NCBI GenBank assembly: GCA_013426805.1
Contig: JACDZG010000010.1
Coordinates: 1 to 64,000 of the forward strand
Source: Chromatiaceae bacterium
Lineage (GTDB): Bacteria; Pseudomonadota; Gammaproteobacteria; Chromatiales; Chromatiaceae
DNA: 64,000 nucleotides
Direction of reading: 5' to 3'
Below, piece after piece: positions 1 to 64,000 of this stretch. The translations under genes were made by a program, and so were the position numbers. How positions within the stretch are numbered: the stretch's first letter is position 1; each line of letters begins with the position of its first letter. Under the pieces are notes generated by a model. The model saw only the letters and a list, made by a program, of their open reading frames with translations, searched no databases and had not been told where the DNA came from.

Positions 1-82
1 GCATCGCTGCGGATATGTTCTACTATTATTTTGGGGGAAGCGGGCGCAATCGACCCGCCATTTTAACTTATGGAGTGAAATC

Positions 83-1066
83 ATGTCTGCCGTTCGCCCA
101 CTGCGTTTCCTCGTCCTGCTGTTCGCGTCTTTCCTGTCGGCCATGACAAGCGCCGGTTCCCCGGCCACCATGAATTCGGCGGTGCCCCTGCCGGCCTCCC
201 TGTCCGGCTTGTTTCCGGTGGTCCGGGTGCAGTCAGTGACGCTGCCGCGCGGCGACCTGGCTGATGTCTATGCACTCGATATCCCGCCGCGCTTGCGCCA
301 CCGCTTCACCGATGCCTTGCCGTTGGTCGCCGTCTTACAGGGCGCCTTAGTCGACAAGTCGCACTATCAGCGGCTCGGCCGCCTGCTCGCCATGCAGGGG
401 TTCGTCGTCGTGATCCCCAACCATCTGCGCACCCTGCCGGGTTTCCCGGTCGCGGTCGCCCTCACCGATGTCAATGTGGTGACCGACGTGCTCACGGCGA
501 TCAGCGCCGCGGACGGTGATCGCACCTCGCCCCTGTACAAGATTGTCGATACCAATCATATGGGCCTGGTTGGACATTCGTTGGGCGGCTCCGTTGGCCT
601 CTATGCTGTCGCCGGGCTCTGTGTGCCGACGATCTGCGACGGAACCTATCAGCGGCCGGCCAGCCTGCAGGCCGCCGCCTTCTATGGGACCAACCTCGCG
701 GACAACAATGGTAACGTCACTGACCTGGACACCTCGGGCATCGCGGTCGCCCTGGTTCAGGGCAGCCGCGACGGCGTGGCAGTACCCGCGGAGGCGGACC
801 TCACCTACCCGACCCTGGAATTCCCACGCGCGCTGATCACCATTGAAGGGGCGAATCACTTCGCCATCTGCGACGAGGATAACCCCGTCGGCGCCAACCC
901 AGACCCCAACGCACCGACGTTGGACCAGGACCTTGCCACCGCGTATGTCGCACGCTGGACCGGACTGTGGCTACGCATGCAGTTAAAGGACGATCCGCTC
1001 GCGCGGCAATGGATCGACCGGATCGGTGGGTCGCTCGATGGGGTGGTGCAGGTGTTCAAGAACTGA
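83..1066 (+). CDS. Secreted alpha/beta hydrolase (lipase/chlorophyllase/PET-hydrolase-like)
   Basis: Predicted exported serine hydrolase of 327 aa; the natural substrate cannot be named. Residues 1-25 look like a signal peptide (basic start, hydrophobic run, then AGS). The nucleophile elbow GHSLGG is at residues 164-169 (Ser166). Asp230 in GSRDG and His259 in EGANHF are good candidates for the rest of the triad, in the order and spacing expected of an alpha/beta hydrolase. The start is preceded by GGAG (bases 72-75). The length suits the dienelactone-hydrolase/chlorophyllase-like group. It stands alone: the next functional gene is on the other strand, and an intron remnant lies between them. 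The fold and catalytic class are well supported; esterase versus lipase is inference. Confidence 0.85.
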   Translation: MSAVRPLRFLVLLFASFLSAMTSAGSPATMNSAVPLPASLSGLFPVVRVQSVTLPRGDLADVYALDIPPRLRHRFTDALPLVAVLQGALVDKSHYQRLGRLLAMQGFVVVIPNHLRTLPGFPVAVALTDVNVVTDVLTAISAADGDRTSPLYKIVDTNHMGLVGHSLGGSVGLYAVAGLCVPTICDGTYQRPASLQAAAFYGTNLADNNGNVTDLDTSGIAVALVQGSRDGVAVPAEADLTYPTLEFPRALITIEGANHFAICDEDNPVGANPDPNAPTLDQDLATAYVARWTGLWLRMQLKDDPLARQWIDRIGGSLDGVVQVFKN

Positions 1067-1082
1067 GCGAATCAGCACTTGG

Positions 1083-1301
1083 TTGACGACGACATGACGC
1101 GCCATGAACCAGGCGCCCCGCCGAGAACCGGCAATCCCGAGAGCGCATCCGCGCACCCCGCAGGCGCGCCAGCGCCTTGCGCCGTCCGTGGCGGTTATTG
1201 CCGATGTAGCCGGAAGCACTTGCGCATGTGCCGTCTGATCCAGCCGGAGAGCGCATGGACCTCGCGGCGCCAGTTGGCATCGCCGTAGTAGCTCCACCAT
1301 C
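1083..1301 (-). pseudogene. Group II intron reverse transcriptase/maturase, C-terminal remnant
   Basis: Read on the minus strand, three consecutive frames give pieces of the C-terminal region of LtrA-type intron proteins: WSYYGDANWRREVHALSGW followed by IRRHMRKCF, a stop, then NNRHGRRKALARL in the next frame, then GVRGCALGIAGSRRGAW and FMARHVVVNQVL in a third. Family members carry these blocks in one frame, with W-I-R-R, G-R-R and A-G-S-x-x-G-x-W in this order. Two frameshifts and the missing polymerase domain mark it as dead. I saw no intron RNA domain V/VI. Confidence 0.6.
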
Positions 1302-1308
1302 CTATCGG

Positions 1309-1683
1309 TCAGCGCCGGGCCGCACCGAACCGCTCACTGAGGTAGGCAATGATACTGTTGGATTCGTATATGAATCGGGTAGTCCCAGGCTCGTCGATCC
1401 GCAGACAGGGTACCTGGACCTTGCCGCCACCGTCCCGGAGGGCGTCGTGGTGAACCGGGTCGCGCTTGGTATCCCTTAGCGCGATCGGGAGATCAAGGCG
1501 CGCGATGGCGCGTCTGGTCTTGATGCAGTAAGGACACAGAGAGGAATGGTAAAGAAACAAATGGCGGGTGGCTGCCGCGACCGCTGCTTGTTGCTCGGCC
1601 GAGCGCTGCATCGGCCGGCGGCGGGTTAGTCGTTCCGCCGACAAGACCAAGCGTTCCAAACCGTCACGTACTTTCATCCACAT
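1309..1683 (-). CDS. Small glutaredoxin/GST N-terminal-domain protein
   Basis: A 124-aa protein with one thioredoxin-fold domain. The redox motif C-P-Y-C sits in SSLCPYCIKTRRAI, and VPCLRI plus the YESNSIIAYL helix match the glutathione-binding part (cis-Pro strand and E-S pair) of glutaredoxins and GST N-terminal domains. The helical GST C-terminal domain is absent, so it is either a glutaredoxin-like thiol oxidoreductase or a half-GST. The first 30 or so residues are basic and unlike the family. The start is uncertain: ATG at 1683 or at 1677, neither with a convincing ribosome site; a longer frame upstream has no support. Role: cytoplasmic thiol-disulfide chemistry, inferred from the motif only. 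Confidence 0.7.
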   Translation of the reverse strand: MWMKVRDGLERLVLSAERLTRRRPMQRSAEQQAAVAAATRHLFLYHSSLCPYCIKTRRAIARLDLPIALRDTKRDPVHHDALRDGGGKVQVPCLRIDEPGTTRFIYESNSIIAYLSERFGAARR

Positions 1684-1808
1684 GCTATCGATACCGCAGG
1701 TTGGTTGCGTCATGCCGTGACCGAACGGTGCGCCGACACCCGGCCTGCCGCCGGGACCGTCCATCCGGACCGGTTGCCCAGACACCGGCAGGACGTGATT
1801 CCAGTCGC

Positions 1809-2078
1809 TCAGGCATCGTTCGGTTTGGGCGGAAACAGCGTCGCGAACGACTTGACGGTCAGCTCCGACAAAATCTTACCAGGGCAGATCCGCGTAATGA
1901 CAGCGAAGGTGAACGAGACCGGGGGAATAAACAGCACCCAATGCACCACACCGAACCCGGTCAGCCAGATGCCCGTCCACAGCATGGTGGCGGACACGGA
2001 AAAGAAGAGCCGCAGACCTGGACCCAACCGTTCGATGCCTTTGACATAATTGACGACCGCGCTGAAAAACTCTTTCAT
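1809..2078 (-). CDS. Small inner-membrane protein, DUF2892/YgaP-TM-like
   Basis: An 89-aa protein starting MKEFFSAVVNYVKGIERLG. The ATG at 2078 is chosen because GGAGA lies about 9 bases upstream. Two hydrophobic segments (about residues 22-42 and 45-65) are followed by a Cys-Pro (ITRICPG). This is the layout of DUF2892 proteins, the domain that also anchors the rhodanese YgaP: R-x-x-G, two helices, then a CP motif. No function is established for stand-alone copies. It is read in the same direction as the thioredoxin-fold gene, 125 bases downstream. Confidence 0.6.
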   Translation of the reverse strand: MKEFFSAVVNYVKGIERLGPGLRLFFSVSATMLWTGIWLTGFGVVHWVLFIPPVSFTFAVITRICPGKILSELTVKSFATLFPPKPNDA

Positions 2079-2350
2079 ATCAATGTCTCCAGTTAGATTA
2101 GTAATCATCCGGCCAGGACAGCGGCCGGACGGCACGCCCCGCTACCTGCATCCGACCGGATCGCCTGGATGCCGGCTGCAACTCCACGCCCAACGCCAGT
2201 TGCCGAAGCACGCCCGCCCGCCGGTCAGCACCCCGAACAGGGCCGATTACATGCAAGATTATCGGGGTGGGCCACCCCCACGCGCAATCCATCGTTCGCG
2301 TACGCAGACTCCGGGGAGGGGGTCTGAACTAAAACGCCCATTTTTCTCGA

Positions 2351-2497
2351 TTATTGGCGGAACCCCATCACCGATTTGATGATGCCAACGACCGGCTCGA
2401 CCGTTTGCTTGCGCAATCCGTAGGCTGCCCGGCCCTTGCGCGTCTTGAGTCGGTGCTGCCTACGCTGGACCGGGGTGCGCGGTCGATTGGGCGACAT
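2351..2497 (-). pseudogene. DDE transposase C-terminal remnant (IS1182/IS4-like)
   Basis: The minus strand reads HRLKTRKGRAAYGLRKQTVE then PVVGIIKSVMGFRQ and a stop at 2351-2353. R-K-x-T-V-E-P-V-x-G-I-I-K is the hallmark around the last catalytic Glu (here the E of TVEP) in IS1182/IS5-type transposases; intact proteins continue for tens of residues after GFRQ. Both ends are missing, no terminal inverted repeats flank it, and no catalytic Asp region is present. Confidence 0.75.
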
Positions 2498-2584
2498 TTG
2501 CTCATGGTCGGGAGTCGTCAGGGGTCGGGCCAGCAGTCTACCGCGTTGCCGGCCCGCTCGTAGCGGGAAAGTCCGACAGGCTGC

Positions 2585-2608
2585 TAGGGGCGACTTGATT
2601 CGCCCCTA
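2585..2608. repeat. Palindromic intergenic element TAGGGGCGA / TCGCCCCTA
   Basis: Perfect 9-bp arms (2585-2593 and 2600-2608) separated by 6 bases. It looks like a dispersed short palindrome of the REP/MITE kind; only one copy is in this window, so dispersal is inferred. Confidence 0.5.
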
Positions 2609-2802
2609 CATTCGCTCCTTCAGCACTAGGGATCTTGCAGGCATACGCAGTCGGGGTGTCTATTTCCGGGAATCGCTTAAGCTTTGGCATCGCGGTTTAC
2701 CTCTCTCGGATTGACCTATTCAAGCGTCGTGGTGCTGGTCGTACACCCTCCAGCGGTCACCTCGGGCATTGAGCGACTGGCCGCTGGAGCGGCCGGACGG
2801 CA

Positions 2803-2824
2803 TTCCCACGCGGGAGCGTGGGAA
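2803..2824. repeat. Palindromic intergenic element TTCCCACGC / GCGTGGGAA
   Basis: Perfect 9-bp arms (2803-2811 and 2816-2824) around GGGA. Sequences of the type TTCCCACGC...GCGTGGGAA are familiar to me as scattered intergenic repeats in gammaproteobacteria. It may form an RNA hairpin downstream of the hybrid kinase gene. Confidence 0.5.
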
Positions 2825-2868
2825 CGAGAAGACGAGAAGAGGGCGTCGGCAAGCCGGTCGATCACCGA

Positions 2869-5800
2869 TCACCCCGGCCGCTCCTGCCGCTGCAAAGCGC
2901 TCAAGGTCACCAGTGCCTGATCGTAATCGAAGACATTGATCTGACGCGCCAGGGTCTCGGCCGACTCCCCAAGCGTTGCGCGCAGGGCTGCCGCGGAGTC
3001 GCGCATCAGGTGGTTGGCGGCGATGTCGCCGACGCTCAGCAGATCCGTCAGGCGCTCGAACAGGGCGCTTAAGGCCGGGGGGTCGAGTGCCGTTGGCAGT
3101 GATGCCACCGCGGACGCCGGAACTTGTTCCAGGATCGCACGCGCCAGCGCCTGATAATCGACCTCGACCGCGGCGACGTGACCATCGTCCAACCACCGGC
3201 ACAGCGCCGCAAACAGGGTGCCCGGGTCGACCGGCTTGGCGACATGATCATCCATCCCGGCGTCCAGGCAGGCCTGGCGATCTTCCGCAAAAACATTGGC
3301 GGTCATGGCCAGGATGGGCGTGGCCGCCCGCCCCGGCAGCCGACGGATGGCGCGGGTCGCGCTCAGACCATCCATCACGGGCATCTGCACGTCCATCAGG
3401 ATCAGGTCATAGGCCGTGGCCGCCGCCATCGTGAGTGCCTCCCGGCCATCCGCGGCGGTATCCACCACCAGCCGGGTTGCCCGCAGGAGGTCCAGTGCGA
3501 CCTCCCGATTGATTACATTGTCCTCCACCAACAACACCCGCGCCCCGGCATGGCGGCGGCACAGTTCCCGCTCGGAATCCAGGCCGGCCGTACCCCGCAG
3601 CGGAACGCTGGCTGAAGACTGGCCCAGCCCCAGCCAGGCCGTGAACCAGAAGGTGCTGCCCTGTCCCGGCATGCTCTCGACCCCGGCCTCGCCCCCCATC
3701 AACTGTGCCAGGCGACGGGTGATGGCGAGCCCCAAACCGGTACCGCCATAGCGGCGCGTCGTGGAGGCATCCGCCTGTTCAAACGCCTCGAACAGGCGGA
3801 TGCGCTGCTCGGGGGCGATGCCGATCCCGGTATCCTGCACCTCGAAGCACACCAGGCAACCGCGCGGCGTCTCCTCCAGCAACCGAACACGCAGCCGGAC
3901 TTGGCCCCGCTCGGTGAACTTGACGGCGTTGGCCGCGTAATTGAGCAGCGCCTGACTCAGTCGCGTCGGATCGCCGCACAACGGCCGCGTCAGGGTTTCG
4001 CCCTCGCTGTCGGCGACCACGTCCAGCGTCAACCCCTTATCCCTGGCCTGCTCAGTCACCAGCGAACGCACGTGGTCGAGCACGGCGCCCAGGACAAACT
4101 CGGTGTGCTCCAATTCAAGGCGGCCCGCTTCGATCTTGGACAGATCGAGGATGTTGTTGAGGATCGCCAGCAGATGGCGGGCCGCGCCATCGATCCGGAT
4201 CAGTCGCTCGGCCTGGATCGGGGTGATCTCGGTGCGCTGCAGCAGGTGGGTGAGACCGACGATGGCGTTCATCGGTGTGCGGATCTCATGGCTCATGTTC
4301 GCCAGAAAGACACTCTTTGCCCGGTTGGCCGACTCCGCCCGGACGCGCGCCTCGGTGAGTTCCAGGGTGCGGCTGGCAACCAGGTCTTCCAGGTGGTGGC
4401 GATGGTTGTCGAGTTCGGCGGCCAGGCGCTGTTTCTCACTGATGTCCTCCTTGACGGCGACATAGTGGGTGATGGTGCCATCGGGCTGACGCAGCGGGGT
4501 GATGATGGCGTGCTCGGCGTATTCGCTGCCGTCGCGACGCCGGTTGATGAACTCGCCCTGCCAGGCCCGACCATGGGCCAGCGCGCCCCACAGCGCCCTA
4601 TAGGTTGCCGCCGGGGTCTTGCCCGACTGGAGCACGCGCGGGTTCTGCCCGGTGGCCTCGGTCCGACTGTATCCGGTAGCGCGCACGAAAGCGTCGTTGA
4701 CGTACTCGATCTGCCCCGCAAGATCGGTGATGACGATACTCTCCGGACTTTGCTCGACGGCCTGAGCCAACTTGCGCAGTTGCGCGTCGGCGCGCCGCTG
4801 ACGCGTGATGCGCCAGACCTCGTTGGCGAGCAGTTGGGCCGTTTCGACATCCAGGTCCGTATAGGGCTCGGCCTTGTTGCCGACCCCGGCGATCATCCGC
4901 ACCAGACCGCCCTCGAGCACCGGCACACTGATCAGACGGGTCAGCGCGGCGTGTCCGGCAGGCAGGCCGCGGCGCTCGATCTGTTCCTGAGGTGCGCCGA
5001 GATAGTCATTGAAGACGACCGGCACGCGTCGCCGCACGGCGTCAGCCCAGATGCCGGCTTGCCGGACCGGATAGTGGCGGTCGAAACCGGCCTGGCAATA
5101 CCGCTCCAGGGTCGCGCGTGACCAGGTCACGAGTTCGATCTCCTGCTGATCGTCGTTGACGAAATGGATGAAGCCGATGGGGCTGCGGGTGAGTCCCTCG
5201 GCCAACTCGAGCCCGAACTGCATGAAGGCCCGCTCGTCCAGACGTTCGACCGCCCGCGGGAGTTCCAGCAGGGCCTCGGCGCGACGCGCCTGCAAGGCCA
5301 GATCCTCCTCGGCCCGCCGCGACTGGGTCACGTCGAGCATCACCCCTTGCAGGTGACGCGGTTGACCCGCCTCGTCACACACGAGTTGCGCCGCATCATG
5401 ATAGTGCCGCCACTGCCCGTCGCGGGTCGCCAGACGGTAATCCATTTCGAGGACGGCGCCGCTCGCATGCGCACCCTGCACCAGGTCGTCCAGCGCGCTC
5501 AGGACGCGCTGCCGGTCGTCCGGATGGATCAGCCGCGCCCAGCGCTCCGGATCCTGGATCAGGTCCTCCGGGGTATAGCCCAGGTCGTTGATCCGCGGAC
5601 TCACATAGAGTATCGGACACCGCGGGTCGAGCGAGGTGCGATAGAGAATCGCCGGCAACTGTTCAGTCAGCATGCGGGCGCGCCCCTCGCTCTCACGCAG
5701 GGTCTCCGCCGTGCGCTGTTGGTCTTCCAAGAGACTCAGCAGCGCCCGGCTCGCCTGGTCGGACACCGCCAACAGGCGCGTGGTCTCGGCCTGGGCGGCC

Positions 5801-6792
5801 CATAACTGTTCCTCGGCCAGCCGATGGTCCGTGATGTCCAGGACGCTGCCGAAGACGCGTGCCACCCGTCCGTGACGAAATTCAGCCTCGGCGCCGGCGC
5901 GGACCCAGCGCTGCCCCCCGGAGGAAGTGATGATCCGCAGTTCGAGGTCATAAGGTTCGCCTTGGGCGACCACCCGTACGAAAGCCGCGCGCAGGGGCGG
6001 ACGATCCGCGGGCACGAAACAAAGGATGACCTGCTCGGGGTCCCCGAGGTCCTGGTCTGGGGCGACGGCGAACACGCGCTGGACTTCGTCCGTCCACTGC
6101 AGCCGGCGGGTCGTCAGGTCATATTCCCACCCCGCGAGACCCACGCGTCCGCGGGTACTACGCAACAAGAGGCGATCCCTGCGCAGCGCGGCATCGGTCT
6201 GTTGGCGGCGCAACCGGCCGGCCAGCAAAACCGCCAGCAGCACGGTGGTCACGGGGTAAGTCAGGAGGATCGGCAGCGCGATACGTTGCACCACCGGCAG
6301 CCCCAGCAACACCAGCATCACGACCAACACGACGCCATGGACCACGACGCCGAACAGATAAAACTCGCGCAGCGACACGCGCTCCGGTGCCGGTCGGAAA
6401 TGCCCCCAGAGGATTCCGATGGTGCCGGAGGCCACAATCACGAGGACCCCGGTCGGGGCTCCGGCACCGCCCTGAATGAGTCGCAGCACGGCGGTCATGG
6501 CCATCGCGACCAGGGTGGGCAAGGGGCCAAAGAACAGCCCGGCGCTGCTTAGCAGCACCGAGCGGGAGTCAAACATCACGCCCGGACGCAACGTCCAGGG
6601 CGTGAGCATCAGCGCCAGCCCAATACACCCGATCACCAGCCCGATCACCAGCCCGATCACCAGCCGCATCGGCAGGGCGCCCCGAGCACCGCGGTCACCC
6701 CGATCGCGGCTCAGCAGGTCCAGCAGCAGCGCCAGTGACAACAGCAGCGCGGCGTTGTGAATCAGCGGAAGAAAGGGCAAACCAGTCAACAT
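2869..6792 (-). CDS. Hybrid sensor histidine kinase (5TM-LYT, PAS, GAF, PAS, HisKA, HATPase, REC)
   Basis: A 1307-aa membrane-bound hybrid kinase. Residues 1-200 hold about six hydrophobic helices of the LytS/5TM-LYT type ([15 protein letters not shown], then [10 protein letters not shown]). Then come PAS/PAC units, a GAF-like unit near 520-680 ([14 protein letters not shown]), a further PAS, a coiled coil, the H-box [13 protein letters not shown] (about 835), an ATPase domain ([19 protein letters not shown]) and a receiver domain (LILMDVQMP, phospho-Asp about 1133). The last 90 residues look like a decayed HPt: I see no clear phospho-His. The ATG overlaps the end of the PAS gene by 7 bases, so it is co-translated with it. 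The output partner is probably the HD-GYP regulator two genes upstream. The ligand is unknown. Confidence 0.9.
6628..6663. repeat. 12-bp tandem repeat (3 copies) inside the kinase membrane domain
   Basis: Three perfect copies of CCCGATCACCAG, in phase with the codons, which give a G-L-V-I repeat in a transmembrane helix of the hybrid kinase ([14 protein letters not shown]). Copy-number change would lengthen the helix by 4 residues without a frameshift. Confidence 0.85.
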
Positions 6793-7616
6793 GGATCAGT
6801 CCGGATCGGCCCCGCCGGTCGTGCTGCGTAACGCGGTCCTTGCCCGGTCTGAGCCAACAGGCTATTGACCTCCTGCTTCAGTTCCAGGATACGGGCCTCA
6901 CGCCCCGGGACAAGCCGCTGCCAGCGACGCAACTCGTCGAGCTGGGTGCGGTTCGCTTCCTCCGCGCGCGCCCGCTCGGTGATGTCGCGGGCAATCCCGA
7001 AAAGCCCGGCCACCCGACCGGCGGCGTCGTACAGCGGCCCCTTGGTGGCCAGGAAGGTGATCGAACCTTGCGCAGTCGTCAGTTCTTCCTGGAAGGTGAC
7101 GATGCGGTCTTGTGCCATCACCGGTCGGTCGTTAGCTATGATCAAAGCCGCTTGTTCAGGCGGGAAGATGGCCTGGTCGTCACGACCCAGCGCCGCCTCG
7201 GGAGTGATCGCGCAGAAGCCTGCCGCCGCCCGGTTGAAGAGCAGATAGGTGCCCGCCAGGTCCTTGGCATAAATGGCATCGCTCGACGCATCGACAACCG
7301 CGTCGCCGTCGCGGCGCAGGTGACGCAGCAGCACGGGAGACGCACTCACGAGTTCCGCGTCCTGGCGGCGTTCGGTCAGCCAGCTTTCGATCTGACTCAC
7401 CTTGGGTAGGGCAATGGCACGCAATTGCTCCACGACCAGCAACTCATGGCCCCGCACGACGTTGCTGAACCCCGCCGCGCCGACCAGGATCAGGGCCGGC
7501 ACCAACAGCGCCAGAACCAGCGCGAGCACCAGGAGGGTCGACCCACGACGCCGCTGGTCAGCCGCCGCGCTCTGGTTTGACCAGCCACCAGTCGGCGCGT
7601 CTGAGGGACTGGCCAT
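6786..7616 (-). CDS. Membrane-anchored PAS-domain sensor protein
   Basis: A 276-aa protein with one strong transmembrane helix (about 28-50), a short periplasmic or linker part ([19 protein letters not shown]), then a PAS domain (about 108-225; [19 protein letters not shown], ending [14 protein letters not shown]) and a coiled coil. There is no kinase, GGDEF or HD domain, so it cannot signal alone. It lies 7 bases downstream of the HD-GYP gene and overlaps the hybrid kinase start by 7 bases; it may be a kinase front end split into its own gene, or an accessory sensor. GGAG sits 4 bases before the ATG. Confidence 0.75.
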
Positions 7617-7623
7617 GCTCCAC

Positions 7624-8736
7624 TTAATCGACGTTCGTCATTGCCTTCAGATGCGTGTGGGCAATGCCGGCATAGTCGCTGAATCCCAGCAGGAAGGTAT
7701 CGACCACGGCGGGGTCGAAGTGGCTGCCGCGCTCGGTGGCGATCAAGTCGCGCGCCTCCGCCAGGGGAATGCCGGGCTTATAGACCCGCGGCGAAATGAG
7801 CGCGTCGAAGCAGTCGGCCAGACTCATGATGCGGGCGCAGATCGGGATCGCGGCGCCGGCCAGTCCGTCCGGATAGCCCATGCCGTCCCAGCGCTCATGG
7901 TGCCAGCGCGCAATGTCCCGCGCCACGGTGAGGAATGGCAGCGGATGATCCAGATCTTGCTGAGCCAGATCGATGGCATCCGCCCCAAGCCGGGTGTGCG
8001 TTTGCATGATCGCCCATTCCGCCGGCGTCAATGGCCCCGGCTTTTGCAGGATCGCGTCGGGGATGCCGACCTTGCCGATGTCATGCAGCGGCGCCGAACG
8101 GGTGAGGAGTTCGATGTAGCCGTGATGCAGGGTCGCGGCGAAACCCGGCCGGCGGCTCAGATGTGTGGCGAGCAGGCGCACGAACGCCTGGGTGCGCAGA
8201 ATATGGTTGCCGGTCTCCCGATCACGGATCTCCGCCAGGGTCGCCAGGGCGCGGATGGCGACCGTCTGGGTCAGCTCATTCTCCGCCATGCGCCGGGACA
8301 CCTCCGCCTCCAGATAGGCGTTCTGGTCTTTGAGCCAGTCGCGCGCCCGTTTGACCTCCAGTTGGGTGCGCACCCGCGCCAACACCAGACTGGGCCGGAT
8401 CGGCTTGGTGATGTAGTCGGCGGCGCCGGCGTCCAGGCCCCGCAGTTCCTCCTCCGGGCTGTCCATGGCCGTGATGAAGATCACCGGAATCGCCTGGGTG
8501 GCAGGGTCGGCGCGCAAGCGCTCCAGCACCTCGTACCCCCCTATGTCCGGCATCATCACGTCGAGCAGGATGAGGTCTGGGCTCGGCGTACCGAGCGCGA
8601 TGCGCAACGCCTTGGCCCCCGAATTGGCGACCAGGACCCGGTAAGTCGGATACAGCAAACCGCCGAGGACGGAGAGATTCTCCGCGGCGTCGTCGACGAT
8701 GAGAACGGTGGCAGTGGTCGGCAAGAGGCGCCTCAT
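7624..8736 (-). CDS. Response regulator with HD-GYP phosphodiesterase domain (RpfG-like)
   Basis: 370 aa. Receiver domain at 1-125: acidic pair D15-D16, phospho-acceptor D59 (LILLDVMMP), K111 (TKPI). A helical linker is followed by an HD-GYP domain: E174-TGNH-178, HD at 218-219 (LHDIGKVGIPD), H247, H279-H280, and GYP at 287-289 (WDGMGYPDGL). All signature metal-binding and GYP residues are present, so hydrolysis of cyclic di-GMP is likely. It is the first gene of a three-gene minus-strand operon with a PAS protein and a hybrid kinase; phosphotransfer from that kinase is inferred. Confidence 0.92.
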   Translation of the reverse strand: MRRLLPTTATVLIVDDAAENLSVLGGLLYPTYRVLVANSGAKALRIALGTPSPDLILLDVMMPDIGGYEVLERLRADPATQAIPVIFITAMDSPEEELRGLDAGAADYITKPIRPSLVLARVRTQLEVKRARDWLKDQNAYLEAEVSRRMAENELTQTVAIRALATLAEIRDRETGNHILRTQAFVRLLATHLSRRPGFAATLHHGYIELLTRSAPLHDIGKVGIPDAILQKPGPLTPAEWAIMQTHTRLGADAIDLAQQDLDHPLPFLTVARDIARWHHERWDGMGYPDGLAGAAIPICARIMSLADCFDALISPRVYKPGIPLAEARDLIATERGSHFDPAVVDTFLLGFSDYAGIAHTHLKAMTNVD

Positions 8737-8994
8737 CGCTTACGGGGGCCGCACTGCAGCCCCGGCTGGAGGCTGCATCGTCATTCGCGGATGCACGCGC
8801 CAAACACCAATGCGGGTCTGGCGCGGGATGGGGCCATCCGGAGCAGCTCCAGGCACCATCGATCACCACCCGGCGATCACCTAATCATAGCCGATTGCGC
8901 GTGTCGCCATGGCAACGCCTCGTGAATTGGGAAGAAGAGGTGCAATTGCGGGATCAGGGGCAGGGTGCTAAGGTCATCACGCGGCGACCTCCCC

Positions 8995-9150
8995 CGTTTC
9001 CACTTGTGGCAGCCGAAGTATTGGGACCGGCGTGCGCGCGACGAACGCCACGAGGCCGCGGTGGTCGATTACATCCACAACAACCCCGTCACAGCCGGTC
9101 TCGCCCCGACCCCCGAAGCCGTGTCCTTCAAACGTGCACCGGGCTGCGGG
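8995..9150 (+). pseudogene. REP-associated tyrosine (Y1/IS200-type) transposase, C-terminal remnant
   Basis: The plus strand encodes FHLWQPKYWDRRARDERHEA then AVVDYIHNNPVTAGL, the C-terminal block of RAYT/TnpA-REP transposases (W-Q-x-x-Y-x-D, then Y-I-x-x-N-P-V-x-A-G-L). The HUH motif and catalytic Tyr are upstream in intact proteins and are not found here. A long palindrome lies 45 bases further on, as expected for REP sequences near a RAYT gene. Confidence 0.7.
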
Positions 9151-9192
9151 CCTTGGTCATTAACCCGGCCACCGCGCGATCGGCACGGTCGT

Positions 9193-9252
9193 CGGTCCGC
9201 ACAGCGGACCCTACGGGTCACGGTGTTACCGTAGGGTCCGCTGTGCGGACCG
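9193..9252. repeat. 24-bp perfect inverted repeat (REP-like palindrome)
   Basis: The left arm 9193-9216 (CGGTCCGCACAGCGGACC then CTACGG) is fully complementary to 9229-9252, with a 12-base spacer. The arms themselves contain smaller palindromes (GGTCCGC...GCGGACC), so cruciform or nested hairpins are possible. It sits beside the RAYT remnant and joins directly to the truncated frame that follows, so it may mark a rearrangement point. Confidence 0.85.
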
Positions 9253-9519
9253 TCCGCGGCCGGCCGGAGCGATGATCAAGGCCGGGCTGCGAATCTCCAG
9301 GCAGCCGGCGAACGGCAGGATCTGGCCGACTTCCTCGGCGCCGCCCTGCCCCCCGGCGGCACTGAACAGATGCAGCGCCTGGCGCAGAGCATCGTCGATG
9401 TGCTACCGCCCGGCGACAAGGAGCGGGCGCTCTACGAGAACTTCCTGGTCGGCTCGCGCTCCCTGCCAGTGCCGACGCAGCCAGTCGAAACCGCTGACCC
9501 GCAGATGAAACTGTTCTGA
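9235..9519 (+). pseudogene. 5'-truncated gene of unknown function upstream of the DUF1016 gene
   Basis: An open frame with coding character but no start codon: it follows a TAG at 9232-9234 inside the palindrome and ends at TGA 9517-9519. The product would read AANLQAAGERQDLADFLG..., later LPPGDKERALYENFLVGS, ending PQMKLF. It ends 14 bases before the DUF1016 start, so it was probably the preceding gene of a restriction/defence-type operon, now cut by the palindrome. I do not recognise the family. Confidence 0.5.
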
Positions 9520-9533
9520 CCGGAGGATTGAAA

Positions 9534-10585
9534 ATGCCCGATCCACTCGTGCCCTGCGCGTCCGATACCCTGGTGGGTGAGCTGCGTGCGCTCATCGAAC
9601 GGGCGCGCGGCCGGGTCGCGCAGGCCGTCAACAGCGAGCTGGTCTGGCTGTACTGGCAAGTTGGGGTACGTCTGCGCAGCGAGCTTCTCGGCGACGGACG
9701 CGCCCCCTATGGCAATCAGATCATCGAGGCCGTGGCGGCTCATCTCATGGGTGAGTTCGGCCGCGGGTTCAATAAGCGGCACATCCACTACATGGTCCGT
9801 TTCGCCGAGGTCTTTCCGGATACGGAGATTGTGCACGCACTGCGTGCACAATTGAGCTGGACCCACCTGCGGGAGCTGATCGCCATCGACGAACCGCTCA
9901 AGCGACAATTCTACACCGAACCGAGATCTGTCGTGTCGAGCGCTGGAGCACCCGCACGCTCAAAGCCAAGATGGACGGGATGCTCTTTGAACGCACGACC
10001 ATCGCCAAACAGCCCGCGGCCGTGGTCGCGCAGACGCTGGACACGCTACGCGACGAGGGCCGGCTGACGCCCGACCTGGTCTTCCGCGACCCCTACGTCC
10101 TCGATTTCCTGGGCCTGCCGGCGGACTTCAGCGAAGCGGACCTCGACGCGGCTATCCTGCGCGAGATCGAGACCTTCCTCTTGGAACTGGGCTCGGGCTT
10201 CACCTTCGTCGCACGCCAACAGCGGATGTCGATCGGCGCCGACGACTATTATCTCGATCTCCTGTTCTTCCACCGCGCGTTGCGGGCATTGGTTGCCATC
10301 GAGCTCAAGCTCGGCCGTTTCGACGCCCGCGACAAGGGGCAGATGGAGCTGTATCTGCGCTGGCTGGATCGCCACGAACGCCGGCCCGGCGAGAACCCGC
10401 CGCTCGGGCTGATCCTCTGCGCCGACAAGAACGAGGAGCAGATCGAACTGCTGGAGCTGACCGAAGGCTCGATCCGGGTGGCCAATTATCTCACCGAGCT
10501 GCCGCCCCGCGCGTTGCTGGAACGCAAGCTGTTGGAGAGCATCGAGCATGCCCGCGCCCGCGCGCTGAACCGTCCGTCATCATGA
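9534..10585 (+). pseudogene. DUF1016 (YhcG-type PD-(D/E)XK nuclease) gene, frameshifted
   Basis: Two abutting frames together give a full DUF1016 protein of about 350 aa. The N-terminal half (from ATG 9534, GGAGG 7 bases upstream) has LVWLYWQVG, GRGFNKRHIHYMVRF and QLSWTHLRELI. The C-terminal half has FLGLPADFSEADL, FVARQQRMSIGADDYYLDLL, ALVAIELKLGRF (nuclease core D...E-x-K) and GLILCADKNEEQIE. The switch between frames is explained by a 5-bp tandem duplication, ACCGAACCGA, at 9915-9924: removing one copy restores F-Y-T-E-I-C-R-V-E-R-W. DUF1016 proteins occur in restriction-modification loci and defence islands; the neighbours here are fragments. Confidence 0.88.
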
Positions 10586-10667
10586 GGAACGGGCAAACCT
10601 GCTTCGACCATTCGGCGAGGCAAGCCAGGACAACACTTGCCGAGAGATTCGAAGCGATGGGGCCCAT

Positions 10668-10937
10668 ATGCTGAAACGTGTAGAAATCAAATCGTTCAAG
10701 TCACTGCTCGATGTCAACGTCGAGCTTGGCGTCGTCAATGTCTTCATCGGCGCCAACGGCAGCGGCAAGTCGAACCTGCTCGAGGCGATCGGGATCTTGG
10801 GGGCGGCGGCCTCCGGTCGGGTCGACGATGAAGGAATTGCCCGGCAGGTTGTCGACATGCTGGAGCGTAAACGGCAAGTCATCCCGCATTCTGCCGGAGT
10901 GACGCTGCAGCGTGGCTGCCGTTCATCAATAAGCTAA
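10668..10937 (+). pseudogene. AAA/SMC-like ATPase, N-terminal fragment
   Basis: An 89-aa frame that starts as a typical RecF/AAA_15-type ATPase: MLKRVEIKSFKSLLDVNVEL, then Walker A GANGSGKS (residues 28-35) and NLLEAIGILGAAASGRVDDE. After about residue 58 the sequence no longer follows the family and soon stops. Family members run to 350-600 aa with Walker B and signature motifs, all missing here. It lies in the same scrap zone and direction as the broken DUF1016 gene. Confidence 0.75.
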
Positions 10938-10943
10938 ACAGAA

Positions 10944-11342
10944 TCAATGGTCGACATAGGGCACATAGTCCAGGTCGGCGCAACTGATATGCTCAATGAG
11001 CCAATCCTGCGCGATTTCCAGGGCGCGCTCCGCCAGGTGCTGACTGGGACCAAAGACCTCCAAGTCATACACCAGTTGATCCAGACGCTCGAAGAAGGCC
11101 GCGTGCAGTTGCTGGTGGGCCGCGAGTCCGGGAAAGCCGTGGCGACGCATCAGGTCCTCTTCGGCCTGAAAGTGTCGCGCCGCGTAATCCCGCAAAAAGG
11201 CGATGGCGTCCTCGACACCGTGCTCGCCCGCGCAATTGAGGATTTGGTCATACAGGCCATGAGCGGCCGCGAAGAATCCCTGGTGCTGGTGGTCGATCTC
11301 GGCGATGCCGATCTTGTACGCGTCCGACCAGTCTCTGAGCAT
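10944..11342 (-). CDS. Bacteriohemerythrin
   Basis: A 132-aa single-domain hemerythrin, a diiron O2-binding protein. Ligands are in place: H20 (EIDHQHQGFF), H57 and E61 (HFQAEE), H76 and H80 (HQQLH), H118 and D123 (HISCAD). The length is that of stand-alone cytoplasmic bacteriohemerythrins. GGAGGT lies 6 bases before the ATG. It probably buffers or senses oxygen; an ODP-GGDEF oxygen-sensor-like gene is nearby, which fits a microaerophilic or anaerobic lifestyle. Confidence 0.92.
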   Translation of the reverse strand: MLRDWSDAYKIGIAEIDHQHQGFFAAAHGLYDQILNCAGEHGVEDAIAFLRDYAARHFQAEEDLMRRHGFPGLAAHQQLHAAFFERLDQLVYDLEVFGPSQHLAERALEIAQDWLIEHISCADLDYVPYVDH

Positions 11343-11426
11343 GGTTCACCTCCGATGCGGGTCCGTGAAACGGGCGTTGGCGGTCGGCCGCCGGGACACG
11401 CGGTCCCGCGGTCGACCGGCCGGCGG

Positions 11427-13067
11427 TCAGGCGTTCAGCACCGCCATGGCCTGTTCGTGTTGGGCGTCGGTCATGAAGGGGATGCCGGTGACCTCCGCGG
11501 TCTCGCGATTGGCGGACATCAGGTCCTCGCGGGCGAGTTGGTCGATGGAGAACTTGCGCGCGCCGGCCATGAATTGCTGGAGTCCACAGGCGAGTTTGTC
11601 CGCGTAACCATACATGGCGACCGCGCCGAAGGGGATCTGCGCCATCTCCGCGTCACCGACTTTCCGGCGCACCGCCTCCCAGCCCGCGAAGATCGACTCC
11701 GGGGTCTCGCCGATGGTCTTGACCGACGAGGGCAGATGATCCCAATGGCCGGACACGGCGGCGCGGCGCTTCGGCCGCAATACGCCTTCGATGTTGCTGC
11801 CGAGGAAGCCTGGAATCATCGGCGCCCGTCCCATGCAGACCATCTTCGCGAACGGGGCACCCAGCGCCAGCGCCTTGAACAGATGGTCCTCACGCGCCAT
11901 GCCCCCGGCGAGCGAGATGTCCGGCACCGCGATGCCGCGCTCGGTCAGGATGCGGCAGTAGTCGTAGGCCTTGGCGTGCAGCGGCAGTGAGGGCACACCC
12001 CAATGCTCCATCATGTTCCACGGACTCATGCCGGTGCCGCCGCCGGACCCGTCGATGGTCAGCAAGTCGAGCTTGGCATCGGCCGCGTAGCGGATCGCCA
12101 TCGCCAGGGCCTCCATGCCATAGGACCCGGTCTTGAGCGAAATGCGCTTGAACCCCAGACCGCGCAGCCGCGCCACCTCGCCCATGAAGGCCTCGCGGAC
12201 CTGCCCGGCCGAACTGAGGTCGGTGGCGCCGAGCCGGCTGTGGCGGGCGAAGCTGGTGATGGCCCCGCGCGCGAACGCGGTGCGCACCGCGGGGTCGGTC
12301 GGATCCGGATCGACCAGGTAGCCGCGCGCCTTGAGGAAGCAGGCATAATCGATGTCGCTGACCTGGATCTCGCCGCCGATGTTCTTCGCTCCCTGGCCCC
12401 ACTTCAGTTCGATGATGATCTGGTCGCCATAGTTGTCGATCAGATATTCGGCCACCCCGTTGCGGGTGTCTTCCACATTCATCTGGACGATGATGGCGCC
12501 GAAGCCGTCGAAATAGCGCCGGAAGATCGCGATCCGCCGATCCAGTTCCGGGGCGGACGTGATGCGGCCGTTGTCGAGGACCGCGGCGCGGTCGATGCCG
12601 ACCACGTTCTCCCCGATCACGATGGGGAAGCCGCAGAGTGCGGCACCCACGGCGAACGAATTCCAATACTTGGCGGCGATGAAGGTCGACCCCAGCGCAC
12701 CGGTCATGATCGGCAGACGACAGGTCGTCTTGACCTCCTGACCGAAGCGGGTGGTGATATCGACGTTCGGGAAGGTGCGATCGTCACTCGTGGTGGAGAG
12801 GCGGTCGGTGAGCCCGCGCGCACCGTAGGCATAACCCTGAATACGCACGGCGTGGTAGCCGATGCCTTCCGCCACCGCGTTGCCGGAACCCGAGGTGGTA
12901 TCACCGAAATTGCGGGGATACAGTAGCTTACGACCCAGGAGCGAAGACAGCCAGGTCTCACACTTGCCCTTGCAGTCACTGCTGCACAGGGTGCAGAGCC
13001 CGGATTCACAGGGATTGCCCCGATTGGTCGTCCCCAGGGCATCGTTTTGCTTAGGTGCTTCGTACAT
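11427..13067 (-). CDS. FMN-binding glutamate synthase family protein with Cys-rich N-terminus
   Basis: A 546-aa protein carrying the synthase (FMN barrel) domain of glutamate synthase as a stand-alone unit. A Cys cluster at about 19-35 (CESGLCTLCSSDCKGKC) could hold an Fe-S cluster. The barrel shows IIIELKWGQGAKNIGGEI, ISLKTGSYGMEALAMAI, LLTIDGSGGGTGMSPWNM and DISLAGGMAREDHLFKALAL, as in GltB's FMN/2-oxoglutarate region. The amidotransferase domain is missing, so it either uses a separate ammonia source or does another reaction; such orphans are widespread and mostly uncharacterised. The start at 13067 has GAGGA about 6 bases upstream; an in-frame start further 5' has no support. Confidence 0.85.
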   Translation of the reverse strand: MYEAPKQNDALGTTNRGNPCESGLCTLCSSDCKGKCETWLSSLLGRKLLYPRNFGDTTSGSGNAVAEGIGYHAVRIQGYAYGARGLTDRLSTTSDDRTFPNVDITTRFGQEVKTTCRLPIMTGALGSTFIAAKYWNSFAVGAALCGFPIVIGENVVGIDRAAVLDNGRITSAPELDRRIAIFRRYFDGFGAIIVQMNVEDTRNGVAEYLIDNYGDQIIIELKWGQGAKNIGGEIQVSDIDYACFLKARGYLVDPDPTDPAVRTAFARGAITSFARHSRLGATDLSSAGQVREAFMGEVARLRGLGFKRISLKTGSYGMEALAMAIRYAADAKLDLLTIDGSGGGTGMSPWNMMEHWGVPSLPLHAKAYDYCRILTERGIAVPDISLAGGMAREDHLFKALALGAPFAKMVCMGRAPMIPGFLGSNIEGVLRPKRRAAVSGHWDHLPSSVKTIGETPESIFAGWEAVRRKVGDAEMAQIPFGAVAMYGYADKLACGLQQFMAGARKFSIDQLAREDLMSANRETAEVTGIPFMTDAQHEQAMAVLNA

Positions 13068-13177
13068 GGATCGTCCTCGTCGTGCAGTCGTTAGCGAACA
13101 CAAAGGTTTGCACCAATGCGGCGCGGCATACTACACCGCGAGATCGACACGCTACAACATAGCGCATTACTGCGCTT

Positions 13178-13211
13178 CAGGTTGGCGCAGGTTGGCGCAG
13201 GTTGGCGCAGG
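13178..13211. repeat. 10-bp tandem repeat upstream of the glutamate-synthase-like gene
   Basis: Three perfect copies of CAGGTTGGCG (13178-13187, 13188-13197, 13198-13207) plus 4 bases, 111 bases upstream of the gene start, where a promoter would lie. No other function is visible in 13068-13306. Confidence 0.8.
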
Positions 13212-13306
13212 AGGAACGCAGTCATTCCCCAGAGGAAGGCGGCATCGGCCGCCAGTCGCTCGCTTCCGGTGCAATACCGGGCACGGACATGCACCGCCAT
13301 CGCCCA

Positions 13307-15139
13307 TCAAACAGCTTGGTGACCAGCCCGACCGTCGGCGCGTTCGACGCGGTTGCGTCCACCTTGTTTGGCGCGATAAAGCGCCTCATCGGCGCGCCGG
13401 ATCAGTCCGTCGAGCGGTTCGTGCTGCCGACGTTCGGCGACGCCGATGCTCACCGTGACGCTCAGGGACAACCCCGGTCCCAGGGTGCAGGGGTGACGCT
13501 CGATGGTGCTGCGGATACGCTCCGCGTACTCGGCGACACCGACGGAGCTGGCCCCCACCAGGAACAAGATGAACTCCTCGCCGCCGTAGCGCACCGGGAT
13601 GTCGGCCTCCCGCACGCTGTTGCGCAGGACCTCGGCCACCTGCTTCAATACCTCGTCCCCCGCGCCGTGACCATGGGTATCGTTGACGCGCTTGAAGTAG
13701 TCGACATCCACCATCAGCGCCGCCACGGGGGCGCTCGGGTCGCGATCGTGAAGACTGCAATGGCGCTCCATCGCGTCCAGCATGTAGACGCGGGTAAAGA
13801 GCCCGGTGAGCGGATCGCGAATCGAGCGTTGATAGGCTTTCTGCCGCTCGGCTTCGATGGTGCGATAAATCACCTCACGCTCCAGCGCGACCTGTAGCGG
13901 CATGGCGATCTGCCGCACCACCTGCTCCTCCTCAGGGGTGATCGGAACCGCCTGGTGCAGATGGATCAGGGCCGCTCCTTCCAGGCGATGGCGCTCGGGT
14001 GAGAACAGGGGCAAGGTCAGCACCTGACCCCCGGCTCCATCCCCACGACTGCAAAAGGCCCCCGCGTGTAATCGGTGCCCCGTCATCAAGGGGTCGTCCT
14101 CATGGGCTTGCGCCCAGTCTTCGCGGCTCTTGCCCAGGATGCGCGTCACATCCGGCGGGGCATCGCCGACGAAACCGGAGAAGCGGGTCTCGTGGGACAG
14201 GGTGAGGACCTGATCGCCATCGATCAGCGCGTAGTAGTCGATCCGGTCCGCCGGCAGATTGTTCTGCACGACCTGGAAGAGTTGATCGGCGATGTCGCGA
14301 AAATCGCGGTACAGCAGCATGGTCTGGGTGATTTCGCGCAGTGTCCGGTTCAGCCGCGAGAGCTTGACAAAGTCGGTGTTTTCGCGCGCGAACAGATAGA
14401 TACCGCAGTCCAGATGGCGCAGCTTGTCGATCATGAAGGCCACCAGCCGCTCCGGAATGATGGATCCGTGCTGGGGAGCGATGACCTTGACCGGATGACG
14501 TTCGATCTGACTCAGGGCGAAGTCGAGGATGTCGCGGCTGGGCATGTAATGCTCATGGAAGGGCCGCAAGGCCTCAAAATAGGACTCGTCCGCGGCAACC
14601 AGGGCCGGGTGCTCGGTGAAGCCGCCGAAGAGGTCGCTGGAGAAGCAGACTCCGGTGGCCGGGTCGAAGCTCGCGATCGCCCCCGGAAAGTGCGCATAGG
14701 GGGTGAAGATGAAGCATAGTTCCCGATCGACCAGCGGCAGGCGCCAGCCGTGCTCATCGACCAGCCAAAACGGCATCTTCAATCCATAGTGCTTGAGCAA
14801 CGCCTGGGTGCGCCAATGCGTGACCAGCACCGCGTCCTTGCGATCGATCATCTCGTCGATCAACGGCATGGCCGCGGCGATGTCCGGGTCCTGGTGGTGA
14901 CAGACGAAATAGCGGATATTGGTGAACGGGATCACCTCCTCGATCTTGCGCACGGTTCCGGCAAAGGTCAGGCGCGAACCGGGGTCGAACAGCACCGATT
15001 GGTCTCCTTGTTCGAGCAGATAGACATGACACTGAAAGACATCGTCGTCCAGCACATGCCCGACCCACCAAACGCGCGGCGCGATCTGCACGGCATGGTG
15101 GGTGTCGACCCCGACGAGATGGGTAAGGTTCGTATCCAT
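13307..15139 (-). CDS. ODP (oxygen-binding diiron, beta-lactamase fold) - GGDEF diguanylate cyclase
   Basis: 610 aa. The N-terminus (about 1-250) is a flavodiiron-type metallo-beta-lactamase domain with H82-x-D84-x-D86 (HHQDPDIA), H150 (PYAHFPG), D169 (SSDLFGG) and H224 (PQHGSII), the pattern of ODP sensor domains that bind O2 at a diiron site. A GAF-like middle (about 250-425) is followed by a GGDEF domain with RDPLTGLFTR and the catalytic loop GGEEF at 519-523. Predicted role: oxygen-dependent cyclic di-GMP synthesis. The start at 15139 is chosen for the AAGGGAA in front of it and because it begins right at the domain; the longer frame upstream is low-complexity and overlaps the divergent promoter. 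Confidence 0.88.
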   Translation of the reverse strand: MDTNLTHLVGVDTHHAVQIAPRVWWVGHVLDDDVFQCHVYLLEQGDQSVLFDPGSRLTFAGTVRKIEEVIPFTNIRYFVCHHQDPDIAAAMPLIDEMIDRKDAVLVTHWRTQALLKHYGLKMPFWLVDEHGWRLPLVDRELCFIFTPYAHFPGAIASFDPATGVCFSSDLFGGFTEHPALVAADESYFEALRPFHEHYMPSRDILDFALSQIERHPVKVIAPQHGSIIPERLVAFMIDKLRHLDCGIYLFARENTDFVKLSRLNRTLREITQTMLLYRDFRDIADQLFQVVQNNLPADRIDYYALIDGDQVLTLSHETRFSGFVGDAPPDVTRILGKSREDWAQAHEDDPLMTGHRLHAGAFCSRGDGAGGQVLTLPLFSPERHRLEGAALIHLHQAVPITPEEEQVVRQIAMPLQVALEREVIYRTIEAERQKAYQRSIRDPLTGLFTRVYMLDAMERHCSLHDRDPSAPVAALMVDVDYFKRVNDTHGHGAGDEVLKQVAEVLRNSVREADIPVRYGGEEFILFLVGASSVGVAEYAERIRSTIERHPCTLGPGLSLSVTVSIGVAERRQHEPLDGLIRRADEALYRAKQGGRNRVERADGRAGHQAV

Positions 15140-15317
15140 GGGGAATTCCCTTGCAGGGTCCGGACGCGGGGCAGCGTCGGGAGCGGTGTGGGACAGTCGC
15201 CCGAAGGCTGTCGATTGTACCCGGTCCGCATCCGGGCGCGTCGGACGACAATGCAATGCAAACGCCGCATGACATGACCGCACAAGCAATGACCACAGAA
15301 AAAATATCGTATAAGAA

Positions 15318-16637
15318 ATGACGGCATCCGTGAATTATTGGATCGGCATCGACCTCGGCACCTCGGGCTGTCGGGCGGTGGCGGTGGACGCCGACGGCGT
15401 GACCCTGGCGGACGCCCGCGTCGGGTTGCCGCCACCGGAGTGCCCCGCGCCGGGCTGGTCGCAACAGGACCCCGCACTCTGGTGGGTGGCGGTGTGCCGT
15501 GTCCTGCGTGTGCTGGCTGCCCAACTGCCCGGTCGCCGGAGCATCGGCCTGGCGGTGGACGGGACCTCCGCCTCCCTGTTGCTCGCCGGTCTCGACGGCA
15601 CACCGCTGGGGCCGGCCCTGATGTACAACGACCGCCGCGCGATCACGGCGGCCGCGGCGATCGACCAGGCAGCACCGGCGCAGAGCCCGGCGCACGGACC
15701 GACCTCGAGCCTGGCCAAACTGATTCACCTGGCAGCGGAGCACACTGGGCAGCACGACCTCCTGGCCCTGCATCAGGCGGACTGGGTGAGCGGACGGCTC
15801 GCCGGCCACTGTGGCCGCGGCGACTGGAACAACGCGCTGAAGTTAGGCTTCGATGCGCACCGTCTGGTCTGGCCGGAGTGGGTCCGGACGTGCCTCCCGA
15901 CGCGCGTGCGCCTGCCCGAGGTGGTGGCACCCGGACACCCCATCGGCACCCTGGACCCCGCCCTCGCGAATGAACTGGGATTGTCATCAGCAACCGTGGT
16001 CTGCGCGGGAACCACCGACAGCACCGCGGCAGTGATCGCCGCCGGGGCCGGACAACCCGGCGATGCGGTGAGCTGCCTGGGTTCCACTCTGGTCCTCAAA
16101 TTGCTCTCGCCGCATCCCGTCGAGTCAGCCCGCCACGGCGTCTACAGCCACCGCTTCGGCGACGGCTGGCTGGCAGGCGGCGCCTCCAACAGCGGCGGGG
16201 CCGTGCTCTTGCAGCACTTCAGCCTGGACGAAATCCGCGCCTTGTCGGCCCGGCTCGACGTTAGCCGCAGCAGCGATCTCGACTATTATCCCCTGCCCGG
16301 TCCCGGCGAACGCTTTCCCCGCTATGATCCGGCGCTGGCACCCCGTCTCGAACCGCGCCCGGCGGATCGCGGACGCTTCCTGCACGGCCTGTTGGAGGGG
16401 ATGGCCGCCATCGAGGCCGAGGGATATCGGCTACTGCGCGCACTCGGCGCGCCAGTGCCGCGGCGGGTGATCAGCATCGGCGGCGGCGCCGCCAACCCGG
16501 CCTGGACCGCACTGCGCGAACGCGCACTGGGGGTCCCGGTGATCATGGCCGAGCACCAGGAAGCGGCTTACGGCAGTGCCCGCCTGGCCTTGAGCGTTTG
16601 GCCCGGAATGCCGCCAGCCAGTCGGGGCCACAAGTGA
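15318..16637 (+). CDS. FGGY-family carbohydrate kinase (D-ribulokinase/xylulokinase-like)
   Basis: A 439-aa sugar kinase with both actin-fold halves: phosphate-1 loop GIDLGTSGCRA at the N-terminus, YNDRRA, DWVSGRLAG with D-W-N-N-A, GTTDSTAAVIAAGAG, and the C-terminal adenosine motif SIGGGAANPAW. It is shorter than xylulokinase (about 480-500 aa) and nearer the compact D-ribulose kinases of cyanobacteria and plants, so a pentulose substrate is likely but not proved. It is divergent from the ODP-GGDEF gene (178 bases between them). The ribosome site is weak. It is convergent with the RND gene; the 42 bases between show no clear terminator. Confidence 0.85.
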   Translation: MTASVNYWIGIDLGTSGCRAVAVDADGVTLADARVGLPPPECPAPGWSQQDPALWWVAVCRVLRVLAAQLPGRRSIGLAVDGTSASLLLAGLDGTPLGPALMYNDRRAITAAAAIDQAAPAQSPAHGPTSSLAKLIHLAAEHTGQHDLLALHQADWVSGRLAGHCGRGDWNNALKLGFDAHRLVWPEWVRTCLPTRVRLPEVVAPGHPIGTLDPALANELGLSSATVVCAGTTDSTAAVIAAGAGQPGDAVSCLGSTLVLKLLSPHPVESARHGVYSHRFGDGWLAGGASNSGGAVLLQHFSLDEIRALSARLDVSRSSDLDYYPLPGPGERFPRYDPALAPRLEPRPADRGRFLHGLLEGMAAIEAEGYRLLRALGAPVPRRVISIGGGAANPAWTALRERALGVPVIMAEHQEAAYGSARLALSVWPGMPPASRGHK

Positions 16638-16679
16638 GCATCGCGCCGGGGACTGTTCACGCATAACCCACCCGGTTCA

Positions 16680-19028
16680 TCAGGAAGCACCGTTGCTGGT
16701 CGCCTCCGTCGGCAGTGTTTTCATACGCGCCGCACCCCACCAGCGGGTTGCTACGGTCAGGACCAGGAAGGTGGTCGCCAGGCTCGCCGCGATGCTGATC
16801 GCGACATAGGTCCCGACTTGCTGCGGCGGCGTCGTCGTGGCCAGCAGCAGAACCGAGAACCCGCCGATCACGATGACCCCGTTGAACACGATCGTCTTGC
16901 CCACGTCCTGCATGACCCGCACGGTCGCCCCGCTATGGTCCAGGCCATGCCGACGCTCGTCGCGATACCGCCAGAGGTAGTGGATGGCGAAATCGACGCC
17001 CACGCCGATTGCAATTGATGCGAACGACGTGGTCCCAAGCCCAACGGCCACGCCGGAGGCGCCGATGAACGCATAGGTGAGCAGCACGCCGATACTGATC
17101 GGCATCAGCAGCAGGAGCGAGCCGACGACGGAGCGTAAGATCACCAAGCAGATAAGAAACATGGCGAGATTCGACAGGACGAACGACCAGCCCACGTCCC
17201 AGCCGATGCCGGTCATCCAGTGATGGATGACGTTCGCCTCCCCGCCCAGGGTCACCTTCGCGTCGGGGAAGGTAACCGCGGCCTCCCGTTCCAACCAGTT
17301 CATGAAAGCCGCACTCTGCGCGTAATTCCCATCCTTGAGAAAGACCCGCAGGTTTGCCCGCTGTCGCTCGCCGTCGGTCACCTCATCGAAACGCCGGGGA
17401 TCACCGGACATGGTGAAGAGCAGAAAGAACTGCGCATTCGCGTCCGCGCTGTCGGCGATCCGGTAGAAATCCGGCTGATCCGCATTGAACGCCTGATTCA
17501 TTTTCTTGAGGTAATCGGCGATCGAGAGGGTGCCGCCGATCTGCGGCCAGGCGTTGATACGCTGCTGCAGCCCATCGAGCCGCCTGAGGAAATCCGGCGA
17601 GTACACGCCATCCTGCACCCGGGTATTGATGTCGACCTCGACGAAGTTGACCCCAACGTAATTCTCGCGCACCGTGTGGAAGTCCTGGTAGACACTGCTG
17701 TCTTTAGGAAAGAAGGTCACCGGTTCATAGTCGGCGAAAAGCCGCGACAACCCCAGGCCCCCAACCACCACGACCACCACCAAAAAGGCGCCCGCCACCG
17801 CGCGATTGTCGATGACCGGCCCCACTAGCCGCGTCACCAGCCGATCCCAGCCACTCGGTCCGCCGACGCCGCGGGAAGCATACAGGCGGGCGAAGGCCGC
17901 GCTCGGCTTGGGATCGACGATCACGATGGCGGCGGGCAGCGCAATCAGCGTGAGCGCCAAGGCCACCATCACACCGATGCCCGCCGTTACCCCGAACTGC
18001 TGGACCGGGATCATCGGGGAGTCCTGCAGCAGCATGAAAAAACCCGCGACCGTCGTCACCGAGGTCATCACGATCGGCTGCCAAACCGTCGCATACACAT
18101 GCGTCACCGCCTCCTTGACCCCCCACTCGGGTCGCCGCAGCCGCAGATCGTAGTAGGTGCTCAAGAAGTGAACCGATTCGGCAATACCCGTCGACAGGAC
18201 GACCACCGGAATGGCATTGGAAAACGGCGTGAAGGTGAAGCCCAACAGGGGCATGGAGGCGAAGGCCGCGGCGATGGAGGGCAGCATCACGCACAGCGGC
18301 AGCAGGACGCCGGCGAGCGAGCGCAGCGCGAAGAACAGCAGCAGTGCCGTCAACGCCGCCGCTACTGGATCGAGCCGCAGCGCGTCCTGGTTGAGGTAAA
18401 CATTGAGGGTACCGGTCACGATCGGCGGGCCGCTGACGGTGATCCCGTAATCACCCTCAAGATCCATCCGCTCACGCAACTGCTCCAATTGTGCGAACAC
18501 CGCCAGCACATCCGCGCTGTCTTCGAAATCGCCGATCACCGCGGCACGTTTGCCGTTCTCCGCGACCAGGAGTCCGTCGTACAACGGGAAGGCCTTGACG
18601 CGATCCCGCACCGCCTGGGCCTCGGCAATGGTCGTCGGCAGCGGCTTCAGGAATGACTTGACGTCGAAACCCCCGTCCGAACCCAGGATGTCGTCGTAGG
18701 TGTCGAGCGAGCGCACGGAACCCGGTCGGACGCCCGGCAGGTCTTCGAGGAAGCGGCTGACCGACTGCACGGCCGCCAGCCCCTGTGGAGTGAAGATATC
18801 GCCGGTGCGCCGATCGAAGACATCGACGAACAGCGGGTCGTTGATGTGATAAATGCGCTGGATATCCAGCTTCTGTTGATAGGAAACATGGCCCCGCGGC
18901 ATGAAGGACGAAATCGAGGTGTCCGCCCGGACCTGGAGCAGCAGCGGAATGCAGGCGGCCGCCAGCAGCAGAATCGCGCCGAACGTCGCTTTCGGATATT
19001 CCGTAATGAATTTTGCTATACGCAGCAT
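16680..19028 (-). CDS. RND superfamily exporter (MMPL/HAE3 type)
   Basis: A 782-aa inner-membrane transporter with the duplicated RND layout: TM1 near 15-32, a periplasmic loop, five TMs (about 220-400, with GIAESVHFLSTYYDLRLRRP), a second TM and loop, and five more TMs (about 625-770, with GVGVDFAIHYLWRYRDERRH). The acidic residue in each repeat's TM4 is the expected proton relay. HAE3/HpnN-like proteins move lipids or hydrophobic small molecules. It is the last gene of the PKS train, 45 bases after the barrel gene; GAGGA is 8 bases before the ATG. Together with the LolA-like and barrel proteins it forms a plausible export route for the pathway product or a lipid precursor. Confidence 0.88.
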   Translation of the reverse strand: MLRIAKFITEYPKATFGAILLLAAACIPLLLQVRADTSISSFMPRGHVSYQQKLDIQRIYHINDPLFVDVFDRRTGDIFTPQGLAAVQSVSRFLEDLPGVRPGSVRSLDTYDDILGSDGGFDVKSFLKPLPTTIAEAQAVRDRVKAFPLYDGLLVAENGKRAAVIGDFEDSADVLAVFAQLEQLRERMDLEGDYGITVSGPPIVTGTLNVYLNQDALRLDPVAAALTALLLFFALRSLAGVLLPLCVMLPSIAAAFASMPLLGFTFTPFSNAIPVVVLSTGIAESVHFLSTYYDLRLRRPEWGVKEAVTHVYATVWQPIVMTSVTTVAGFFMLLQDSPMIPVQQFGVTAGIGVMVALALTLIALPAAIVIVDPKPSAAFARLYASRGVGGPSGWDRLVTRLVGPVIDNRAVAGAFLVVVVVVGGLGLSRLFADYEPVTFFPKDSSVYQDFHTVRENYVGVNFVEVDINTRVQDGVYSPDFLRRLDGLQQRINAWPQIGGTLSIADYLKKMNQAFNADQPDFYRIADSADANAQFFLLFTMSGDPRRFDEVTDGERQRANLRVFLKDGNYAQSAAFMNWLEREAAVTFPDAKVTLGGEANVIHHWMTGIGWDVGWSFVLSNLAMFLICLVILRSVVGSLLLLMPISIGVLLTYAFIGASGVAVGLGTTSFASIAIGVGVDFAIHYLWRYRDERRHGLDHSGATVRVMQDVGKTIVFNGVIVIGGFSVLLLATTTPPQQVGTYVAISIAASLATTFLVLTVATRWWGAARMKTLPTEATSNGAS

Positions 19029-19073
19029 CTGGCGTCCTCGACCATCGGATGAGTGAAGGGTGAGGGCGCGATC

Positions 19074-20333
19074 TCAGAACGCCCTGATCACCTTGGCGTA
19101 GAGGCTGTCGCGCCCCACATAACTGCCGAAGAATCCGGTGCTGTGCCCGCTATCGGCATAGGTCGTCCCGCCCACCTCGATCTTCGTATTCTCGGCGATT
19201 TCATAGGAGACCGCGGCACGCAGCGCCGCGTCATGGTAATCCAGGTCCAGCACAGCAAAACTGTCGAACGCAATGCGATCGTTGGCAAAGGTCCGCCGGA
19301 CCCGCAGCGACAGCAGCTGCGACTCACCGCCCACGGCGAGCGCCGGCCCCGCTTCCATACGGTTGTCGAAATACTGCAACACCCCGTACCAATCGCCATG
19401 TTGCGCCTCGATGCCGACCACCGTCAGCAGGTTCCAGCGCTCATCGGTGCCGTCCGTGCCGATCCCGCGCAGCAGCAGCCCACCGGTTGCCGATGGGGTC
19501 ATGGTGAAGGTCCGGTCGGGGGCGTATGCCAGCTCGCCGCGCACCACGATGCCCCCGAGGGTCGCGGAGGCGGTGCCGCCGAGCCAGAGGGTCCGCGGCA
19601 GGGTCTTTTGCGGCCCCGGAACGGTCCGCAGCACGAACAGGTCCTCTCGCGTAGACATGACATTGAGCGTCGCACCCCAGCGGTCTCGCGTGACCGCCAA
19701 CTCAGCGCCACCCGCCCAGCCCGCCGTGTCGGCGGTCTCGGGATCATTCAAATAGTCAAATTGTCCGGGGTTATTGAAGGTGTCGGCACAATAGCTCGAC
19801 GGGTCCGGGATCTCCGCTTCCGCCGAATAGGGGGCCACGGTCAGCGTCACGGTCGCGGCGTCGGTGAAGGCGCGCCCCCGGGCGATCCAGTTCGGCAGCT
19901 TGTTTTGTATATCCAAGCGGGCAAAACGGCACAGATCGCGCCCGTTGAAGCGGTCCAGCAACACGAACCCCTCGGTATTGCCCTGGGTGACAATCTGGCG
20001 GCCCGCAGAGAAATCAAAGCCGTCGCCGACGCCGCTGATCGTCAACTCCTCGAGCACGCGGTAAGGGGCGCACTGCGTCACCCCCTCGGGCGCGGTGCTG
20101 TAACGACCGGCGCAAGGACTGACGGCGGCTTTCAGGGTCAGCCCAGCGGTCAGTGCGACCTCGGCCTTACCGATCAACTTCACGAACCCGGGGCCGAACC
20201 GCTGCCATCCGGGTTGGTACTCCACGGCCGCTTCGGCCTCGAGCGAGCTGTAGGTGAGACGCGGTGCACCGCTCGCGGCGCCGGCCGTGAGCGCAATCAG
20301 CGACAGCAGGAGCACCGGCCCCCGACGACTCAC
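19074..20333 (-). CDS. Predicted outer-membrane beta-barrel protein of the RND export set
   Basis: A 419-aa protein with a signal peptide (to about residue 22), many alternating amphipathic strands (for example RIAFDSFAVLDLDYHDAALR, RAAVSYEIAENTKIEVGG) and a C-terminal strand ending in Phe (YAKVIRAF), the usual outer-membrane-protein end signal. MMPL transporters are often encoded with such DUF1302-like barrels. The start is GTG at 20333, forming a GTGA overlap with the LolA-like gene. No enzymatic motif seen. The exact family is not certain. Confidence 0.65.
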   Translation of the reverse strand: MSRRGPVLLLSLIALTAGAASGAPRLTYSSLEAEAAVEYQPGWQRFGPGFVKLIGKAEVALTAGLTLKAAVSPCAGRYSTAPEGVTQCAPYRVLEELTISGVGDGFDFSAGRQIVTQGNTEGFVLLDRFNGRDLCRFARLDIQNKLPNWIARGRAFTDAATVTLTVAPYSAEAEIPDPSSYCADTFNNPGQFDYLNDPETADTAGWAGGAELAVTRDRWGATLNVMSTREDLFVLRTVPGPQKTLPRTLWLGGTASATLGGIVVRGELAYAPDRTFTMTPSATGGLLLRGIGTDGTDERWNLLTVVGIEAQHGDWYGVLQYFDNRMEAGPALAVGGESQLLSLRVRRTFANDRIAFDSFAVLDLDYHDAALRAAVSYEIAENTKIEVGGTTYADSGHSTGFFGSYVGRDSLYAKVIRAF

Positions 20334-21121
20334 TGATACAGCTCGCGCGCCAATGCCTCTTTGCTGAAGTAGGCGGCGGCAACCCCGGAGTTATACTTGG
20401 CGGTGCGTACCCTCAATACCGTGCGATGGTCGTTCACCAGGTCCGCAGCACGCAGTTCCATCGGCGTGAGGATGCCGTCGATGGCACGAATGTCGCGGGC
20501 CTCGTTGCGGCGAATCTCCCGCGCGCCCTTGAAAAACCGCTGCTCGACGATCAGCGACTGATCCGTTCTCACCTTAGCCAGCGAGTGATCGAAGCCGAGT
20601 GCCCGCTTGAGTTCGTCGGTCTTGGGCTCGATGCGCATGACCGCGACCGGATGTCCCTCCTCGTTCTTTTGCTCCAGAATGGTGCCCAGATAGTCCTGGT
20701 ACGCGAAGCCCAGGTTGACGTCTTCCATGGTGAAATCGGTCCCGACGAATTGATCGCCGCGGCCGGACGGCGGGATCCGCTTGGTGACCTTCAAGGCCGG
20801 GAGATAAAGCCACATATAGTCTTCACCATTCTCCGCCTCGATCTTGAGCAAGGCGGTATGGCGGATATTGGCGGGGCTCAGGAAGACGGTCACCTGCTCG
20901 CTGCGCCCACCCGGGAGGTTGCGCCGGAAGATCTTGCCGGTGCGCTGCCGCGTATCCCCGCTGGAATCGATCAGGTCGATCGTGAGGTCCCAGAGCACGT
21001 CCTTGCCGCGGTCACGGAGATGGATCGCCTTCAATAATTGGGTCGCGTCCGCGTCGGCAGCACCGACGGAACAGGCCGGGACTAGCCCGAGCAGGATGCT
21101 CAACAGCAGCAAGGCAGGCAT
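20330..21121 (-). CDS. Outer-membrane lipoprotein-sorting (LolA-like) protein
   Basis: A 263-aa protein with a signal peptide and the fold signature of LolA-like 'outer membrane lipoprotein-sorting' proteins encoded beside RND/MMPL pumps: TGKIFRRNLPGGRSEQVTVF, DYMWLYLPALKVTKRIPPSG, FVGTDFTMEDV, VRTDQSLIVEQRFF. It is predicted to carry a hydrophobic ligand across the periplasm between the RND pump and the outer membrane. ATG 21121 is chosen because GGAGGGG precedes it; a GTG two codons upstream is less likely. The 91-base gap to the gene before it is the largest in the train and could hold a weak internal promoter. Confidence 0.8.
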   Translation of the reverse strand: MPALLLLSILLGLVPACSVGAADADATQLLKAIHLRDRGKDVLWDLTIDLIDSSGDTRQRTGKIFRRNLPGGRSEQVTVFLSPANIRHTALLKIEAENGEDYMWLYLPALKVTKRIPPSGRGDQFVGTDFTMEDVNLGFAYQDYLGTILEQKNEEGHPVAVMRIEPKTDELKRALGFDHSLAKVRTDQSLIVEQRFFKGAREIRRNEARDIRAIDGILTPMELRAADLVNDHRTVLRVRTAKYNSGVAAAYFSKEALARELYQ

Positions 21122-21212
21122 CGACACCCCTCCGGATCAGCTTCAAACCACGGCTTGTGGCGATAGCCAGCGAGGTCGCTCAAGCAGGCGAAGGATGCAG
21201 AGGTAAAGGCTG

Positions 21213-22052
21213 TCATCGTGTTGCGCCGTCTCCGCCGCCGTCGCCAGGGGCCAGACCATAGGCCTTGTTCACGGCCTGCGCGGACCCGGCGAGGGTCCCG
21301 TCAATGGGAATATCGGTCTCGAAATTCCTTGACATCGCGAAGGGTTGGCCGGGATAGACCGGGGAGGACAACGGCATGACTCCGACTGCGACCAAGGTCC
21401 CGTCGATATAGCCATCGCCATTGAAATCGCCAACCCGCCCGGAAATGGTCTCGCCGCTGCGTAAGGGTCCGGCGCCCTGCGCACCGGCCGGACCCTGGGG
21501 CCGCGGCAACGGAGCCGGAATGCTGAGGGTCCCGGTGGTGCCATGGAAGGGAACGCGGATCACGCCCTTAGGCCCGATACCCAGGTCCAGCGCGAGATCC
21601 ATGACCATGACCACGTTGCCGTCCTCCTGGGTCATCGCCTGCTGCTGCCCGGCGAATTCCCCGCCCTCCCCCACCGCGGGCATGAAGCGCGCGCCCGCCA
21701 GCGTGAAGGTGCCGAGATCGACGTTCTCGTTGATCCGGGTCCCGTCGGACAGCAGCCCGTCCACTGGGGGAAAGTCCTTTTCGCTCGTAAGGTTCGGCGC
21801 CTCGGCACCATTGTTCCAGAACGGTGTGACGAAATTCTGCCGGTTGGTGAAGGAGAGGTTGCGAAGCATCACTCCGAACAGTGGCGTCGGCGTCAGGTAG
21901 GCGCCGGGGCCAAAGAAATAGCCGGTGCCCAGATAAGAGTCCGGCACGCTCCAGAGCGTTGCCGCCCAGGCGGTTGGTACACAGCCTGCCGCGAGCAGGC
22001 TCCCAAACAGCAGGCGAGCCCAGTGTTTCGCCCTCGAGTTGAATGCGCTCAT
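21213..22052 (-). CDS. Secreted protein of the unnamed GPG/SDGT family, paralog 5
   Basis: 279 aa with a signal peptide (to about residue 30). It shares a block order with four other proteins of this operon: YFFGPGAYL; FWNNGAEAPNL; LLSDGTRINENVDLGTFTL; GPLRSGETISG; GRVGDFNGDGYIDG; YPGQPFAMSRNFETDIPI. The D-x-N-x-D-G-x-x-D part of GDFNGDGYIDG is like a calcium-binding dockerin/FG-GAP loop. I do not recognise the family. It overlaps the upstream paralog by ATGA. This copy has lost the PGGVDRAGS block and has a Pro/Gly-rich stretch instead (PRPQGPAGAQGAGP). Extracytoplasmic location is likely; function unknown. Confidence 0.75.
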   Translation of the reverse strand: MSAFNSRAKHWARLLFGSLLAAGCVPTAWAATLWSVPDSYLGTGYFFGPGAYLTPTPLFGVMLRNLSFTNRQNFVTPFWNNGAEAPNLTSEKDFPPVDGLLSDGTRINENVDLGTFTLAGARFMPAVGEGGEFAGQQQAMTQEDGNVVMVMDLALDLGIGPKGVIRVPFHGTTGTLSIPAPLPRPQGPAGAQGAGPLRSGETISGRVGDFNGDGYIDGTLVAVGVMPLSSPVYPGQPFAMSRNFETDIPIDGTLAGSAQAVNKAYGLAPGDGGGDGATR

Positions 22053-22927
22053 GTGCCGCCTCCATCCGTTGCCTGCCGCACCAAGCCGTCCTGCGCGGCC
22101 GGAAAGGCGTGATCGGCGCGATCCGCGCTCTCTTGCCGCTGCTCGGCGGAACCGGGGAGCTTCCCGATCACTTCACCGCCATAGGGCATATCGGTGTCGA
22201 AATACCTGATCAAGCCATAGGGCGCGCCGGGCATGAAGACCGACGTGAGCGGCATGTTGCCGGTCACCACGACGGCCCCGTCGAGCATCCCGTCGCCGTT
22301 GTAGTCCCCGAGTCGCCCGCGGATCTTGTCGCCCGATTTCAGCGACCCGGCGCGATCGGAACCACCCTCGATCCCCAATTGGGTCTGAATCGACGGCGGC
22401 AGCGTCGCCTCACCCGTGGTGCCGTAGAAGGGTGCCGCCACGACCCCGGCAGCACCGATGCCCATGTCGAAGACGATGTCCATCGTCATGATCATGGTGT
22501 GGCGATCCAGGAGGACCGCGATCTGCTCGCCCCGGTGTCCGCCGCTGCCGCCGATACCGACCAGGACCTTGGTGCCGTTCAGATCGAAGGGACCGACCTC
22601 GGCGTTCTCATTGATCGGCGTCTTGCCGTCGCTGAAATAGCCGTCCGGGGTCGCCGAGGTCGCGACCTCACCCGGCACATTGGGCTCTTTGCCCCCGTTG
22701 TTGAAAAACGGCGTCACAAAGGTCGTGGCCGAGGTGAAGGCGACGTTGCGGATCGTGACATCGAACAGCACTGAATCGGGCAGGCGCCCCGGCCCGTAGA
22801 AGCTGCCGGCCCCCATATAGCTGCCCGTAGTGCTGAACACGGTGAAGGCGGCGGCGGTGCCGCCGACGAGCAGGCCGCCCATGATTGCGGCGGCGCCCGC
22901 CGACCATCGCATCACTGCGGCGCTCAT
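22049..22927 (-). CDS. Secreted protein of the unnamed GPG/SDGT family, paralog 4
   Basis: 292 aa with a signal peptide (cleavage near AAAF). It has the full family block order: SFYGPGRLPD; FFNNGGKEPNVPGE; YFSDGKTPINENAEVGPFDL; PPSIQTQLGIEGGSDRAGSL; GRLGDYNGDGMLDG; MPGAPYGLIRYFDTDMPY. GDYNGDGMLDG is a candidate Ca2+ loop. Stop/start ATGA overlaps on both sides (the UnbV-like lipoprotein before, paralog 5 after) tie it to the same mRNA. Function unknown; surface or periplasmic location is inferred from the signal peptide. Confidence 0.75.
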   Translation of the reverse strand: MSAAVMRWSAGAAAIMGGLLVGGTAAAFTVFSTTGSYMGAGSFYGPGRLPDSVLFDVTIRNVAFTSATTFVTPFFNNGGKEPNVPGEVATSATPDGYFSDGKTPINENAEVGPFDLNGTKVLVGIGGSGGHRGEQIAVLLDRHTMIMTMDIVFDMGIGAAGVVAAPFYGTTGEATLPPSIQTQLGIEGGSDRAGSLKSGDKIRGRLGDYNGDGMLDGAVVVTGNMPLTSVFMPGAPYGLIRYFDTDMPYGGEVIGKLPGSAEQRQESADRADHAFPAAQDGLVRQATDGGGT

Positions 22928-24693
22928 GTCGGCTTACCACTGCGTTTGATTGCAATCAGCTCCCCGCCGCGCTCGATGCGGTAATGGCCGCCAACCGGCA
23001 CCAGTCCCCGCTCCTCATCGGTCCCGTCCGGCCAGCGGACCTTGAGCCTGACCTGATCGCCCGCGGTGCGGGGCACCCCGAAGTGCAGGGTATAGGGGCT
23101 GTGTCCCAGGTAGGACCCGCGCGCGCGCACCCCCTCGCGTCTGGACCAACCCGCCCCGCTCAGGGTGACTTGAGCCCCGAGCGCCTCGCGATTGGCGGTA
23201 CCCGGATCACGCAGGTCGATCAGGATGGAGCGCTCGCCGCCGGTCGAGTTACGCAGAATCAGCGGCGCCCCGCCATTGACCGACACCAGCGCGTCCAGGT
23301 CCCCGTCGTCATCGATATCGCCAACCGTCAGGCAACGCCCGACGACCGGCTCACCGAGCGGCGTCCCAGTGAGTTCGGCCAGGCTCGCGAACTTTCCCCC
23401 CTCCTGGGCCACGAACACATCGACCGGTTGGCGATAGGTCACGGCACTTTGAATCCGCTGGATCTCCGGCTCGATATGGCCGTTTGCCAGAATCAGGTCA
23501 TCGCGCCCGTCCTGATTGAGATCGGCGAAGCGGGCGCCGAAGGTCAGGCGCGGCAAGGTCGGCGCCGCGACCCGCCGCTTCTGTGCCGCATCCACGAACA
23601 CCTTGCCGCCGCTGGCCTGCTCGAAGAGCGAGATGGGCTCGTCGCTGAAGTTGCCGACGACGATCGTCGGCACCCCATCGGCCGCCTGCCCGGCGTCCAC
23701 CCCCATGCCCGCCCGGGCCTCGCCGAGTTCGTCGTAGCCGACCCCCACGAGCAGCGCCGTATCGGTGAAGCTCCCCTTACCGTCGTTCACATAAAGCTTA
23801 TTGGCGACGGTATCGTTGGAGACGAAGAGATCCGGGTGCCCGTCGTCGTTGACATCGAGCACCACGACCCCGAGCGCCTTGTTCTCTCCCCCGGCCAACC
23901 CCGCCGCGACGCTGACATCGGTAAACTTGCCGTCGCCGGCGTTGTGGTACAGGTGGTTATGCAGACCCTCATAGACCTTGGGCGTGGCGTATGACTTGTT
24001 GGTCCCATCCAGCGTGGTGAAGGCGTCGGTTTCCGGGCTCCACTTGACATAGTGGGCGACGAAGAGGTCCAGTCGTCCGTCATGGTCGGCATCGAGCCAG
24101 GCGGCGGAGGTCGTCCATTCCGGTGCGCCCGCAGCGAGTCCCGCGGCGGCCGTGACATCGACAAAGACGCCGCCGTCATTGCGCAATAACCGGGGACCGG
24201 CGATCGTCGTCACCAGTGCATCCGCATCGCCATCCGCATCGTAGTCGGCGACCGCGACCCCCATCCCGTAGCCGGCGATCACCCCCAGCCCGGCATTGGC
24301 AGTCACCTCGCGGAACCGCTCTCCTTCGTTGCGGTACAGCCGGGCGAGCGGGCGCGGACCCTGGTCCGCCCAGGGTCGCCCGTCCGGGAACAGCGCGTCG
24401 AGCCGACCGTCGCCGTCATAATCGAACAGGGCACAGCCGGGGCCCATGGTCTCGGGCATCAGCTTTTTGCCGGCCGCCCCCGTTTCATGGACGAAATCGA
24501 TCCCGGCGGCCGCGGCCGGCTCGACCGCCAGGAAGGATGGCTGCGGGGCTGCCGCCGGCTCAGTTGCGGCGGCCCGCGTATAGACCGACGGCGGAACGGG
24601 TGACTTCTTTTCGGTAACCTGGTCTTCGTCCGAACAGCCGTTGAGCAGCAATGGCGCCGCGATGGCGGCCGCCAACACCTTATGCTTCTTCAT
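22924..24693 (-). CDS. VCBS/FG-GAP propeller lipoprotein with ASPIC/UnbV domain (CRTAC1-like)
   Basis: A 589-aa lipoprotein: lipobox LLLNGC (Cys20). A seven-bladed FG-GAP/VCBS propeller follows, with Ca2+ loops such as FDYDGDGRLDALFPDG, ADYDADGDADALV, LDVNDDGHPDLFVSND and DIDDDGDLDALVSVNG. The C-terminal ASPIC/UnbV module (about 490-580) ends VRLKVRWPDGTDEERGL. UnbV is one of the conserved proteins of enediyne biosynthetic cassettes; animal CRTAC1 shares the architecture. Biochemical role unknown. ATGA overlaps link it to the cytochrome gene before and paralog 4 after. This single-module copy is the one closest to a canonical UnbV. Confidence 0.9.
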   Translation of the reverse strand: MKKHKVLAAAIAAPLLLNGCSDEDQVTEKKSPVPPSVYTRAAATEPAAAPQPSFLAVEPAAAAGIDFVHETGAAGKKLMPETMGPGCALFDYDGDGRLDALFPDGRPWADQGPRPLARLYRNEGERFREVTANAGLGVIAGYGMGVAVADYDADGDADALVTTIAGPRLLRNDGGVFVDVTAAAGLAAGAPEWTTSAAWLDADHDGRLDLFVAHYVKWSPETDAFTTLDGTNKSYATPKVYEGLHNHLYHNAGDGKFTDVSVAAGLAGGENKALGVVVLDVNDDGHPDLFVSNDTVANKLYVNDGKGSFTDTALLVGVGYDELGEARAGMGVDAGQAADGVPTIVVGNFSDEPISLFEQASGGKVFVDAAQKRRVAAPTLPRLTFGARFADLNQDGRDDLILANGHIEPEIQRIQSAVTYRQPVDVFVAQEGGKFASLAELTGTPLGEPVVGRCLTVGDIDDDGDLDALVSVNGGAPLILRNSTGGERSILIDLRDPGTANREALGAQVTLSGAGWSRREGVRARGSYLGHSPYTLHFGVPRTAGDQVRLKVRWPDGTDEERGLVPVGGHYRIERGGELIAIKRSGKPT

Positions 24694-27527
24694 TTGAGCG
24701 TGAACACCTTGATCTTTTGGGCTGCCAGATTGGCATCGCCGTCCGTCTGGCGCAGCGCCAGGGTCGCCTGCTGGGCCGACTCATCGGCCTTGTAGTACCG
24801 GTACGCCGCCTCCGCCTTCTGCTCCTGCCCGGTATTGCCGAGCGCGCGATAGGCGAGCATCGCATAATAATGGGCGGTGGTGTCCTCGGCATCGATGACC
24901 AGAGCCTCATCGAGCGCGGCGAGCGAGTCCTGGAAGCGTCCGTCGAGAAACGCGATCCGCGCCTTGAGCTTCAGCGCCATGCGATCCTGCGGGAAGGCGG
25001 CGAGCACCGCATCCACGGCCCCCTCGGCCGCGCCCAGATCCCCCTCCTCGACCAGGACCTGCGCCCACAGCCAGGCGTTCTGCGGGTCGCCCGGGGCCGA
25101 CTGCTCGGCCTGCGTCAGGGTCGCGCGCGCCGCCTTGAACTGGCCTTCCTCGACCTCGATCCGCGCCCGGGTGCGCAGGCAATTCACACAGGCGGGCTCA
25201 AGCCCCAGCACCTCATCGACGACCTGTTTGGCCAGCTTGAGGTCCCCTTGCCGGAGGAAGCCGATCGCATAGTCCTGAAGCAGATCGGCCGCGGTGACTC
25301 CCGCCGGCCCCTGTGCCTGAACGACGACGCGGTCGCCATCGCGTTTGATCGACAGGGTGACGGCGGCAATCTCGGTGATCGGAAGTTCGGGCGGGGCCGC
25401 GAGCCCGGCAAACCCCGGGCGGTTCGCCGCATAGGCGAAGTCGCTGTAGGTGCGATTGAACTTGCGCCACAGCAGCCGGACCTTGAGGGTGGTGCCGACG
25501 GACAGATCGCCCAGTGCCGACAGCGGGATCGAGTAGCGCGAGAGGTCCGAGGCACTGGGCGGAATCACCGCGACGTACATCGGCGCGACCATTTCGTGCG
25601 CATTGCGTTTGTCGATCCGCCGGCCTTTTTGGTCGACCAGCACGACATTGTAGATGCGCGTATTCTCTATGACATGGCCACTGCCGTCCAAGGCACCGGC
25701 GCTATAGGTGGCACCCGGACCCACCGCGGTAACCTCGATCCAGGACTCGTTCGAGTCGTTGGTGCCGCCGGGGAAGGTGTGCCCGACACCCAGATTGCGC
25801 ACGACCGTGTGCAGTTCGATGCGGTCATTCGCCGGGGTAATTTCATGCGGCGCCCCATCGGCCAGTGAGACGATGGTTCCGTCAGGCCCCGAAACCCCGG
25901 CGATGAAGAGCCGCAGTGCATTGTTGCGCAGGGCGCGTTCCGTCTCCTCGACCATCTGGGTATCGCCGCGCAGCCAGGGCAGCGCGGTGTTGGCCGCGGC
26001 AAAGCGATGTGAGCGCACCTTGCCGCCCTTGGCCGCCAGATCACCCAAGGGCGCCGCGACCAACGGCATGTGGCAGTCCTGGCACTGACGGACCTTGGGC
26101 GGCAGATAGAAGGTGCGGGCCGCGTTATGGGCCACACCGCTGCTGTGCCAGTTGTCGTATTCGTTCTGTCCGCGCAGCCAGCGGTAATCGTTCACCTCCG
26201 GCTCCAGCGCGACCTTGTGGCAGGTGGCGCAGTATTCGGACTTGCGGTAGAAGGGCTTGAGCATATCGGCCTTATGGCGCTCGGGATTGGCCTTGAGATA
26301 GGTGTCGTGCAACCAGGCCCCGAGACCGCCGCCCGCGTCGGCGAAGATGTAGCTGTCCTTGAATTGGTCATTCCAGACGTAGTTGCCGTTGCCGGTGTGA
26401 TTGGGGATCTCGGCAATCGCATGGCAGCTCAGGCAGATGAGTCCGCCCTGGGCCTCGACCGACCCCTTGTCGACCTCATTGACCATGCGGCCGGACAACT
26501 GGAGCAGCGGATCGTGGCAGCCGGCGCAGAAGCGCGACTTCACCCGGTTGGTGGCCTCCTTGGGCAGGCCGAACTTGGTCAGATGCCGCTCGACGAAGGC
26601 ATTGGGTTCGCCCGGCGAATTGCGCAGATACTCAAGGGTCGCGATGTAGAAGGGGTTGTTGAAGGATGAGAAGCGGTGGGCGGACGAGGCCCACTGCGCG
26701 ACCGTATCGGGATGGCAGCGATCACACTGCTCGGCGCCGATCACGACCGAGCTGGCAAACCCTTTGTCCTTGACCTCCTGGCGAATCTGCTCGACCGCTG
26801 TCGGCGGGACGGCCAGCAGTTGGGCGCTCGGAATCGTCGCGGCGCCGCTGGCGAGCGTCACCGGCGATGGAAAGAAGGGGTGCTCGGGCGAGACCGCCGT
26901 CGGCGAATCATAACCCCCGCCCGCGGGTGTCGGCGCGGCGGCCGTCGGGCCGGGCGCCTGGGCCGCGGGGGCAACCGCGATCTCGATACCGATCAACACG
27001 GCGGCCACAGTAACCGCGGCAAGTACCCCGCCGCCGAGCACCGCACCCGCCTGCGCCGGACGAGCCAGGGCGCGGTGCCCGAAATAGAGCAGCACGATGA
27101 CCGCCGCCGCCGCCAGGTGGGCGTTATAGAGCCAGTGCAGGTCCCCCGTCTTGGCATTGAACAGGAAATAGATCCCCGACCCGAGCAGCACCGCCAGGGT
27201 GATGACGACCGACAGGCCGGTGATCGGCATGCGCCGCCGCGCCCGTGCGGCGTCCAGATTCTGCGGGATATGCAGCACCACGAAGCCGATTGCCGCCAGC
27301 ACCAGGAGGATGCCCAACAGGCTGTGCAGCAGGACGGACGCCTGATAGAAGACGGACTGGGTACAGAGGTCGTAGGCATTCAACGAACAGCCGAAGCCGT
27401 AGCGGCGGGCGAGCAGGAACAGGGTGTTCGCAAAGAGCAGGCCGAGCAGGATGCCGACCACCCAATGCCACCGCCGCTGCCCGCCGTTCAACGACGATGC
27501 GAAGAATGAAATGAGATTGCGTTTCAT
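24690..27527 (-). CDS. Membrane-anchored pentaheme cytochrome c with TPR domain
   Basis: 945 aa. The N-terminus has four to five TM helices (22-40, 62-85, 103-123, 137-150, 163-184) with conserved His, like a small cytochrome-b-type anchor. A periplasmic domain has five CxxCH sites at C268, C334, C365, C433 and C482 (CDRCH, CAGCH, CLSCH, CATCH, CQDCH), in the spacing of cytochrome c554/NapC-like 'multiheme CxxCH' proteins. A beta-rich part (LHTVVRNLGVGHTFPGGTND) follows, and from about 730 a TPR solenoid (LLQDYAIGFLRQGDLKLAKQ onward). It is predicted to move electrons between the quinone pool or membrane and a periplasmic redox step. It begins 20 bases after paralog 3 and overlaps the UnbV-like gene by ATGA. 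Confidence 0.88.
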   Translation of the reverse strand: MKRNLISFFASSLNGGQRRWHWVVGILLGLLFANTLFLLARRYGFGCSLNAYDLCTQSVFYQASVLLHSLLGILLVLAAIGFVVLHIPQNLDAARARRRMPITGLSVVITLAVLLGSGIYFLFNAKTGDLHWLYNAHLAAAAVIVLLYFGHRALARPAQAGAVLGGGVLAAVTVAAVLIGIEIAVAPAAQAPGPTAAAPTPAGGGYDSPTAVSPEHPFFPSPVTLASGAATIPSAQLLAVPPTAVEQIRQEVKDKGFASSVVIGAEQCDRCHPDTVAQWASSAHRFSSFNNPFYIATLEYLRNSPGEPNAFVERHLTKFGLPKEATNRVKSRFCAGCHDPLLQLSGRMVNEVDKGSVEAQGGLICLSCHAIAEIPNHTGNGNYVWNDQFKDSYIFADAGGGLGAWLHDTYLKANPERHKADMLKPFYRKSEYCATCHKVALEPEVNDYRWLRGQNEYDNWHSSGVAHNAARTFYLPPKVRQCQDCHMPLVAAPLGDLAAKGGKVRSHRFAAANTALPWLRGDTQMVEETERALRNNALRLFIAGVSGPDGTIVSLADGAPHEITPANDRIELHTVVRNLGVGHTFPGGTNDSNESWIEVTAVGPGATYSAGALDGSGHVIENTRIYNVVLVDQKGRRIDKRNAHEMVAPMYVAVIPPSASDLSRYSIPLSALGDLSVGTTLKVRLLWRKFNRTYSDFAYAANRPGFAGLAAPPELPITEIAAVTLSIKRDGDRVVVQAQGPAGVTAADLLQDYAIGFLRQGDLKLAKQVVDEVLGLEPACVNCLRTRARIEVEEGQFKAARATLTQAEQSAPGDPQNAWLWAQVLVEEGDLGAAEGAVDAVLAAFPQDRMALKLKARIAFLDGRFQDSLAALDEALVIDAEDTTAHYYAMLAYRALGNTGQEQKAEAAYRYYKADESAQQATLALRQTDGDANLAAQKIKVFTLK

Positions 27528-27547
27528 ATCAATGGCCTCAGGTCACG

Positions 27548-28630
27548 TTATGGCTGGCGTGCGGTTTGCGCATCGAATGCGGCACGCAGCTCCGGCAGCG
27601 CCGCGGTCAGCCGCGCGAGTACCTCCGCGGTCTCTTTGGCGTACTGGGCGCGCTGCGCCGCCGCCGGCACGGCCGCGGTCAGGGTCGCCGCCACGGCCGC
27701 GGCCAGGGGCGCCTCCGGCGCGCCGACGCGCTGCAGGCGCGCCGCCGCCCGGGTGCCGCGCGCGGCGAAGTCCGCCGCCCATTCCGGCAGCATCCGGGTG
27801 TGATACGCATCGATCGCCGACCCGTGAACCGGCGCGCCCGTCGGTGGATCGAGCAGCGTTGCCAGATTGGCGATGCTCGCGAGTTCCAGGATGCCGCTCA
27901 CCCGGGGGCGCAGCGGGATGTCGGAAACGATCGTCCGGCTCATGACCAGCGGCGCACCGGGGACGAATAGAAAGGTCAGCGGCGTACGTCCGGCACCGAC
28001 GATAACCCCGTCCAGAAACCCGTCCTCGTCCGCATCGCCCAAGCGCCCCAATACCGGTGCCCCGCTCGGCACCCAGTCCGCGCGGTCGACCCCCCCGGGG
28101 AGACCCGCCTGCGTTTGCAGGGAGGCCGGAACCCACAGGACACCGCTCGTAATGTCGATGTCCCGGGTGATCACCAGGCCTTCGGGGAAGCCCGGGTCGA
28201 GCGCCATGTCGGTGCGCAGTCGCCAATTGAGCCCCTCGTCGATACGGTAGGTCTCGCCGCCGCGATTCGGCCCATCGGAGGCGACGACCGCCAGCATCCG
28301 CAGCGCCCCCTGGCCGATGTTCACAATACCGCCGTGCAGGTGCTCATTGAAGGGCACCCCGTTGCTCAGCAAGCCGCCCTTGAAGCCGCCGAAGATCTCC
28401 TGTTCCCCGGGGATGTTGGGAGCCTGCGGCCCATTATTGAAAAAGGTGACCTGGCCGGCCAGGCCCGCGTCGAGCGTGACGTACGTAAAGCGCCCGTCCG
28501 TGAGCGGCGTCGCCGGCATGGGTCCGGGCCCGAACACCGTGCCGCCCACGGTGTCGATGACATAGCCGCCCTCCCCGGCAATCACCGGCGAGATCGCCAA
28601 CACCCACGCAAGGTATGACCAGGCCCTCAT
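27548..28630 (-). CDS. Secreted protein of the unnamed GPG/SDGT family, paralog 3
   Basis: 360 aa with a signal peptide ending near IAGEG. Blocks: GTVFGPGPMPATPL; FFNNGPQAPNIPGEQEI; LLSNGVPFNEHLHGGIVNI; ALDPGFPEGLVI; PASLQTQAGLPGGVDRADW; GRLGDADEDGFLDG (candidate Ca2+ loop); VPGAPLVMSRTIVSDIPL. Here SDGT is SNGV. An Ala/Arg-rich helical tail (about 250-355, for example FAARGTRAAARLQR) follows, similar in placement to the tails of paralog 2 and of the TPR-fused paralog. It overlaps paralog 2 by ATGA. Function unknown. Confidence 0.75.
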   Translation of the reverse strand: MRAWSYLAWVLAISPVIAGEGGYVIDTVGGTVFGPGPMPATPLTDGRFTYVTLDAGLAGQVTFFNNGPQAPNIPGEQEIFGGFKGGLLSNGVPFNEHLHGGIVNIGQGALRMLAVVASDGPNRGGETYRIDEGLNWRLRTDMALDPGFPEGLVITRDIDITSGVLWVPASLQTQAGLPGGVDRADWVPSGAPVLGRLGDADEDGFLDGVIVGAGRTPLTFLFVPGAPLVMSRTIVSDIPLRPRVSGILELASIANLATLLDPPTGAPVHGSAIDAYHTRMLPEWAADFAARGTRAAARLQRVGAPEAPLAAAVAATLTAAVPAAAQRAQYAKETAEVLARLTAALPELRAAFDAQTARQP

Positions 28631-29724
28631 TTCTTTGCTCCCGCACGGCGCTCGTGCAGCAGTGTCGCCAATGACTGCGCCTTATCGAAGGCGCGGGTCG
28701 TCGCATCGGCGACCGCCTCGGGGGCGTTGCCGGACGGAAAATCGTAGGTCGTCAGGAAGGCCGTGGGGATGAAAATCAGTTGGCGAATGGACTCCAGCCG
28801 CCAGTCGATCTCCCGCAGGTCGGCGCGCTGTGCGGCCGGCGTCGCGATGAAGGCGGCCTCGTAATTGGCGCGGGCCGCCAGAAGGCGGTCCTGGGCGTCC
28901 GTAAGCCATCTGGTCAATTGATCCAGGTGGCCGCCGGTGAGCGTCTCCGCCACCAGCGGACGCAGATTGCCGATCCCATGCAGGGTCAGTTCGAGTGCGA
29001 ACAGGGGCGGGATGGGGATGTCGGTGCGGAAGCCGCGGGCGTTCGCGACCGGGGCCCCCGGGAGCAGATCGGCCTGCAGCGGGACATTGGCGGTGGCCAC
29101 GATGGTCCCATCGATGAAGCCGTCGGCATCGAAGTCCCCGACCCGACCGACCAGCATGGTGCCACTCGGGAGGCTGCCGGCCTTGTCGTAGCCCCCGGGG
29201 AGGCCGCGTGCGGTCTGCAGCGACGTGGGTACCTTGCGGGTCCCCGTCGTGAGTTCAAATCCATTCACCCGCACGATGCCCTCGGCGAAACCCGGGTCGA
29301 GCCCCAGATCCACCGTCCAGACCATGTTGTAATCGGCATCGAAGCGATAGCGCTCCTGCCCCTCGTTCGGGCCGCCGGCCACCGCGTAAAGCCAGAACAC
29401 CTTGCCCGCGGTGCGGCCCGGGGTCTGACCCACGGCGGGACCGCCGATCTCCAGCGCGCCGGCGTCGATATTGCCGTTCGTCGTCGTGGTCCCATCAGAG
29501 AGGGTGCGGCCCCCGGCGGCAAAGGCGGCGACCCCTTCGAGCCGGTCGAGGTCGAATGAGATGCCCCGGATCGAGCCGTCGGGCAGGGGCGTGTCCGGCA
29601 CGATCGGACCAGGTCCGAAGAAGTGCCCGCCGTGCAGCGTGAAGACCTGAGCGCCGCCAGCGGCGGCCGCCGGGACCGGCAGGCCGGCGAGCACCGCGAG
29701 GCAGAATGCAGCGGTCCGGTTCAT
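28627..29724 (-). CDS. Secreted protein of the unnamed GPG/SDGT family, paralog 2
   Basis: 365 aa with a signal peptide (cleavage near PAAAAGG). Blocks: HFFGPGPIVPDTPLPDGS; TLSDGTTTTNGNIDAGALEI; GLDPGFAEGIVRVNGFEL; PTSLQTARGLPGGYDKAGSL; GRVGDFDADGFIDG (candidate Ca2+ loop); LPGAPVANARGFRTDIPI. A helical C-terminal tail follows (about 255-360, with ARANYEAAFIATPAAQR). The NNG..PNxPGE block of other copies is absent. ATGA overlaps on both sides. Function unknown; periplasmic or surface location inferred. Confidence 0.75.
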   Translation of the reverse strand: MNRTAAFCLAVLAGLPVPAAAAGGAQVFTLHGGHFFGPGPIVPDTPLPDGSIRGISFDLDRLEGVAAFAAGGRTLSDGTTTTNGNIDAGALEIGGPAVGQTPGRTAGKVFWLYAVAGGPNEGQERYRFDADYNMVWTVDLGLDPGFAEGIVRVNGFELTTGTRKVPTSLQTARGLPGGYDKAGSLPSGTMLVGRVGDFDADGFIDGTIVATANVPLQADLLPGAPVANARGFRTDIPIPPLFALELTLHGIGNLRPLVAETLTGGHLDQLTRWLTDAQDRLLAARANYEAAFIATPAAQRADLREIDWRLESIRQLIFIPTAFLTTYDFPSGNAPEAVADATTRAFDKAQSLATLLHERRAGAKK

Positions 29725-31778
29725 AGGGTCGGTGCCTCACAGCTTTTCTTGAACAGGGGGGCCTGGGCGCCGCCTGTGACCTGCGTGTGGATCGCCGTGC
29801 GCCAGTTCTTGTGCGTCTCGGTGCCGGCCCGCTGGACCTCCTCGAGTGCCTCGAGCCCGGCCTGGAGCAAGGCCGGTGCGAGCAGCCGCGTATCCGGCGC
29901 GGTGCCGCTCTTCATGGCCTCGCGCACATAGCCGGGGTCGGTCTGATAGCGGATCGTCAGGCCCATGGCCGCGCCGGTGAGATAGTCGAGGCAGGCGGCG
30001 GGGGACTCCGCGGCGAAGGGCCGGGCCTGGGCCAGGATGGCGTCGAGCTTGTGGATTCGCGTAAAGGCCACGCCCATACCGAAACCGGCGCGCGTATCGG
30101 GCCGGAACTGTTCCGGGAAGGCGGCGATGGCCGTGCCGACCGCCGCCGAGTCATTGCCGTGCTTGATCCACAGCGCGCGGCCGGCACCGTGGGCGAAAGT
30201 CGAGGCCGAGGCAAAGGGCAGGCGCTGCACCAGTTCGGTCGCCCCACCCGCGGCGGAGTCCTTGAACAGGGTGACGGCGAAGCCCATCCCCTCATAGGCA
30301 TAGAATTGGCCGCGTATGTCCAGTTCACCGAGCTTGTTGCGCACGCGCACCAGATTGATGGTCGGTGCCAAGCCATACCACATGCCGAGGCCCGCGTAGT
30401 GCAGCCGGTCGAACGTCGGGTCGAAGGCGGCGATCTGGGCCGGGAAGGGGCCGAGCGACCCATCGGCGCTGGTGTCCAGGGCGGCCGCGAGGCCCATGCC
30501 GACCCCCTCGTGGAAGAAGGGGCGGTCGTAATTCGACGCCAGGGTGAGGGCCTCGGCGACGGTTGCCGGGGCCTCGCCGCGGAACTGGGTCATGAATCCC
30601 TTGATCATGTTGTACGCGATGACGCCGGCACCCTCGCCGCCGGTCGCGCCGATCCCCGACATATCGACCTTGTCCGCATTGGCCCGATTGAGCAGGAGCG
30701 GCAGGTTGTCCCGGAACCAGTTGAACAACCGGGTATCGGAATTGGCCTTGCGCTCGGGGAGCGTCTGACCGCCGACCCCGCCGACCACCACGGGCCCGTC
30801 GGGATTACGCAGTGAGAACACGCGCTCGGGCATCGTCTGAGCCCACAGGATCGAGATATCGGTATTGATCGCGCCGATCGAATTGTTGGGGTTATAGGCC
30901 TCGAGCACCGCCTCCTTCAGGCGCGCCGGGTCGATCTCCAGCCGCTCCGTGAGATCGCCGTGCTTGGCACCCAGCCGCTGCTCACCGCGCTGCCAGGCGT
31001 CGCGCGCCGGTTGCGCATTCCCCGCCTTGGCGTGCGCATCGCCGAGACGCACATAGGCGAGGATGTCGGAGGGCCGCGCCGGGCGCGCCTCCTGGAGCGC
31101 GATGGCACGCTCGAAATACGCGATCGAGGAGTCGTTCTTCTCGAAATAGTCGGGCCAATGCAGATAGTTCATCCCCACGCCGTAGTTCGCGATCCAGTCG
31201 TCCGGGTCCTCGTCCAGTGCCTTGCGGAACTGTTCGATGGAGCGTTTGGACAGGAACCCGGCGCCCATCGGGCCGACGACCGGGATCTTGTCGATGTAGG
31301 CGAAGGCCAGGTTATACCGAATGCCGGAGGGCGGACCCGGCGGCTTGGCGGTCGGTGAACAGTGCTCGGCCGCCTTCTTGGCACAGTCCGGCTCGGTCTC
31401 GGGACAGGCCGGAGGGTCCTTGGGGCAAGGAGTGAGTTCTTTCACCACTGCCACAAAGAACTTGATCGGCCGATCGAACAGGTTTCCCTTCACCGCCAGT
31501 TTGCGGTAGAGGTTGCCGACGATGATGTCGGCGGGGTGTGCGCGCAGATAACCCTCCAGTACGTCCAGGGCCTCGCCGTGCTTGCCCGCGTCGGCGAGCT
31601 CCTGGGCCCGCGCGAGCACCGGGGTCCGTTCGCCCGCCAGCCCCGCGGCTGCGGCCAGCGTGCGTTCGGAGGCCGAATCGCCGAAACCCGAGTCGTCGGG
31701 CGAACAGCCCGCCAGCAGCGCCGCCAACAGAATCGGCATCAGGCTCCCCCGCCCCAGACGGTGACAACCAGGTTTCAT
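29721..31778 (-). CDS. Lipoprotein with TPR region and DUF1702 domain (enediyne-cassette type)
   Basis: 685 aa with lipobox LLAGC (Cys25). Residues 45-290 hold TPR-like helices, including MNYLHWPDYFEK and YVRLGDAHAKAGNAQPARDA, clearly related to the TPR half of the TPR-fused paralog of this operon. Residues about 320-650 resemble DUF1702: FFHEGVGMGLAAAL, YAGLGMWYGL, QFYAYEGMGFAVTLF, FAHGAGRALWIKHGND, IAAFPEQFRPDTRAGFGMGV. In enediyne clusters a separate DUF1702 protein of about 320 aa, without TPRs or lipid anchor, is one of the conserved warhead-cassette genes (from memory, UnbL/E4). Function unknown there too. ATGA overlaps on both sides. Confidence 0.75.
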   Translation of the reverse strand: MKPGCHRLGRGSLMPILLAALLAGCSPDDSGFGDSASERTLAAAAGLAGERTPVLARAQELADAGKHGEALDVLEGYLRAHPADIIVGNLYRKLAVKGNLFDRPIKFFVAVVKELTPCPKDPPACPETEPDCAKKAAEHCSPTAKPPGPPSGIRYNLAFAYIDKIPVVGPMGAGFLSKRSIEQFRKALDEDPDDWIANYGVGMNYLHWPDYFEKNDSSIAYFERAIALQEARPARPSDILAYVRLGDAHAKAGNAQPARDAWQRGEQRLGAKHGDLTERLEIDPARLKEAVLEAYNPNNSIGAINTDISILWAQTMPERVFSLRNPDGPVVVGGVGGQTLPERKANSDTRLFNWFRDNLPLLLNRANADKVDMSGIGATGGEGAGVIAYNMIKGFMTQFRGEAPATVAEALTLASNYDRPFFHEGVGMGLAAALDTSADGSLGPFPAQIAAFDPTFDRLHYAGLGMWYGLAPTINLVRVRNKLGELDIRGQFYAYEGMGFAVTLFKDSAAGGATELVQRLPFASASTFAHGAGRALWIKHGNDSAAVGTAIAAFPEQFRPDTRAGFGMGVAFTRIHKLDAILAQARPFAAESPAACLDYLTGAAMGLTIRYQTDPGYVREAMKSGTAPDTRLLAPALLQAGLEALEEVQRAGTETHKNWRTAIHTQVTGGAQAPLFKKSCEAPTL

Positions 31779-34700
31779 CGCGTTGCGTCCTCTTGGCCGC
31801 CGATAATGGTCAAGGTGTAATCGAGCGGAGCGCGCGTGCGCTGGGGTGAGCGGGTCTGCGCCTCGCGCAATCGCGCATCGGCCGGCGGCGGATACTGGAG
31901 CAGTCCGAGGTAGGGCATCGGGTCCACCTCGCCGGGATGGGCCGTATAGCGATCACCGTCCTTGACATAGCCGACGAATTCCAGCAGATAGCTGCGCGTC
32001 TGCCCCGGCGGCGGCGGGGGCTGGTCGATCTGGAAGGCCAGACTCATCTCGTCGCCCGAGCCGAACAGGGCATAGCGGCCGTCGGCCGTATCGACCATCG
32101 TATCGACCGGTCCATAGGCGGTGAAGCGCCCGCGCATCGGGCTCCACAGGGCGGTATAGCGCAGCGAGTAATAGTCGAAGCGCTCGGGATCGCGTGAGAC
32201 CAGTTCCGAGAAGCCGCGGAAGCGCAAAGTCGCCTCCGCCAGGGGGGCCGCCGAAGTCTCGGCCGCGGCCACCTGATTCGTCAGACCGAAGGCGATGCGG
32301 TCCCAATAGATACTGATGCCGGAGCGGATGCGCAACTGTCGCGACTTCAGTTGCCCGGCGATCGGGACCACCGCGGTCTTGCCCTTGCCGGTCGGAATGC
32401 CGACCGGCGCCAGGTCCTGCCAGGCCCCATCGACGTATTGCTCGAGCCAGGGCCAGGGCAGGTTGGGGCCGCTGCGCTGCGCCTGCGCGATCATCGAGGT
32501 GGACTCGAAATAGAAGAACCAGCCGGTGGCGAGCAGCGTGTCGACCGTCGCGGGGTCCACCTCGGCCGGGAGTTCCAATTCGATCCAATGGGGCTCGGCA
32601 AAGCCCGAGTTGCTCGAGCGCTGATAGAACTCGGCATGGACCTGATCGACCTTGGACAGGATGGCGGTCAGATCGGAGCCGTCGGAACCGGTCGCCCGGG
32701 CCGGGGCCACCAGGCCGCCGACCGTATAGAAGAGTTCGGCGGGTGCCGGCACCGGGGCCAGGCGGGAATGCGGATAGACCTCGGTGCCCGCCGGGTGATC
32801 GACCACCAGCAGGCGCGCGCGGTCCACGAAGACACTCTCGTGCAGTTCCTCGGTGAAGCGGATCTCCAGGCGCCCGTCGCGCAGTTGGACGCGATCACCA
32901 GTGATGACGAGCAGCTCGCGGTCCCGCACCGGGAAATAGAGCCCGCGATCCAGCGGGACCCCCGCCGGCCCGCTGATGAAGGTGTCGGTAAGATACTCGA
33001 ACCGCTCCCCATTCCAGACGAAGAGGCTGGGGCAGGAGCCGGAGATCCGTTCGGACTCCTTGAACGAATAGACCTTGGGGACGGCGTCGATCTTGAGCTT
33101 GTTCTCGACGAAGCCATTGGTCCAATCCAGCCGCAGGACCTCGACATAGTCCGACTTGCCGGTGCCCAGGCGTTGCACCACCCCCGCGGACTGGGCATAG
33201 GCGTAGTCGGCACCGCGGCGGATCTCGATCTGGGTCAGGAGCCCGCTCGGGGCCGCCCGCACGCCATTGGCGAACAGCGCGAGCGCGTGGCCGCCGCCCT
33301 CGGTGGCATTGCGGGCCACGGCGAAACTGCCGTCCGCGGTGACATAGGCCAGGTCTTCCCGGCCGTCCTGGTCGCGATCCCACGCGATGAGGCGCGCGCC
33401 GGGCGCCGGTGCCGGCCATTGACCGAGCGGCAGTTCGACGAACCGACGCCCGCCCTGATTGCGCAGCAGGGACGCCTGGCCCGCGGCCGTGACGACCACC
33501 AGGTCCAGCAGACCGTCGTTGTTGTAATCCGTAGCGTGCAGCAGCGCCGCCCCGCCGGTGCCCAGTTTCAGGTCCTGGATCACGGCGTCGGCTGGCTTGG
33601 CGCGCAGGTCCGGGTTCCAGACCAGGCGCACGGCATCGGGCCGCAGCAGGGCCAGGTCGAGACGCCCGTCGTTGCTGAAATCGCCGACGACCAGGGTGCT
33701 CGCCCCGGCACCGGCCGGCAGGCGCAGGGCCTCGCGGAAGCCGGACGCGCTCCCGGCCGCCACCACCAGGGCGTCGTCGCGCAGGATCACCAGATCGGAG
33801 AGCCCGTCGCGCTGCAGGTCGGCGAGCGCCGCGGCGCGGGCGCCGGACAACAGGGCCGGCAGGGGCCCGGCCTGGTACAGGGCCGCTTCCTGAATGAACT
33901 CGAGCTTCCCGGTGTTGGTGAGGGGCACCTGGCCGCCGCCGACCGCGATATCCAGGTCGCCGTCCGCGTCCAGGTCGGCCGGTACCAGGGGGGCCGTCGC
34001 CGCCGCGGACAGGACGGGCGCGTACTCGGCGGGCTCACCGACCAGTCCCCGGGCGATGGAGAGGCCCGTGTCGGTCGTCGCCAGGACCCGGGGGCCCTGC
34101 TCATCGAACCACTCCAGCCGCAAGTCGCGGGTGCCGGCCGGGACCTTGCCCGCCTCCGCGAAGCCCTCGTCCTTGCCCGCCTGCGTCGTCATCAGGCGCG
34201 CGTCGTCGCAGGCGATGGCGATGCCCTCGGTGACCGGCTCGGCGCGCTTGACATAGCCATCCGCCGCGACCGCCGTGCAGCCGGGCGTGGCCGTCGTCAG
34301 GCGATAGCTGGGCGCGACCTCGATGACCGGGAAGCCGGCCGCCCCGGTCGCCGTCGCCAGCACCGGCTGCGCCAGCCGGCTCGGGTCCTTCTGCTTCTCG
34401 CGCCGGGAGAATTTCTCCTGCTTCTTGAGCGTATTGAACTTCGCCATGGTCTGGTCGGCGAGTTCGCGGTTGCCGCTGTGCTGGTAGTAGCGGTACATCT
34501 GGTACAAGGCCGCCGGATTCTCGGGGTCGATCCCGAGCGCATTCAGCAGGGACTGCAGAAAGACCGGCTCATTGCGTTCGGACTGGGCCACCAGGGCCAA
34601 CTGATAGTGCAGGTAGCCGTCGTCGGGCGCGCGCTCGCGGGCGCGTTCCCAGTGCTTCTTCGCCCCCTCCAGGTCACCATCGGCGCGGGCCAGCACCCCC

Positions 34701-35080
34701 AGCAGATAGAGTGCGTTCGGGTAACCCGGGTCCTGCGCCAGCGCCCGATTGAGCCAGGTGCGGGCCTCCTCGGCCTTGTTCTTCTTGAAATAGACGAGCG
34801 CGACGTTGAACGCATCCGCGGCCTGTTGACTGCGCTCGAAGGCGCCCTCGAAGGCCCGCAGGGCGTCGTCCAGGGCGAGCCCGGACTCGTATTTGGCGAT
34901 GCCTTCATTGCGCAGCCGCTGCAGTTCCAACGCGGGGTCGCTTTGGCGCGGGTTCTCCTGAAAGACCGAGGCGGCGGCCTTCTGGGTACTGCCGTCCTCC
35001 CCGGCGGCAAGGACCGGGGTCCCCGCCGCGAGCATCAGACCCGCGGCGAGCCCCAGGGCGAGTGTCGAACGGTACGTCAT
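31775..35080 (-). CDS. Secreted TPR - VCBS propeller - large C-terminal domain protein
   Basis: 1101 aa with a signal peptide (cleavage near VLAAG). TPR solenoid at about 55-230 (NVALVYFKKNKAEEARTWLN, LYLLGVLARADGDLEGAKKH). FG-GAP/VCBS blades at about 365-640 with Ca2+ loops: ADLDADGDLDIAVGG, GDFSNDGRLDLALLRPD, TDYNNDGLLDLVVV, WDRDQDGREDLAYVTADG. An ASPIC-like strand (YVEVLRLDWTNGFVENKL) follows, then a 400-residue beta-rich domain beginning SCPSLFVWNGERFEYLTDTF, as seen in other bacterial FG-GAP proteins. It is probably extracytoplasmic and a binding or scaffold protein. ATGA overlaps on both sides. Confidence 0.82.
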   Translation of the reverse strand: MTYRSTLALGLAAGLMLAAGTPVLAAGEDGSTQKAAASVFQENPRQSDPALELQRLRNEGIAKYESGLALDDALRAFEGAFERSQQAADAFNVALVYFKKNKAEEARTWLNRALAQDPGYPNALYLLGVLARADGDLEGAKKHWERARERAPDDGYLHYQLALVAQSERNEPVFLQSLLNALGIDPENPAALYQMYRYYQHSGNRELADQTMAKFNTLKKQEKFSRREKQKDPSRLAQPVLATATGAAGFPVIEVAPSYRLTTATPGCTAVAADGYVKRAEPVTEGIAIACDDARLMTTQAGKDEGFAEAGKVPAGTRDLRLEWFDEQGPRVLATTDTGLSIARGLVGEPAEYAPVLSAAATAPLVPADLDADGDLDIAVGGGQVPLTNTGKLEFIQEAALYQAGPLPALLSGARAAALADLQRDGLSDLVILRDDALVVAAGSASGFREALRLPAGAGASTLVVGDFSNDGRLDLALLRPDAVRLVWNPDLRAKPADAVIQDLKLGTGGAALLHATDYNNDGLLDLVVVTAAGQASLLRNQGGRRFVELPLGQWPAPAPGARLIAWDRDQDGREDLAYVTADGSFAVARNATEGGGHALALFANGVRAAPSGLLTQIEIRRGADYAYAQSAGVVQRLGTGKSDYVEVLRLDWTNGFVENKLKIDAVPKVYSFKESERISGSCPSLFVWNGERFEYLTDTFISGPAGVPLDRGLYFPVRDRELLVITGDRVQLRDGRLEIRFTEELHESVFVDRARLLVVDHPAGTEVYPHSRLAPVPAPAELFYTVGGLVAPARATGSDGSDLTAILSKVDQVHAEFYQRSSNSGFAEPHWIELELPAEVDPATVDTLLATGWFFYFESTSMIAQAQRSGPNLPWPWLEQYVDGAWQDLAPVGIPTGKGKTAVVPIAGQLKSRQLRIRSGISIYWDRIAFGLTNQVAAAETSAAPLAEATLRFRGFSELVSRDPERFDYYSLRYTALWSPMRGRFTAYGPVDTMVDTADGRYALFGSGDEMSLAFQIDQPPPPPGQTRSYLLEFVGYVKDGDRYTAHPGEVDPMPYLGLLQYPPPADARLREAQTRSPQRTRAPLDYTLTIIGGQEDATR

Positions 35081-38000
35081 GGCTTGGTACCCGCGGGTGC
35101 AGAATTGGTCGAGACCCGCGCGCGGCGCGGTGTCCAGGGGCGCAAGGGCTCGCCCTCGCGCAGGAAATAGCGTTGATCGACGGCGACGTCCGGGAATACC
35201 TGGCGGGTCCCGGAGGTCCAGATCACTTCCAGCTCATCCACCTTTTTGGCCGCGCCGAGCCCCAGTTGGACCAGCGGCGTGCTCTGGGACTGGAAGCCGT
35301 TGCCCGCATTGGTCTCCCGGTAGAAGAGACCGTCCGGGGTATAGGCCGTGACGCGGGTCCCGATGCCGTTGCGGTTGCTCTTGGTGCCCTCCAGTTCGAT
35401 GCCGATGCGGGCGCCCGGGCGGGGATAGATGTTCTCGAACATCACCGCCTTCTGGTTGGCGTTCAGGACGACCATATCCAGGTCGTCGTCGTTGTCGAGA
35501 TCGGCCACGATGAGGCCGCGCCCGTCCCGCTCGTTATCCACGCCATTGGCGGCGCTCACGTCATCGAAGGAGGAGCCGCCGACATTGCGGAACAGGACGT
35601 TTTTCTCGAATCCGGAAAAGCTCATCTCACCCAGGGCCGGCCAGTTCATGGTGTCGGACAGATTGACCTCGCTGTCGAGCATGATCGGCATCAGGATGTC
35701 GATGTAGTCCTTCTTGCCGCCCGAGATGAAGCCGTTGAGCACATAGATGTCCTGCCAGCCGTCATTGTCGTAGTCGATGAACTTGGCGCCCCAGCCCCAG
35801 CGGGTGTCGCAGGTGCCGAGCGCGCTTGAGACATCCGAGAAACTGCCGTCGCCGTTGTTGCGCCAGAGCATGTTGCACTCGTGCAGGTAAGGCTCGGTGA
35901 TGTTGGTGACATAGACATCGAGGAAGCCGTCGTTGTCGAAGTCCCCCAATTCCGCGTTCATCCCCTTCTTGGTGTCCACCCCGATGGCGCTGGTGGACAC
36001 ATCGGTGAAGCGGCCGTTGCCGTTGTTGCGGTAGACCTTGTCCGCCCCGAAGTCATTGGCGATATAGAGGTCGATCCACCCGTCCTTGTCGATGTCGCCG
36101 GTGCCGATGGCGAGCGTCCAGCCGGTATCGCCCAGGCCCGCCTCCTTGGTGCGGTCGACGAAGCGGAAATTGCCCTGGTTCTCCAGCAGGAAGTTGGTAC
36201 CGCCGTTCCTGGCCGCCTCCCAACTGTCATGGAGCAGGTTGGTCCGCTCGCCCACATCGACTAAGTTCACATCGGGAAAATAGGTGCCGAAATAGAGGTC
36301 GAGGTCCCCGTCCTTGTCATAATCGAAGGCCACCGCGGCGACCGGATTGCGGGGGGTCGGCGCACCGTCGAGCGCATGTTCCAGCGGCTCGAACCGCTCG
36401 CCCTTGACGTTGCGCAGGATGAGGCTCTGGCCGAAGCGCACGATGACCAGATCGTCCCAGCCGTCCTGATCCAGGTCGACCAACAGGCTCATCATCGAGA
36501 AGTTGGGCGACTGATTGACGTTGGCGACCCCGTAGCGCTCCGCCACGTTCTCGAACTTCATCCCGCCCTGGTTGAGGAACAGGGCATTGGGCACGTCGCG
36601 CAGGCTGTTGGTGAGATAGATGTCCAAGAGCCCGTCGTTATTGACGTCCCCGACCGACCCGCCGGCACCCAGCGCGGTGAACCAGGGGCCGAGATTGCGC
36701 AGCCGCTCGTCCACCTTGGGACCGAAGTGGCGGAAGTCGAACCCGGCCGCCTCCGTCACATCCCGAAACGCCGCCTTGCCGTTCGCCGCCGGCTTCCCGG
36801 CCTGCTGCGGCGCTGGTGACTGCTCGACACGGATGATCCGATTGAGCTCGGGGGCGACGACGACACTGGTCTCGCCATTGGGCCACTGGATGCGCAGCTC
36901 ATCGACCTTGGGCTGCTTGCCGAGCCCGAAGTGCAGCCTCGTGCTCGAGCCGCCGGCAAAGCCGTTGCCGATATTGACCTCGCGCACCAGGGGTCCCGCG
37001 GGGGTGAGGATCGTGGCCCGCGCCCCTACCGCATCGGTATTCGGCGCGCGGCCGACCAGCTCTACCGTCAGCCAGGCGTTGTCATTGGGCGTCACGTTAT
37101 GGAACAGGTTCGGCGGGGCATCGTTATTGGTCACGAAGAGGTCGGTGCGCCCGTCGTTGTCGAAATCGCCGGTGAAGACACCGCGCGACTCCGAGGGGAG
37201 CGCGAGCGGCCCGTCCTGGACGCGCCGGAAGCTGGTTCCGCTCTCGTTGATGAACAGGACGTTGCGCTCCTTGGCGGCGATGCCGCGGCCCTTCAAGGGG
37301 GGCCACTTGGCGGCGCTGGACGGGTCCTCGCCCTCGTTGTGCCACAGGGCCGGCAGCAGGATGTCGAGATAATCGCCTTTATCCCCTTTGAAGAAGCCGT
37401 TGGCGACATAGAGGTCGAGGTCACCGTCGTTCTCCCGGTCGAAGAACTTGGCGCCCCAGGCCCAGCCCGCGTCGCACACGTTCATCTCCTGGCTGATGTC
37501 GGAGAAGCCCCCGCTGCCGTTGTTGCGCCAGAGCATGTTGCATTCGTGCAGGAACTGCTCGGTCACATTGGTGACATAGATGTCCAGAAAGCCGTCGCCG
37601 TCGATGTCGCCGAATTCGGCGTTCATGCCCTTCTTGGTGTCGATACCGATGGCGTCGCGGGTGACATTCTCGAAGGTTCCGTCGTGCTTGTTGCGGAACA
37701 GGGTGTCGGGTCCGTAGTCGTTGGCGACATAGAGGTCCTGCCAGCCGTCGTTGTCGATGTCGCCGTGCCCGACCGCCATGGTCCAGCCGGTGTCCGCCAA
37801 TCCCGCCCAGGCGGTGGCGTCGCTGAAGCTGCCGTCTCCATTGTTGCGCAGATAGACGTTACTGCCGCCGTTGCGCGAGGTCTCCCAACTGTCGTGCATC
37901 ACCCGGTCGTCGGTCATGGCGAACATGCTGCGGTCGGGGAAATAGGCGCCGAGATAAAGGTCGACATCGCCGTCGCGATCGGCGTCGAAGGCGACGGCCG

Positions 38001-40221
38001 AGAGGGTATTGCGGTAGAGGTCGGCAAGCCCCGCCTTCTTGGTCACGTCCGTGAAGGTGCCGTCGCCGCGGTTGCGCAGCAGCCGGCTCACGCCCATCTG
38101 GAAGACCAGCAGGTCCTTCCAGCCGTCGCCGTCGTAATCGAAGAAAAGACCGCCGGCGGAGGTCGAGTCGGCGGTGTTCAGATCGGCCACGCCGGCCTCC
38201 CGGGCGACATCGACGAAGCGCAGCCCGCCCTCGTTGCGCCACAGGTGATTGGGTGCGCCGGCCTTGGCATTGTTGACGAAGAGGTCGAGATCGCCGTCGC
38301 GGTCATAGTCGCCGACCGCCGCGCCCGCCGCGCCGGCGGCGATCATGTCCATGATGTGCCCGAGCTTGGGGTCGAAGACCGCGGGGACGTGGGGCGCGGC
38401 AATACCGGCTGCCCGCGCGACATCGACGAAATCCCCATCCTGGGCCTTGGCCGGTGCCGCCGCGACCGGGGCCGCGCCGACGGCGAGGGGACGCAGGCCC
38501 TTGCCGCGCTCCAGCACATACCAGGCGCCCGGGGCCGGCGGTTCCACCAGCTCGCTGATACCGTCCGGCCAAGTCACGGTGAGCTTGCTGATCTGGTCGG
38601 CCCGGCCCAGGCCGAAATGGGTCCCGAGCATGCTCTGCGAATTGAATCCATTGCCGACCGCGACCTCGCGGATCATCTTCTCGCCGCCCGCCTCGACGCT
38701 GATCCGGGCGCCCACGGCGTCGGGATTGGCCGTCCCCTGGCGCAGGAGCAGGCCGACCCAGCGCCCGGTCGGTTGCGTGGTGTTGCGGAAGAGCCGCAGG
38801 GGTCCCGCGACGTTGGAGACCGCCAGGTCGACGCGGCCGTCGCGGTCGAAATCGGCGATGGCCACGCCGCGGGCATCGCCCGGGTCATCCAGGCCAGCCT
38901 GGGCGCCGGCCGAGACGAAGCTGCCGAACCGCTGGTGCAGGAAGACGTTACGCTCGTTGCCGGCCATCGAATAGCCGGCCATGTCCGGCCACTTGGTCGC
39001 GTCGCGCAGGTCGATGCCCTCCTGGAAGACGAAGTCCAGGAGCTTGTGCATATAGTCCTCGGGCCCGGCGGAGATGAAGCCGTTGGCCACGTACAGGTCC
39101 TGCAGGCCGTCGTTATCGGCGTCGAAGAACTTGGCCCCCCAGCCCCAGCCGGTGTCGCAGGCATTGGTCTCGGTGGCGACATCCGCGAAACGGAAGTCCC
39201 CGTGATTCTCCCAGAGCATGTTGCACTCGTGGAGATAGGGCTCGGTCATGTTGGTGACATAGATGTCGAGGCGGCCGTCGTTGTTGTAATCGCCGAGCTC
39301 GGCGTTCATGCCCTTCTTGGTATCGGTGCCGATGGCCTTGAGGGTCACATTGGCGAAGGTCCCGTTGCCCTGATTGCGGAAGACGGTGTCGGGGCCGAAG
39401 TCGTTGGCGACATACAGGTCCTGCCAGCCGTCGTTATCAAGGTCGCCGTGGCCGACCGCCATCGTCCAGCCGGTGTCCTCGACCCCCGCCGCCGTTGTGA
39501 CGTCGGTGAAGGTGCCGTCGCCGTTGTTGCGGTAGAAATAGTTGGGGCCGCCGTTCCTGGAGGTCTCCCAACTGTCGAACAGCACCTTGGTGTCCGGCAG
39601 GCGGTTGAAGTCTTTCTCGGGGAAATAGCCGCCGAGATAGAGATCGAGGTCGCCGTCGCGGTCGTAATCGAAGGCGACCGCCGCCATGGCGTTCATCAGC
39701 CGGCTGATCCCGGCCTCCGCGGCCTTGTCTTCAAACGCGCGGCCCTCGCGGTTGCGGTACAGACTCAGTTGCCCGAAACGCATGAGCAAGAGATCGAGCC
39801 AGCCGTCGCCGTCATAGTCGAACCAGATGGCGTGGGCGCTGGTGCCGGTCGCGCCCTGGTTGACAGCGGCCAGACCGAGCTTGGGCGCCACGTCCTCGAA
39901 CCGGAAATTGCCCTGGTTGCGGAAGAGCGCGTTGGGGGCGTCCTGGAGGCTCGTCACCAGATAGATGTCATCGAGACCGTCGCGGTCGAAGTCGCCCACG
40001 GCGACCCCGGCCCCGCCGGCCGTGAGCCAGGGCATGAGATGCTTCGCCTTGGGGTCGAACTCGGCGCGGGCGTGGCTGAACACGACGCCCGCCGGTTGCG
40101 CGACCTCGGTGAACCGCGGACCCGCGTCGGCCGCCGCGGGCGGGACGCTCAGGACCACGGCCAGTACCGCGGCCATGACGGCGGCCGCCAGGCCGGCCGG
40201 ACCGACTGGTGATTTCCTCAT
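35077..40221 (-). CDS. Giant secreted protein with three complete VCBS-propeller/UnbV modules
   Basis: 1714 aa with a signal peptide (cleavage near PPAAADA). It is a threefold tandem of the same about 555-aa unit, near residues 34-590, 595-1145 and 1150-1705. Each opens with F-x-[ED]-V-x-x-x-A-G and a long FG-GAP/VCBS propeller (FDRDGLDDIYLVTS; YDRDGDLDLFVNNA; VNNDGLLDIYLTNS) and shares the motif PYLHECNMLW or FLHECNMLW followed by GWGWGAKF or AWAWGAKF. Each closes with an ASPIC/UnbV domain (TVTWPDGISELV; RIQWPNGETSVV; EVIWTSGTRQVF). The start is ATG 40221, in an ATGA overlap with the gene before; a GTG three codons upstream is less likely. Three fused UnbV units is unusual: enediyne clusters carry one. 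Confidence 0.92.
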   Translation of the reverse strand: MRKSPVGPAGLAAAVMAAVLAVVLSVPPAAADAGPRFTEVAQPAGVVFSHARAEFDPKAKHLMPWLTAGGAGVAVGDFDRDGLDDIYLVTSLQDAPNALFRNQGNFRFEDVAPKLGLAAVNQGATGTSAHAIWFDYDGDGWLDLLLMRFGQLSLYRNREGRAFEDKAAEAGISRLMNAMAAVAFDYDRDGDLDLYLGGYFPEKDFNRLPDTKVLFDSWETSRNGGPNYFYRNNGDGTFTDVTTAAGVEDTGWTMAVGHGDLDNDGWQDLYVANDFGPDTVFRNQGNGTFANVTLKAIGTDTKKGMNAELGDYNNDGRLDIYVTNMTEPYLHECNMLWENHGDFRFADVATETNACDTGWGWGAKFFDADNDGLQDLYVANGFISAGPEDYMHKLLDFVFQEGIDLRDATKWPDMAGYSMAGNERNVFLHQRFGSFVSAGAQAGLDDPGDARGVAIADFDRDGRVDLAVSNVAGPLRLFRNTTQPTGRWVGLLLRQGTANPDAVGARISVEAGGEKMIREVAVGNGFNSQSMLGTHFGLGRADQISKLTVTWPDGISELVEPPAPGAWYVLERGKGLRPLAVGAAPVAAAPAKAQDGDFVDVARAAGIAAPHVPAVFDPKLGHIMDMIAAGAAGAAVGDYDRDGDLDLFVNNAKAGAPNHLWRNEGGLRFVDVAREAGVADLNTADSTSAGGLFFDYDGDGWKDLLVFQMGVSRLLRNRGDGTFTDVTKKAGLADLYRNTLSAVAFDADRDGDVDLYLGAYFPDRSMFAMTDDRVMHDSWETSRNGGSNVYLRNNGDGSFSDATAWAGLADTGWTMAVGHGDIDNDGWQDLYVANDYGPDTLFRNKHDGTFENVTRDAIGIDTKKGMNAEFGDIDGDGFLDIYVTNVTEQFLHECNMLWRNNGSGGFSDISQEMNVCDAGWAWGAKFFDRENDGDLDLYVANGFFKGDKGDYLDILLPALWHNEGEDPSSAAKWPPLKGRGIAAKERNVLFINESGTSFRRVQDGPLALPSESRGVFTGDFDNDGRTDLFVTNNDAPPNLFHNVTPNDNAWLTVELVGRAPNTDAVGARATILTPAGPLVREVNIGNGFAGGSSTRLHFGLGKQPKVDELRIQWPNGETSVVVAPELNRIIRVEQSPAPQQAGKPAANGKAAFRDVTEAAGFDFRHFGPKVDERLRNLGPWFTALGAGGSVGDVNNDGLLDIYLTNSLRDVPNALFLNQGGMKFENVAERYGVANVNQSPNFSMMSLLVDLDQDGWDDLVIVRFGQSLILRNVKGERFEPLEHALDGAPTPRNPVAAVAFDYDKDGDLDLYFGTYFPDVNLVDVGERTNLLHDSWEAARNGGTNFLLENQGNFRFVDRTKEAGLGDTGWTLAIGTGDIDKDGWIDLYIANDFGADKVYRNNGNGRFTDVSTSAIGVDTKKGMNAELGDFDNDGFLDVYVTNITEPYLHECNMLWRNNGDGSFSDVSSALGTCDTRWGWGAKFIDYDNDGWQDIYVLNGFISGGKKDYIDILMPIMLDSEVNLSDTMNWPALGEMSFSGFEKNVLFRNVGGSSFDDVSAANGVDNERDGRGLIVADLDNDDDLDMVVLNANQKAVMFENIYPRPGARIGIELEGTKSNRNGIGTRVTAYTPDGLFYRETNAGNGFQSQSTPLVQLGLGAAKKVDELEVIWTSGTRQVFPDVAVDQRYFLREGEPLRPWTPRRARVSTNSAPAGTKP

Positions 40222-41972
40222 TTCACACACGCTATCTTGATTCCGCTGGCATTGAATTCACGTTGCCGCAGACCGTTGGCCGGCGCCTCGGCGCGCAGCA
40301 TGGTCCAGGCGTCGCACAGCGTCGCCGCATCGGCATTGGGCCCAAGCCCGGTGAGCAGGGCACCCGCCGCCGCGGACAGGGCACTCCCCTGCGCGTGGCG
40401 CCGCGCGGTCTCCAGCCGTTCATTGAAGGTCCCGCGCAGGACGGCGGCGCGCGCGGGGTCGGCGTCTTGCAGATCGAGGGCGAGGCGCAGGTGAGCGAGC
40501 GCATTGGCAAGGGTCAGCAAGGCCGCTTGTGCGGCGGTGATCGGGATGTCGGTGTTGAATAGCCGGGTCTGGGCGAATGGGACCCCCGGCAGGATGACCG
40601 AATCGTAGGGAAAGCGCCCGATCGCATTCATGATCCCATCGAGCCGCCCATCGAAATCGGCATCCCCCAAGGCCCCCGGCACCACCGCGCCGCTGGCGAT
40701 GCTGCCGGCCCGATCCACACCGCCGGGATTACCCGCCTGCGTCTGCAGTGACTGGGGCAGGACGCGCGGGCTGGTCGAGAACGTAAACTCCTGGATCTTG
40801 ATCACGCCGACCGCGAAGCCCGGGTCGATGCCGATATCGTCGCGAATGGTCCAATGCCAGCCGTCATCGAGGAAAAAATGGATGCGCCCCTGATTGGGAC
40901 CATCGGCAACCGCGGCCAGGAAGAGATTGAACTTCCCGTTCATCAGGCTCACGAACCCCACGTCGATGTTCTCATTGGCCGGAGTGCCGTCGGACAGCAG
41001 ACCGTCGATCACCTTCCCCTGCCGCACCTCACCGGGGAGATTCGGCTCCGCCGCACCGTTGTTCGCGGCGGGAATGAAGCCGTTCAGCGCACTGCCGAGG
41101 TAAAGATTGGCCAGGCCGCCCGGGTCCAGCGACTGATCATCGAGCGGACCCGGGCCATACAGGGTCCCGCCGGTCAGGGTGATCCGAAAGGGCGCGGAGC
41201 CATGGCTCCACAGGAAGGCGAGATCGGTATCGATCGGCCGGTCGACATCGCGCCGGGCGCGCACCGCCGCGTGTTGGTCGCCGTCCGGGATCTGCAGGCG
41301 CTCGCGCAGCACCGCGACGTAGGGGTAGGCAAGCAAACCCTGTTCCCAGGTCCGGCGCGCCACGGCCGGCTGATCGAGCAGGGCGTAGGCGTCCCCCAGG
41401 GCCAGGTAACCCAAGGCATACTGATCGTTCTCGTCCTGCTCGAGCGGGGCAAGGCGCGTATGAATGGCGACCGCCTCGGTGAGATAGTCGCGCGCCGGTT
41501 TGGCTTTACGGAACCAGTCGGGCCAGTAGAGATTGTTGAGACCACGGATATACCAGGCGGTCCAATGATCGGGCGTGCGCCCGATGATCCGCGCGACGGT
41601 CTCCTGTGAGCGCGAAGACAGCTTCCCCTGCTGGTACAGGCTTTTGCCCATGAGCTGATCAACATCGGCGAGGCTCAGATTGAGCAATACCGCGTCGCTC
41701 GGCTCGCGGGCCGCCAGGGCGGCGAAGAAGGGCTGCGCGAGCGCCGCCTTACCGTCGGCCTTCAGGCGCAACCGCAGCGCGTTCAGCCCCTGCAAGTCGG
41801 TCAACGCCGCGGCCGGGAACGCCTGCGCGAGGGCCTGCGGCGCGGCGTCCGCGGTCAGCCGGTCGGACCAGGCAGCGAGTTGCGCGGTATCCGCCGACAC
41901 CGCCGCGCCGCCGATCGCGATCACGAGCGCGCCGACGCCCAGCACCGGCCCGATCCGCCGCCGTCGGGTCAT
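40218..41972 (-). CDS. TPR domain fused to the unnamed GPG/SDGT secreted domain, paralog 1
   Basis: 584 aa; the N-terminal hydrophobic segment (GPVLGVGALVIAIGGAAVSA) is a signal peptide or anchor. Residues about 30-255 are TPR-like and related to the DUF1702 lipoprotein (GLNNLYWPDWFRKAKPARD here, MNYLHWPDYFEK there; DTDLAFLW here, NTDISILW there). Residues about 260-490 are the family domain: GGTLYGPGPLDDQ; NNGAAEPNLPGEV; LLSDGTPANENIDVGFV; GIDPGFAVGVI; PQSLQTQAGNPGGVDRAGS; GALGDADFDGRLDG; LPGVPFAQTRLFNTDIPI. A helical tail follows. Second gene of the train: ATG 41972 overlaps the PKS stop as ATGA. It links the family physically to the TPR/DUF1702 system. Confidence 0.78.
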   Translation of the reverse strand: MTRRRRIGPVLGVGALVIAIGGAAVSADTAQLAAWSDRLTADAAPQALAQAFPAAALTDLQGLNALRLRLKADGKAALAQPFFAALAAREPSDAVLLNLSLADVDQLMGKSLYQQGKLSSRSQETVARIIGRTPDHWTAWYIRGLNNLYWPDWFRKAKPARDYLTEAVAIHTRLAPLEQDENDQYALGYLALGDAYALLDQPAVARRTWEQGLLAYPYVAVLRERLQIPDGDQHAAVRARRDVDRPIDTDLAFLWSHGSAPFRITLTGGTLYGPGPLDDQSLDPGGLANLYLGSALNGFIPAANNGAAEPNLPGEVRQGKVIDGLLSDGTPANENIDVGFVSLMNGKFNLFLAAVADGPNQGRIHFFLDDGWHWTIRDDIGIDPGFAVGVIKIQEFTFSTSPRVLPQSLQTQAGNPGGVDRAGSIASGAVVPGALGDADFDGRLDGIMNAIGRFPYDSVILPGVPFAQTRLFNTDIPITAAQAALLTLANALAHLRLALDLQDADPARAAVLRGTFNERLETARRHAQGSALSAAAGALLTGLGPNADAATLCDAWTMLRAEAPANGLRQREFNASGIKIACVK

Positions 41973-44900
41973 GGGATGTCCGCGGCGATCGGCGGGGTTT
42001 CCGTGGCGATACATGAGGTTTCCTTCGCGAGAGTGGACATGAGCCAGGTCGGCATCGGTTGCGGTTGCGCTTCCTCGACGGTGGTCGCGTACATCTGGAA
42101 GCGGGCGCGACCGGCCGCGATCTTGGCGGCGCCGTGGCTTTGGTTCGTCAAGGCCAGATCGAAGGTACAGAAGGTCGCGCCGACCTCGGCGAGCCGGACC
42201 TCGGCCTCCAGCGTATCGCCCGGCATCGCCTCACCTAAGTGATCGAGCTGGAAGGCCGTGGCGAAGAAACCGCCCGGGCAGGCCCCCATGTTCCTCAAGG
42301 CGTTCTTGCAGTTGGCCGCCCCCAGACAGCGCAGCGTCGACGCACAAGGGCAGGTCCCCAGGTGCCGCAGGGCCTTCTGACAGGCCCGCTCGACCAAGGT
42401 GGCGGTATGGGAAAAGTAGATGTTGCCGACGAAATTCGCGTGCGCCTCGTCGGTCTCCAGCCACAAACGGGCGCGGCCCTGCTCGGCTTCGATCCGCGGG
42501 TCGCGCCGCCAGAGGATCGCCATGTCGTCGGGCGGCTCCAGCAGGTGCCCCAAGGGGGGGCTGAAGGGGTCGGTGCCGGACGCCGGGCGTCGCTCATTGA
42601 TGAAGTCGGCGAAGAAGTCCGGGAACGGCTCCGCCCTGACCTGGCCCCCCGGTCCCACGTCGACCCAGGTCAGACGCTGGCTGCCCTGGGCCACGATGCG
42701 TTGCGGCGCCCCTCCGGGGCCGGTCTCGGCCCACTGAAAGCCGAGTTCGAAGGTCGCGGGCTGGCGCTCCAGGACCCGGTCCAGCCACACCCAGGCCCGC
42801 AGCGGCGCGTGGTAGCGCACCGGGCGCAGGATTCGCACCCGGGTGCCGTTGGTCACCATCCCCTTGCCGCCCACGCTGAAAGCGTGGGCCAGCGGGATGC
42901 GGATGTCGGACATCGCCGCTTCGCGCAACTCGCCCATCCAGGCGAAGAACACCGAGGCCGTGGGGCTGCGCAACGGCGGCAGCGCCTCTTTGAATGTCAT
43001 TACGATGTCGCGCGTGTAGTGGGTCACGCGCCGGGTTGCGGCCGCCGGCGTCAGTTGCACCAGCGCAATCGCCGCTGGACCCGCGAGCACCAGCTCGAGC
43101 ACCCCGGCGGCGACCAGACCGCCCGCCAAGCGGAAGCGGGGGCCGCCGTCCTGCATCCCGACGAAGGTCACGCTGTCCGCGGCGGCCCCCGCCTTCAGCA
43201 GGGCCTCGTGGATGGCCCAGACCATGGCACCGGCGCGGTCGCGGTCATTCAGTGCGCCCGTCAGGTCGCGCCACAGACGGTGACGCGGCTCCGGCAGCAG
43301 TTCGCCCCAGGGGCGCACGACTTGACCGATGCGCTGCAGATCGCACCCCACCCGCCCGCTGCCGCACGCGCTCAACAGGCGGGCGGCGTCGTGGGCGATG
43401 GACACCCCCTGGCCCGGCCGGTCGACGAGCGCGGGAGCCCCGTCGGCACGCCAGGTCAGCACCGGGGTCGCAACGGGAACGCTGCCGAGCTGCGCGGCGA
43501 CCTGCACCGCAGCCGCACGGCGGCGTGCCTCCTGGTCGGCGTCAGCGACGGCGCCCAGCGCAATGTTCAGTTCCGCCAAGTCCCGGCGCCCGACCATCCA
43601 GGCCGCCAGGGCCGCCTGATCACCGGCCAGGGGATCAAACAGGGCCGCCGCGTCGGGTCGCGACGCATAACGCTCGACGATGTTCAGGCGATAGCCCTCG
43701 TAGCGGGCAACCGGGGCGCCGTCGGCGGCGTTCCAGGCCCGTACCCGGGTGACATAGCCGGTGGGGATGCGCTCGGTGATCTCGGCTTCGACCCGGGTCG
43801 CCCCGCCCTCCCAAGCGGCCGCGTAGAAGACCGTCTCGGCGATGCCGACCGGCAGGCAGAGATCCCGCGGCACCAGTACCTGCACGGATTGCAGCAGGGC
43901 GTCGAGAAAGTAGGGGTCCGGCACCGGGGTCCCGGGTGCGGAACCCTCGCGACGCAGCGTGAAGCAGCCGCGGCGGTGCACGTCGTCGGCGAGGTCGAGC
44001 CCGAGCACGCGCTCGATGCGCCGAAAGACGGGGCCCTGGAAGAGCAGCCAATCATAAAGATGGGCACCGACCTCGGGCGGCACGACGCGCCACCGGGAAT
44101 CGTCGGGCGCGGCGGGCACCGCGGTGCCCGGGTCGGGCGTACCGAGTTGCACGCGCGCGGCGAAGGCCGGGGCCAGCCGGGCGGTACCCGGGGCACCGAC
44201 ACATCCGCTCCAGTCCGGCGCGGGGCTGCCGCGGACATCGAGCTCGATGGTCGTATCGCCACGCTGGGCGGCAACGATGGGGCGGGTGATCCGCAAGTCC
44301 AGGAACCGCGTGACGACACCCGCACCCGCCAGGAGTCGGGCGCCATTCCCGATCGCGGTCAACGCCTGCACGGTGGGGAACAGCAGCGCCCCACGAAACG
44401 CGTGGTCGGTCAGCCAGCGGTCGCGTTGCGGATTCAGCGCGGGCCGGGATACGAGGATCACACCGGGCTCGTGGACCACGCGGTCATCGACATAGGGCCA
44501 GCCGGATGCCGCGGCGGTGCCGCGCGCCTGGCGCCAGGTCGGCAGACCATGCAGCGGCGCCGCGACGACCAGCGGGATCGGGACGGCCGGCTGACCGCAG
44601 CATTCCAGAAACCAGCGGATACCCGCCGCGGGCGGAATTGCCGCCACCTGCTGCCGCTCCAAGGACGCGAGGACATTGAGCTTGGCTCCCATCCCAACGT
44701 CGGACCAGACGCTGTACGCGGGGCAGGCGACCTGCAGCTGCGGGTGGGCGTGCTTCAGCTCGGCGAGGGTCTCGGCCAAGGCCTCGTTCGCCAGCGCGTA
44801 GCCGCTGTTGCCGGCCATACCCACGGCGCCGATGACCGAGCCCAGGGCCACGGCGAGCTGCAGACGCTCGGGTCCGATGGCCGCCAATAAATTGGTCAGG

Positions 44901-47900
44901 CCGCCGACCTTGACCAGGTACTCGCGCCGCAGCACCGCGGGATCGAGCCCGGTGGCAAGCGTCGGGGTGTTCACACCGGCGCCGTGCACCAGGCCGACGA
45001 TGTCGTGTGTCCCCAATTGGTCGGTGCCCTGTTGCAGGGCCGCGCGCACGGCGGCCGCGTCGGTCACGTCGCATTGCAGATAGACCGCGGTGAGCCCCGC
45101 GGCGGCCATCCGTTGCAGGGTGTCCTCGACCTCCGCACCGGGGGCCTGCGCCGGGGAAGTGCCGAGCAGCAGGCCGCGGGCACCGGTGGCTTGCAGGAGA
45201 GCAAAGGCGCAGGCGGCGGTAATGCCCTTGGCGCCGCCGGAGATCACCACAATGTCGCCGCGCACGAGCGGGATACCGGGCACGGCCGTCGGCTCCCACC
45301 GTTCGAGCCGCAGCTCCTGGACGGCGTTGCATGCGTCCACCCGCAGCAGCCGCACCCCGGGCGTGATTCGGGCCAGCGCCAGCGGCGCGAGCTCAGCCGC
45401 CGGATCGGCCGCAACCGCGAGGATGGGCAACAGCGGCTGTTCCAGTGAAACGCTCTGGGCAAAGCCGAAGACCGGGGCTTGGCCTGGACCGCCGATGAGG
45501 ACGATCGACCGGGTGGCCGCACCGGGCCGGGCCACCAGGTGACGCCCCAGCCGGGCGAAGAACTCGGTTACCCGCTCGGCCGCGGCGCGGTCCCCGGGCA
45601 AGGCGATCAGCCGCGTCGGCTGGTCGCCGGGGACGTCAACCGGGGCTCCGTCATCGAGCCGCGCCGTCACCCCGGCGGCTGCCAACTGGTGCACCAGGCG
45701 CCCGGCCTCAGCGGCCCGTTCAGGCGCATGCAGGATCACCACCGGTCCGCCAGGCACCGGAGCCTGGAGTCGCTCGGTGTCGCGCCAGGCCGGAACATAT
45801 CCGAGCACGGGCAGGTCGGCGGGCAGCGCACCGGACGCGGCCGACCCCGGACCCGCGGCGCTGGGCCCGCCCCCCGCCGACTCGCGCACCGGCTGCTGCG
45901 CGGCGGCGCGGGCAAGCTCGCGGATGGGGGTGGTACCCAGCGCCAGGTCGTCCGGCAGAACGACACCGCGGGCGCGCAGCTCGGCGCCGACCTCGGCGAT
46001 CTTGATCGAATCCAGATTGAGATCGCGGGCGAGGCGCGCATCCGGGGAGATCATCTCGAGGTCGTAGCCGGTCTCGCCGGCCACGAGCTCGCGCATGAGG
46101 TGTTCGATAGCGGCGCCGGCGGGCAGCCCCGCGTCCAGCTCGGGGTTGGGCCGCGGGTCCGGATCTGCCGCGGCGGGCCTGCTTCGCCGCTCGCCCGCCG
46201 CGCCCGGCACGGGGTCGCGAACGCCGTCGGCCCGCGCACAGGGGCTCTCGATGAAAGTGCGGTCGCGCGCGGGGACGAAGGGACGCCAGTACCGGTGCGC
46301 GTAGAAGGCCCCCCAGTCGAGGTGCGCCCCGGCCACGAAGAGCTGGCCGATCGCCGTGCAGAAATGACTGTCGGTGTCCCCAGGACCGGGTTCCAACGCA
46401 CCGATCGGCAAGGTCTGGCCCAAGGTCCGGCGCGCGAGCCCCGTCAACACGGAGCCGGGACCGACCTCGACCAGAATGTCGCAGGCCGCGGCCAGCGCCG
46501 CGACCGTCTCGCGAAAGCGCACCGGGGCGGTGATCTGCCCCGCGACATAGGCGAACGGATCGAACCGCTCCGGCGCGAGCCCACCCTGCACACCCGAGAA
46601 GAAGGGTATCTGGGCCTCGCGTTCCTCGCCGCGGGGCTTGGCGAGGCGTTCCAGAGCCGCCGCCGCGGCGGCCATGTGGCCGGAGTGAAACGCCTTGGAG
46701 ACGTTGAGGGTAGCAGCCCCGATCCCGCGCGCGCGGGCGAGCCCGGCGAGTGCGGCGAGCGCCTGCGGATCGCCGGCGACGACGACCTGGTCGGGTGCAT
46801 TGTCGTTGGCGACGACGGCGTAACCGGCCGCAGCCGCGATCATCGCCTGGGCGGTCGCAATGCCGCAGGTGAGCGCCAGCATACCGCCCGGGGCCACGTC
46901 CGCGGCGGCACACGCCTGCGCGCGCACCTCCACGATATCGATCGCCTCGGTCTCCGACAACAGGTGCGCCGCCACCAGGGCGGTGATCTCCCCCAGACTG
47001 TGTCCGGCGACGGCGCTCGGCGTGAGGCCTACCTGGCGCAGCCATTGAATCCACTGCAGACTCGTCATCACGATGGCGGGTTGGGCGACCCGGGTATCAC
47101 GCAACGCCGTCTCCCAGCGGGCCGTCACCGCAGGGGTCCGTGCCTGCTCGACCGGACGATCGATGAACCCGGACAGCCCCGCCGGACCCAGGGCCGCGAA
47201 CCGCGCGTCCCAGCGGGCACGTCTGGTGGCGGCCCAGCCCGCGCGCTGCGCCAGCACACCGCCCATCCGCAAAAATTGGGATCCCTGGCCGGGGATCAGG
47301 TAGCCGATGCGCAGCCGCGGATTGGCGCGGCCGCACAACGTCCCCGGGGGCGCCAGCGGGAGCGCGTCCCCCGCGCCCTGCAGAATCAGCGTCAGGGAGC
47401 GCAGCCGGCCGCGCAGTTCCTCGACCGTCTCCGCCACCACGGCCGCGCGCACCGTGCCGGCCTGGTCGTCCAGCGCGCAGCCGACGGCCAGATCGACCAG
47501 TTCACCCTCGGCCATACCCGCGGACAGCCGCAGCAATTCCTCCAGGCGGGCGACCAAACCGGGGACGTCCGCGGCACTGGCGACGAACAACTCGGCGCTC
47601 TGCGCCGAGGCGAGGAGCAGGGCGGCGTCGCGCGTCTCCAGCCGACGTTTGGGGATGTCCTCTCCGGTGACCGCGACGTGGCAGTTGATGCCGCCGAAAC
47701 CCGCCCCGGAAACGCCCGCCCGCAAGCCGGACCGCGGCGGCAGGCAGGCGCCGCGGGAGATGGGATAGAGGCGCGCCTGCGGGGCCGCGAACGCGTCGGC
47801 CGGGGTCTTGAACCCGGCCAGCGGCGGCAGCACGCGCTGGTTGACGGCGAGAATCGCCTTGATGAGGCCCGCCGCCCCGGCGGCCGCCTTGGTATGCCCG

Positions 47901-49048
47901 AGCAGGGTCTTGACCGAGGTCACGCCGGTGCGGCGCAGGTCGCCGGGGTCCGCGCCGCCGGTGACGTCCAGGAAGCCGAGCAATTCCTGCCGATCGCCGA
48001 CCGGAGTCCCGGTGCCGTGGCCCTCGATGAAGTCGAGGGTCTCCGCGCCGAACCCGCTGCGCTCATAACAACGCCGCATGGCCAGTGCCTGGCCGCTCGC
48101 CTTGGGCGCCGTGATGCCGCCGGATCCGTCCGACGAGATGCCCCAGCCCGCGAGTCGTGCCCAGGGCGCGAGGCCGTGCCGCTCCACCTCCGGACCGCGC
48201 ATGAGGACCAGCATGCCGCAGCCTTCGCCGGGAATGAAACCGGCGGCATCCTTGTCGTACACACGCATCGGCCCGGTCGCGAGGGCGCCGGTGCGGGCAA
48301 AACCCACCAACTCCAGGGGGTCGAGACTGATGTCTACCCCGCCGGTCACCACCATGTCGAGGCGCCCGCTCGTCAGGGCTTCGCAGGCCGAGCTCACCGC
48401 CAGCAGTGACGAGGCACAGGCGCCGTCGACCACGTACCCGCCCCCGTTGAGGTCGAGCACGTTGCAGATCCGGCCGGCAATGACATTCGCGAGTGCACCC
48501 GCCAGCGTGTCCTCGTTGGGCACCGGAAAGGGGTCTTTGAAACCCTGCTCGGCCGCATCGATGAGTGCGGCCACCTGCGCGTCCGCCAGCCCTGCCCGCG
48601 CGGCGGCGTCCAGGATCACCCGGCGGACATAGGGCCAGCGCAGGCGCAGCATATTGGCGCGCGACACCTCACCGGTCAGTGAGTTTCCCAGGATCACGCC
48701 GATGCGTTCGCGCCCGACCGCGTCGAGATCGATGCCGCCGTCGGTGATCGCCGCCATGGCGGTGGTCAGCGCCAGCCAATGCACCGGATCGGTCGCCTCG
48801 TAGGCCGCCTTGGGCACCCGATGGGCCTTCCAATCGAATGCAAATCCATCCACGAGCGCGGCGCGGGCGGCATAGGTGAAATCACGTTCCGCGCGGTTTT
48901 CGGAGACGTACTCCTGCACCGACAGGCGGCGCTCGGGAAACTCCCGGAAACCACAGCGCCGGGTCAGCAGGGTTTCCCAGAACTCCCGCAGATTACCGGC
49001 TCCCGCGTAGACGGATGCCATCCCAACAACATAGATACCTGCGCCCAT
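41969..49048 (-). CDS. PksE-like iterative polyketide synthase fused to hot-dog thioesterase-like domains
   Basis: 2359 aa. Domains (residue numbers from the ATG at 49048): ketosynthase 5-460 with Cys211 (VDGACASS), His344 (EGHGTGTPVGD), His385 (GHTKAAAGAAG); acyltransferase 580-890, Ser684 (AGHSLGE); carrier protein 980-1050, Ser1014 (RDLNLDSIKI); ketoreductase 1260-1480 (ISGGAKGITAACA, Tyr1417 in NSGYALANEA); dehydratase 1535-1790, His1549 (LTDHAFRG) and Asp1716 (DALLQS); phosphopantetheinyl-transferase-like 1850-2000 (VSIAH, GCDLQR, WAIHEALLKAG). This order, and KS blocks such as NSLTGEVSRANMLRLRWPYV and GRICNVLDLNGGGYVVDG, match enediyne PksE enzymes rather than PfaA. Residues 2045-2340 add hot-dog sequence (HANFVGNIYF) like the separate TEBC/E10 thioesterase, with a Cys-rich insert at 2222-2258. 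Predicted product: a polyene-type chain from malonyl units. The longer TTG start is rejected. Confidence 0.9.
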   Translation of the reverse strand: MGAGIYVVGMASVYAGAGNLREFWETLLTRRCGFREFPERRLSVQEYVSENRAERDFTYAARAALVDGFAFDWKAHRVPKAAYEATDPVHWLALTTAMAAITDGGIDLDAVGRERIGVILGNSLTGEVSRANMLRLRWPYVRRVILDAAARAGLADAQVAALIDAAEQGFKDPFPVPNEDTLAGALANVIAGRICNVLDLNGGGYVVDGACASSLLAVSSACEALTSGRLDMVVTGGVDISLDPLELVGFARTGALATGPMRVYDKDAAGFIPGEGCGMLVLMRGPEVERHGLAPWARLAGWGISSDGSGGITAPKASGQALAMRRCYERSGFGAETLDFIEGHGTGTPVGDRQELLGFLDVTGGADPGDLRRTGVTSVKTLLGHTKAAAGAAGLIKAILAVNQRVLPPLAGFKTPADAFAAPQARLYPISRGACLPPRSGLRAGVSGAGFGGINCHVAVTGEDIPKRRLETRDAALLLASAQSAELFVASAADVPGLVARLEELLRLSAGMAEGELVDLAVGCALDDQAGTVRAAVVAETVEELRGRLRSLTLILQGAGDALPLAPPGTLCGRANPRLRIGYLIPGQGSQFLRMGGVLAQRAGWAATRRARWDARFAALGPAGLSGFIDRPVEQARTPAVTARWETALRDTRVAQPAIVMTSLQWIQWLRQVGLTPSAVAGHSLGEITALVAAHLLSETEAIDIVEVRAQACAAADVAPGGMLALTCGIATAQAMIAAAAGYAVVANDNAPDQVVVAGDPQALAALAGLARARGIGAATLNVSKAFHSGHMAAAAAALERLAKPRGEEREAQIPFFSGVQGGLAPERFDPFAYVAGQITAPVRFRETVAALAAACDILVEVGPGSVLTGLARRTLGQTLPIGALEPGPGDTDSHFCTAIGQLFVAGAHLDWGAFYAHRYWRPFVPARDRTFIESPCARADGVRDPVPGAAGERRSRPAAADPDPRPNPELDAGLPAGAAIEHLMRELVAGETGYDLEMISPDARLARDLNLDSIKIAEVGAELRARGVVLPDDLALGTTPIRELARAAAQQPVRESAGGGPSAAGPGSAASGALPADLPVLGYVPAWRDTERLQAPVPGGPVVILHAPERAAEAGRLVHQLAAAGVTARLDDGAPVDVPGDQPTRLIALPGDRAAAERVTEFFARLGRHLVARPGAATRSIVLIGGPGQAPVFGFAQSVSLEQPLLPILAVAADPAAELAPLALARITPGVRLLRVDACNAVQELRLERWEPTAVPGIPLVRGDIVVISGGAKGITAACAFALLQATGARGLLLGTSPAQAPGAEVEDTLQRMAAAGLTAVYLQCDVTDAAAVRAALQQGTDQLGTHDIVGLVHGAGVNTPTLATGLDPAVLRREYLVKVGGLTNLLAAIGPERLQLAVALGSVIGAVGMAGNSGYALANEALAETLAELKHAHPQLQVACPAYSVWSDVGMGAKLNVLASLERQQVAAIPPAAGIRWFLECCGQPAVPIPLVVAAPLHGLPTWRQARGTAAASGWPYVDDRVVHEPGVILVSRPALNPQRDRWLTDHAFRGALLFPTVQALTAIGNGARLLAGAGVVTRFLDLRITRPIVAAQRGDTTIELDVRGSPAPDWSGCVGAPGTARLAPAFAARVQLGTPDPGTAVPAAPDDSRWRVVPPEVGAHLYDWLLFQGPVFRRIERVLGLDLADDVHRRGCFTLRREGSAPGTPVPDPYFLDALLQSVQVLVPRDLCLPVGIAETVFYAAAWEGGATRVEAEITERIPTGYVTRVRAWNAADGAPVARYEGYRLNIVERYASRPDAAALFDPLAGDQAALAAWMVGRRDLAELNIALGAVADADQEARRRAAAVQVAAQLGSVPVATPVLTWRADGAPALVDRPGQGVSIAHDAARLLSACGSGRVGCDLQRIGQVVRPWGELLPEPRHRLWRDLTGALNDRDRAGAMVWAIHEALLKAGAAADSVTFVGMQDGGPRFRLAGGLVAAGVLELVLAGPAAIALVQLTPAAATRRVTHYTRDIVMTFKEALPPLRSPTASVFFAWMGELREAAMSDIRIPLAHAFSVGGKGMVTNGTRVRILRPVRYHAPLRAWVWLDRVLERQPATFELGFQWAETGPGGAPQRIVAQGSQRLTWVDVGPGGQVRAEPFPDFFADFINERRPASGTDPFSPPLGHLLEPPDDMAILWRRDPRIEAEQGRARLWLETDEAHANFVGNIYFSHTATLVERACQKALRHLGTCPCASTLRCLGAANCKNALRNMGACPGGFFATAFQLDHLGEAMPGDTLEAEVRLAEVGATFCTFDLALTNQSHGAAKIAAGRARFQMYATTVEEAQPQPMPTWLMSTLAKETSCIATETPPIAADIP

Positions 49049-49353
49049 GTGGTTCTTCAACTGCTACTGCTCACTTGCCCGGTCTCGCGCCGCGTTGGGC
49101 CGGACCGGCGCGCAATCACCGTCACCCGGGGTGCGGAGTATTTGTGGTCGTGGCATGGGGCGGCACGTCTGAACCCGGCAGAACGTCCCATCGCGGACCC
49201 GACACGCCGCGCCGCGCCGCGCCTGTGGCAGCCGTCCAATTGGCGCAACAGGTATCGGGGGTCGGGGCCGCAACGACAAATAAGGCCGAACCGCCGGTTC
49301 CACCCCGTCCGGCGGGTTGGCGAAGACGTGCGTCGCTACGGCATCGGGGACCT
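49049..49353. other. Intergenic region between the PEP-CTERM-like gene and the PKS gene
   Basis: 305 bases with no coding frame. On the minus strand, just after the PEP-CTERM-like gene, an imperfect stem (AACCGCCGG 49289-49297 with CCGGCGGGTT 49309-49318) is followed within a few bases by TTATTTGT. It could be a weak or partial terminator, allowing some read-through into the PKS gene. I see no GG-N10-GC promoter in this stretch. A purine-rich GAAGAA precedes the PKS ATG. Confidence 0.35.
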
Positions 49354-50052
49354 TCAGGCGGCGACCGCCGCGCGCCGACGGCGCAGCGCCGCCATGACCA
49401 GCAGACCCGGAATCGCCAGCGCGGCCGTGGCCGGTGCCGGGGCCGCGGACGGCGGCTGGCCGTTCACGTCTCCCAACCCCGGCACTTCAATGGGGTCGCC
49501 GCCGTCGAGGCTGTACTGTCCATCGACACTGAAGGGGGTGATGTAGGTGATCTGGAAATTGCCGATGCTCCCCGTCATGCTGACCCGCCCGGTCGGGATA
49601 TTGGCCAGTGAGACCTCCACCAATTGGCCATCGACCATGCCCGAGAAGTCCGCCGCCTGCAGGACCATATCGTAAGTCCCCCCGGCGTACGGGTCGGTAC
49701 GGCCCACGAACTGGACGACAAAGTTGTCGGCACCGGTCAGGTTCGCGGTGCGAACGACGGGACCGCCGACAGTGTCGGACAGCAGAGCCTGGAACGAGGC
49801 GCTGTAGCTGAAGACATCGCCACTCACGGTGGGACCGGTGAAACCGCTGATCAGGAAACTTTGAGTGTAACCGAGGCCGGGCAGCCCCACCCAGGTGCCG
49901 GGCGGAGTGGCCTGCAGATCGACGATCTGGTTTAGGAACGGGTCCGGAACGGCGCTGAGGAAGGCGTAGGCACCGGTCGAGACGGTACCGAGTGTGAATG
50001 CGAGCGCGGCGAGCGCGGCGCGGGCGTGGGTGGACAGGTGTCGGGTCAGCAT
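49354..50052 (-). CDS. Secreted protein with PEP-CTERM-like sorting tail
   Basis: 232 aa: a signal peptide (cleavage near AYA), a beta-rich domain of about 160 residues with no recognised family, a Pro/Ala linker, then a C-terminal tail of the PEP-CTERM kind: short motif, hydrophobic helix (ALAIPGLLVMAAL), Arg cluster (RRRR), end. The signature tripeptide is PAP, not PEP (SAAPAPATAAL). Exosortase would cleave and anchor or release such a protein in the exopolysaccharide matrix. GGAGAG is 5 bases before the ATG. A sigma-54 promoter match lies about 290 bases upstream and the prs genes follow upstream; both support the assignment. No exosortase gene is in the window. Confidence 0.7.
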   Translation of the reverse strand: MLTRHLSTHARAALAALAFTLGTVSTGAYAFLSAVPDPFLNQIVDLQATPPGTWVGLPGLGYTQSFLISGFTGPTVSGDVFSYSASFQALLSDTVGGPVVRTANLTGADNFVVQFVGRTDPYAGGTYDMVLQAADFSGMVDGQLVEVSLANIPTGRVSMTGSIGNFQITYITPFSVDGQYSLDGGDPIEVPGLGDVNGQPPSAAPAPATAALAIPGLLVMAALRRRRAAVAA

Positions 50053-50340
50053 GAATCTCTCCGCGTGCGTATGACTGTCGAGGTTAACGTTAAATCGGCT
50101 TGAGGGACCGGTGCGTCAATGCAGTCGCTGCGCAACGCCCGTCGCGTAGTCACTTGCGAGGTCGCCGGCGCGCGGTTCCGGGTCTGCAGTTCAGCGCGCC
50201 CGGTGACCAACAGCCCGCTTCGGAGTTGTGGGTGTGCCATGCGGCGAGGGGCGCGTGTTGATCTGGTGTTCAGCATCTCGAGCGATTTTCTCTGCGCTTG
50301 TTGTCGTCGGGGTCTTGGCTGGTGGTGCCGATCAAGATTA

Positions 50341-50356
50341 TGCGATGATCATGCCA
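50341..50356 (-). promoter_or_regulatory. Sigma-54 (-24/-12) promoter upstream of the PEP-CTERM-like gene
   Basis: The minus strand reads TGGCATGATCATCGCA: GG, exactly 10 bases, then GC, against the consensus TGGCACG-N4-TTGCA (two mismatches outside the GG and GC). It points at the PEP-CTERM-like gene, whose start is about 290 bases downstream. An AT-rich stretch (50357-50410) suited to IHF or bending lies just upstream. prsR, a sigma-54 activator, is encoded next door. No other convincing promoter is seen in 50053-50647. Confidence 0.65.
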
Positions 50357-50464
50357 TATTTTGATAGATCGTTTTCTTATTCATATTCCACAATAACTTA
50401 AACTATTTACGCCAAGTCTTCCAAGGTCACAGGGTCCTCCTGCGGGGCCCCGCCAACCCAAGAC

Positions 50465-50481
50465 TGTAAAAAAAATTGACA
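50465..50481. promoter_or_regulatory. Candidate upstream activator (PrsR) site
   Basis: TGTAAA-5 bases-TTGACA is an imperfect inverted repeat (5 of 6 positions pair) inside the AT-rich part of the intergenic region, about 110 bases upstream of the -24 element, the usual distance for a sigma-54 activator. Binding by PrsR is inference; A-rich sequence makes chance matches easier. Confidence 0.35.
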
Positions 50482-50647
50482 AATGTAGGCACTTTACCGA
50501 CACGGAGGTATACGCGGTCCGGTCTATCGCTCGGTCGACCCCCGGCACGTTGCCGGCCTCCGGTCCGCGCCCCTCCGGACCCGGCGCGGCCCGGGGCTTG
50601 GCGGCCCCGGCCGCCGCCAGGATCTTGCCTGGCGCCGCGTCGGCAGT

Positions 50648-53422
50648 TCAGCCACCCAGTTTCTTGAGCAGCGCCGCCGCATCCGCGGCCTGCGCCGAGT
50701 TGGGGTTGTCGCGCAACACCTTGCGCAGCACCCCGACGGCCTCGTCCTGGCGTCCCAGACTCTCCAGGGCGACGGCCACGTGATAGCCGATCTCGGTTTG
50801 GGTCGGAAACGCCAGATAAGCCTGTTGCAGAATCGACAGCCCATCGCCTTTACGCCCCGCGTTGTAAAGAATCCAGCCATAGGTGTCGGCGATCTCCGCT
50901 CGGTTCGGTGCCAGATCGTAGGCCTCCTTGGCGGTGGCCTGCGCCCGCGCATCGCCCTGGGCGTGGTAGAGCCAGGCAAGATTGTTCAACAGCAGCGCGT
51001 TCTTCTCGGGCGCCTTCGCGACCACGGACTCATAGACCGCGATGGCATCCTGGGAACGCCCCGCCTGTTGCAGCAAGAGCCCCAGCGACGCCTGGACCTC
51101 CAGGTCATCGGGGTTGGCTTTCGCCCAATCGTCGAGCAGGGCCACCGCGCCGGCGGTATCGCCGGTTTGACTCATGACCGCAGCGAGTTGCCGCGCTGCC
51201 ACGCTCGTCTTGTCATGCGCAAACGCTGTCTTGAATGCCGCAACCGCGGCCTTGGGATCGCGCCTGGCGACCTGGACGCTGCCTTCGATCCGATAGCCGA
51301 CCGCCCCCTGCGGGAGGGCCTGTTGCAACTCCCGGGCGCTCTGCAGCGCAGTCTCGGTATCGCCGGCCTCCAGCGACACCGCGGCCAGCGCCACCTTGGC
51401 ATCCACGAAGTCGGGCTTGAGCGCCAGGGCTTGCCGAAACGCCTTCTGGGCACCGGACTGATCTTGCCCTTTCCAGCGCGCGCCGCCCGCGAGGTAATGA
51501 AGTTGCGGGTCGTCCGGGTTCGTTCGCAGCAGCAGGTCGAATGAACGGATGGCGTTGGACACCTGATCACCCAGGGTCTGGGCGCGCGCCAGCATCAGGA
51601 GCACCTCTTGGTCCTCGGGGAAGCGGGCATTCAGTTCGCTGGCCACGGCCAGCGCCTTGAGGTAGTTGCCCCGCGTCATGTGGAACCGGGCCAGCAGGAA
51701 CCCGGGCTGGGCGGCGGCCGGATTGGCTTCCCCGGCGCGCTCCAGAGCGGCCTCCAGGGCGGCCGGATCATTGCGCAGCTCGGCCAGCGCGGCCAGGCCC
51801 ATCATGGCCCCCAGGTGCTTTGGATCGGCCTTCAGCACCCGCTCATAGCGGCGCGCCGCGGCGTCGAGATCCTTGTTTGCGACGTCAATACGCGCCAGGT
51901 TGATCTCGGCGGTGAAGAATGCGGAGTCCACCGCCAGGGCCTTTTCAAAACGCGCACGGGCACTCGGCAGATCCCCCTTGGCCAGGTACGCAAGACCGGT
52001 CAGGTTGTAGGGGAGAGGCGACTCGGCCCGCCGCTGTTCGAGGCGCTTGCTGGCCTCCAACGCCTGCTCGTACTCCTGTTTCTTCAGATGGGCGAGCACC
52101 AGCAAGACATCCGCTTGTAAAATGTCCTGACCCAGATCGACCGCTGATTGCAACTCATCGATCGCCTTGCCGGTCTCGCCGTCGGCCAGCAGGGACAACG
52201 CCAGTTGCGTGCGCAGCGCGGCCACGTCCGGGGCCTTTTCGACCGCCCGGTTGAGCCATTCCTGACCCCGCTCCTGATCACCCTGCAGCATATACGCGCT
52301 GCCCAGCAACGCCAGGGTTTGCGGGTCTCCATCCGGCGCGACGGGCTCCAGGACCTGGATCGCGCGCTGCGGCTCGCGCTGTTTGATACGGGTCGCCGCC
52401 AGCACCTTACGGGCCTGCAGATTGCCCGGCGTCACCTTGACGACGTTGCTCAGATACTCTTCGGCAATTGCAAACTCGCCTTCACTATAGCGGATGATGC
52501 CGAGCAGCAACTGGCTTTGCAGGTGACCCGGGATGGCGGATAGGACCCGATCGAACGACTCGCCCGCCTGTTTCCAGTCCCGTTCCTGAAACTGGATGAC
52601 GCCGCGCAGATAGCGCGTCAGCGGGACGTCTTGTTGCAACGCGTCGGCCTTGGTCAACTCCTTGCGCGCCTCGTCCAGCTTCTGCGTGCCGATCAAGACC
52701 GTGGCCCGACCCAGGCGCGCCGCCAACCGCCGCGGATCAATGACCAGCACCCGGTCGAACATGGCCAGGGCGGCCGCGTTGTCACCCGCGATGCGATAGG
52801 ACTCGGCGCGGATCAGCAAAGCCTCAGGGTTGTCGGGGAACTGCCGCAGGAAGGCGTCCGCGGCACCGACCGTCGCCGCCTGATCACCCTCCTTGAGCGC
52901 GACCCGCAGCAATCCCAAACCGGCCAACTCGCTGTTGGGATCCAGAGTCAATGCCTGGCGATAGCCGGCACGCGCGACCTCGGGCTGGTCCTGGCCCAGC
53001 GCGGCATCACCGCGCAGAATCAGGGCGCGCACCCGATCAGCCGCCGATAAATCGGTGGCTGCATCCAAACGCGCCAGGGCCTCGTCATATTTCGCCTGGG
53101 CGATCAGGGCCGCAACCAATTCGAGCCGCCACAAGGACGCATCCGCCCCCAGCGCGATCGCGCTGCGCAGCTCTTTCTCCGCCGCCGCGCCATTGCCGAC
53201 TTGCAGATAGATCTGCGCCAGCAAGAGGCGGGCGGCGGCATCATTCGGATCCTTCTGTAACCTATTCTTCAGCTCGATGGTGGCGGTCCGCAGGTCACCT
53301 TTCTCGAACAAGGCACGGGCCTTGTCCGTGGCCTCGGAAGCCACCGATGCGCCGCCGGCCAGGCCGACCAACAGCGCCAGCGCCGCCACCAGACGACGCC
53401 CGGTCATCTTTCGCAAAGCCAT
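50648..53422 (-). CDS. prsT: PEP-CTERM system TPR-repeat protein PrsT
   Basis: 924 aa with a signal peptide (VAALALLVGLAGGASVASEA) followed by about 20 TPR units to the C-terminus (for example DKARALFEKGDLRTATIELK, LLAQIYLQVGNGAAAEKELR, LYHAQGDARAQATAKEAYDL). Its length and all-TPR layout match PrsT of PEP-CTERM/exosortase loci, where the gene follows prsK and prsR; the same order is seen here. Most PrsT are described as lipoproteins, but I see no lipobox Cys. ATG 53422 is chosen for AGAGGTG upstream, 28 bases after the prsR stop. Presumed role: periplasmic or outer-membrane scaffold for exopolysaccharide assembly or secretion. Confidence 0.88.
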   Translation of the reverse strand: MALRKMTGRRLVAALALLVGLAGGASVASEATDKARALFEKGDLRTATIELKNRLQKDPNDAAARLLLAQIYLQVGNGAAAEKELRSAIALGADASLWRLELVAALIAQAKYDEALARLDAATDLSAADRVRALILRGDAALGQDQPEVARAGYRQALTLDPNSELAGLGLLRVALKEGDQAATVGAADAFLRQFPDNPEALLIRAESYRIAGDNAAALAMFDRVLVIDPRRLAARLGRATVLIGTQKLDEARKELTKADALQQDVPLTRYLRGVIQFQERDWKQAGESFDRVLSAIPGHLQSQLLLGIIRYSEGEFAIAEEYLSNVVKVTPGNLQARKVLAATRIKQREPQRAIQVLEPVAPDGDPQTLALLGSAYMLQGDQERGQEWLNRAVEKAPDVAALRTQLALSLLADGETGKAIDELQSAVDLGQDILQADVLLVLAHLKKQEYEQALEASKRLEQRRAESPLPYNLTGLAYLAKGDLPSARARFEKALAVDSAFFTAEINLARIDVANKDLDAAARRYERVLKADPKHLGAMMGLAALAELRNDPAALEAALERAGEANPAAAQPGFLLARFHMTRGNYLKALAVASELNARFPEDQEVLLMLARAQTLGDQVSNAIRSFDLLLRTNPDDPQLHYLAGGARWKGQDQSGAQKAFRQALALKPDFVDAKVALAAVSLEAGDTETALQSARELQQALPQGAVGYRIEGSVQVARRDPKAAVAAFKTAFAHDKTSVAARQLAAVMSQTGDTAGAVALLDDWAKANPDDLEVQASLGLLLQQAGRSQDAIAVYESVVAKAPEKNALLLNNLAWLYHAQGDARAQATAKEAYDLAPNRAEIADTYGWILYNAGRKGDGLSILQQAYLAFPTQTEIGYHVAVALESLGRQDEAVGVLRKVLRDNPNSAQAADAAALLKKLGG

Positions 53423-53450
53423 GCCAGTCACCTCTCTCAAGCGTACGGGT

Positions 53451-54809
53451 TCAGCAGGACAAGTCATGTTTCTTCATCAGGTTGTAGAGTGTCGGACGGG
53501 TCACGCCCAGCAGATCCGCGGTGCGTGAAATATTGTTCTCCGTGATGATCATGGCCCGCTGGATTGCCTGCTGCTCGGCGCGATCCCGGACCTCGCGCAG
53601 ATTGAACGGCTCCTGGGGGGCCAGCGTATCATTGAGATCCAGATCCTCAGGGCTGAGTTCAGTGCCCTCGGCCATGATCACGGCACGCTTGATCCGGTTT
53701 TCCAATTCCCGGACATTACCCGGCCAGGGGTACTGTTCGATCAGGCGCAACGCATTGGCGGTGAAATCCCGGATGGGCCGCTTGTGCTGCATGGCAAAAC
53801 GGCGCAGAAAAGCACGCGCCAGCACCAGGGTATCGCCGCTGCGGGCGCGCAGCGGCGGTACCACAATACTGGTCTCGTTGATGCGGTAGTAAAGGTCTTC
53901 ACGGAAGCGGCCCTCTTTGATCAGCGCCAACAAGTCCTGATGGGTCGCGCACACGACGCGCACATCCACCGGAATCTCCCGCCGTCCGCCGACCCGCTCG
54001 ATGATCCGCTCCTGGAGAAACCGCAGGAGCTTACACTGCAGAGTCAACGGGAGATCACCAATTTCATCGAGGAACAACAGCCCACCTTCGGCCAACTCGA
54101 TCTTGCCCGGGGTGCTTTTGACGGCCCCGGTAAAGGCGCCTTTCTCGTACCCGAACAACTCGCTTTCCAGCAGGTTCTCGGGGATGGCGGCGCAGTTGAT
54201 CGCCACCAGTTTCTTATCCTTACGGTTGCTCAGCGAGTGCAGTATCCGCACCAGGATTTCCTTACCCGTTCCGCTCTCGCCCAAGATCAGAGTCGTGGCA
54301 TCGGTCGGTCCCAATTTCTCGACCATGCGGCAGACCTTGAGCATCTCGGGGCTGACCGCGATCAACTCGCGAAACGGGGAAGTCGAGGCGGCTGACGACA
54401 GTTTGCGGTTCTCCGCTTCCAGCCAATTCAGACGGCCGGCACGCGCCACCATGAGCGCCAGGATTTCCGGATCGATCGGCTTCTCGTAAAAGTCGTAGGC
54501 ACCCATGCCAATGGCACGGACCGCGTTGCCGCGGTCATCATGACCGGTGACCACGATCACCTTGATGGCCGGGGCGATCGTGAGAATCTCCGCCAACGTG
54601 CGGTAGCCCTCACTGACCCCGCCGGGATCCGGCGGCAACCCAAGATCGAGCAACACCACCCCCGGTTCGAAACGCCGCACCTCCGCAAGCGCTCCCTCCC
54701 GATCACCCGCGACGGCAATCTCAAAGCGATCGAAGCTCCAACGCAACTGGCCCCGCAAGCCGAGATCGTCTTCGACGATCAACAACCGGTTGTTCATTTC
54801 GTCCATCAT
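53451..54809 (-). CDS. prsR: PEP-CTERM-box response regulator PrsR (sigma-54 activator)
   Basis: 452 aa, NtrC-type. Receiver domain 1-125: acidic pair in VEDD, phospho-Asp55 (LLDLGLPP), Lys in YEKPID. AAA+ domain about 145-380: Walker [10 protein letters not shown], the sigma-54 contact loop GAFTGA, Walker [13 protein letters not shown], Arg finger region [11 protein letters not shown] Fis-type HTH is at the end ([20 protein letters not shown]). All residues for ATP hydrolysis and sigma-54 contact are present. It starts directly after the prsK stop with no gap. In other bacteria PrsR with RpoN switches on PEP-CTERM genes, which fits the promoter found upstream of the PEP-CTERM-like gene here. 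Confidence 0.93.
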
Positions 54810-56936
54810 TCAACCCGCTGAAACGGCACACTCGGTCTGCGCCTCGGCCACCTCGACCGGAACCAGGATTCGGAACAGGGTACCATGTCCGGGGGCGCTG
54901 TCCACGAAGACCTGCCCGCCGATCGACATGATGAACTCACGCGCTTCATAGGCGCCGATCCCCATGCCGGTGAGTCCCTTGGTCGAATCGAACGGCGTGA
55001 ACAGTCGCTCCCGGACGAAGTCGGCATTCATTCCGACACCGTTATCGCGGACTTCGATGACCGCCGCGGCTGCGGACTGCTGGAGGCGCACGACCACCCG
55101 ACCGTCCCGCGGAGTGGCCTCCTGTGCGTTCTGCACCACGTGGGAGACGACCGACGTCAAACGGTCAGGGTCAACGCAGATGTTCAACGGCGTCTGCACC
55201 GACATGTCCAGCACCGGAACCGGTTCCTGGATCGCGCGCGCGCGGACCACCTCGGCCACCACCAGCCGCAGGTCCACGCGGACACCCTTGGTGGGCTGCG
55301 GCTGGTCGCGAAGTTGCGCCAGCAACCGACTCATCTTGTCCACTGAATGTTTGATGGTATCGATCGCGTCGTCCACGAAGGCCGGATTCCGGCGGTGGCG
55401 CTCGGCATTTTTCACGACCAGCGAAAGCTGCGCAATCAGGTTCTTCAGATCATGGACCACGAACGCGGACAACCGGTTGAAACCCTCAAATTGACGCGCA
55501 TCCGCCAGCGCCTGAGCCGCGTGATCGAGCGCGAGGAAACTCGAGGCCTGACGTCCGGCCGTCTTCAGCATATCCATGACCTCCCAGTTGACGACCTGCG
55601 GCGCACGCGGACTCACCAGCATGACGAAACCCAGCAGTGCGTCGTCATGCTGCAGCGGCACGATCAGCCACAACCGCTCGTCCGCGAGCAGCCCGGCCGG
55701 TACCTCGAGCCCGTCATAGACATCCGGATCACGACGCAACTCCGCGAGATTGATCACCGGGTGACGCTGCTCCAGAAACCCTGCCAGTTGCGTCATATCG
55801 GTCGCTTTGTCCACCGTTGCTTCCGCCAAGTTCCAGGCCCGCGCGTGCTCGTACCGCCCACCGTCGTTGCGCAGCCAGAGCACACCGCCGGGACTATCGA
55901 CCAGTTCAGCGAGCGCAAAGACCACCCGCTCCGGCAGCGTCGCCTGGAGCGCCCGGCCGGATAACGCATCGATCAAGTGCAGCCACTCCTCCCGATAGTC
56001 ATAACGGTGCTTGAAGAAATGCTTGCTGACGAACACCTTGAGCCGTGAGCGCAGGTTTCCCGAGAACAGCAGCACGACCAGGACCATCCCCGCACCAAAG
56101 AAAAACGCCGTCTGAATGGCGGCGCTCCACTCGCCGCCGTAATAGCGGATGTAATAGCCGACGAGGGCCATAACGAGCAAATAGACACCGGCCGCGAATA
56201 GTGCCGTAGAATGGAAAACGGCCGTGCGCGAGACGAAAAGATCGAACGACCACTGCGGATTACGCGCCGCCGAGATACCGATCAGCGGGGCAGCCAACAC
56301 GCTGGCCGCGCCGCGGGCAAGCCAGATGTCCTGATCCACGCGCTGAAACAGCAAGGCATCGGCGAAAAAAAAGAAGTCGAACGCGAAGAGCCCCCCGACA
56401 CCCAAACAAAGGTACTTGACCCCCCAGCGATGCTGCCAGGGCGTATTGCGGTAAATCTGCTCGATGAGTACCAGAACAGCAACCGCGGTCAACAAGGCGA
56501 AGACCAGCCGCATCACGCCGAGCTCGACACCAATCCAGGGCTGTACCCAGACCACGAACCCATTCAGCGGCAACACCAGCAGCAGCGTGACCATCAGCGC
56601 ACCGAATCGCACCCAGCGCAGCAACTGCTTGCGCGCGCGATGGCCGGCAGTCTGCACCTCCAACAACCGGATAAAAAACAGAACCCAGGCCAGGTTACGG
56701 AGGGCCTCGCAAACCCACATCCATTCGCTCGACAAGGTATGGGATGTCGCCTGCCAGGCGAGGAACCCTGCCCACAGCGCACTGGTGAAGACAGCGAAAA
56801 CCAGGAGTCCGCCCTGCAGTCGGCCATGCCAACCAGTGAGCAGGACCATACCGAGCAGCGTGAAGAGCAATGCGCAGAGCCCGTACCCGAATACGCCGAT
56901 CAGACTGGCGATGGATGCAGCGGCCGGCACCGTCAT
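54810..56936 (-). CDS. prsK: PEP-CTERM system sensor histidine kinase PrsK
   Basis: 708 aa. The N-terminal half has eight or nine TM helices (from about 10 to 300). A GAF-like domain spans about 325-470. The H-box is FVVHDLKNLIAQLSLVVKNA (about 495). ATPase motifs: N-box VSHVVQNAQEATP, G1 VIEVRDNGVGM, G2 GMGIGAYEAREF. VHDLKN instead of SHEIR is typical of this family. It is the partner of PrsR; the stop codon directly precedes the prsR start, and the start is 5 bases after the sugar transferase stop. The signal sensed is not known. Confidence 0.92.
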   Translation of the reverse strand: MTVPAAASIASLIGVFGYGLCALLFTLLGMVLLTGWHGRLQGGLLVFAVFTSALWAGFLAWQATSHTLSSEWMWVCEALRNLAWVLFFIRLLEVQTAGHRARKQLLRWVRFGALMVTLLLVLPLNGFVVWVQPWIGVELGVMRLVFALLTAVAVLVLIEQIYRNTPWQHRWGVKYLCLGVGGLFAFDFFFFADALLFQRVDQDIWLARGAASVLAAPLIGISAARNPQWSFDLFVSRTAVFHSTALFAAGVYLLVMALVGYYIRYYGGEWSAAIQTAFFFGAGMVLVVLLFSGNLRSRLKVFVSKHFFKHRYDYREEWLHLIDALSGRALQATLPERVVFALAELVDSPGGVLWLRNDGGRYEHARAWNLAEATVDKATDMTQLAGFLEQRHPVINLAELRRDPDVYDGLEVPAGLLADERLWLIVPLQHDDALLGFVMLVSPRAPQVVNWEVMDMLKTAGRQASSFLALDHAAQALADARQFEGFNRLSAFVVHDLKNLIAQLSLVVKNAERHRRNPAFVDDAIDTIKHSVDKMSRLLAQLRDQPQPTKGVRVDLRLVVAEVVRARAIQEPVPVLDMSVQTPLNICVDPDRLTSVVSHVVQNAQEATPRDGRVVVRLQQSAAAAVIEVRDNGVGMNADFVRERLFTPFDSTKGLTGMGIGAYEAREFIMSIGGQVFVDSAPGHGTLFRILVPVEVAEAQTECAVSAG

Positions 56937-56941
56937 GGCGA

Positions 56942-58315
56942 TCAGCGCGCACCTTTGCTGAACAACACAACCTCGACTGTTTGCAGCAGGATCACCAGAT
57001 CGAGGATCAGCCCGGCGTGTTTGACATAGTAGAGGTCGTATTCGAGCTTGCGCCGGGCATCTTCCGCATCGGAACCGTAAGCGTAGAGGAGCTGCGCCCA
57101 GCCGGTGACCCCGGGCTTGACCCGATGACGCGCCGCATAATACGGAATGCGGGCCGATAATTCCTGCACGAACTCGGGACGTTCGGGGCGCGGCCCGACC
57201 AGACTCATCTCGCCCTTGAGGACATTGAAGAGCTGCGGCAGCTCATCCAACCGGGTCTTGCGAATGAACGACCCGAGCGCGGTAATACGCGGATCATTCT
57301 TGGCCGCCCAGCGCGCGACCCCGTCGGCCTCCGCGTCGACCCGCATACTGCGAAACTTATGCACATGAAACAGCCGGCCGTGCTGCCCGACGCGCACCTG
57401 GTGGTAGAGAATCGGATCCCGCCCGCGTGACTCGATGAGACTGGCGATGGTGACCAACAGCATCAGTGGGAAGGCGACGCTCAGCATCACGAGCGCCGCC
57501 GTCACGTCGAACAACCGCTTGGTCAGCCGCCCGCCGAAATTCATCCGGAACCCATTGGTCGAGAAAAAAACCCAGCTGGGATAAAGCAGGTCGATCTTGA
57601 TGATCTGCAGCTCTTTTTCAAAAAATGACAGCAGATCCAGCACCTCAAATCCGCTCAACTTACAATCGACCAATTCATCGACCGGCAGCTTACCTCGCTG
57701 ATCGTCGGCGGCAACCACGATCTCATCGACTGAATGCGCCATGGCCAATTCCAGCAGCGACCGATCCGCGGGCAACAGTTTGGCGTTGTCGACCGTCACC
57801 TGGCTGCGCGGTAACTGGACGTAGCCCACGACCAGGAAACCCAGGTTCCGGCCATGCTCCAACGCGTCGGCAATCGAGTGTGCGTTGACGCCGGCACCCA
57901 GCACCAGCACGCGGCGGCGCCGCGACTCAACGTCGACCAGGCGCGCAAACAATTCGCGCACCAGACTGATACCGATGAACGAAAAGACCAGACTCAAGCC
58001 AACGACGCCGCGCCCCATGAATAGAAACGGCACCGCGTAGAAGCCGACGGCCAGCAGTACCAACCCCAGCACGAAGGCCAGACCCAACCGGACCACGAAG
58101 CCGGCTTCCTGCGCTTGGCCGCCGTGCTGGTAAAGACCCATGGAAAGCATGGCCACGCTCATGCCGACGGCGAAAAAAAGACCGGTGGCAACCCAGGAAA
58201 CGGGCGAGACATCGGGCGGCAGTACCCATCCGAACCGAAAAAAGGCGCCGAACTGGGACGCCAGAAAAAAAACGATCGCCTCAAAAACGCCGAGGTAGAC
58301 GTAAGTTCTCGACAC
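56942..58315 (-). CDS. PEP-CTERM-associated polyprenyl-phosphate sugar transferase
   Basis: 457 aa. Four or five TM helices (1-130), a Rossmann-like CoA-binding-type middle ([17 protein letters not shown]), another TM, then the bacterial sugar transferase domain: [56 protein letters not shown]. It transfers a sugar-1-phosphate to undecaprenyl phosphate, the first step of an exopolysaccharide repeat unit. The GTG start at 58315 is chosen (GAGGG 7 bases upstream) because it gives the length and N-terminus of the family; the in-frame extension to 58576 is Arg-rich and non-homologous. First gene of the prs operon. Confidence 0.9.
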
Positions 58316-58747
58316 GTTCTTACCCTCTTTGTATACACGCCTGCGCCCACCGAGGTCACGCGGCCAGTTGTGCGGCGATCTGCACGCGCACACTCGACGA
58401 CGACGCGTTTTCCGGCCCCGGCATCCTATCACAGACGACGCGGCAACCAAGTCAAGCGTTCGCCGGGGCGGCAAAGCGCCGCGGTCGCAATGGGGTCGGC
58501 GCACTGTTAAGATATCAGACGATGTGCCAAGGCGGCGGAGGATATCTGCGGCCCCGATAGCGACCCCGGTGGCCATTCCAAACCCCGGCGACGCGATCGG
58601 ATTCCCAGGCCTGCGCCCACCCGAGTCGGCCAGCCACCCGCCGGGGCGTGATCCAGGCCGACGACCTCATGATCGAGGCCGTACTCCATGACATGAAGCC
58701 ACGCGTCTCCAGGGAGCAGGCGGACGGGCGGCGGTGAGTCTGAATCG
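58316..58747. other. Divergent intergenic region between the sugar transferase and epimerase genes
   Basis: 432 bases that must hold the promoters of both the prs operon and the epimerase gene. No GG-N10-GC element fits on either strand at a sensible distance. The stretch near 58505-58530 (TTAAGATATCAG) is the most AT-rich and a possible sigma-70 -10 area. Nothing else supportable is seen. Confidence 0.3.
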
Positions 58748-59755
58748 ATGAAAGTCTTGATCACCGGCAGCGCCGGTTTTATCGGCTCCAACCTGGCCTT
58801 GCGGCTGCTGGAGCGCGGCGATCAGGTCATCGGGGTCGACAACCTCAATGACTATTATGACGTTGCCCTCAAGGAGGCGCGACTGGCCCGCACCCTGGGT
58901 CACCCGGCCTACACGGATCTCCGCATCGATATCGAGGACAGCGCCAAGATGCGCGAAGTCTTCGCGACCCATCGACCGGAACGGGTGGTGAATCTTGCCG
59001 CTCAAGCCGGCGTGCGCTATTCGATCGAGAATCCGATGGCCTATGTCGCGACCAATCTGGTCGGGTTCGCGAATGTCCTCGAGGGCTGTCGTCATACCGG
59101 CGTTGAGCACTTGGTCTACGCCTCCAGCTCATCCGTCTATGGGGCTAATACCAAGATGCCCTTTTCGGTCCGACACAATGTCGATCATCCGGTGAGCCTG
59201 TATGCTGCAAGCAAGAAAGCCAACGAGCTGATGGCTCATACCTATAGCCATCTGTACGACCTGCCGAGCACGGGCTTGCGCTTTTTTACTGTCTATGGCC
59301 CCTGGGGCCGGCCGGATATGGCCCTGTTCAAATTCACCCGGGCGATCATTGCCGGGGAACCCATCGACGTTTTCAACTATGGCAAGCATCGCCGGGATTT
59401 CACCTATATCGACGACATCGTCGAAGGTGTGATCCGCGTCCTGGATCGGGTCCCCCAAGGCAACCCCGAATGGTCCGGCGATGCGCCGGATGCCGCCAGC
59501 AGCCGGGGCCCCTTTCGTCTCTACAATATCGGCAACAACAACCCGGTCGAATTGATGGAGTATATCGCCTTACTGGAACAAAGCCTGGGACTCAAGGCCG
59601 AGCTGAACCTGTTGCCGTTGCAACCTGGAGATGTACCCGACACCTATGCGGACGTGAGCGAACTGGTACGCGATACGGGCTATCATCCCAACACCTCGGT
59701 CGCCGATGGGGTCGCCCGCTTCGTCGCCTGGTATCGGGACTTCTACCAGGTGTGA
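58748..59755 (+). CDS. NAD-dependent epimerase, UDP-glucuronate 4-epimerase-like
   Basis: 335-aa extended SDR: NAD loop GSAGFIG (7-13), [21 protein letters not shown], Ser in YASSSSVYG (about 127), Y152-x-x-x-K156 (YAASKK), [34 protein letters not shown]. The sequence from DNLNDYYD through VRYSIENP is typical of UDP-glucuronate 4-epimerases (GlcA to GalA) rather than GalE. It is predicted to supply a uronic acid nucleotide for the exopolysaccharide begun by the divergent sugar transferase gene. It converges with rdgC, 8 bases away. Confidence 0.9.
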
Positions 59756-59763
59756 GCCGCACC

Positions 59764-60675
59764 TCAGGCGGCCGGGGCGGTGTCACTCATCAAACCGAAC
59801 AAGGTGTCGAGACGCGCGATCAGCGCGCGCAGTTGCAGTGCCATCAGGGCGAATTCCGCGTCCAGCCGTGCTGCCGGGTCATCGCCGTCGTCGAGTTCGT
59901 CGAGCAGGGCGTCGCCCACCCGCAGGCGCTTGAGCGACAGATCGTCCGCGAGCACGAAAGCCAGTCGCTCATCCCATTCCAGAGCCAGTTTCACCACCTG
60001 CATACCGGCACGCAGATGATTGAGAATCTCCTCACTGGTCAGGTCCTGACCCTTGCAGCGGATCACGCTGCCGCTGTCCTCGCTGTCGCGCAGCTCACAG
60101 GCATCGGCCGGGACGAAATCGGCAGGAGCCCCCCCTTCCAGCAGCCAGGCGGTGAGAATCCCCGCCGGCGGCTGCCGCGGGGCCGGTGGCTTGGCCGGCA
60201 GGGTCTCCAGGGTCTGGCGCAGCATGGATACGACCTCTTCCGCCTGCTTTTCGCTCCCCGCGTCAACCACCAGCCAATCAGACTCGGTGTCGATATAGAG
60301 CCAGGTGCGTCGCGACCGGGTAAAGGCGCGCGGCAACATCTCCCCGACCACTTGCTCACGCAAGGCCCGCCGCTCGGAGCGGCCGACATCGCGTGCTTCG
60401 CCGGTCTCGATCTCGGCAATGCGCTCATCCACCGCCTCGGCCACGGCCGCGGACGGCAGCAGACGCTCCTGCTTGCGGGCGCACAGCAGCAGACAACCGC
60501 CGACCCCATGCACCAAGGCCGCCGTCTCCTCACCCAGCGGTGCAGACCAGCCCATGACCGCCGTCTCCACCGGCCCGCACGGCCGGAACCGGCGCGTCCC
60601 CAGCAGCGCCTCCAGTGCTGCGGCATCATGACCAAACGGCGTCCCCAAATGGTAGATCCTGGCGTTCTTGAACAT
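59764..60675 (-). CDS. rdgC: Recombination-associated protein RdgC
   Basis: 303 aa, beginning MFKNARIYHLGTPFGHDAAA and spanning the family's full length, with conserved GWSAPLGEE, LVVDAGSEKQAEEVVSMLR, DECEL-type CEL region, VIRCKGQDLTSEEI, LAFVLADDLSLKRLR and the C-terminal FALMALQLRALIARLDTLF. RdgC forms a ring that encircles DNA and restrains RecA. The ATG at 60675 has AGGGGA 8 bases upstream; the 62-codon in-frame extension runs into the neighbouring gene region and is not used. It occurs in beta- and gammaproteobacteria, which helps the taxonomic call. Confidence 0.95.
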   Translation of the reverse strand: MFKNARIYHLGTPFGHDAAALEALLGTRRFRPCGPVETAVMGWSAPLGEETAALVHGVGGCLLLCARKQERLLPSAAVAEAVDERIAEIETGEARDVGRSERRALREQVVGEMLPRAFTRSRRTWLYIDTESDWLVVDAGSEKQAEEVVSMLRQTLETLPAKPPAPRQPPAGILTAWLLEGGAPADFVPADACELRDSEDSGSVIRCKGQDLTSEEILNHLRAGMQVVKLALEWDERLAFVLADDLSLKRLRVGDALLDELDDGDDPAARLDAEFALMALQLRALIARLDTLFGLMSDTAPAA

Positions 60676-60778
60676 CGCAAATCCCCTGGTGAAAAGGGGC
60701 GGGATTATGACCGAGCGGGACCGCCGGGGGTACCACAATCCTTGTCGGACACGCTTGGAGGCAAGAGAGGAGCGGGCG

Positions 60779-61333
60779 ATGGCCGCCGCGGATGAGCCGC
60801 GAATCGCCGCGTTATGCCCGGAACCGCTGGCGCCGGGGTCCGTTCTTGAGCGGATCGGCACCCTGGGTCTCCCGGCCGCGACGCTCTCGCTGGGGTCGCT
60901 GCTGGCGCTCGTGATCGTCCTGGCGGCGCTACAACACAGCGCCGCGCTGCGCTCGGATTACAGCTTTCCCGCGCTGCCCGCGCGCTGGTTGTGGCTGGTC
61001 GCACTGGGATCAGCGGCCTTGGCCTGGAGCATCGTCGGCGTCGGCAGCCGACGACCGGGCCCGCTCTGGCCGCGGCTCTGGGCCTTGTCGCTGGCCCTGA
61101 CCGCATCACTCGTCGTCGTCGGCACCCTGGCGCAACCCCTGCTGCAATCGCACTGGCTGCCCAGCGCGCAAGTGCACGCGGTGGTGACCGCTGTCCTGGC
61201 CGCCGTGCTGTCCCTGACACCGCGCCTGGCCCGAATCCGCCCCGACAGCCCCTGGATCGCCCGCATCACACCGCTGGCCTTCCTGACGACATTGGTCTTA
61301 ATCCTACCTCCGGCGCTGCTGGGTTCCTTCTGA
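60779..61333 (+). CDS. Small membrane protein, first gene of a GTPase-associated set
   Basis: 184 aa with four to five predicted TM helices (about 28-48, 65-85, 97-118, 125-145, 160-180) and no recognised motif. AGAGGAG precedes ATG 60779. It ends one base before the P-loop gene and is surely co-transcribed with it. Three-gene sets of a small membrane protein, a GTPase-like protein and a large GAP1-type protein have been predicted to form conflict or signalling systems; this is inference from the arrangement. Confidence 0.7.
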   Translation: MAAADEPRIAALCPEPLAPGSVLERIGTLGLPAATLSLGSLLALVIVLAALQHSAALRSDYSFPALPARWLWLVALGSAALAWSIVGVGSRRPGPLWPRLWALSLALTASLVVVGTLAQPLLQSHWLPSAQVHAVVTAVLAAVLSLTPRLARIRPDSPWIARITPLAFLTTLVLILPPALLGSF

Positions 61334-61334
61334 C

Positions 61335-62516
61335 ATGACCGCGCCACCGGACAATTGGGGCGAGGTAATCGAGGACGCGGCCGAGCCCTGGATCAGCTTC
61401 GACGACCTGCCCTCCCCGGCCGCACCGGCCGCTACCGGCCCACCCGCGGATGAGGTCCAGCCCCAGTCCCGACCGACCGCGTGGACCATCCCGAGCGAAA
61501 ACTTCTTCGATGTCGAACCGGAGCCGTTCGGACGCTACCGCAAAGTCCAGCAGCTCGGTATCCTGGGCGGCAAAGGGGTGGGTAAGAGCTATCTATTCCA
61601 GGCGATGGTGTACCGGGCGCAACACGCACAGCGGGCCGGCGCGCTGTCCTACTTCCTCGATAACGCCGGGATCGAACTGGTGAAGACCGCGAACCCCGAA
61701 GAGCGCGCACGCACCGTCAACCTCCAGCGCTTCAACGCGGAGTATGAACGCTGGACCCGGCTCCCCACGACCCTGGCCGCTCATCAACCCTGGTACCGGC
61801 TGACCCTGCCGTATCGCATCGGTCTGCTCGGGCGGTCACGTGCCGCGCTGGAAGTCGAGTTCTTCGACGGGTCCGGCGAGCAGTTCTTCGAGGCGCAGGA
61901 CCCGCGGCAGCGTGGGCTCTGGGCGCAGGCCTACCGTGAGGCCCGGGTGCTGGCATTCTGTCTGCCGCTGTGGGCCGTATTTCCCGCGGCGGACCTGTCC
62001 ATCGCGGCGCGGCGGGAGCGCGACGCGATCATCGAGTCATTCCACGACGTGGTACAGAATTACAAGGATATGCGTCGGCACCTCAAGCTGCGGGCGCCGG
62101 TGCGCACCATCCTGGCCCTGACCATGGCCGACGACCGCCGCTGTGCCCTGACCACCCTGCGCGACACCTGGATTGCCGGTTATCTGCAACGACCGGAGAC
62201 CTTCCTGGCCCAGACCCGCACCGGCCGCGGTGTCGCGCGTTATTTGGCCAACGCGCGGCGGGTCTCGCGCATCCTGCTGGACGCCTTTGCCGCGGTTCGG
62301 TCGCCAGGGATTGCCGGCATCCCGAACTTGCTGCGCTTCGACGCCGACCGGCCCTGGCTGATTCCGATCAGTGCGATCCACGGCGACGCCCTGGACGCGC
62401 TGGAGCGCGCCTACCCCAACCCCGACGACCGTCCGGCGCGCCTTCCCCCGGTACCGGTGCACGTGGAACTGCCGCTGCTCGTGGCACTCTGCGAGCACGG
62501 GAACGCCCTGATGTGA
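61335..62516 (+). CDS. P-loop NTPase, double-GTPase (DO-GTPase2)-like
   Basis: 393 aa. A low-complexity N-terminus is followed by a P-loop GGKGVGKS (78-85) after the strand KVQQLGIL. Then come a helical insert (ERARTVNLQRFNAEYERW), a strand plus acidic motif VEFFDGSGEQFF that may serve as Walker B/G3, and TILALTMADDRR (a T/N-K-x-D equivalent is not obvious). These features suit the divergent TRAFAC-like 'double-GTPase' proteins found beside GAP1 proteins, but the family call is from memory. Nucleotide binding is well supported; GTP specificity is inference. The stop is followed by a tandem repeat and then the GAP1-like gene. Confidence 0.65.
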   Translation: MTAPPDNWGEVIEDAAEPWISFDDLPSPAAPAATGPPADEVQPQSRPTAWTIPSENFFDVEPEPFGRYRKVQQLGILGGKGVGKSYLFQAMVYRAQHAQRAGALSYFLDNAGIELVKTANPEERARTVNLQRFNAEYERWTRLPTTLAAHQPWYRLTLPYRIGLLGRSRAALEVEFFDGSGEQFFEAQDPRQRGLWAQAYREARVLAFCLPLWAVFPAADLSIAARRERDAIIESFHDVVQNYKDMRRHLKLRAPVRTILALTMADDRRCALTTLRDTWIAGYLQRPETFLAQTRTGRGVARYLANARRVSRILLDAFAAVRSPGIAGIPNLLRFDADRPWLIPISAIHGDALDALERAYPNPDDRPARLPPVPVHVELPLLVALCEHGNALM

Positions 62517-62519
62517 GCC

Positions 62520-62567
62520 CCGATGAGACCTCCGATGAGACCCCCGATGAGACCCCCGATGAGAACC
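62520..62567. repeat. 12-bp tandem repeat (4 copies) between the P-loop and GAP1-like genes
   Basis: Four copies of CCGATGAGACCC (first ends CT, last has AACC) fill most of the 64-base gap. Each copy contains an ATG; in one frame they read M-R-P-P repeated, a 17-codon frame ending TAA at 62576, five bases before the next start. Copy-number change could alter spacing or translation of the downstream gene. Confidence 0.85.
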
Positions 62568-62580
62568 CGGACGTAAACGC

Positions 62581-64000
62581 GTGATCCCCACCAGCCTCAA
62601 CGTCTACCGCGGCCAGGCCGATCACGGCATCGGCGAGGCCGGCACCCCGATCCGGCGGGGCGAACAGTTCATCGCCGCGGACGCGCCGCTGCAAGCCGAT
62701 CCCGACCTGCTGCACGCGATCCGCGATTGGCTGACCCTCGATGCCACCACCGGCGACCAGGGCCGGCTCCAGGAGCGTCTGGCGGGCTGGTCCTGCTTCC
62801 CCTGCGGTCCCTACTATTTCGTCTGTCGCCTGAGTACCGCCGGGAAGTACGACCGCCGCGAGGCCTACTTCGCGCACGGCCGCGCCTGGCCACTCACCGC
62901 CTTCGCGGCGGATTTCGATCCCGGGCTCTATCTGGGTAACGACGCGGCCTTTCTCGGTCAGGTGCCGGACACCGCGGCGGCCGCGGCCTTGCCGCCGACG
63001 ACCGCCGAACCCCTGGACCCGATCCTGGCGCACCCGCAGCTCACCGTCAGCCTGATCGCTCACCTGTTTCACGGGATGGTCACGGGCTATCCGGTGATCA
63101 TGGCCGTCCCGCTGGCCGACTTCTCCGCCGCGGCCCCACTGGCGCGCATCATCGCGGTCGCCCGCGGGGCGCTGCCTGGACGACTGCGCCGCCGCTGTCG
63201 GATCCGTCTCTTCAGCCGCAACCCGCAGCGATTTCTGGAGACGACCCGACTGGCCGGCGACGGGACGGCGGACCGGGCGGACCTCCTGGTGATCCACGAG
63301 GAACTGGCCGTTGCGGCGCTGACCGCGGCCAGGCGCCGGGCACTGCTGCTCGATGCCCAAGGCGAGCGGCGCGCTGGACCCGAACCTGCCGCCGGTCTGT
63401 TCGACTATGCCCGCGCCGTGCTCGACAGCGCCCAGCGCTTTCCCGCCCACCTCACCGCCTTCGGCGAACGCTTCGATCAGTTCTGGACCGACCCCGAAAC
63501 GCTGCCCGGGCCGGAGCAAACCCGCTGGGTCACACTGACCTACAACACGGCGGTCGCCCTGGCCGGCACCCAGGCGCAGTGCGGCAGTCTGTTCGCGAAC
63601 TATCTGCTCAATCAAGCCCGCGCCGCCGCCCAGCTGCCCTGGACGGCACTGTTTCGCGCGCAGGAATGGGCCCGCTTCCCGCAGGACCCATTGATCCGTT
63701 TCATCCTGCGGGCCGATGAGGACCGCAACGCGGGCGAACGCCACCTCCAGGACGTCCTGACCGCCGCCTTTCAGGAGCGCGGCGCGACGCTCGATGCGGG
63801 TCTCGCGGCCTGGTGGGACCCGTCCGATCCGGGCAAGCGCGACCGCCTGCTGGAACTCGGTGACCTGACGCCGCCGGTGATCACGGCGGAACAGACCGCC
63901 GTGCTGATTCGGACCCTGGTCGGCGACGACCTCGCCGCGCTGCCGTCGTCCCGGTTGGCGGCCCTCGCCCAAGCGCTGCTCGCGCACCCGCGGGTGTTGA
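62581..64000 (+). CDS. GTPase-associated protein 1 (GAP1)-like, partial at window end
   Basis: The frame from GTG 62581 stays open to the window edge (473 codons so far), so the C-terminus is missing. The N-terminus (LNVYRGQADHGIGEAGTPI, LAGWSCFPCGPYYFVCRLST, AYFAHGRAWPLTAF) resembles the GAP1 N-terminal domain of predicted GTPase-based conflict systems; the middle is helical (TLTYNTAVALAGTQAQCGSL). GTG is chosen because nothing upstream fits and homology-like sequence starts at once. No catalytic motif is recognised. Confidence 0.6.
   Translation, partial: MIPTSLNVYRGQADHGIGEAGTPIRRGEQFIAADAPLQADPDLLHAIRDWLTLDATTGDQGRLQERLAGWSCFPCGPYYFVCRLSTAGKYDRREAYFAHGRAWPLTAFAADFDPGLYLGNDAAFLGQVPDTAAAAALPPTTAEPLDPILAHPQLTVSLIAHLFHGMVTGYPVIMAVPLADFSAAAPLARIIAVARGALPGRLRRRCRIRLFSRNPQRFLETTRLAGDGTADRADLLVIHEELAVAALTAARRRALLLDAQGERRAGPEPAAGLFDYARAVLDSAQRFPAHLTAFGERFDQFWTDPETLPGPEQTRWVTLTYNTAVALAGTQAQCGSLFANYLLNQARAAAQLPWTALFRAQEWARFPQDPLIRFILRADEDRNAGERHLQDVLTAAFQERGATLDAGLAAWWDPSDPGKRDRLLELGDLTPPVITAEQTAVLIRTLVGDDLAALPSSRLAALAQALLAHPRVL

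Follow-up and report, generated by a model that had tools for sequence, protein, structure and literature searches.

A PksE-type synthase with a fused double hot-dog release domain heads an operon of exported proteins in a Chromatiaceae bacterium

The DNA analyzed here, referred to as the window, comprises 64,000 nucleotides of contig JACDZG010000010.1 from a Chromatiaceae bacterium and contains a PksE-type gene at the head of a closely packed operon of 14 genes on the minus strand (16680-49060). The PksE-type frame occupies 41969..49060 of the minus strand and encodes a protein of 2363 residues if translation starts at the TTG at 49060, or 2359 residues if it starts at the ATG at 49048, while the plus strand in this interval is interrupted by stop codons. 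The original prediction had placed the gene at 41969..49048 without giving a strand; the open frame is real and 49048 corresponds to the ATG option, to which the minus strand has to be added.

Pfam matched the protein consecutively to a KS (residues 6-475, 47636..49045), an AT (residues 580-930, 46271..47323; PDB matches include the AT of DynE8), a single ACP stretch (residues 985-1056, 45893..46108), a KR (residues 1262-1500, 44561..45277) and a PS-DH (residues 1530-1870, 43451..44473), with 4HBT and 4HBT_2 at the C-terminus, all on the minus strand. The PPTase-like region (about residues 1885-2010, 43031..43408, minus strand; GCDLQ at 1905 and WAIHEALLK at 1948) had no Pfam match and aligns to the C-terminal PPTase region of SgcE. 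The domain order KS-AT-ACP-KR-DH-PPTase-like that had been read from the sequence therefore stands, as do the six active-site residues named with it, Cys215 (KS), Ser688 (AT), Ser1018 (ACP), Tyr1421 (KR), and His1553 and Asp1720 (DH), whose numbers are four higher than those given originally because we count from the TTG. The protein shares this order with SgcE, CalE8, and DynE8 and is 36% identical to SgcE overall, with LNLDS as the ACP motif where SgcE has LHMSS. It differs from all three in the fusion of two additional hot-dog domains and in that neither an E4 orthologue nor E5 adjoins the synthase.

About 300 extra C-terminal residues with the hot-dog sequence HANFVGNIYF had been predicted. 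The sequence is present (HANFVGN at residue 2207, TTG numbering) and the fold was borne out, with the correction that the last ~320 residues form two hot-dog domains and not one. Hot-dog domain 1 (about residues 2015-2140, 42641..43018, minus strand) retains a W-x-G-x-x-R-E motif and lacks an Asn19-equivalent, whereas hot-dog domain 2 (about residues 2195-2345, 42026..42478, minus strand) retains N-x-x-x-N-x-Y (NFVGNIY) and lacks equivalents of Trp32, Tyr29, and Arg37. The best PDB sequence matches of a C-terminal profile were SgcE10, CalE7, and DynE7 (1.6e-24 to 3e-20), which are thus the closest solved relatives of the tail by sequence; these single hot-dog proteins do not appear in the VIA-align list, whose 50 rows re-examine Foldseek matches only. 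The sequence thus supports the proposed one-protein synthase-thioesterase, in which a PksE-type KS is joined to a hot-dog release domain of the enediyne type.

In contrast to SgcE10, CalE7, and DynE7, the hot-dogs of the window protein are in tandem and fused, their conserved residues are split over the two copies, and in the window clade copy 2 is without the Trp32, Tyr29, and Arg37 equivalents. The catalytic residues of CalE7, which we take to be Asn19, Tyr29, and Arg37, are not united in either domain, as the Asn lies in hot-dog 2, the Arg lies in hot-dog 1, and Tyr29 is substituted in hot-dog 2. We infer a composite site, in which the W-x-G-x-x-R-E half of hot-dog 1 would be complemented by the Asn/Tyr half of hot-dog 2. 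One set of domain borders used in the analysis truncated hot-dog 1. In the window, L040, and L039, A6 begins within this domain, leaving the modelled chain without its first strand. The count for the Asn19 column covers 11 rows, with hot-dog 1 of the window cut off before that column. A profile built from six actinomycete thioesterases left the window and L039 unmatched at 1e-3 and matched L040 only at 7e-4. Given this weak response, the long stem of the window clade in the KS tree, and the loss of the Trp32, Tyr29, and Arg37 equivalents from hot-dog 2, chain release by the fused pair may be altered or absent.

What is new at this locus is the set of 13 downstream operon genes, which lay outside the view of the original prediction. 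All are on the minus strand. Overlapping the PksE gene by 46 bases is a gene for a 598-residue exported protein with a TPR-like half and a domain that we call G (copy 1; 40218..42014), followed by genes for a 1717-residue exported protein with three CRTAC1 units, comprising 16 FG-GAP stretches and 3 ASPIC/UnbV domains (the triple CRTAC1 protein; 35077..40230), a 1101-residue exported TPR and FG-GAP protein (31775..35080), and a 685-residue lipoprotein-like TPR and DUF1702 protein distantly related to enediyne E3/UnbL (29721..31778). Two further G domain proteins of 365 residues (copy 2; 28627..29724) and 360 residues (copy 3; 27548..28630), whose signal peptides were judged by eye, precede a 945-residue membrane cytochrome with four hydrophobic segments, five CXXCH haem sites, and a TPR tail (24690..27527) and a 589-residue CRTAC1 lipoprotein that a CRTAC1 tree places in the generic CRTAC1 group (22924..24693). 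The remaining genes encode G domain proteins of 292 residues (copy 4; 22049..22927) and 279 residues (copy 5; 21213..22052), a LolA-like protein of 265 residues (PF17131; 20330..21127), a 419-residue exported protein without a family match that ends in Phe and is a possible outer-membrane barrel (19074..20333), and an MMPL/HAE3-type RND exporter of 782 residues with nine hydrophobic segments (16680..19028). Upstream of the PksE gene lies a gene for a PEP-CTERM-like exported protein (49354..50052, minus strand), of which a 42% identical homologue occupies the same place in L040; its membership in the operon is unsure.

By its sequence, the G domain is a candidate new family of exported proteins with five paralogues in the operon. 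Pfam searches of the five copies with E-values up to 1 returned a single match, to FG-GAP (0.54, one copy), NCBIfam searches of three copies returned only MelC1 (0.23, near the end of the 598-residue protein), and a PDB search with the domain gave no match. Control by sigma-54 through the neighbouring PrsK/PrsR-type genes was considered and rejected, as a -24/-12 pattern with two mismatches permitted was found 4 times in the window against 11.2 expected and 4 times in L040 against 4.9 expected. Scans of the window for tRNA genes and Rfam families found none, a megablast search with 50500-64000 gave two short matches, and a plasmid search with the TPR-DUF1702 and 598-residue proteins gave no match.

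A Methylococcaceae MAG and Ca. Thiosymbion each carry portions of the operon with the gene order unchanged, and the triple CRTAC1 protein is 81% identical to its counterpart in L040 and 79% identical to that of Ca. Thiosymbion. Three copies of the G domain were found by a whole-genome search of G808, in which the 360- and 292-residue G proteins, the cytochrome, the second CRTAC1 protein, and the MMPL exporter were sought on three contigs only. Genome G732 gave a weak G domain match (4.5e-4) with no operon within 19 kb. On the Ca. Thiosymbion contig that carries the LolA and 419-residue genes, these are followed by an LpxB gene with no MMPL match, and L040 stops short of the LolA, 419-residue, and MMPL part of the operon, so the MMPL exporter may not belong to the conserved unit.

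In a KS tree, for which 34 loci were hand-picked from a listing of at least 80, the window KS falls within the PksE clade (43 rows, 100/100), in keeping with its original assignment as PksE-type. Clustering with PUFA synthases, named beforehand as one outcome that would contradict this assignment, was not seen: PfaA forms a separate clade of 12 rows without the window KS (100/99) and is the nearest outgroup to the PksE clade among the classes entered. A PfaA-like row, L018, joined neither clade and sits on a very long branch. Within the PksE clade, 12 actinomycete enediyne rows group together (100/99) with the window KS outside, and the latter falls in a non-actinomycete branch, clade B (96/95), where a long stem (0.86) leads to the window clade. 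PksE had been described as occurring mostly in actinomycetes; a Gram-negative PksE is not unique, since clade B is non-actinomycete and enediyne-type KS sequences in Gram-negatives are already reported (PMC10308959).

The companion statement, that synthase and thioesterase are normally two proteins, is not general either. Of the 20 clade-B rows besides the window, 10, including Gloeothece, Microcystis, Laceyella, and Ca. Electrothrix, gave a match to an enediyne-thioesterase profile inside the PksE frame, and this recurrence means that the fusion is not unique to the window; in the locus itself the E10-type thioesterase is fused to the synthase, with no separate gene. The PksE-TE proteins of these four and of Nitrospirota share with the window a clade-B KS and a double hot-dog tail, with tail identities to the window of 19-27% among the non-actinomycete proteins, while in several cyanobacteria PksE and TE are divided over two genes. 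With the exception of L040, the other proteins of the window operon were not found among the clade-B loci compared. We know of no product for any clade-B synthase, so a polyene assignment rests on its relatives.

Taken together, a relative of PksE, the enzyme with which the making of enediyne antitumour compounds begins, that has a fused release domain and lies in an operon of exported proteins points to a surface polyene-like molecule that is probably not an enediyne, and the reading we favour, on balance the probable one, is that a PksE-TE polyene is released in cis, exported, and placed in the envelope in the manner of an aryl polyene. By analogy with SgcE and CalE8, the single KS-AT-ACP-KR-DH set would act iteratively to yield a conjugated polyene, with the synthase activated by its own PPTase domain and the chain freed in cis by the tandem hot-dogs acting as one pseudo-dimer. 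The polyene, free or coupled to a carrier, would be moved outward by the MMPL exporter, the LolA-like carrier, and the possible barrel. It would be anchored or finished either at the outer membrane or on the outer face of the inner one, and the exported CRTAC1, TPR-DUF1702, G domain, and five-haem proteins would provide the scaffold and the redox partners. Most likely, the product would be an envelope polyene, such as a pigment, antioxidant, or surface lipid, with an aryl-polyene-like function and a different synthase.

The E. coli apeA-R clusters include an RND exporter and a LolA-like carrier (PMC8253772), and the window operon likewise holds an RND exporter and a LolA-like protein; the two systems would also share a polyene-type chain. 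Aryl polyene clusters start from an aryl unit and work with separate type II enzymes, whereas the window encodes one iterative type I protein, and the CRTAC1, G domain, and cytochrome proteins are additional in the window operon. Among the 14 operon proteins, the AT of the synthase aside, no acyltransferase, glycosyltransferase, or AMP-ligase of the kind that attaches an aryl polyene to lipid was found, and there was no Pfam match to a LolB-like component or a lipid-anchoring transferase. The five-haem cytochrome and the CRTAC1, DUF1702, and G proteins exceed the needs of a polyene exporter. A possible but rather improbable extension is a new kind of pathway completed beyond the inner membrane, in which a polyene made and released in the cytoplasm by the PksE-TE protein passes through MMPL and LolA to an exported assembly, consisting of the triple CRTAC1, TPR-DUF1702, and five G domain proteins, that oxidizes or cross-links it in the periplasm without oxygen, the five-haem membrane cytochrome taking the electrons.

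Two other products are unlikely, and about equally so. The first is a diffusible antibiotic, signal, or pigment that leaves through the MMPL exporter, with the exported CRTAC1 and G proteins acting in resistance, binding, or as surface proteins. Halogenase-type genes adjoin clade-B synthases in Gloeothece and Anabaena, as does an ABC exporter in Gloeothece, suggesting that a clade-B synthase can yield a decorated small molecule; however, the 14 operon proteins include no recognizable P450, flavin oxidase, halogenase, or regulator, and the exported G and CRTAC1 proteins, which are conserved in three genera, resemble machinery. The second is a polyunsaturated or hydroxy fatty-acid-like chain in place of a conjugated polyene, a lipid that would suit MMPL/LolA export. 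The top NCBIfam model for the KS-AT region is indeed PfaA (TIGR02813), but its 509 bits are half of the cut-off of 1010, which is not reached, and the KS and PfaA clades are separate (100/100 and 100/99). The window protein has only one ACP stretch, a PPTase-like region, and a TE of enediyne type, features not expected of PfaA, and is thus a poor fit to it.

An enediyne is an unlikely product of the operon. The original caution, that the pathway might end in something other than an enediyne, was strengthened by the search of the bacterium's own genome for E5/UnbU, which revealed no enediyne-type UnbU (best match 8.2e-8 over 92 of 370 positions, next 0.0115; none within the window), and by the position of its UnbV-type proteins outside the E4 group. 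The DUF1702 protein is a distant E3 homologue fused to TPR (hhalign 96.2%, E 2.4e-9; controls <1%), and among 398 genomes of the phylum DUF1702 was found in the bacterium's own genome only. An argument from UnbV to an enediyne cassette was rejected, as the initial profile E-value of 1.7e-125 for the triple CRTAC1 protein adds up three repeats, each of which gives only 6e-44 to 1e-35, and CRTAC1 proteins of Acidobacteria outscore Streptomyces E4 rows against the triple protein (531 and 528 bits versus 382-420). In the trees, the second of which omitted the long or short rows L133_a, L131_a, and L060_E4 of the first, E4 proteins form a 100/100 group that excludes the triple protein; the best tree unites the triple protein, L077, and E4 on one side (63/89), and a deeper sister relation of the triple protein and E4 alone was not rejected (AU p 0.15). 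It is therefore quite doubtful that the exported triple CRTAC1 and DUF1702 proteins convert the PksE chain to an (en)diyne beyond the inner membrane in a new type of pathway, with the five-haem cytochrome replacing UnbU: PksE, a rare DUF1702 that is a real distant relative of E3, and CRTAC1 do lie in one operon, as they do in the five-gene cassette, the five-row E4 profile A4 scores the triple protein's repeats at 123-151 bits and the two other matches in the genome at 37 and 29 bits, and the best tree and the AU result leave room for kinship with E4, but the E4 group itself, the UnbU search, the Acidobacteria scores, the KS outside the branch that holds the cassettes, and UnbU or UnbV in 0 of 20 other clade-B loci (within the DNA examined around each) argue against it.

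To our knowledge, the conversion of PksE polyenes to enediynes and the roles of E3/E4/E5-type proteins are still unsolved. If the exported assembly does finish the polyene in the periplasm, it would be a periplasmic counterpart of those enediyne steps that yields conjugated surface material. The locus itself presents a naturally reduced and rearranged system, in which PksE has its release domain built in, the DUF1702 and CRTAC1 proteins are furnished with export signals, and the search for UnbU found none, so that the functions of DUF1702 and CRTAC1 could be studied apart from UnbU, and the G domain, as a putative new exported family, gains a setting for study. The operon hints that purple sulfur bacteria and an animal ectosymbiont make a surface or secreted product that is still unexplored.

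The open frame of the original prediction proved to be a real gene on the minus strand, running from 49060 (TTG) or 49048 (ATG) down to 41969. Pfam matched the KS, AT, ACP, KR and PS-DH domains in the predicted order together with a C-terminal 4HBT-type hot-dog, and all of the active-site residues named in that prediction are present, their numbering rising by four if counted from the TTG. Pfam found no match in the proposed PPTase-like region, but alignment pairs it with the PPTase end of SgcE and related synthases. Hot-dog 2 carries a cysteine-rich insert (about 42270-42355, residues about 2236-2263) containing a repeated ALR-x-(L/M)-G-x-CP block, which alignment showed to be missing from the synthases of Ca. 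Thiosymbion (L039) and a Methylococcaceae MAG (L040); it is perhaps a recent small duplication.

The class of the synthase was assessed in a KS tree of 62 rows, which included the window, 34 of at least 80 loci, seven named loci from plasmids (C-1027 SgcE and Gloeothece being two of them), a Sinorhizobium plasmid locus, six modular KSs from the host genome, and 13 PfaA or PfaA-like rows; five of these 13 are above the TIGR02813 cut-off and two are identical in sequence. As predicted from its KS, the window fell in a PksE superclade (43 rows, 100/100), apart from a separate clade of 12 PfaA and PfaA-like rows (100/99); the PfaA-like locus L018 joined neither, its branch being 2.83 long. The superclade comprises two large branches, A and B, and one basal row (L088). 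Clade A (19 rows, 98/91) unites 12 actinomycete enediyne synthases (100/99) with seven others, while the window, L039, L040 and 20 further rows from cyanobacteria, Bacillota, Myxococcota, Thermodesulfobacteriota, Nitrospirota and other groups make up clade B (23 rows, 96/95). The window, L039 and L040 form a 100/100 group within clade B (stem 0.86); tblastn gave the window KS identities of 75-77% inside this group, 42-53% to other PksE loci and 31-37% to the 13 PfaA-type rows. The NCBIfam PfaA model scored 509 bits on the window synthase, half of its cut-off. According to two reports, enediyne-type KSs are linked to Cyanobacteria, Proteobacteria, Firmicutes and further phyla (PMC10308959) and cyanobacteria carry enediyne-type clusters (PMC4247773), and a PksE in a Gram-negative is therefore not in itself new.

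Downstream of the synthase, 13 genes follow on the same strand to 16680; neighbouring genes overlap at 10 of the 13 junctions, and all gaps are at most 85 bases. In order, they encode a 598 aa TPR-like protein with a G domain, a 1717 aa protein with three CRTAC1 units (the triple), a 1101 aa TPR/FG-GAP protein and a lipoprotein-like TPR-DUF1702 protein of 685 aa. Next come genes for two G proteins, for a product of 945 aa that has four hydrophobic segments along with five CXXCH sites, for a CRTAC1 lipoprotein of 589 aa and for another pair of G proteins. The series closes with a LolA-like protein, a protein of 419 aa whose last residue is Phe, and an MMPL/HAE3 exporter. Lipoprotein boxes and signals for export were assigned by eye. 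The five G proteins have one domain in common, with G-P-G near its start, an SDG and NEN region, a (D/E)-(I/M)-P end and a calcium-binding-type loop, GD-x-(x)-DG-x-x-DG, and no counterpart to it was found in Pfam, NCBIfam or PDB. Upstream of the synthase are a PEP-CTERM/XrtA-type TPR gene (PrsT), a sigma-54-type regulator and a histidine kinase. A PEP-CTERM-like surface protein is encoded immediately upstream of PksE in the window (49354-50052) and in L040 (8898-9617), a position kept in two bacterial families. The host genome, which by kinship is probably that of a purple sulfur bacterium of the Chromatiaceae, spans 7.6 Mb in 349 contigs, the window being contig 38, and beyond the window it holds nine further ketosynthase matches in open frames of at least 900 aa, five on contig C318 and the others on C56, C45, C21 and C152.

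The operon recurs in L040 and Ca. Thiosymbion. L040 retains the window's order of PEP-CTERM-like (42%), PksE (67%), 598 aa (66%), triple (81%) and TPR/FG-GAP (60%) genes, its contig ending after the first 120 residues of the last. In G808, a genome of the Thiosymbion-type genus, the PksE contig (7215 bases; PksE 68%) is identical to L039, from the Ca. Thiosymbion ectosymbiont of Robbea hypermnestra, and further contigs carry the 598 aa and triple genes (66 and 79%), the TPR/FG-GAP, TPR-DUF1702 and G365 genes (68, 74 and 74%), and the G279, LolA and 419 aa genes (75, 67 and 61%), each in the window's order. G808 has three G copies versus five in the window, G365 is not followed by G360, and insertions comprise a gene with DUF4351/Transposase_31 matches and a DUF2461 gene. 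LpxB follows the 419 aa gene and no MMPL match was found on that contig; Ca. Thiosymbion thus gives no support for the exporter as part of the conserved unit. G809 (L162-L163, contig C338), a second genome of this genus, retains the central part of the operon, comprising TPR/FG-GAP, DUF1702, cytochrome, CRTAC1 and two G genes; pieces of it are missing and a PksE of the window kind is absent from the genome, which reflects either decay or an assembly fault. The operon is rare. Among 398 genomes of the phylum, the G profile and DUF1702 each matched the host genome alone, as did the triple at 1e-100 among 369 genomes of the class. Within the family, the G profile matched 4 of 210 genomes including the host, with one weak match among the four; the seven other genomes of the host's genus gave no match. 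This scattered occurrence is consistent with horizontal transfer.

PMC5181780 defines the enediyne cassette as E3/E4/E5/E/E10, seen at the C-1027 locus as DUF1702, CRTAC1, RnfD-type, PksE and thioesterase genes. Two results favour a distant link to this cassette. The operon's DUF1702 domain scored 96.2% against E3 in hhalign (E 2.4e-9), versus <1% for the UnbU, UnbV and TE controls, and by sequence comparison it appears to be a true, distant relative of E3. A tree with the triple adjoining E4 was likewise not rejected (p 0.15). Against membership, in our trees the E4 rows (12-13) formed a 100/100 group that left the triple out. In the host genome the UnbU profile gave only a partial match (8.2e-8, covering 92 of 370 positions), which may be RnfD, and a second at 0.0115. 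In the locus DNA examined, UnbU was present in five of seven non-actinomycete clade-A rows; among the 20 other clade-B rows, none had UnbU or UnbV and two had DUF1702. Given that no full UnbU match was found in the host genome, the position of the triple outside the E4 group and the 0/20 count in clade B, we do not file the operon as an enediyne cluster.

Other loci of both clades had features of their own. A full contiguous enediyne-type cassette (DUF1702, UnbV, UnbU, a 1911 aa PksE and thioesterase) lies on the symbiosis plasmid psymA of Sinorhizobium meliloti T073 (L165 18766-28885; NZ_CP021805.1, 247085-257204); it was the sole record with this cassette in the plasmid collection at megablast level, and its KS is the first, long branch of clade A. 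In clade B, the 3210 aa PksE frame of a Proteobacteria MAG (L104 3446-13078) ends in a region that by eye resembles FAD-dependent phytoene desaturases/carotenoid isomerases. Three tryptophan-halogenase-type genes lie near PksE in both Gloeothece (L030 26719-32394) and Anabaena (L089 7178-22992), the latter with two DUF1702 genes shortly downstream. The cable bacterium Ca. Electrothrix gigas (L082 6977-14782) has a PksE with a double hot-dog tail and two multihaem-type cytochrome genes at most 6 kb upstream.

We regard as established the architecture and kinship of the synthase, its two hot-dog domains, and the existence and recurrence of the operon. In the mechanism we propose, whose product, transport direction and exported-protein chemistry we infer, the synthase would activate its own ACP and iteratively extend and partly reduce a chain to a conjugated polyene, which the hot-dog pair would release. 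For CalE8/CalE7, PMC3107222 describes a synthase that forms a polyene and a thioesterase that frees it by hydrolysis. In the window's operon, the chain would be received, anchored or oxidised by the exported proteins (CRTAC1, DUF1702, G and cytochrome). In aryl-polyene clusters, as set out in PMC8253772, ApeM (RND) with the Lol homologues ApeL and ApeN is the proposed outer-membrane route, and the window operon likewise has RND and LolA-like proteins together. Among the open-access papers listed in literature searches, none was seen to describe this operon; we regard as new the setting of a PksE-type synthase inside a conserved, export-centred operon, together with the exported G protein family.
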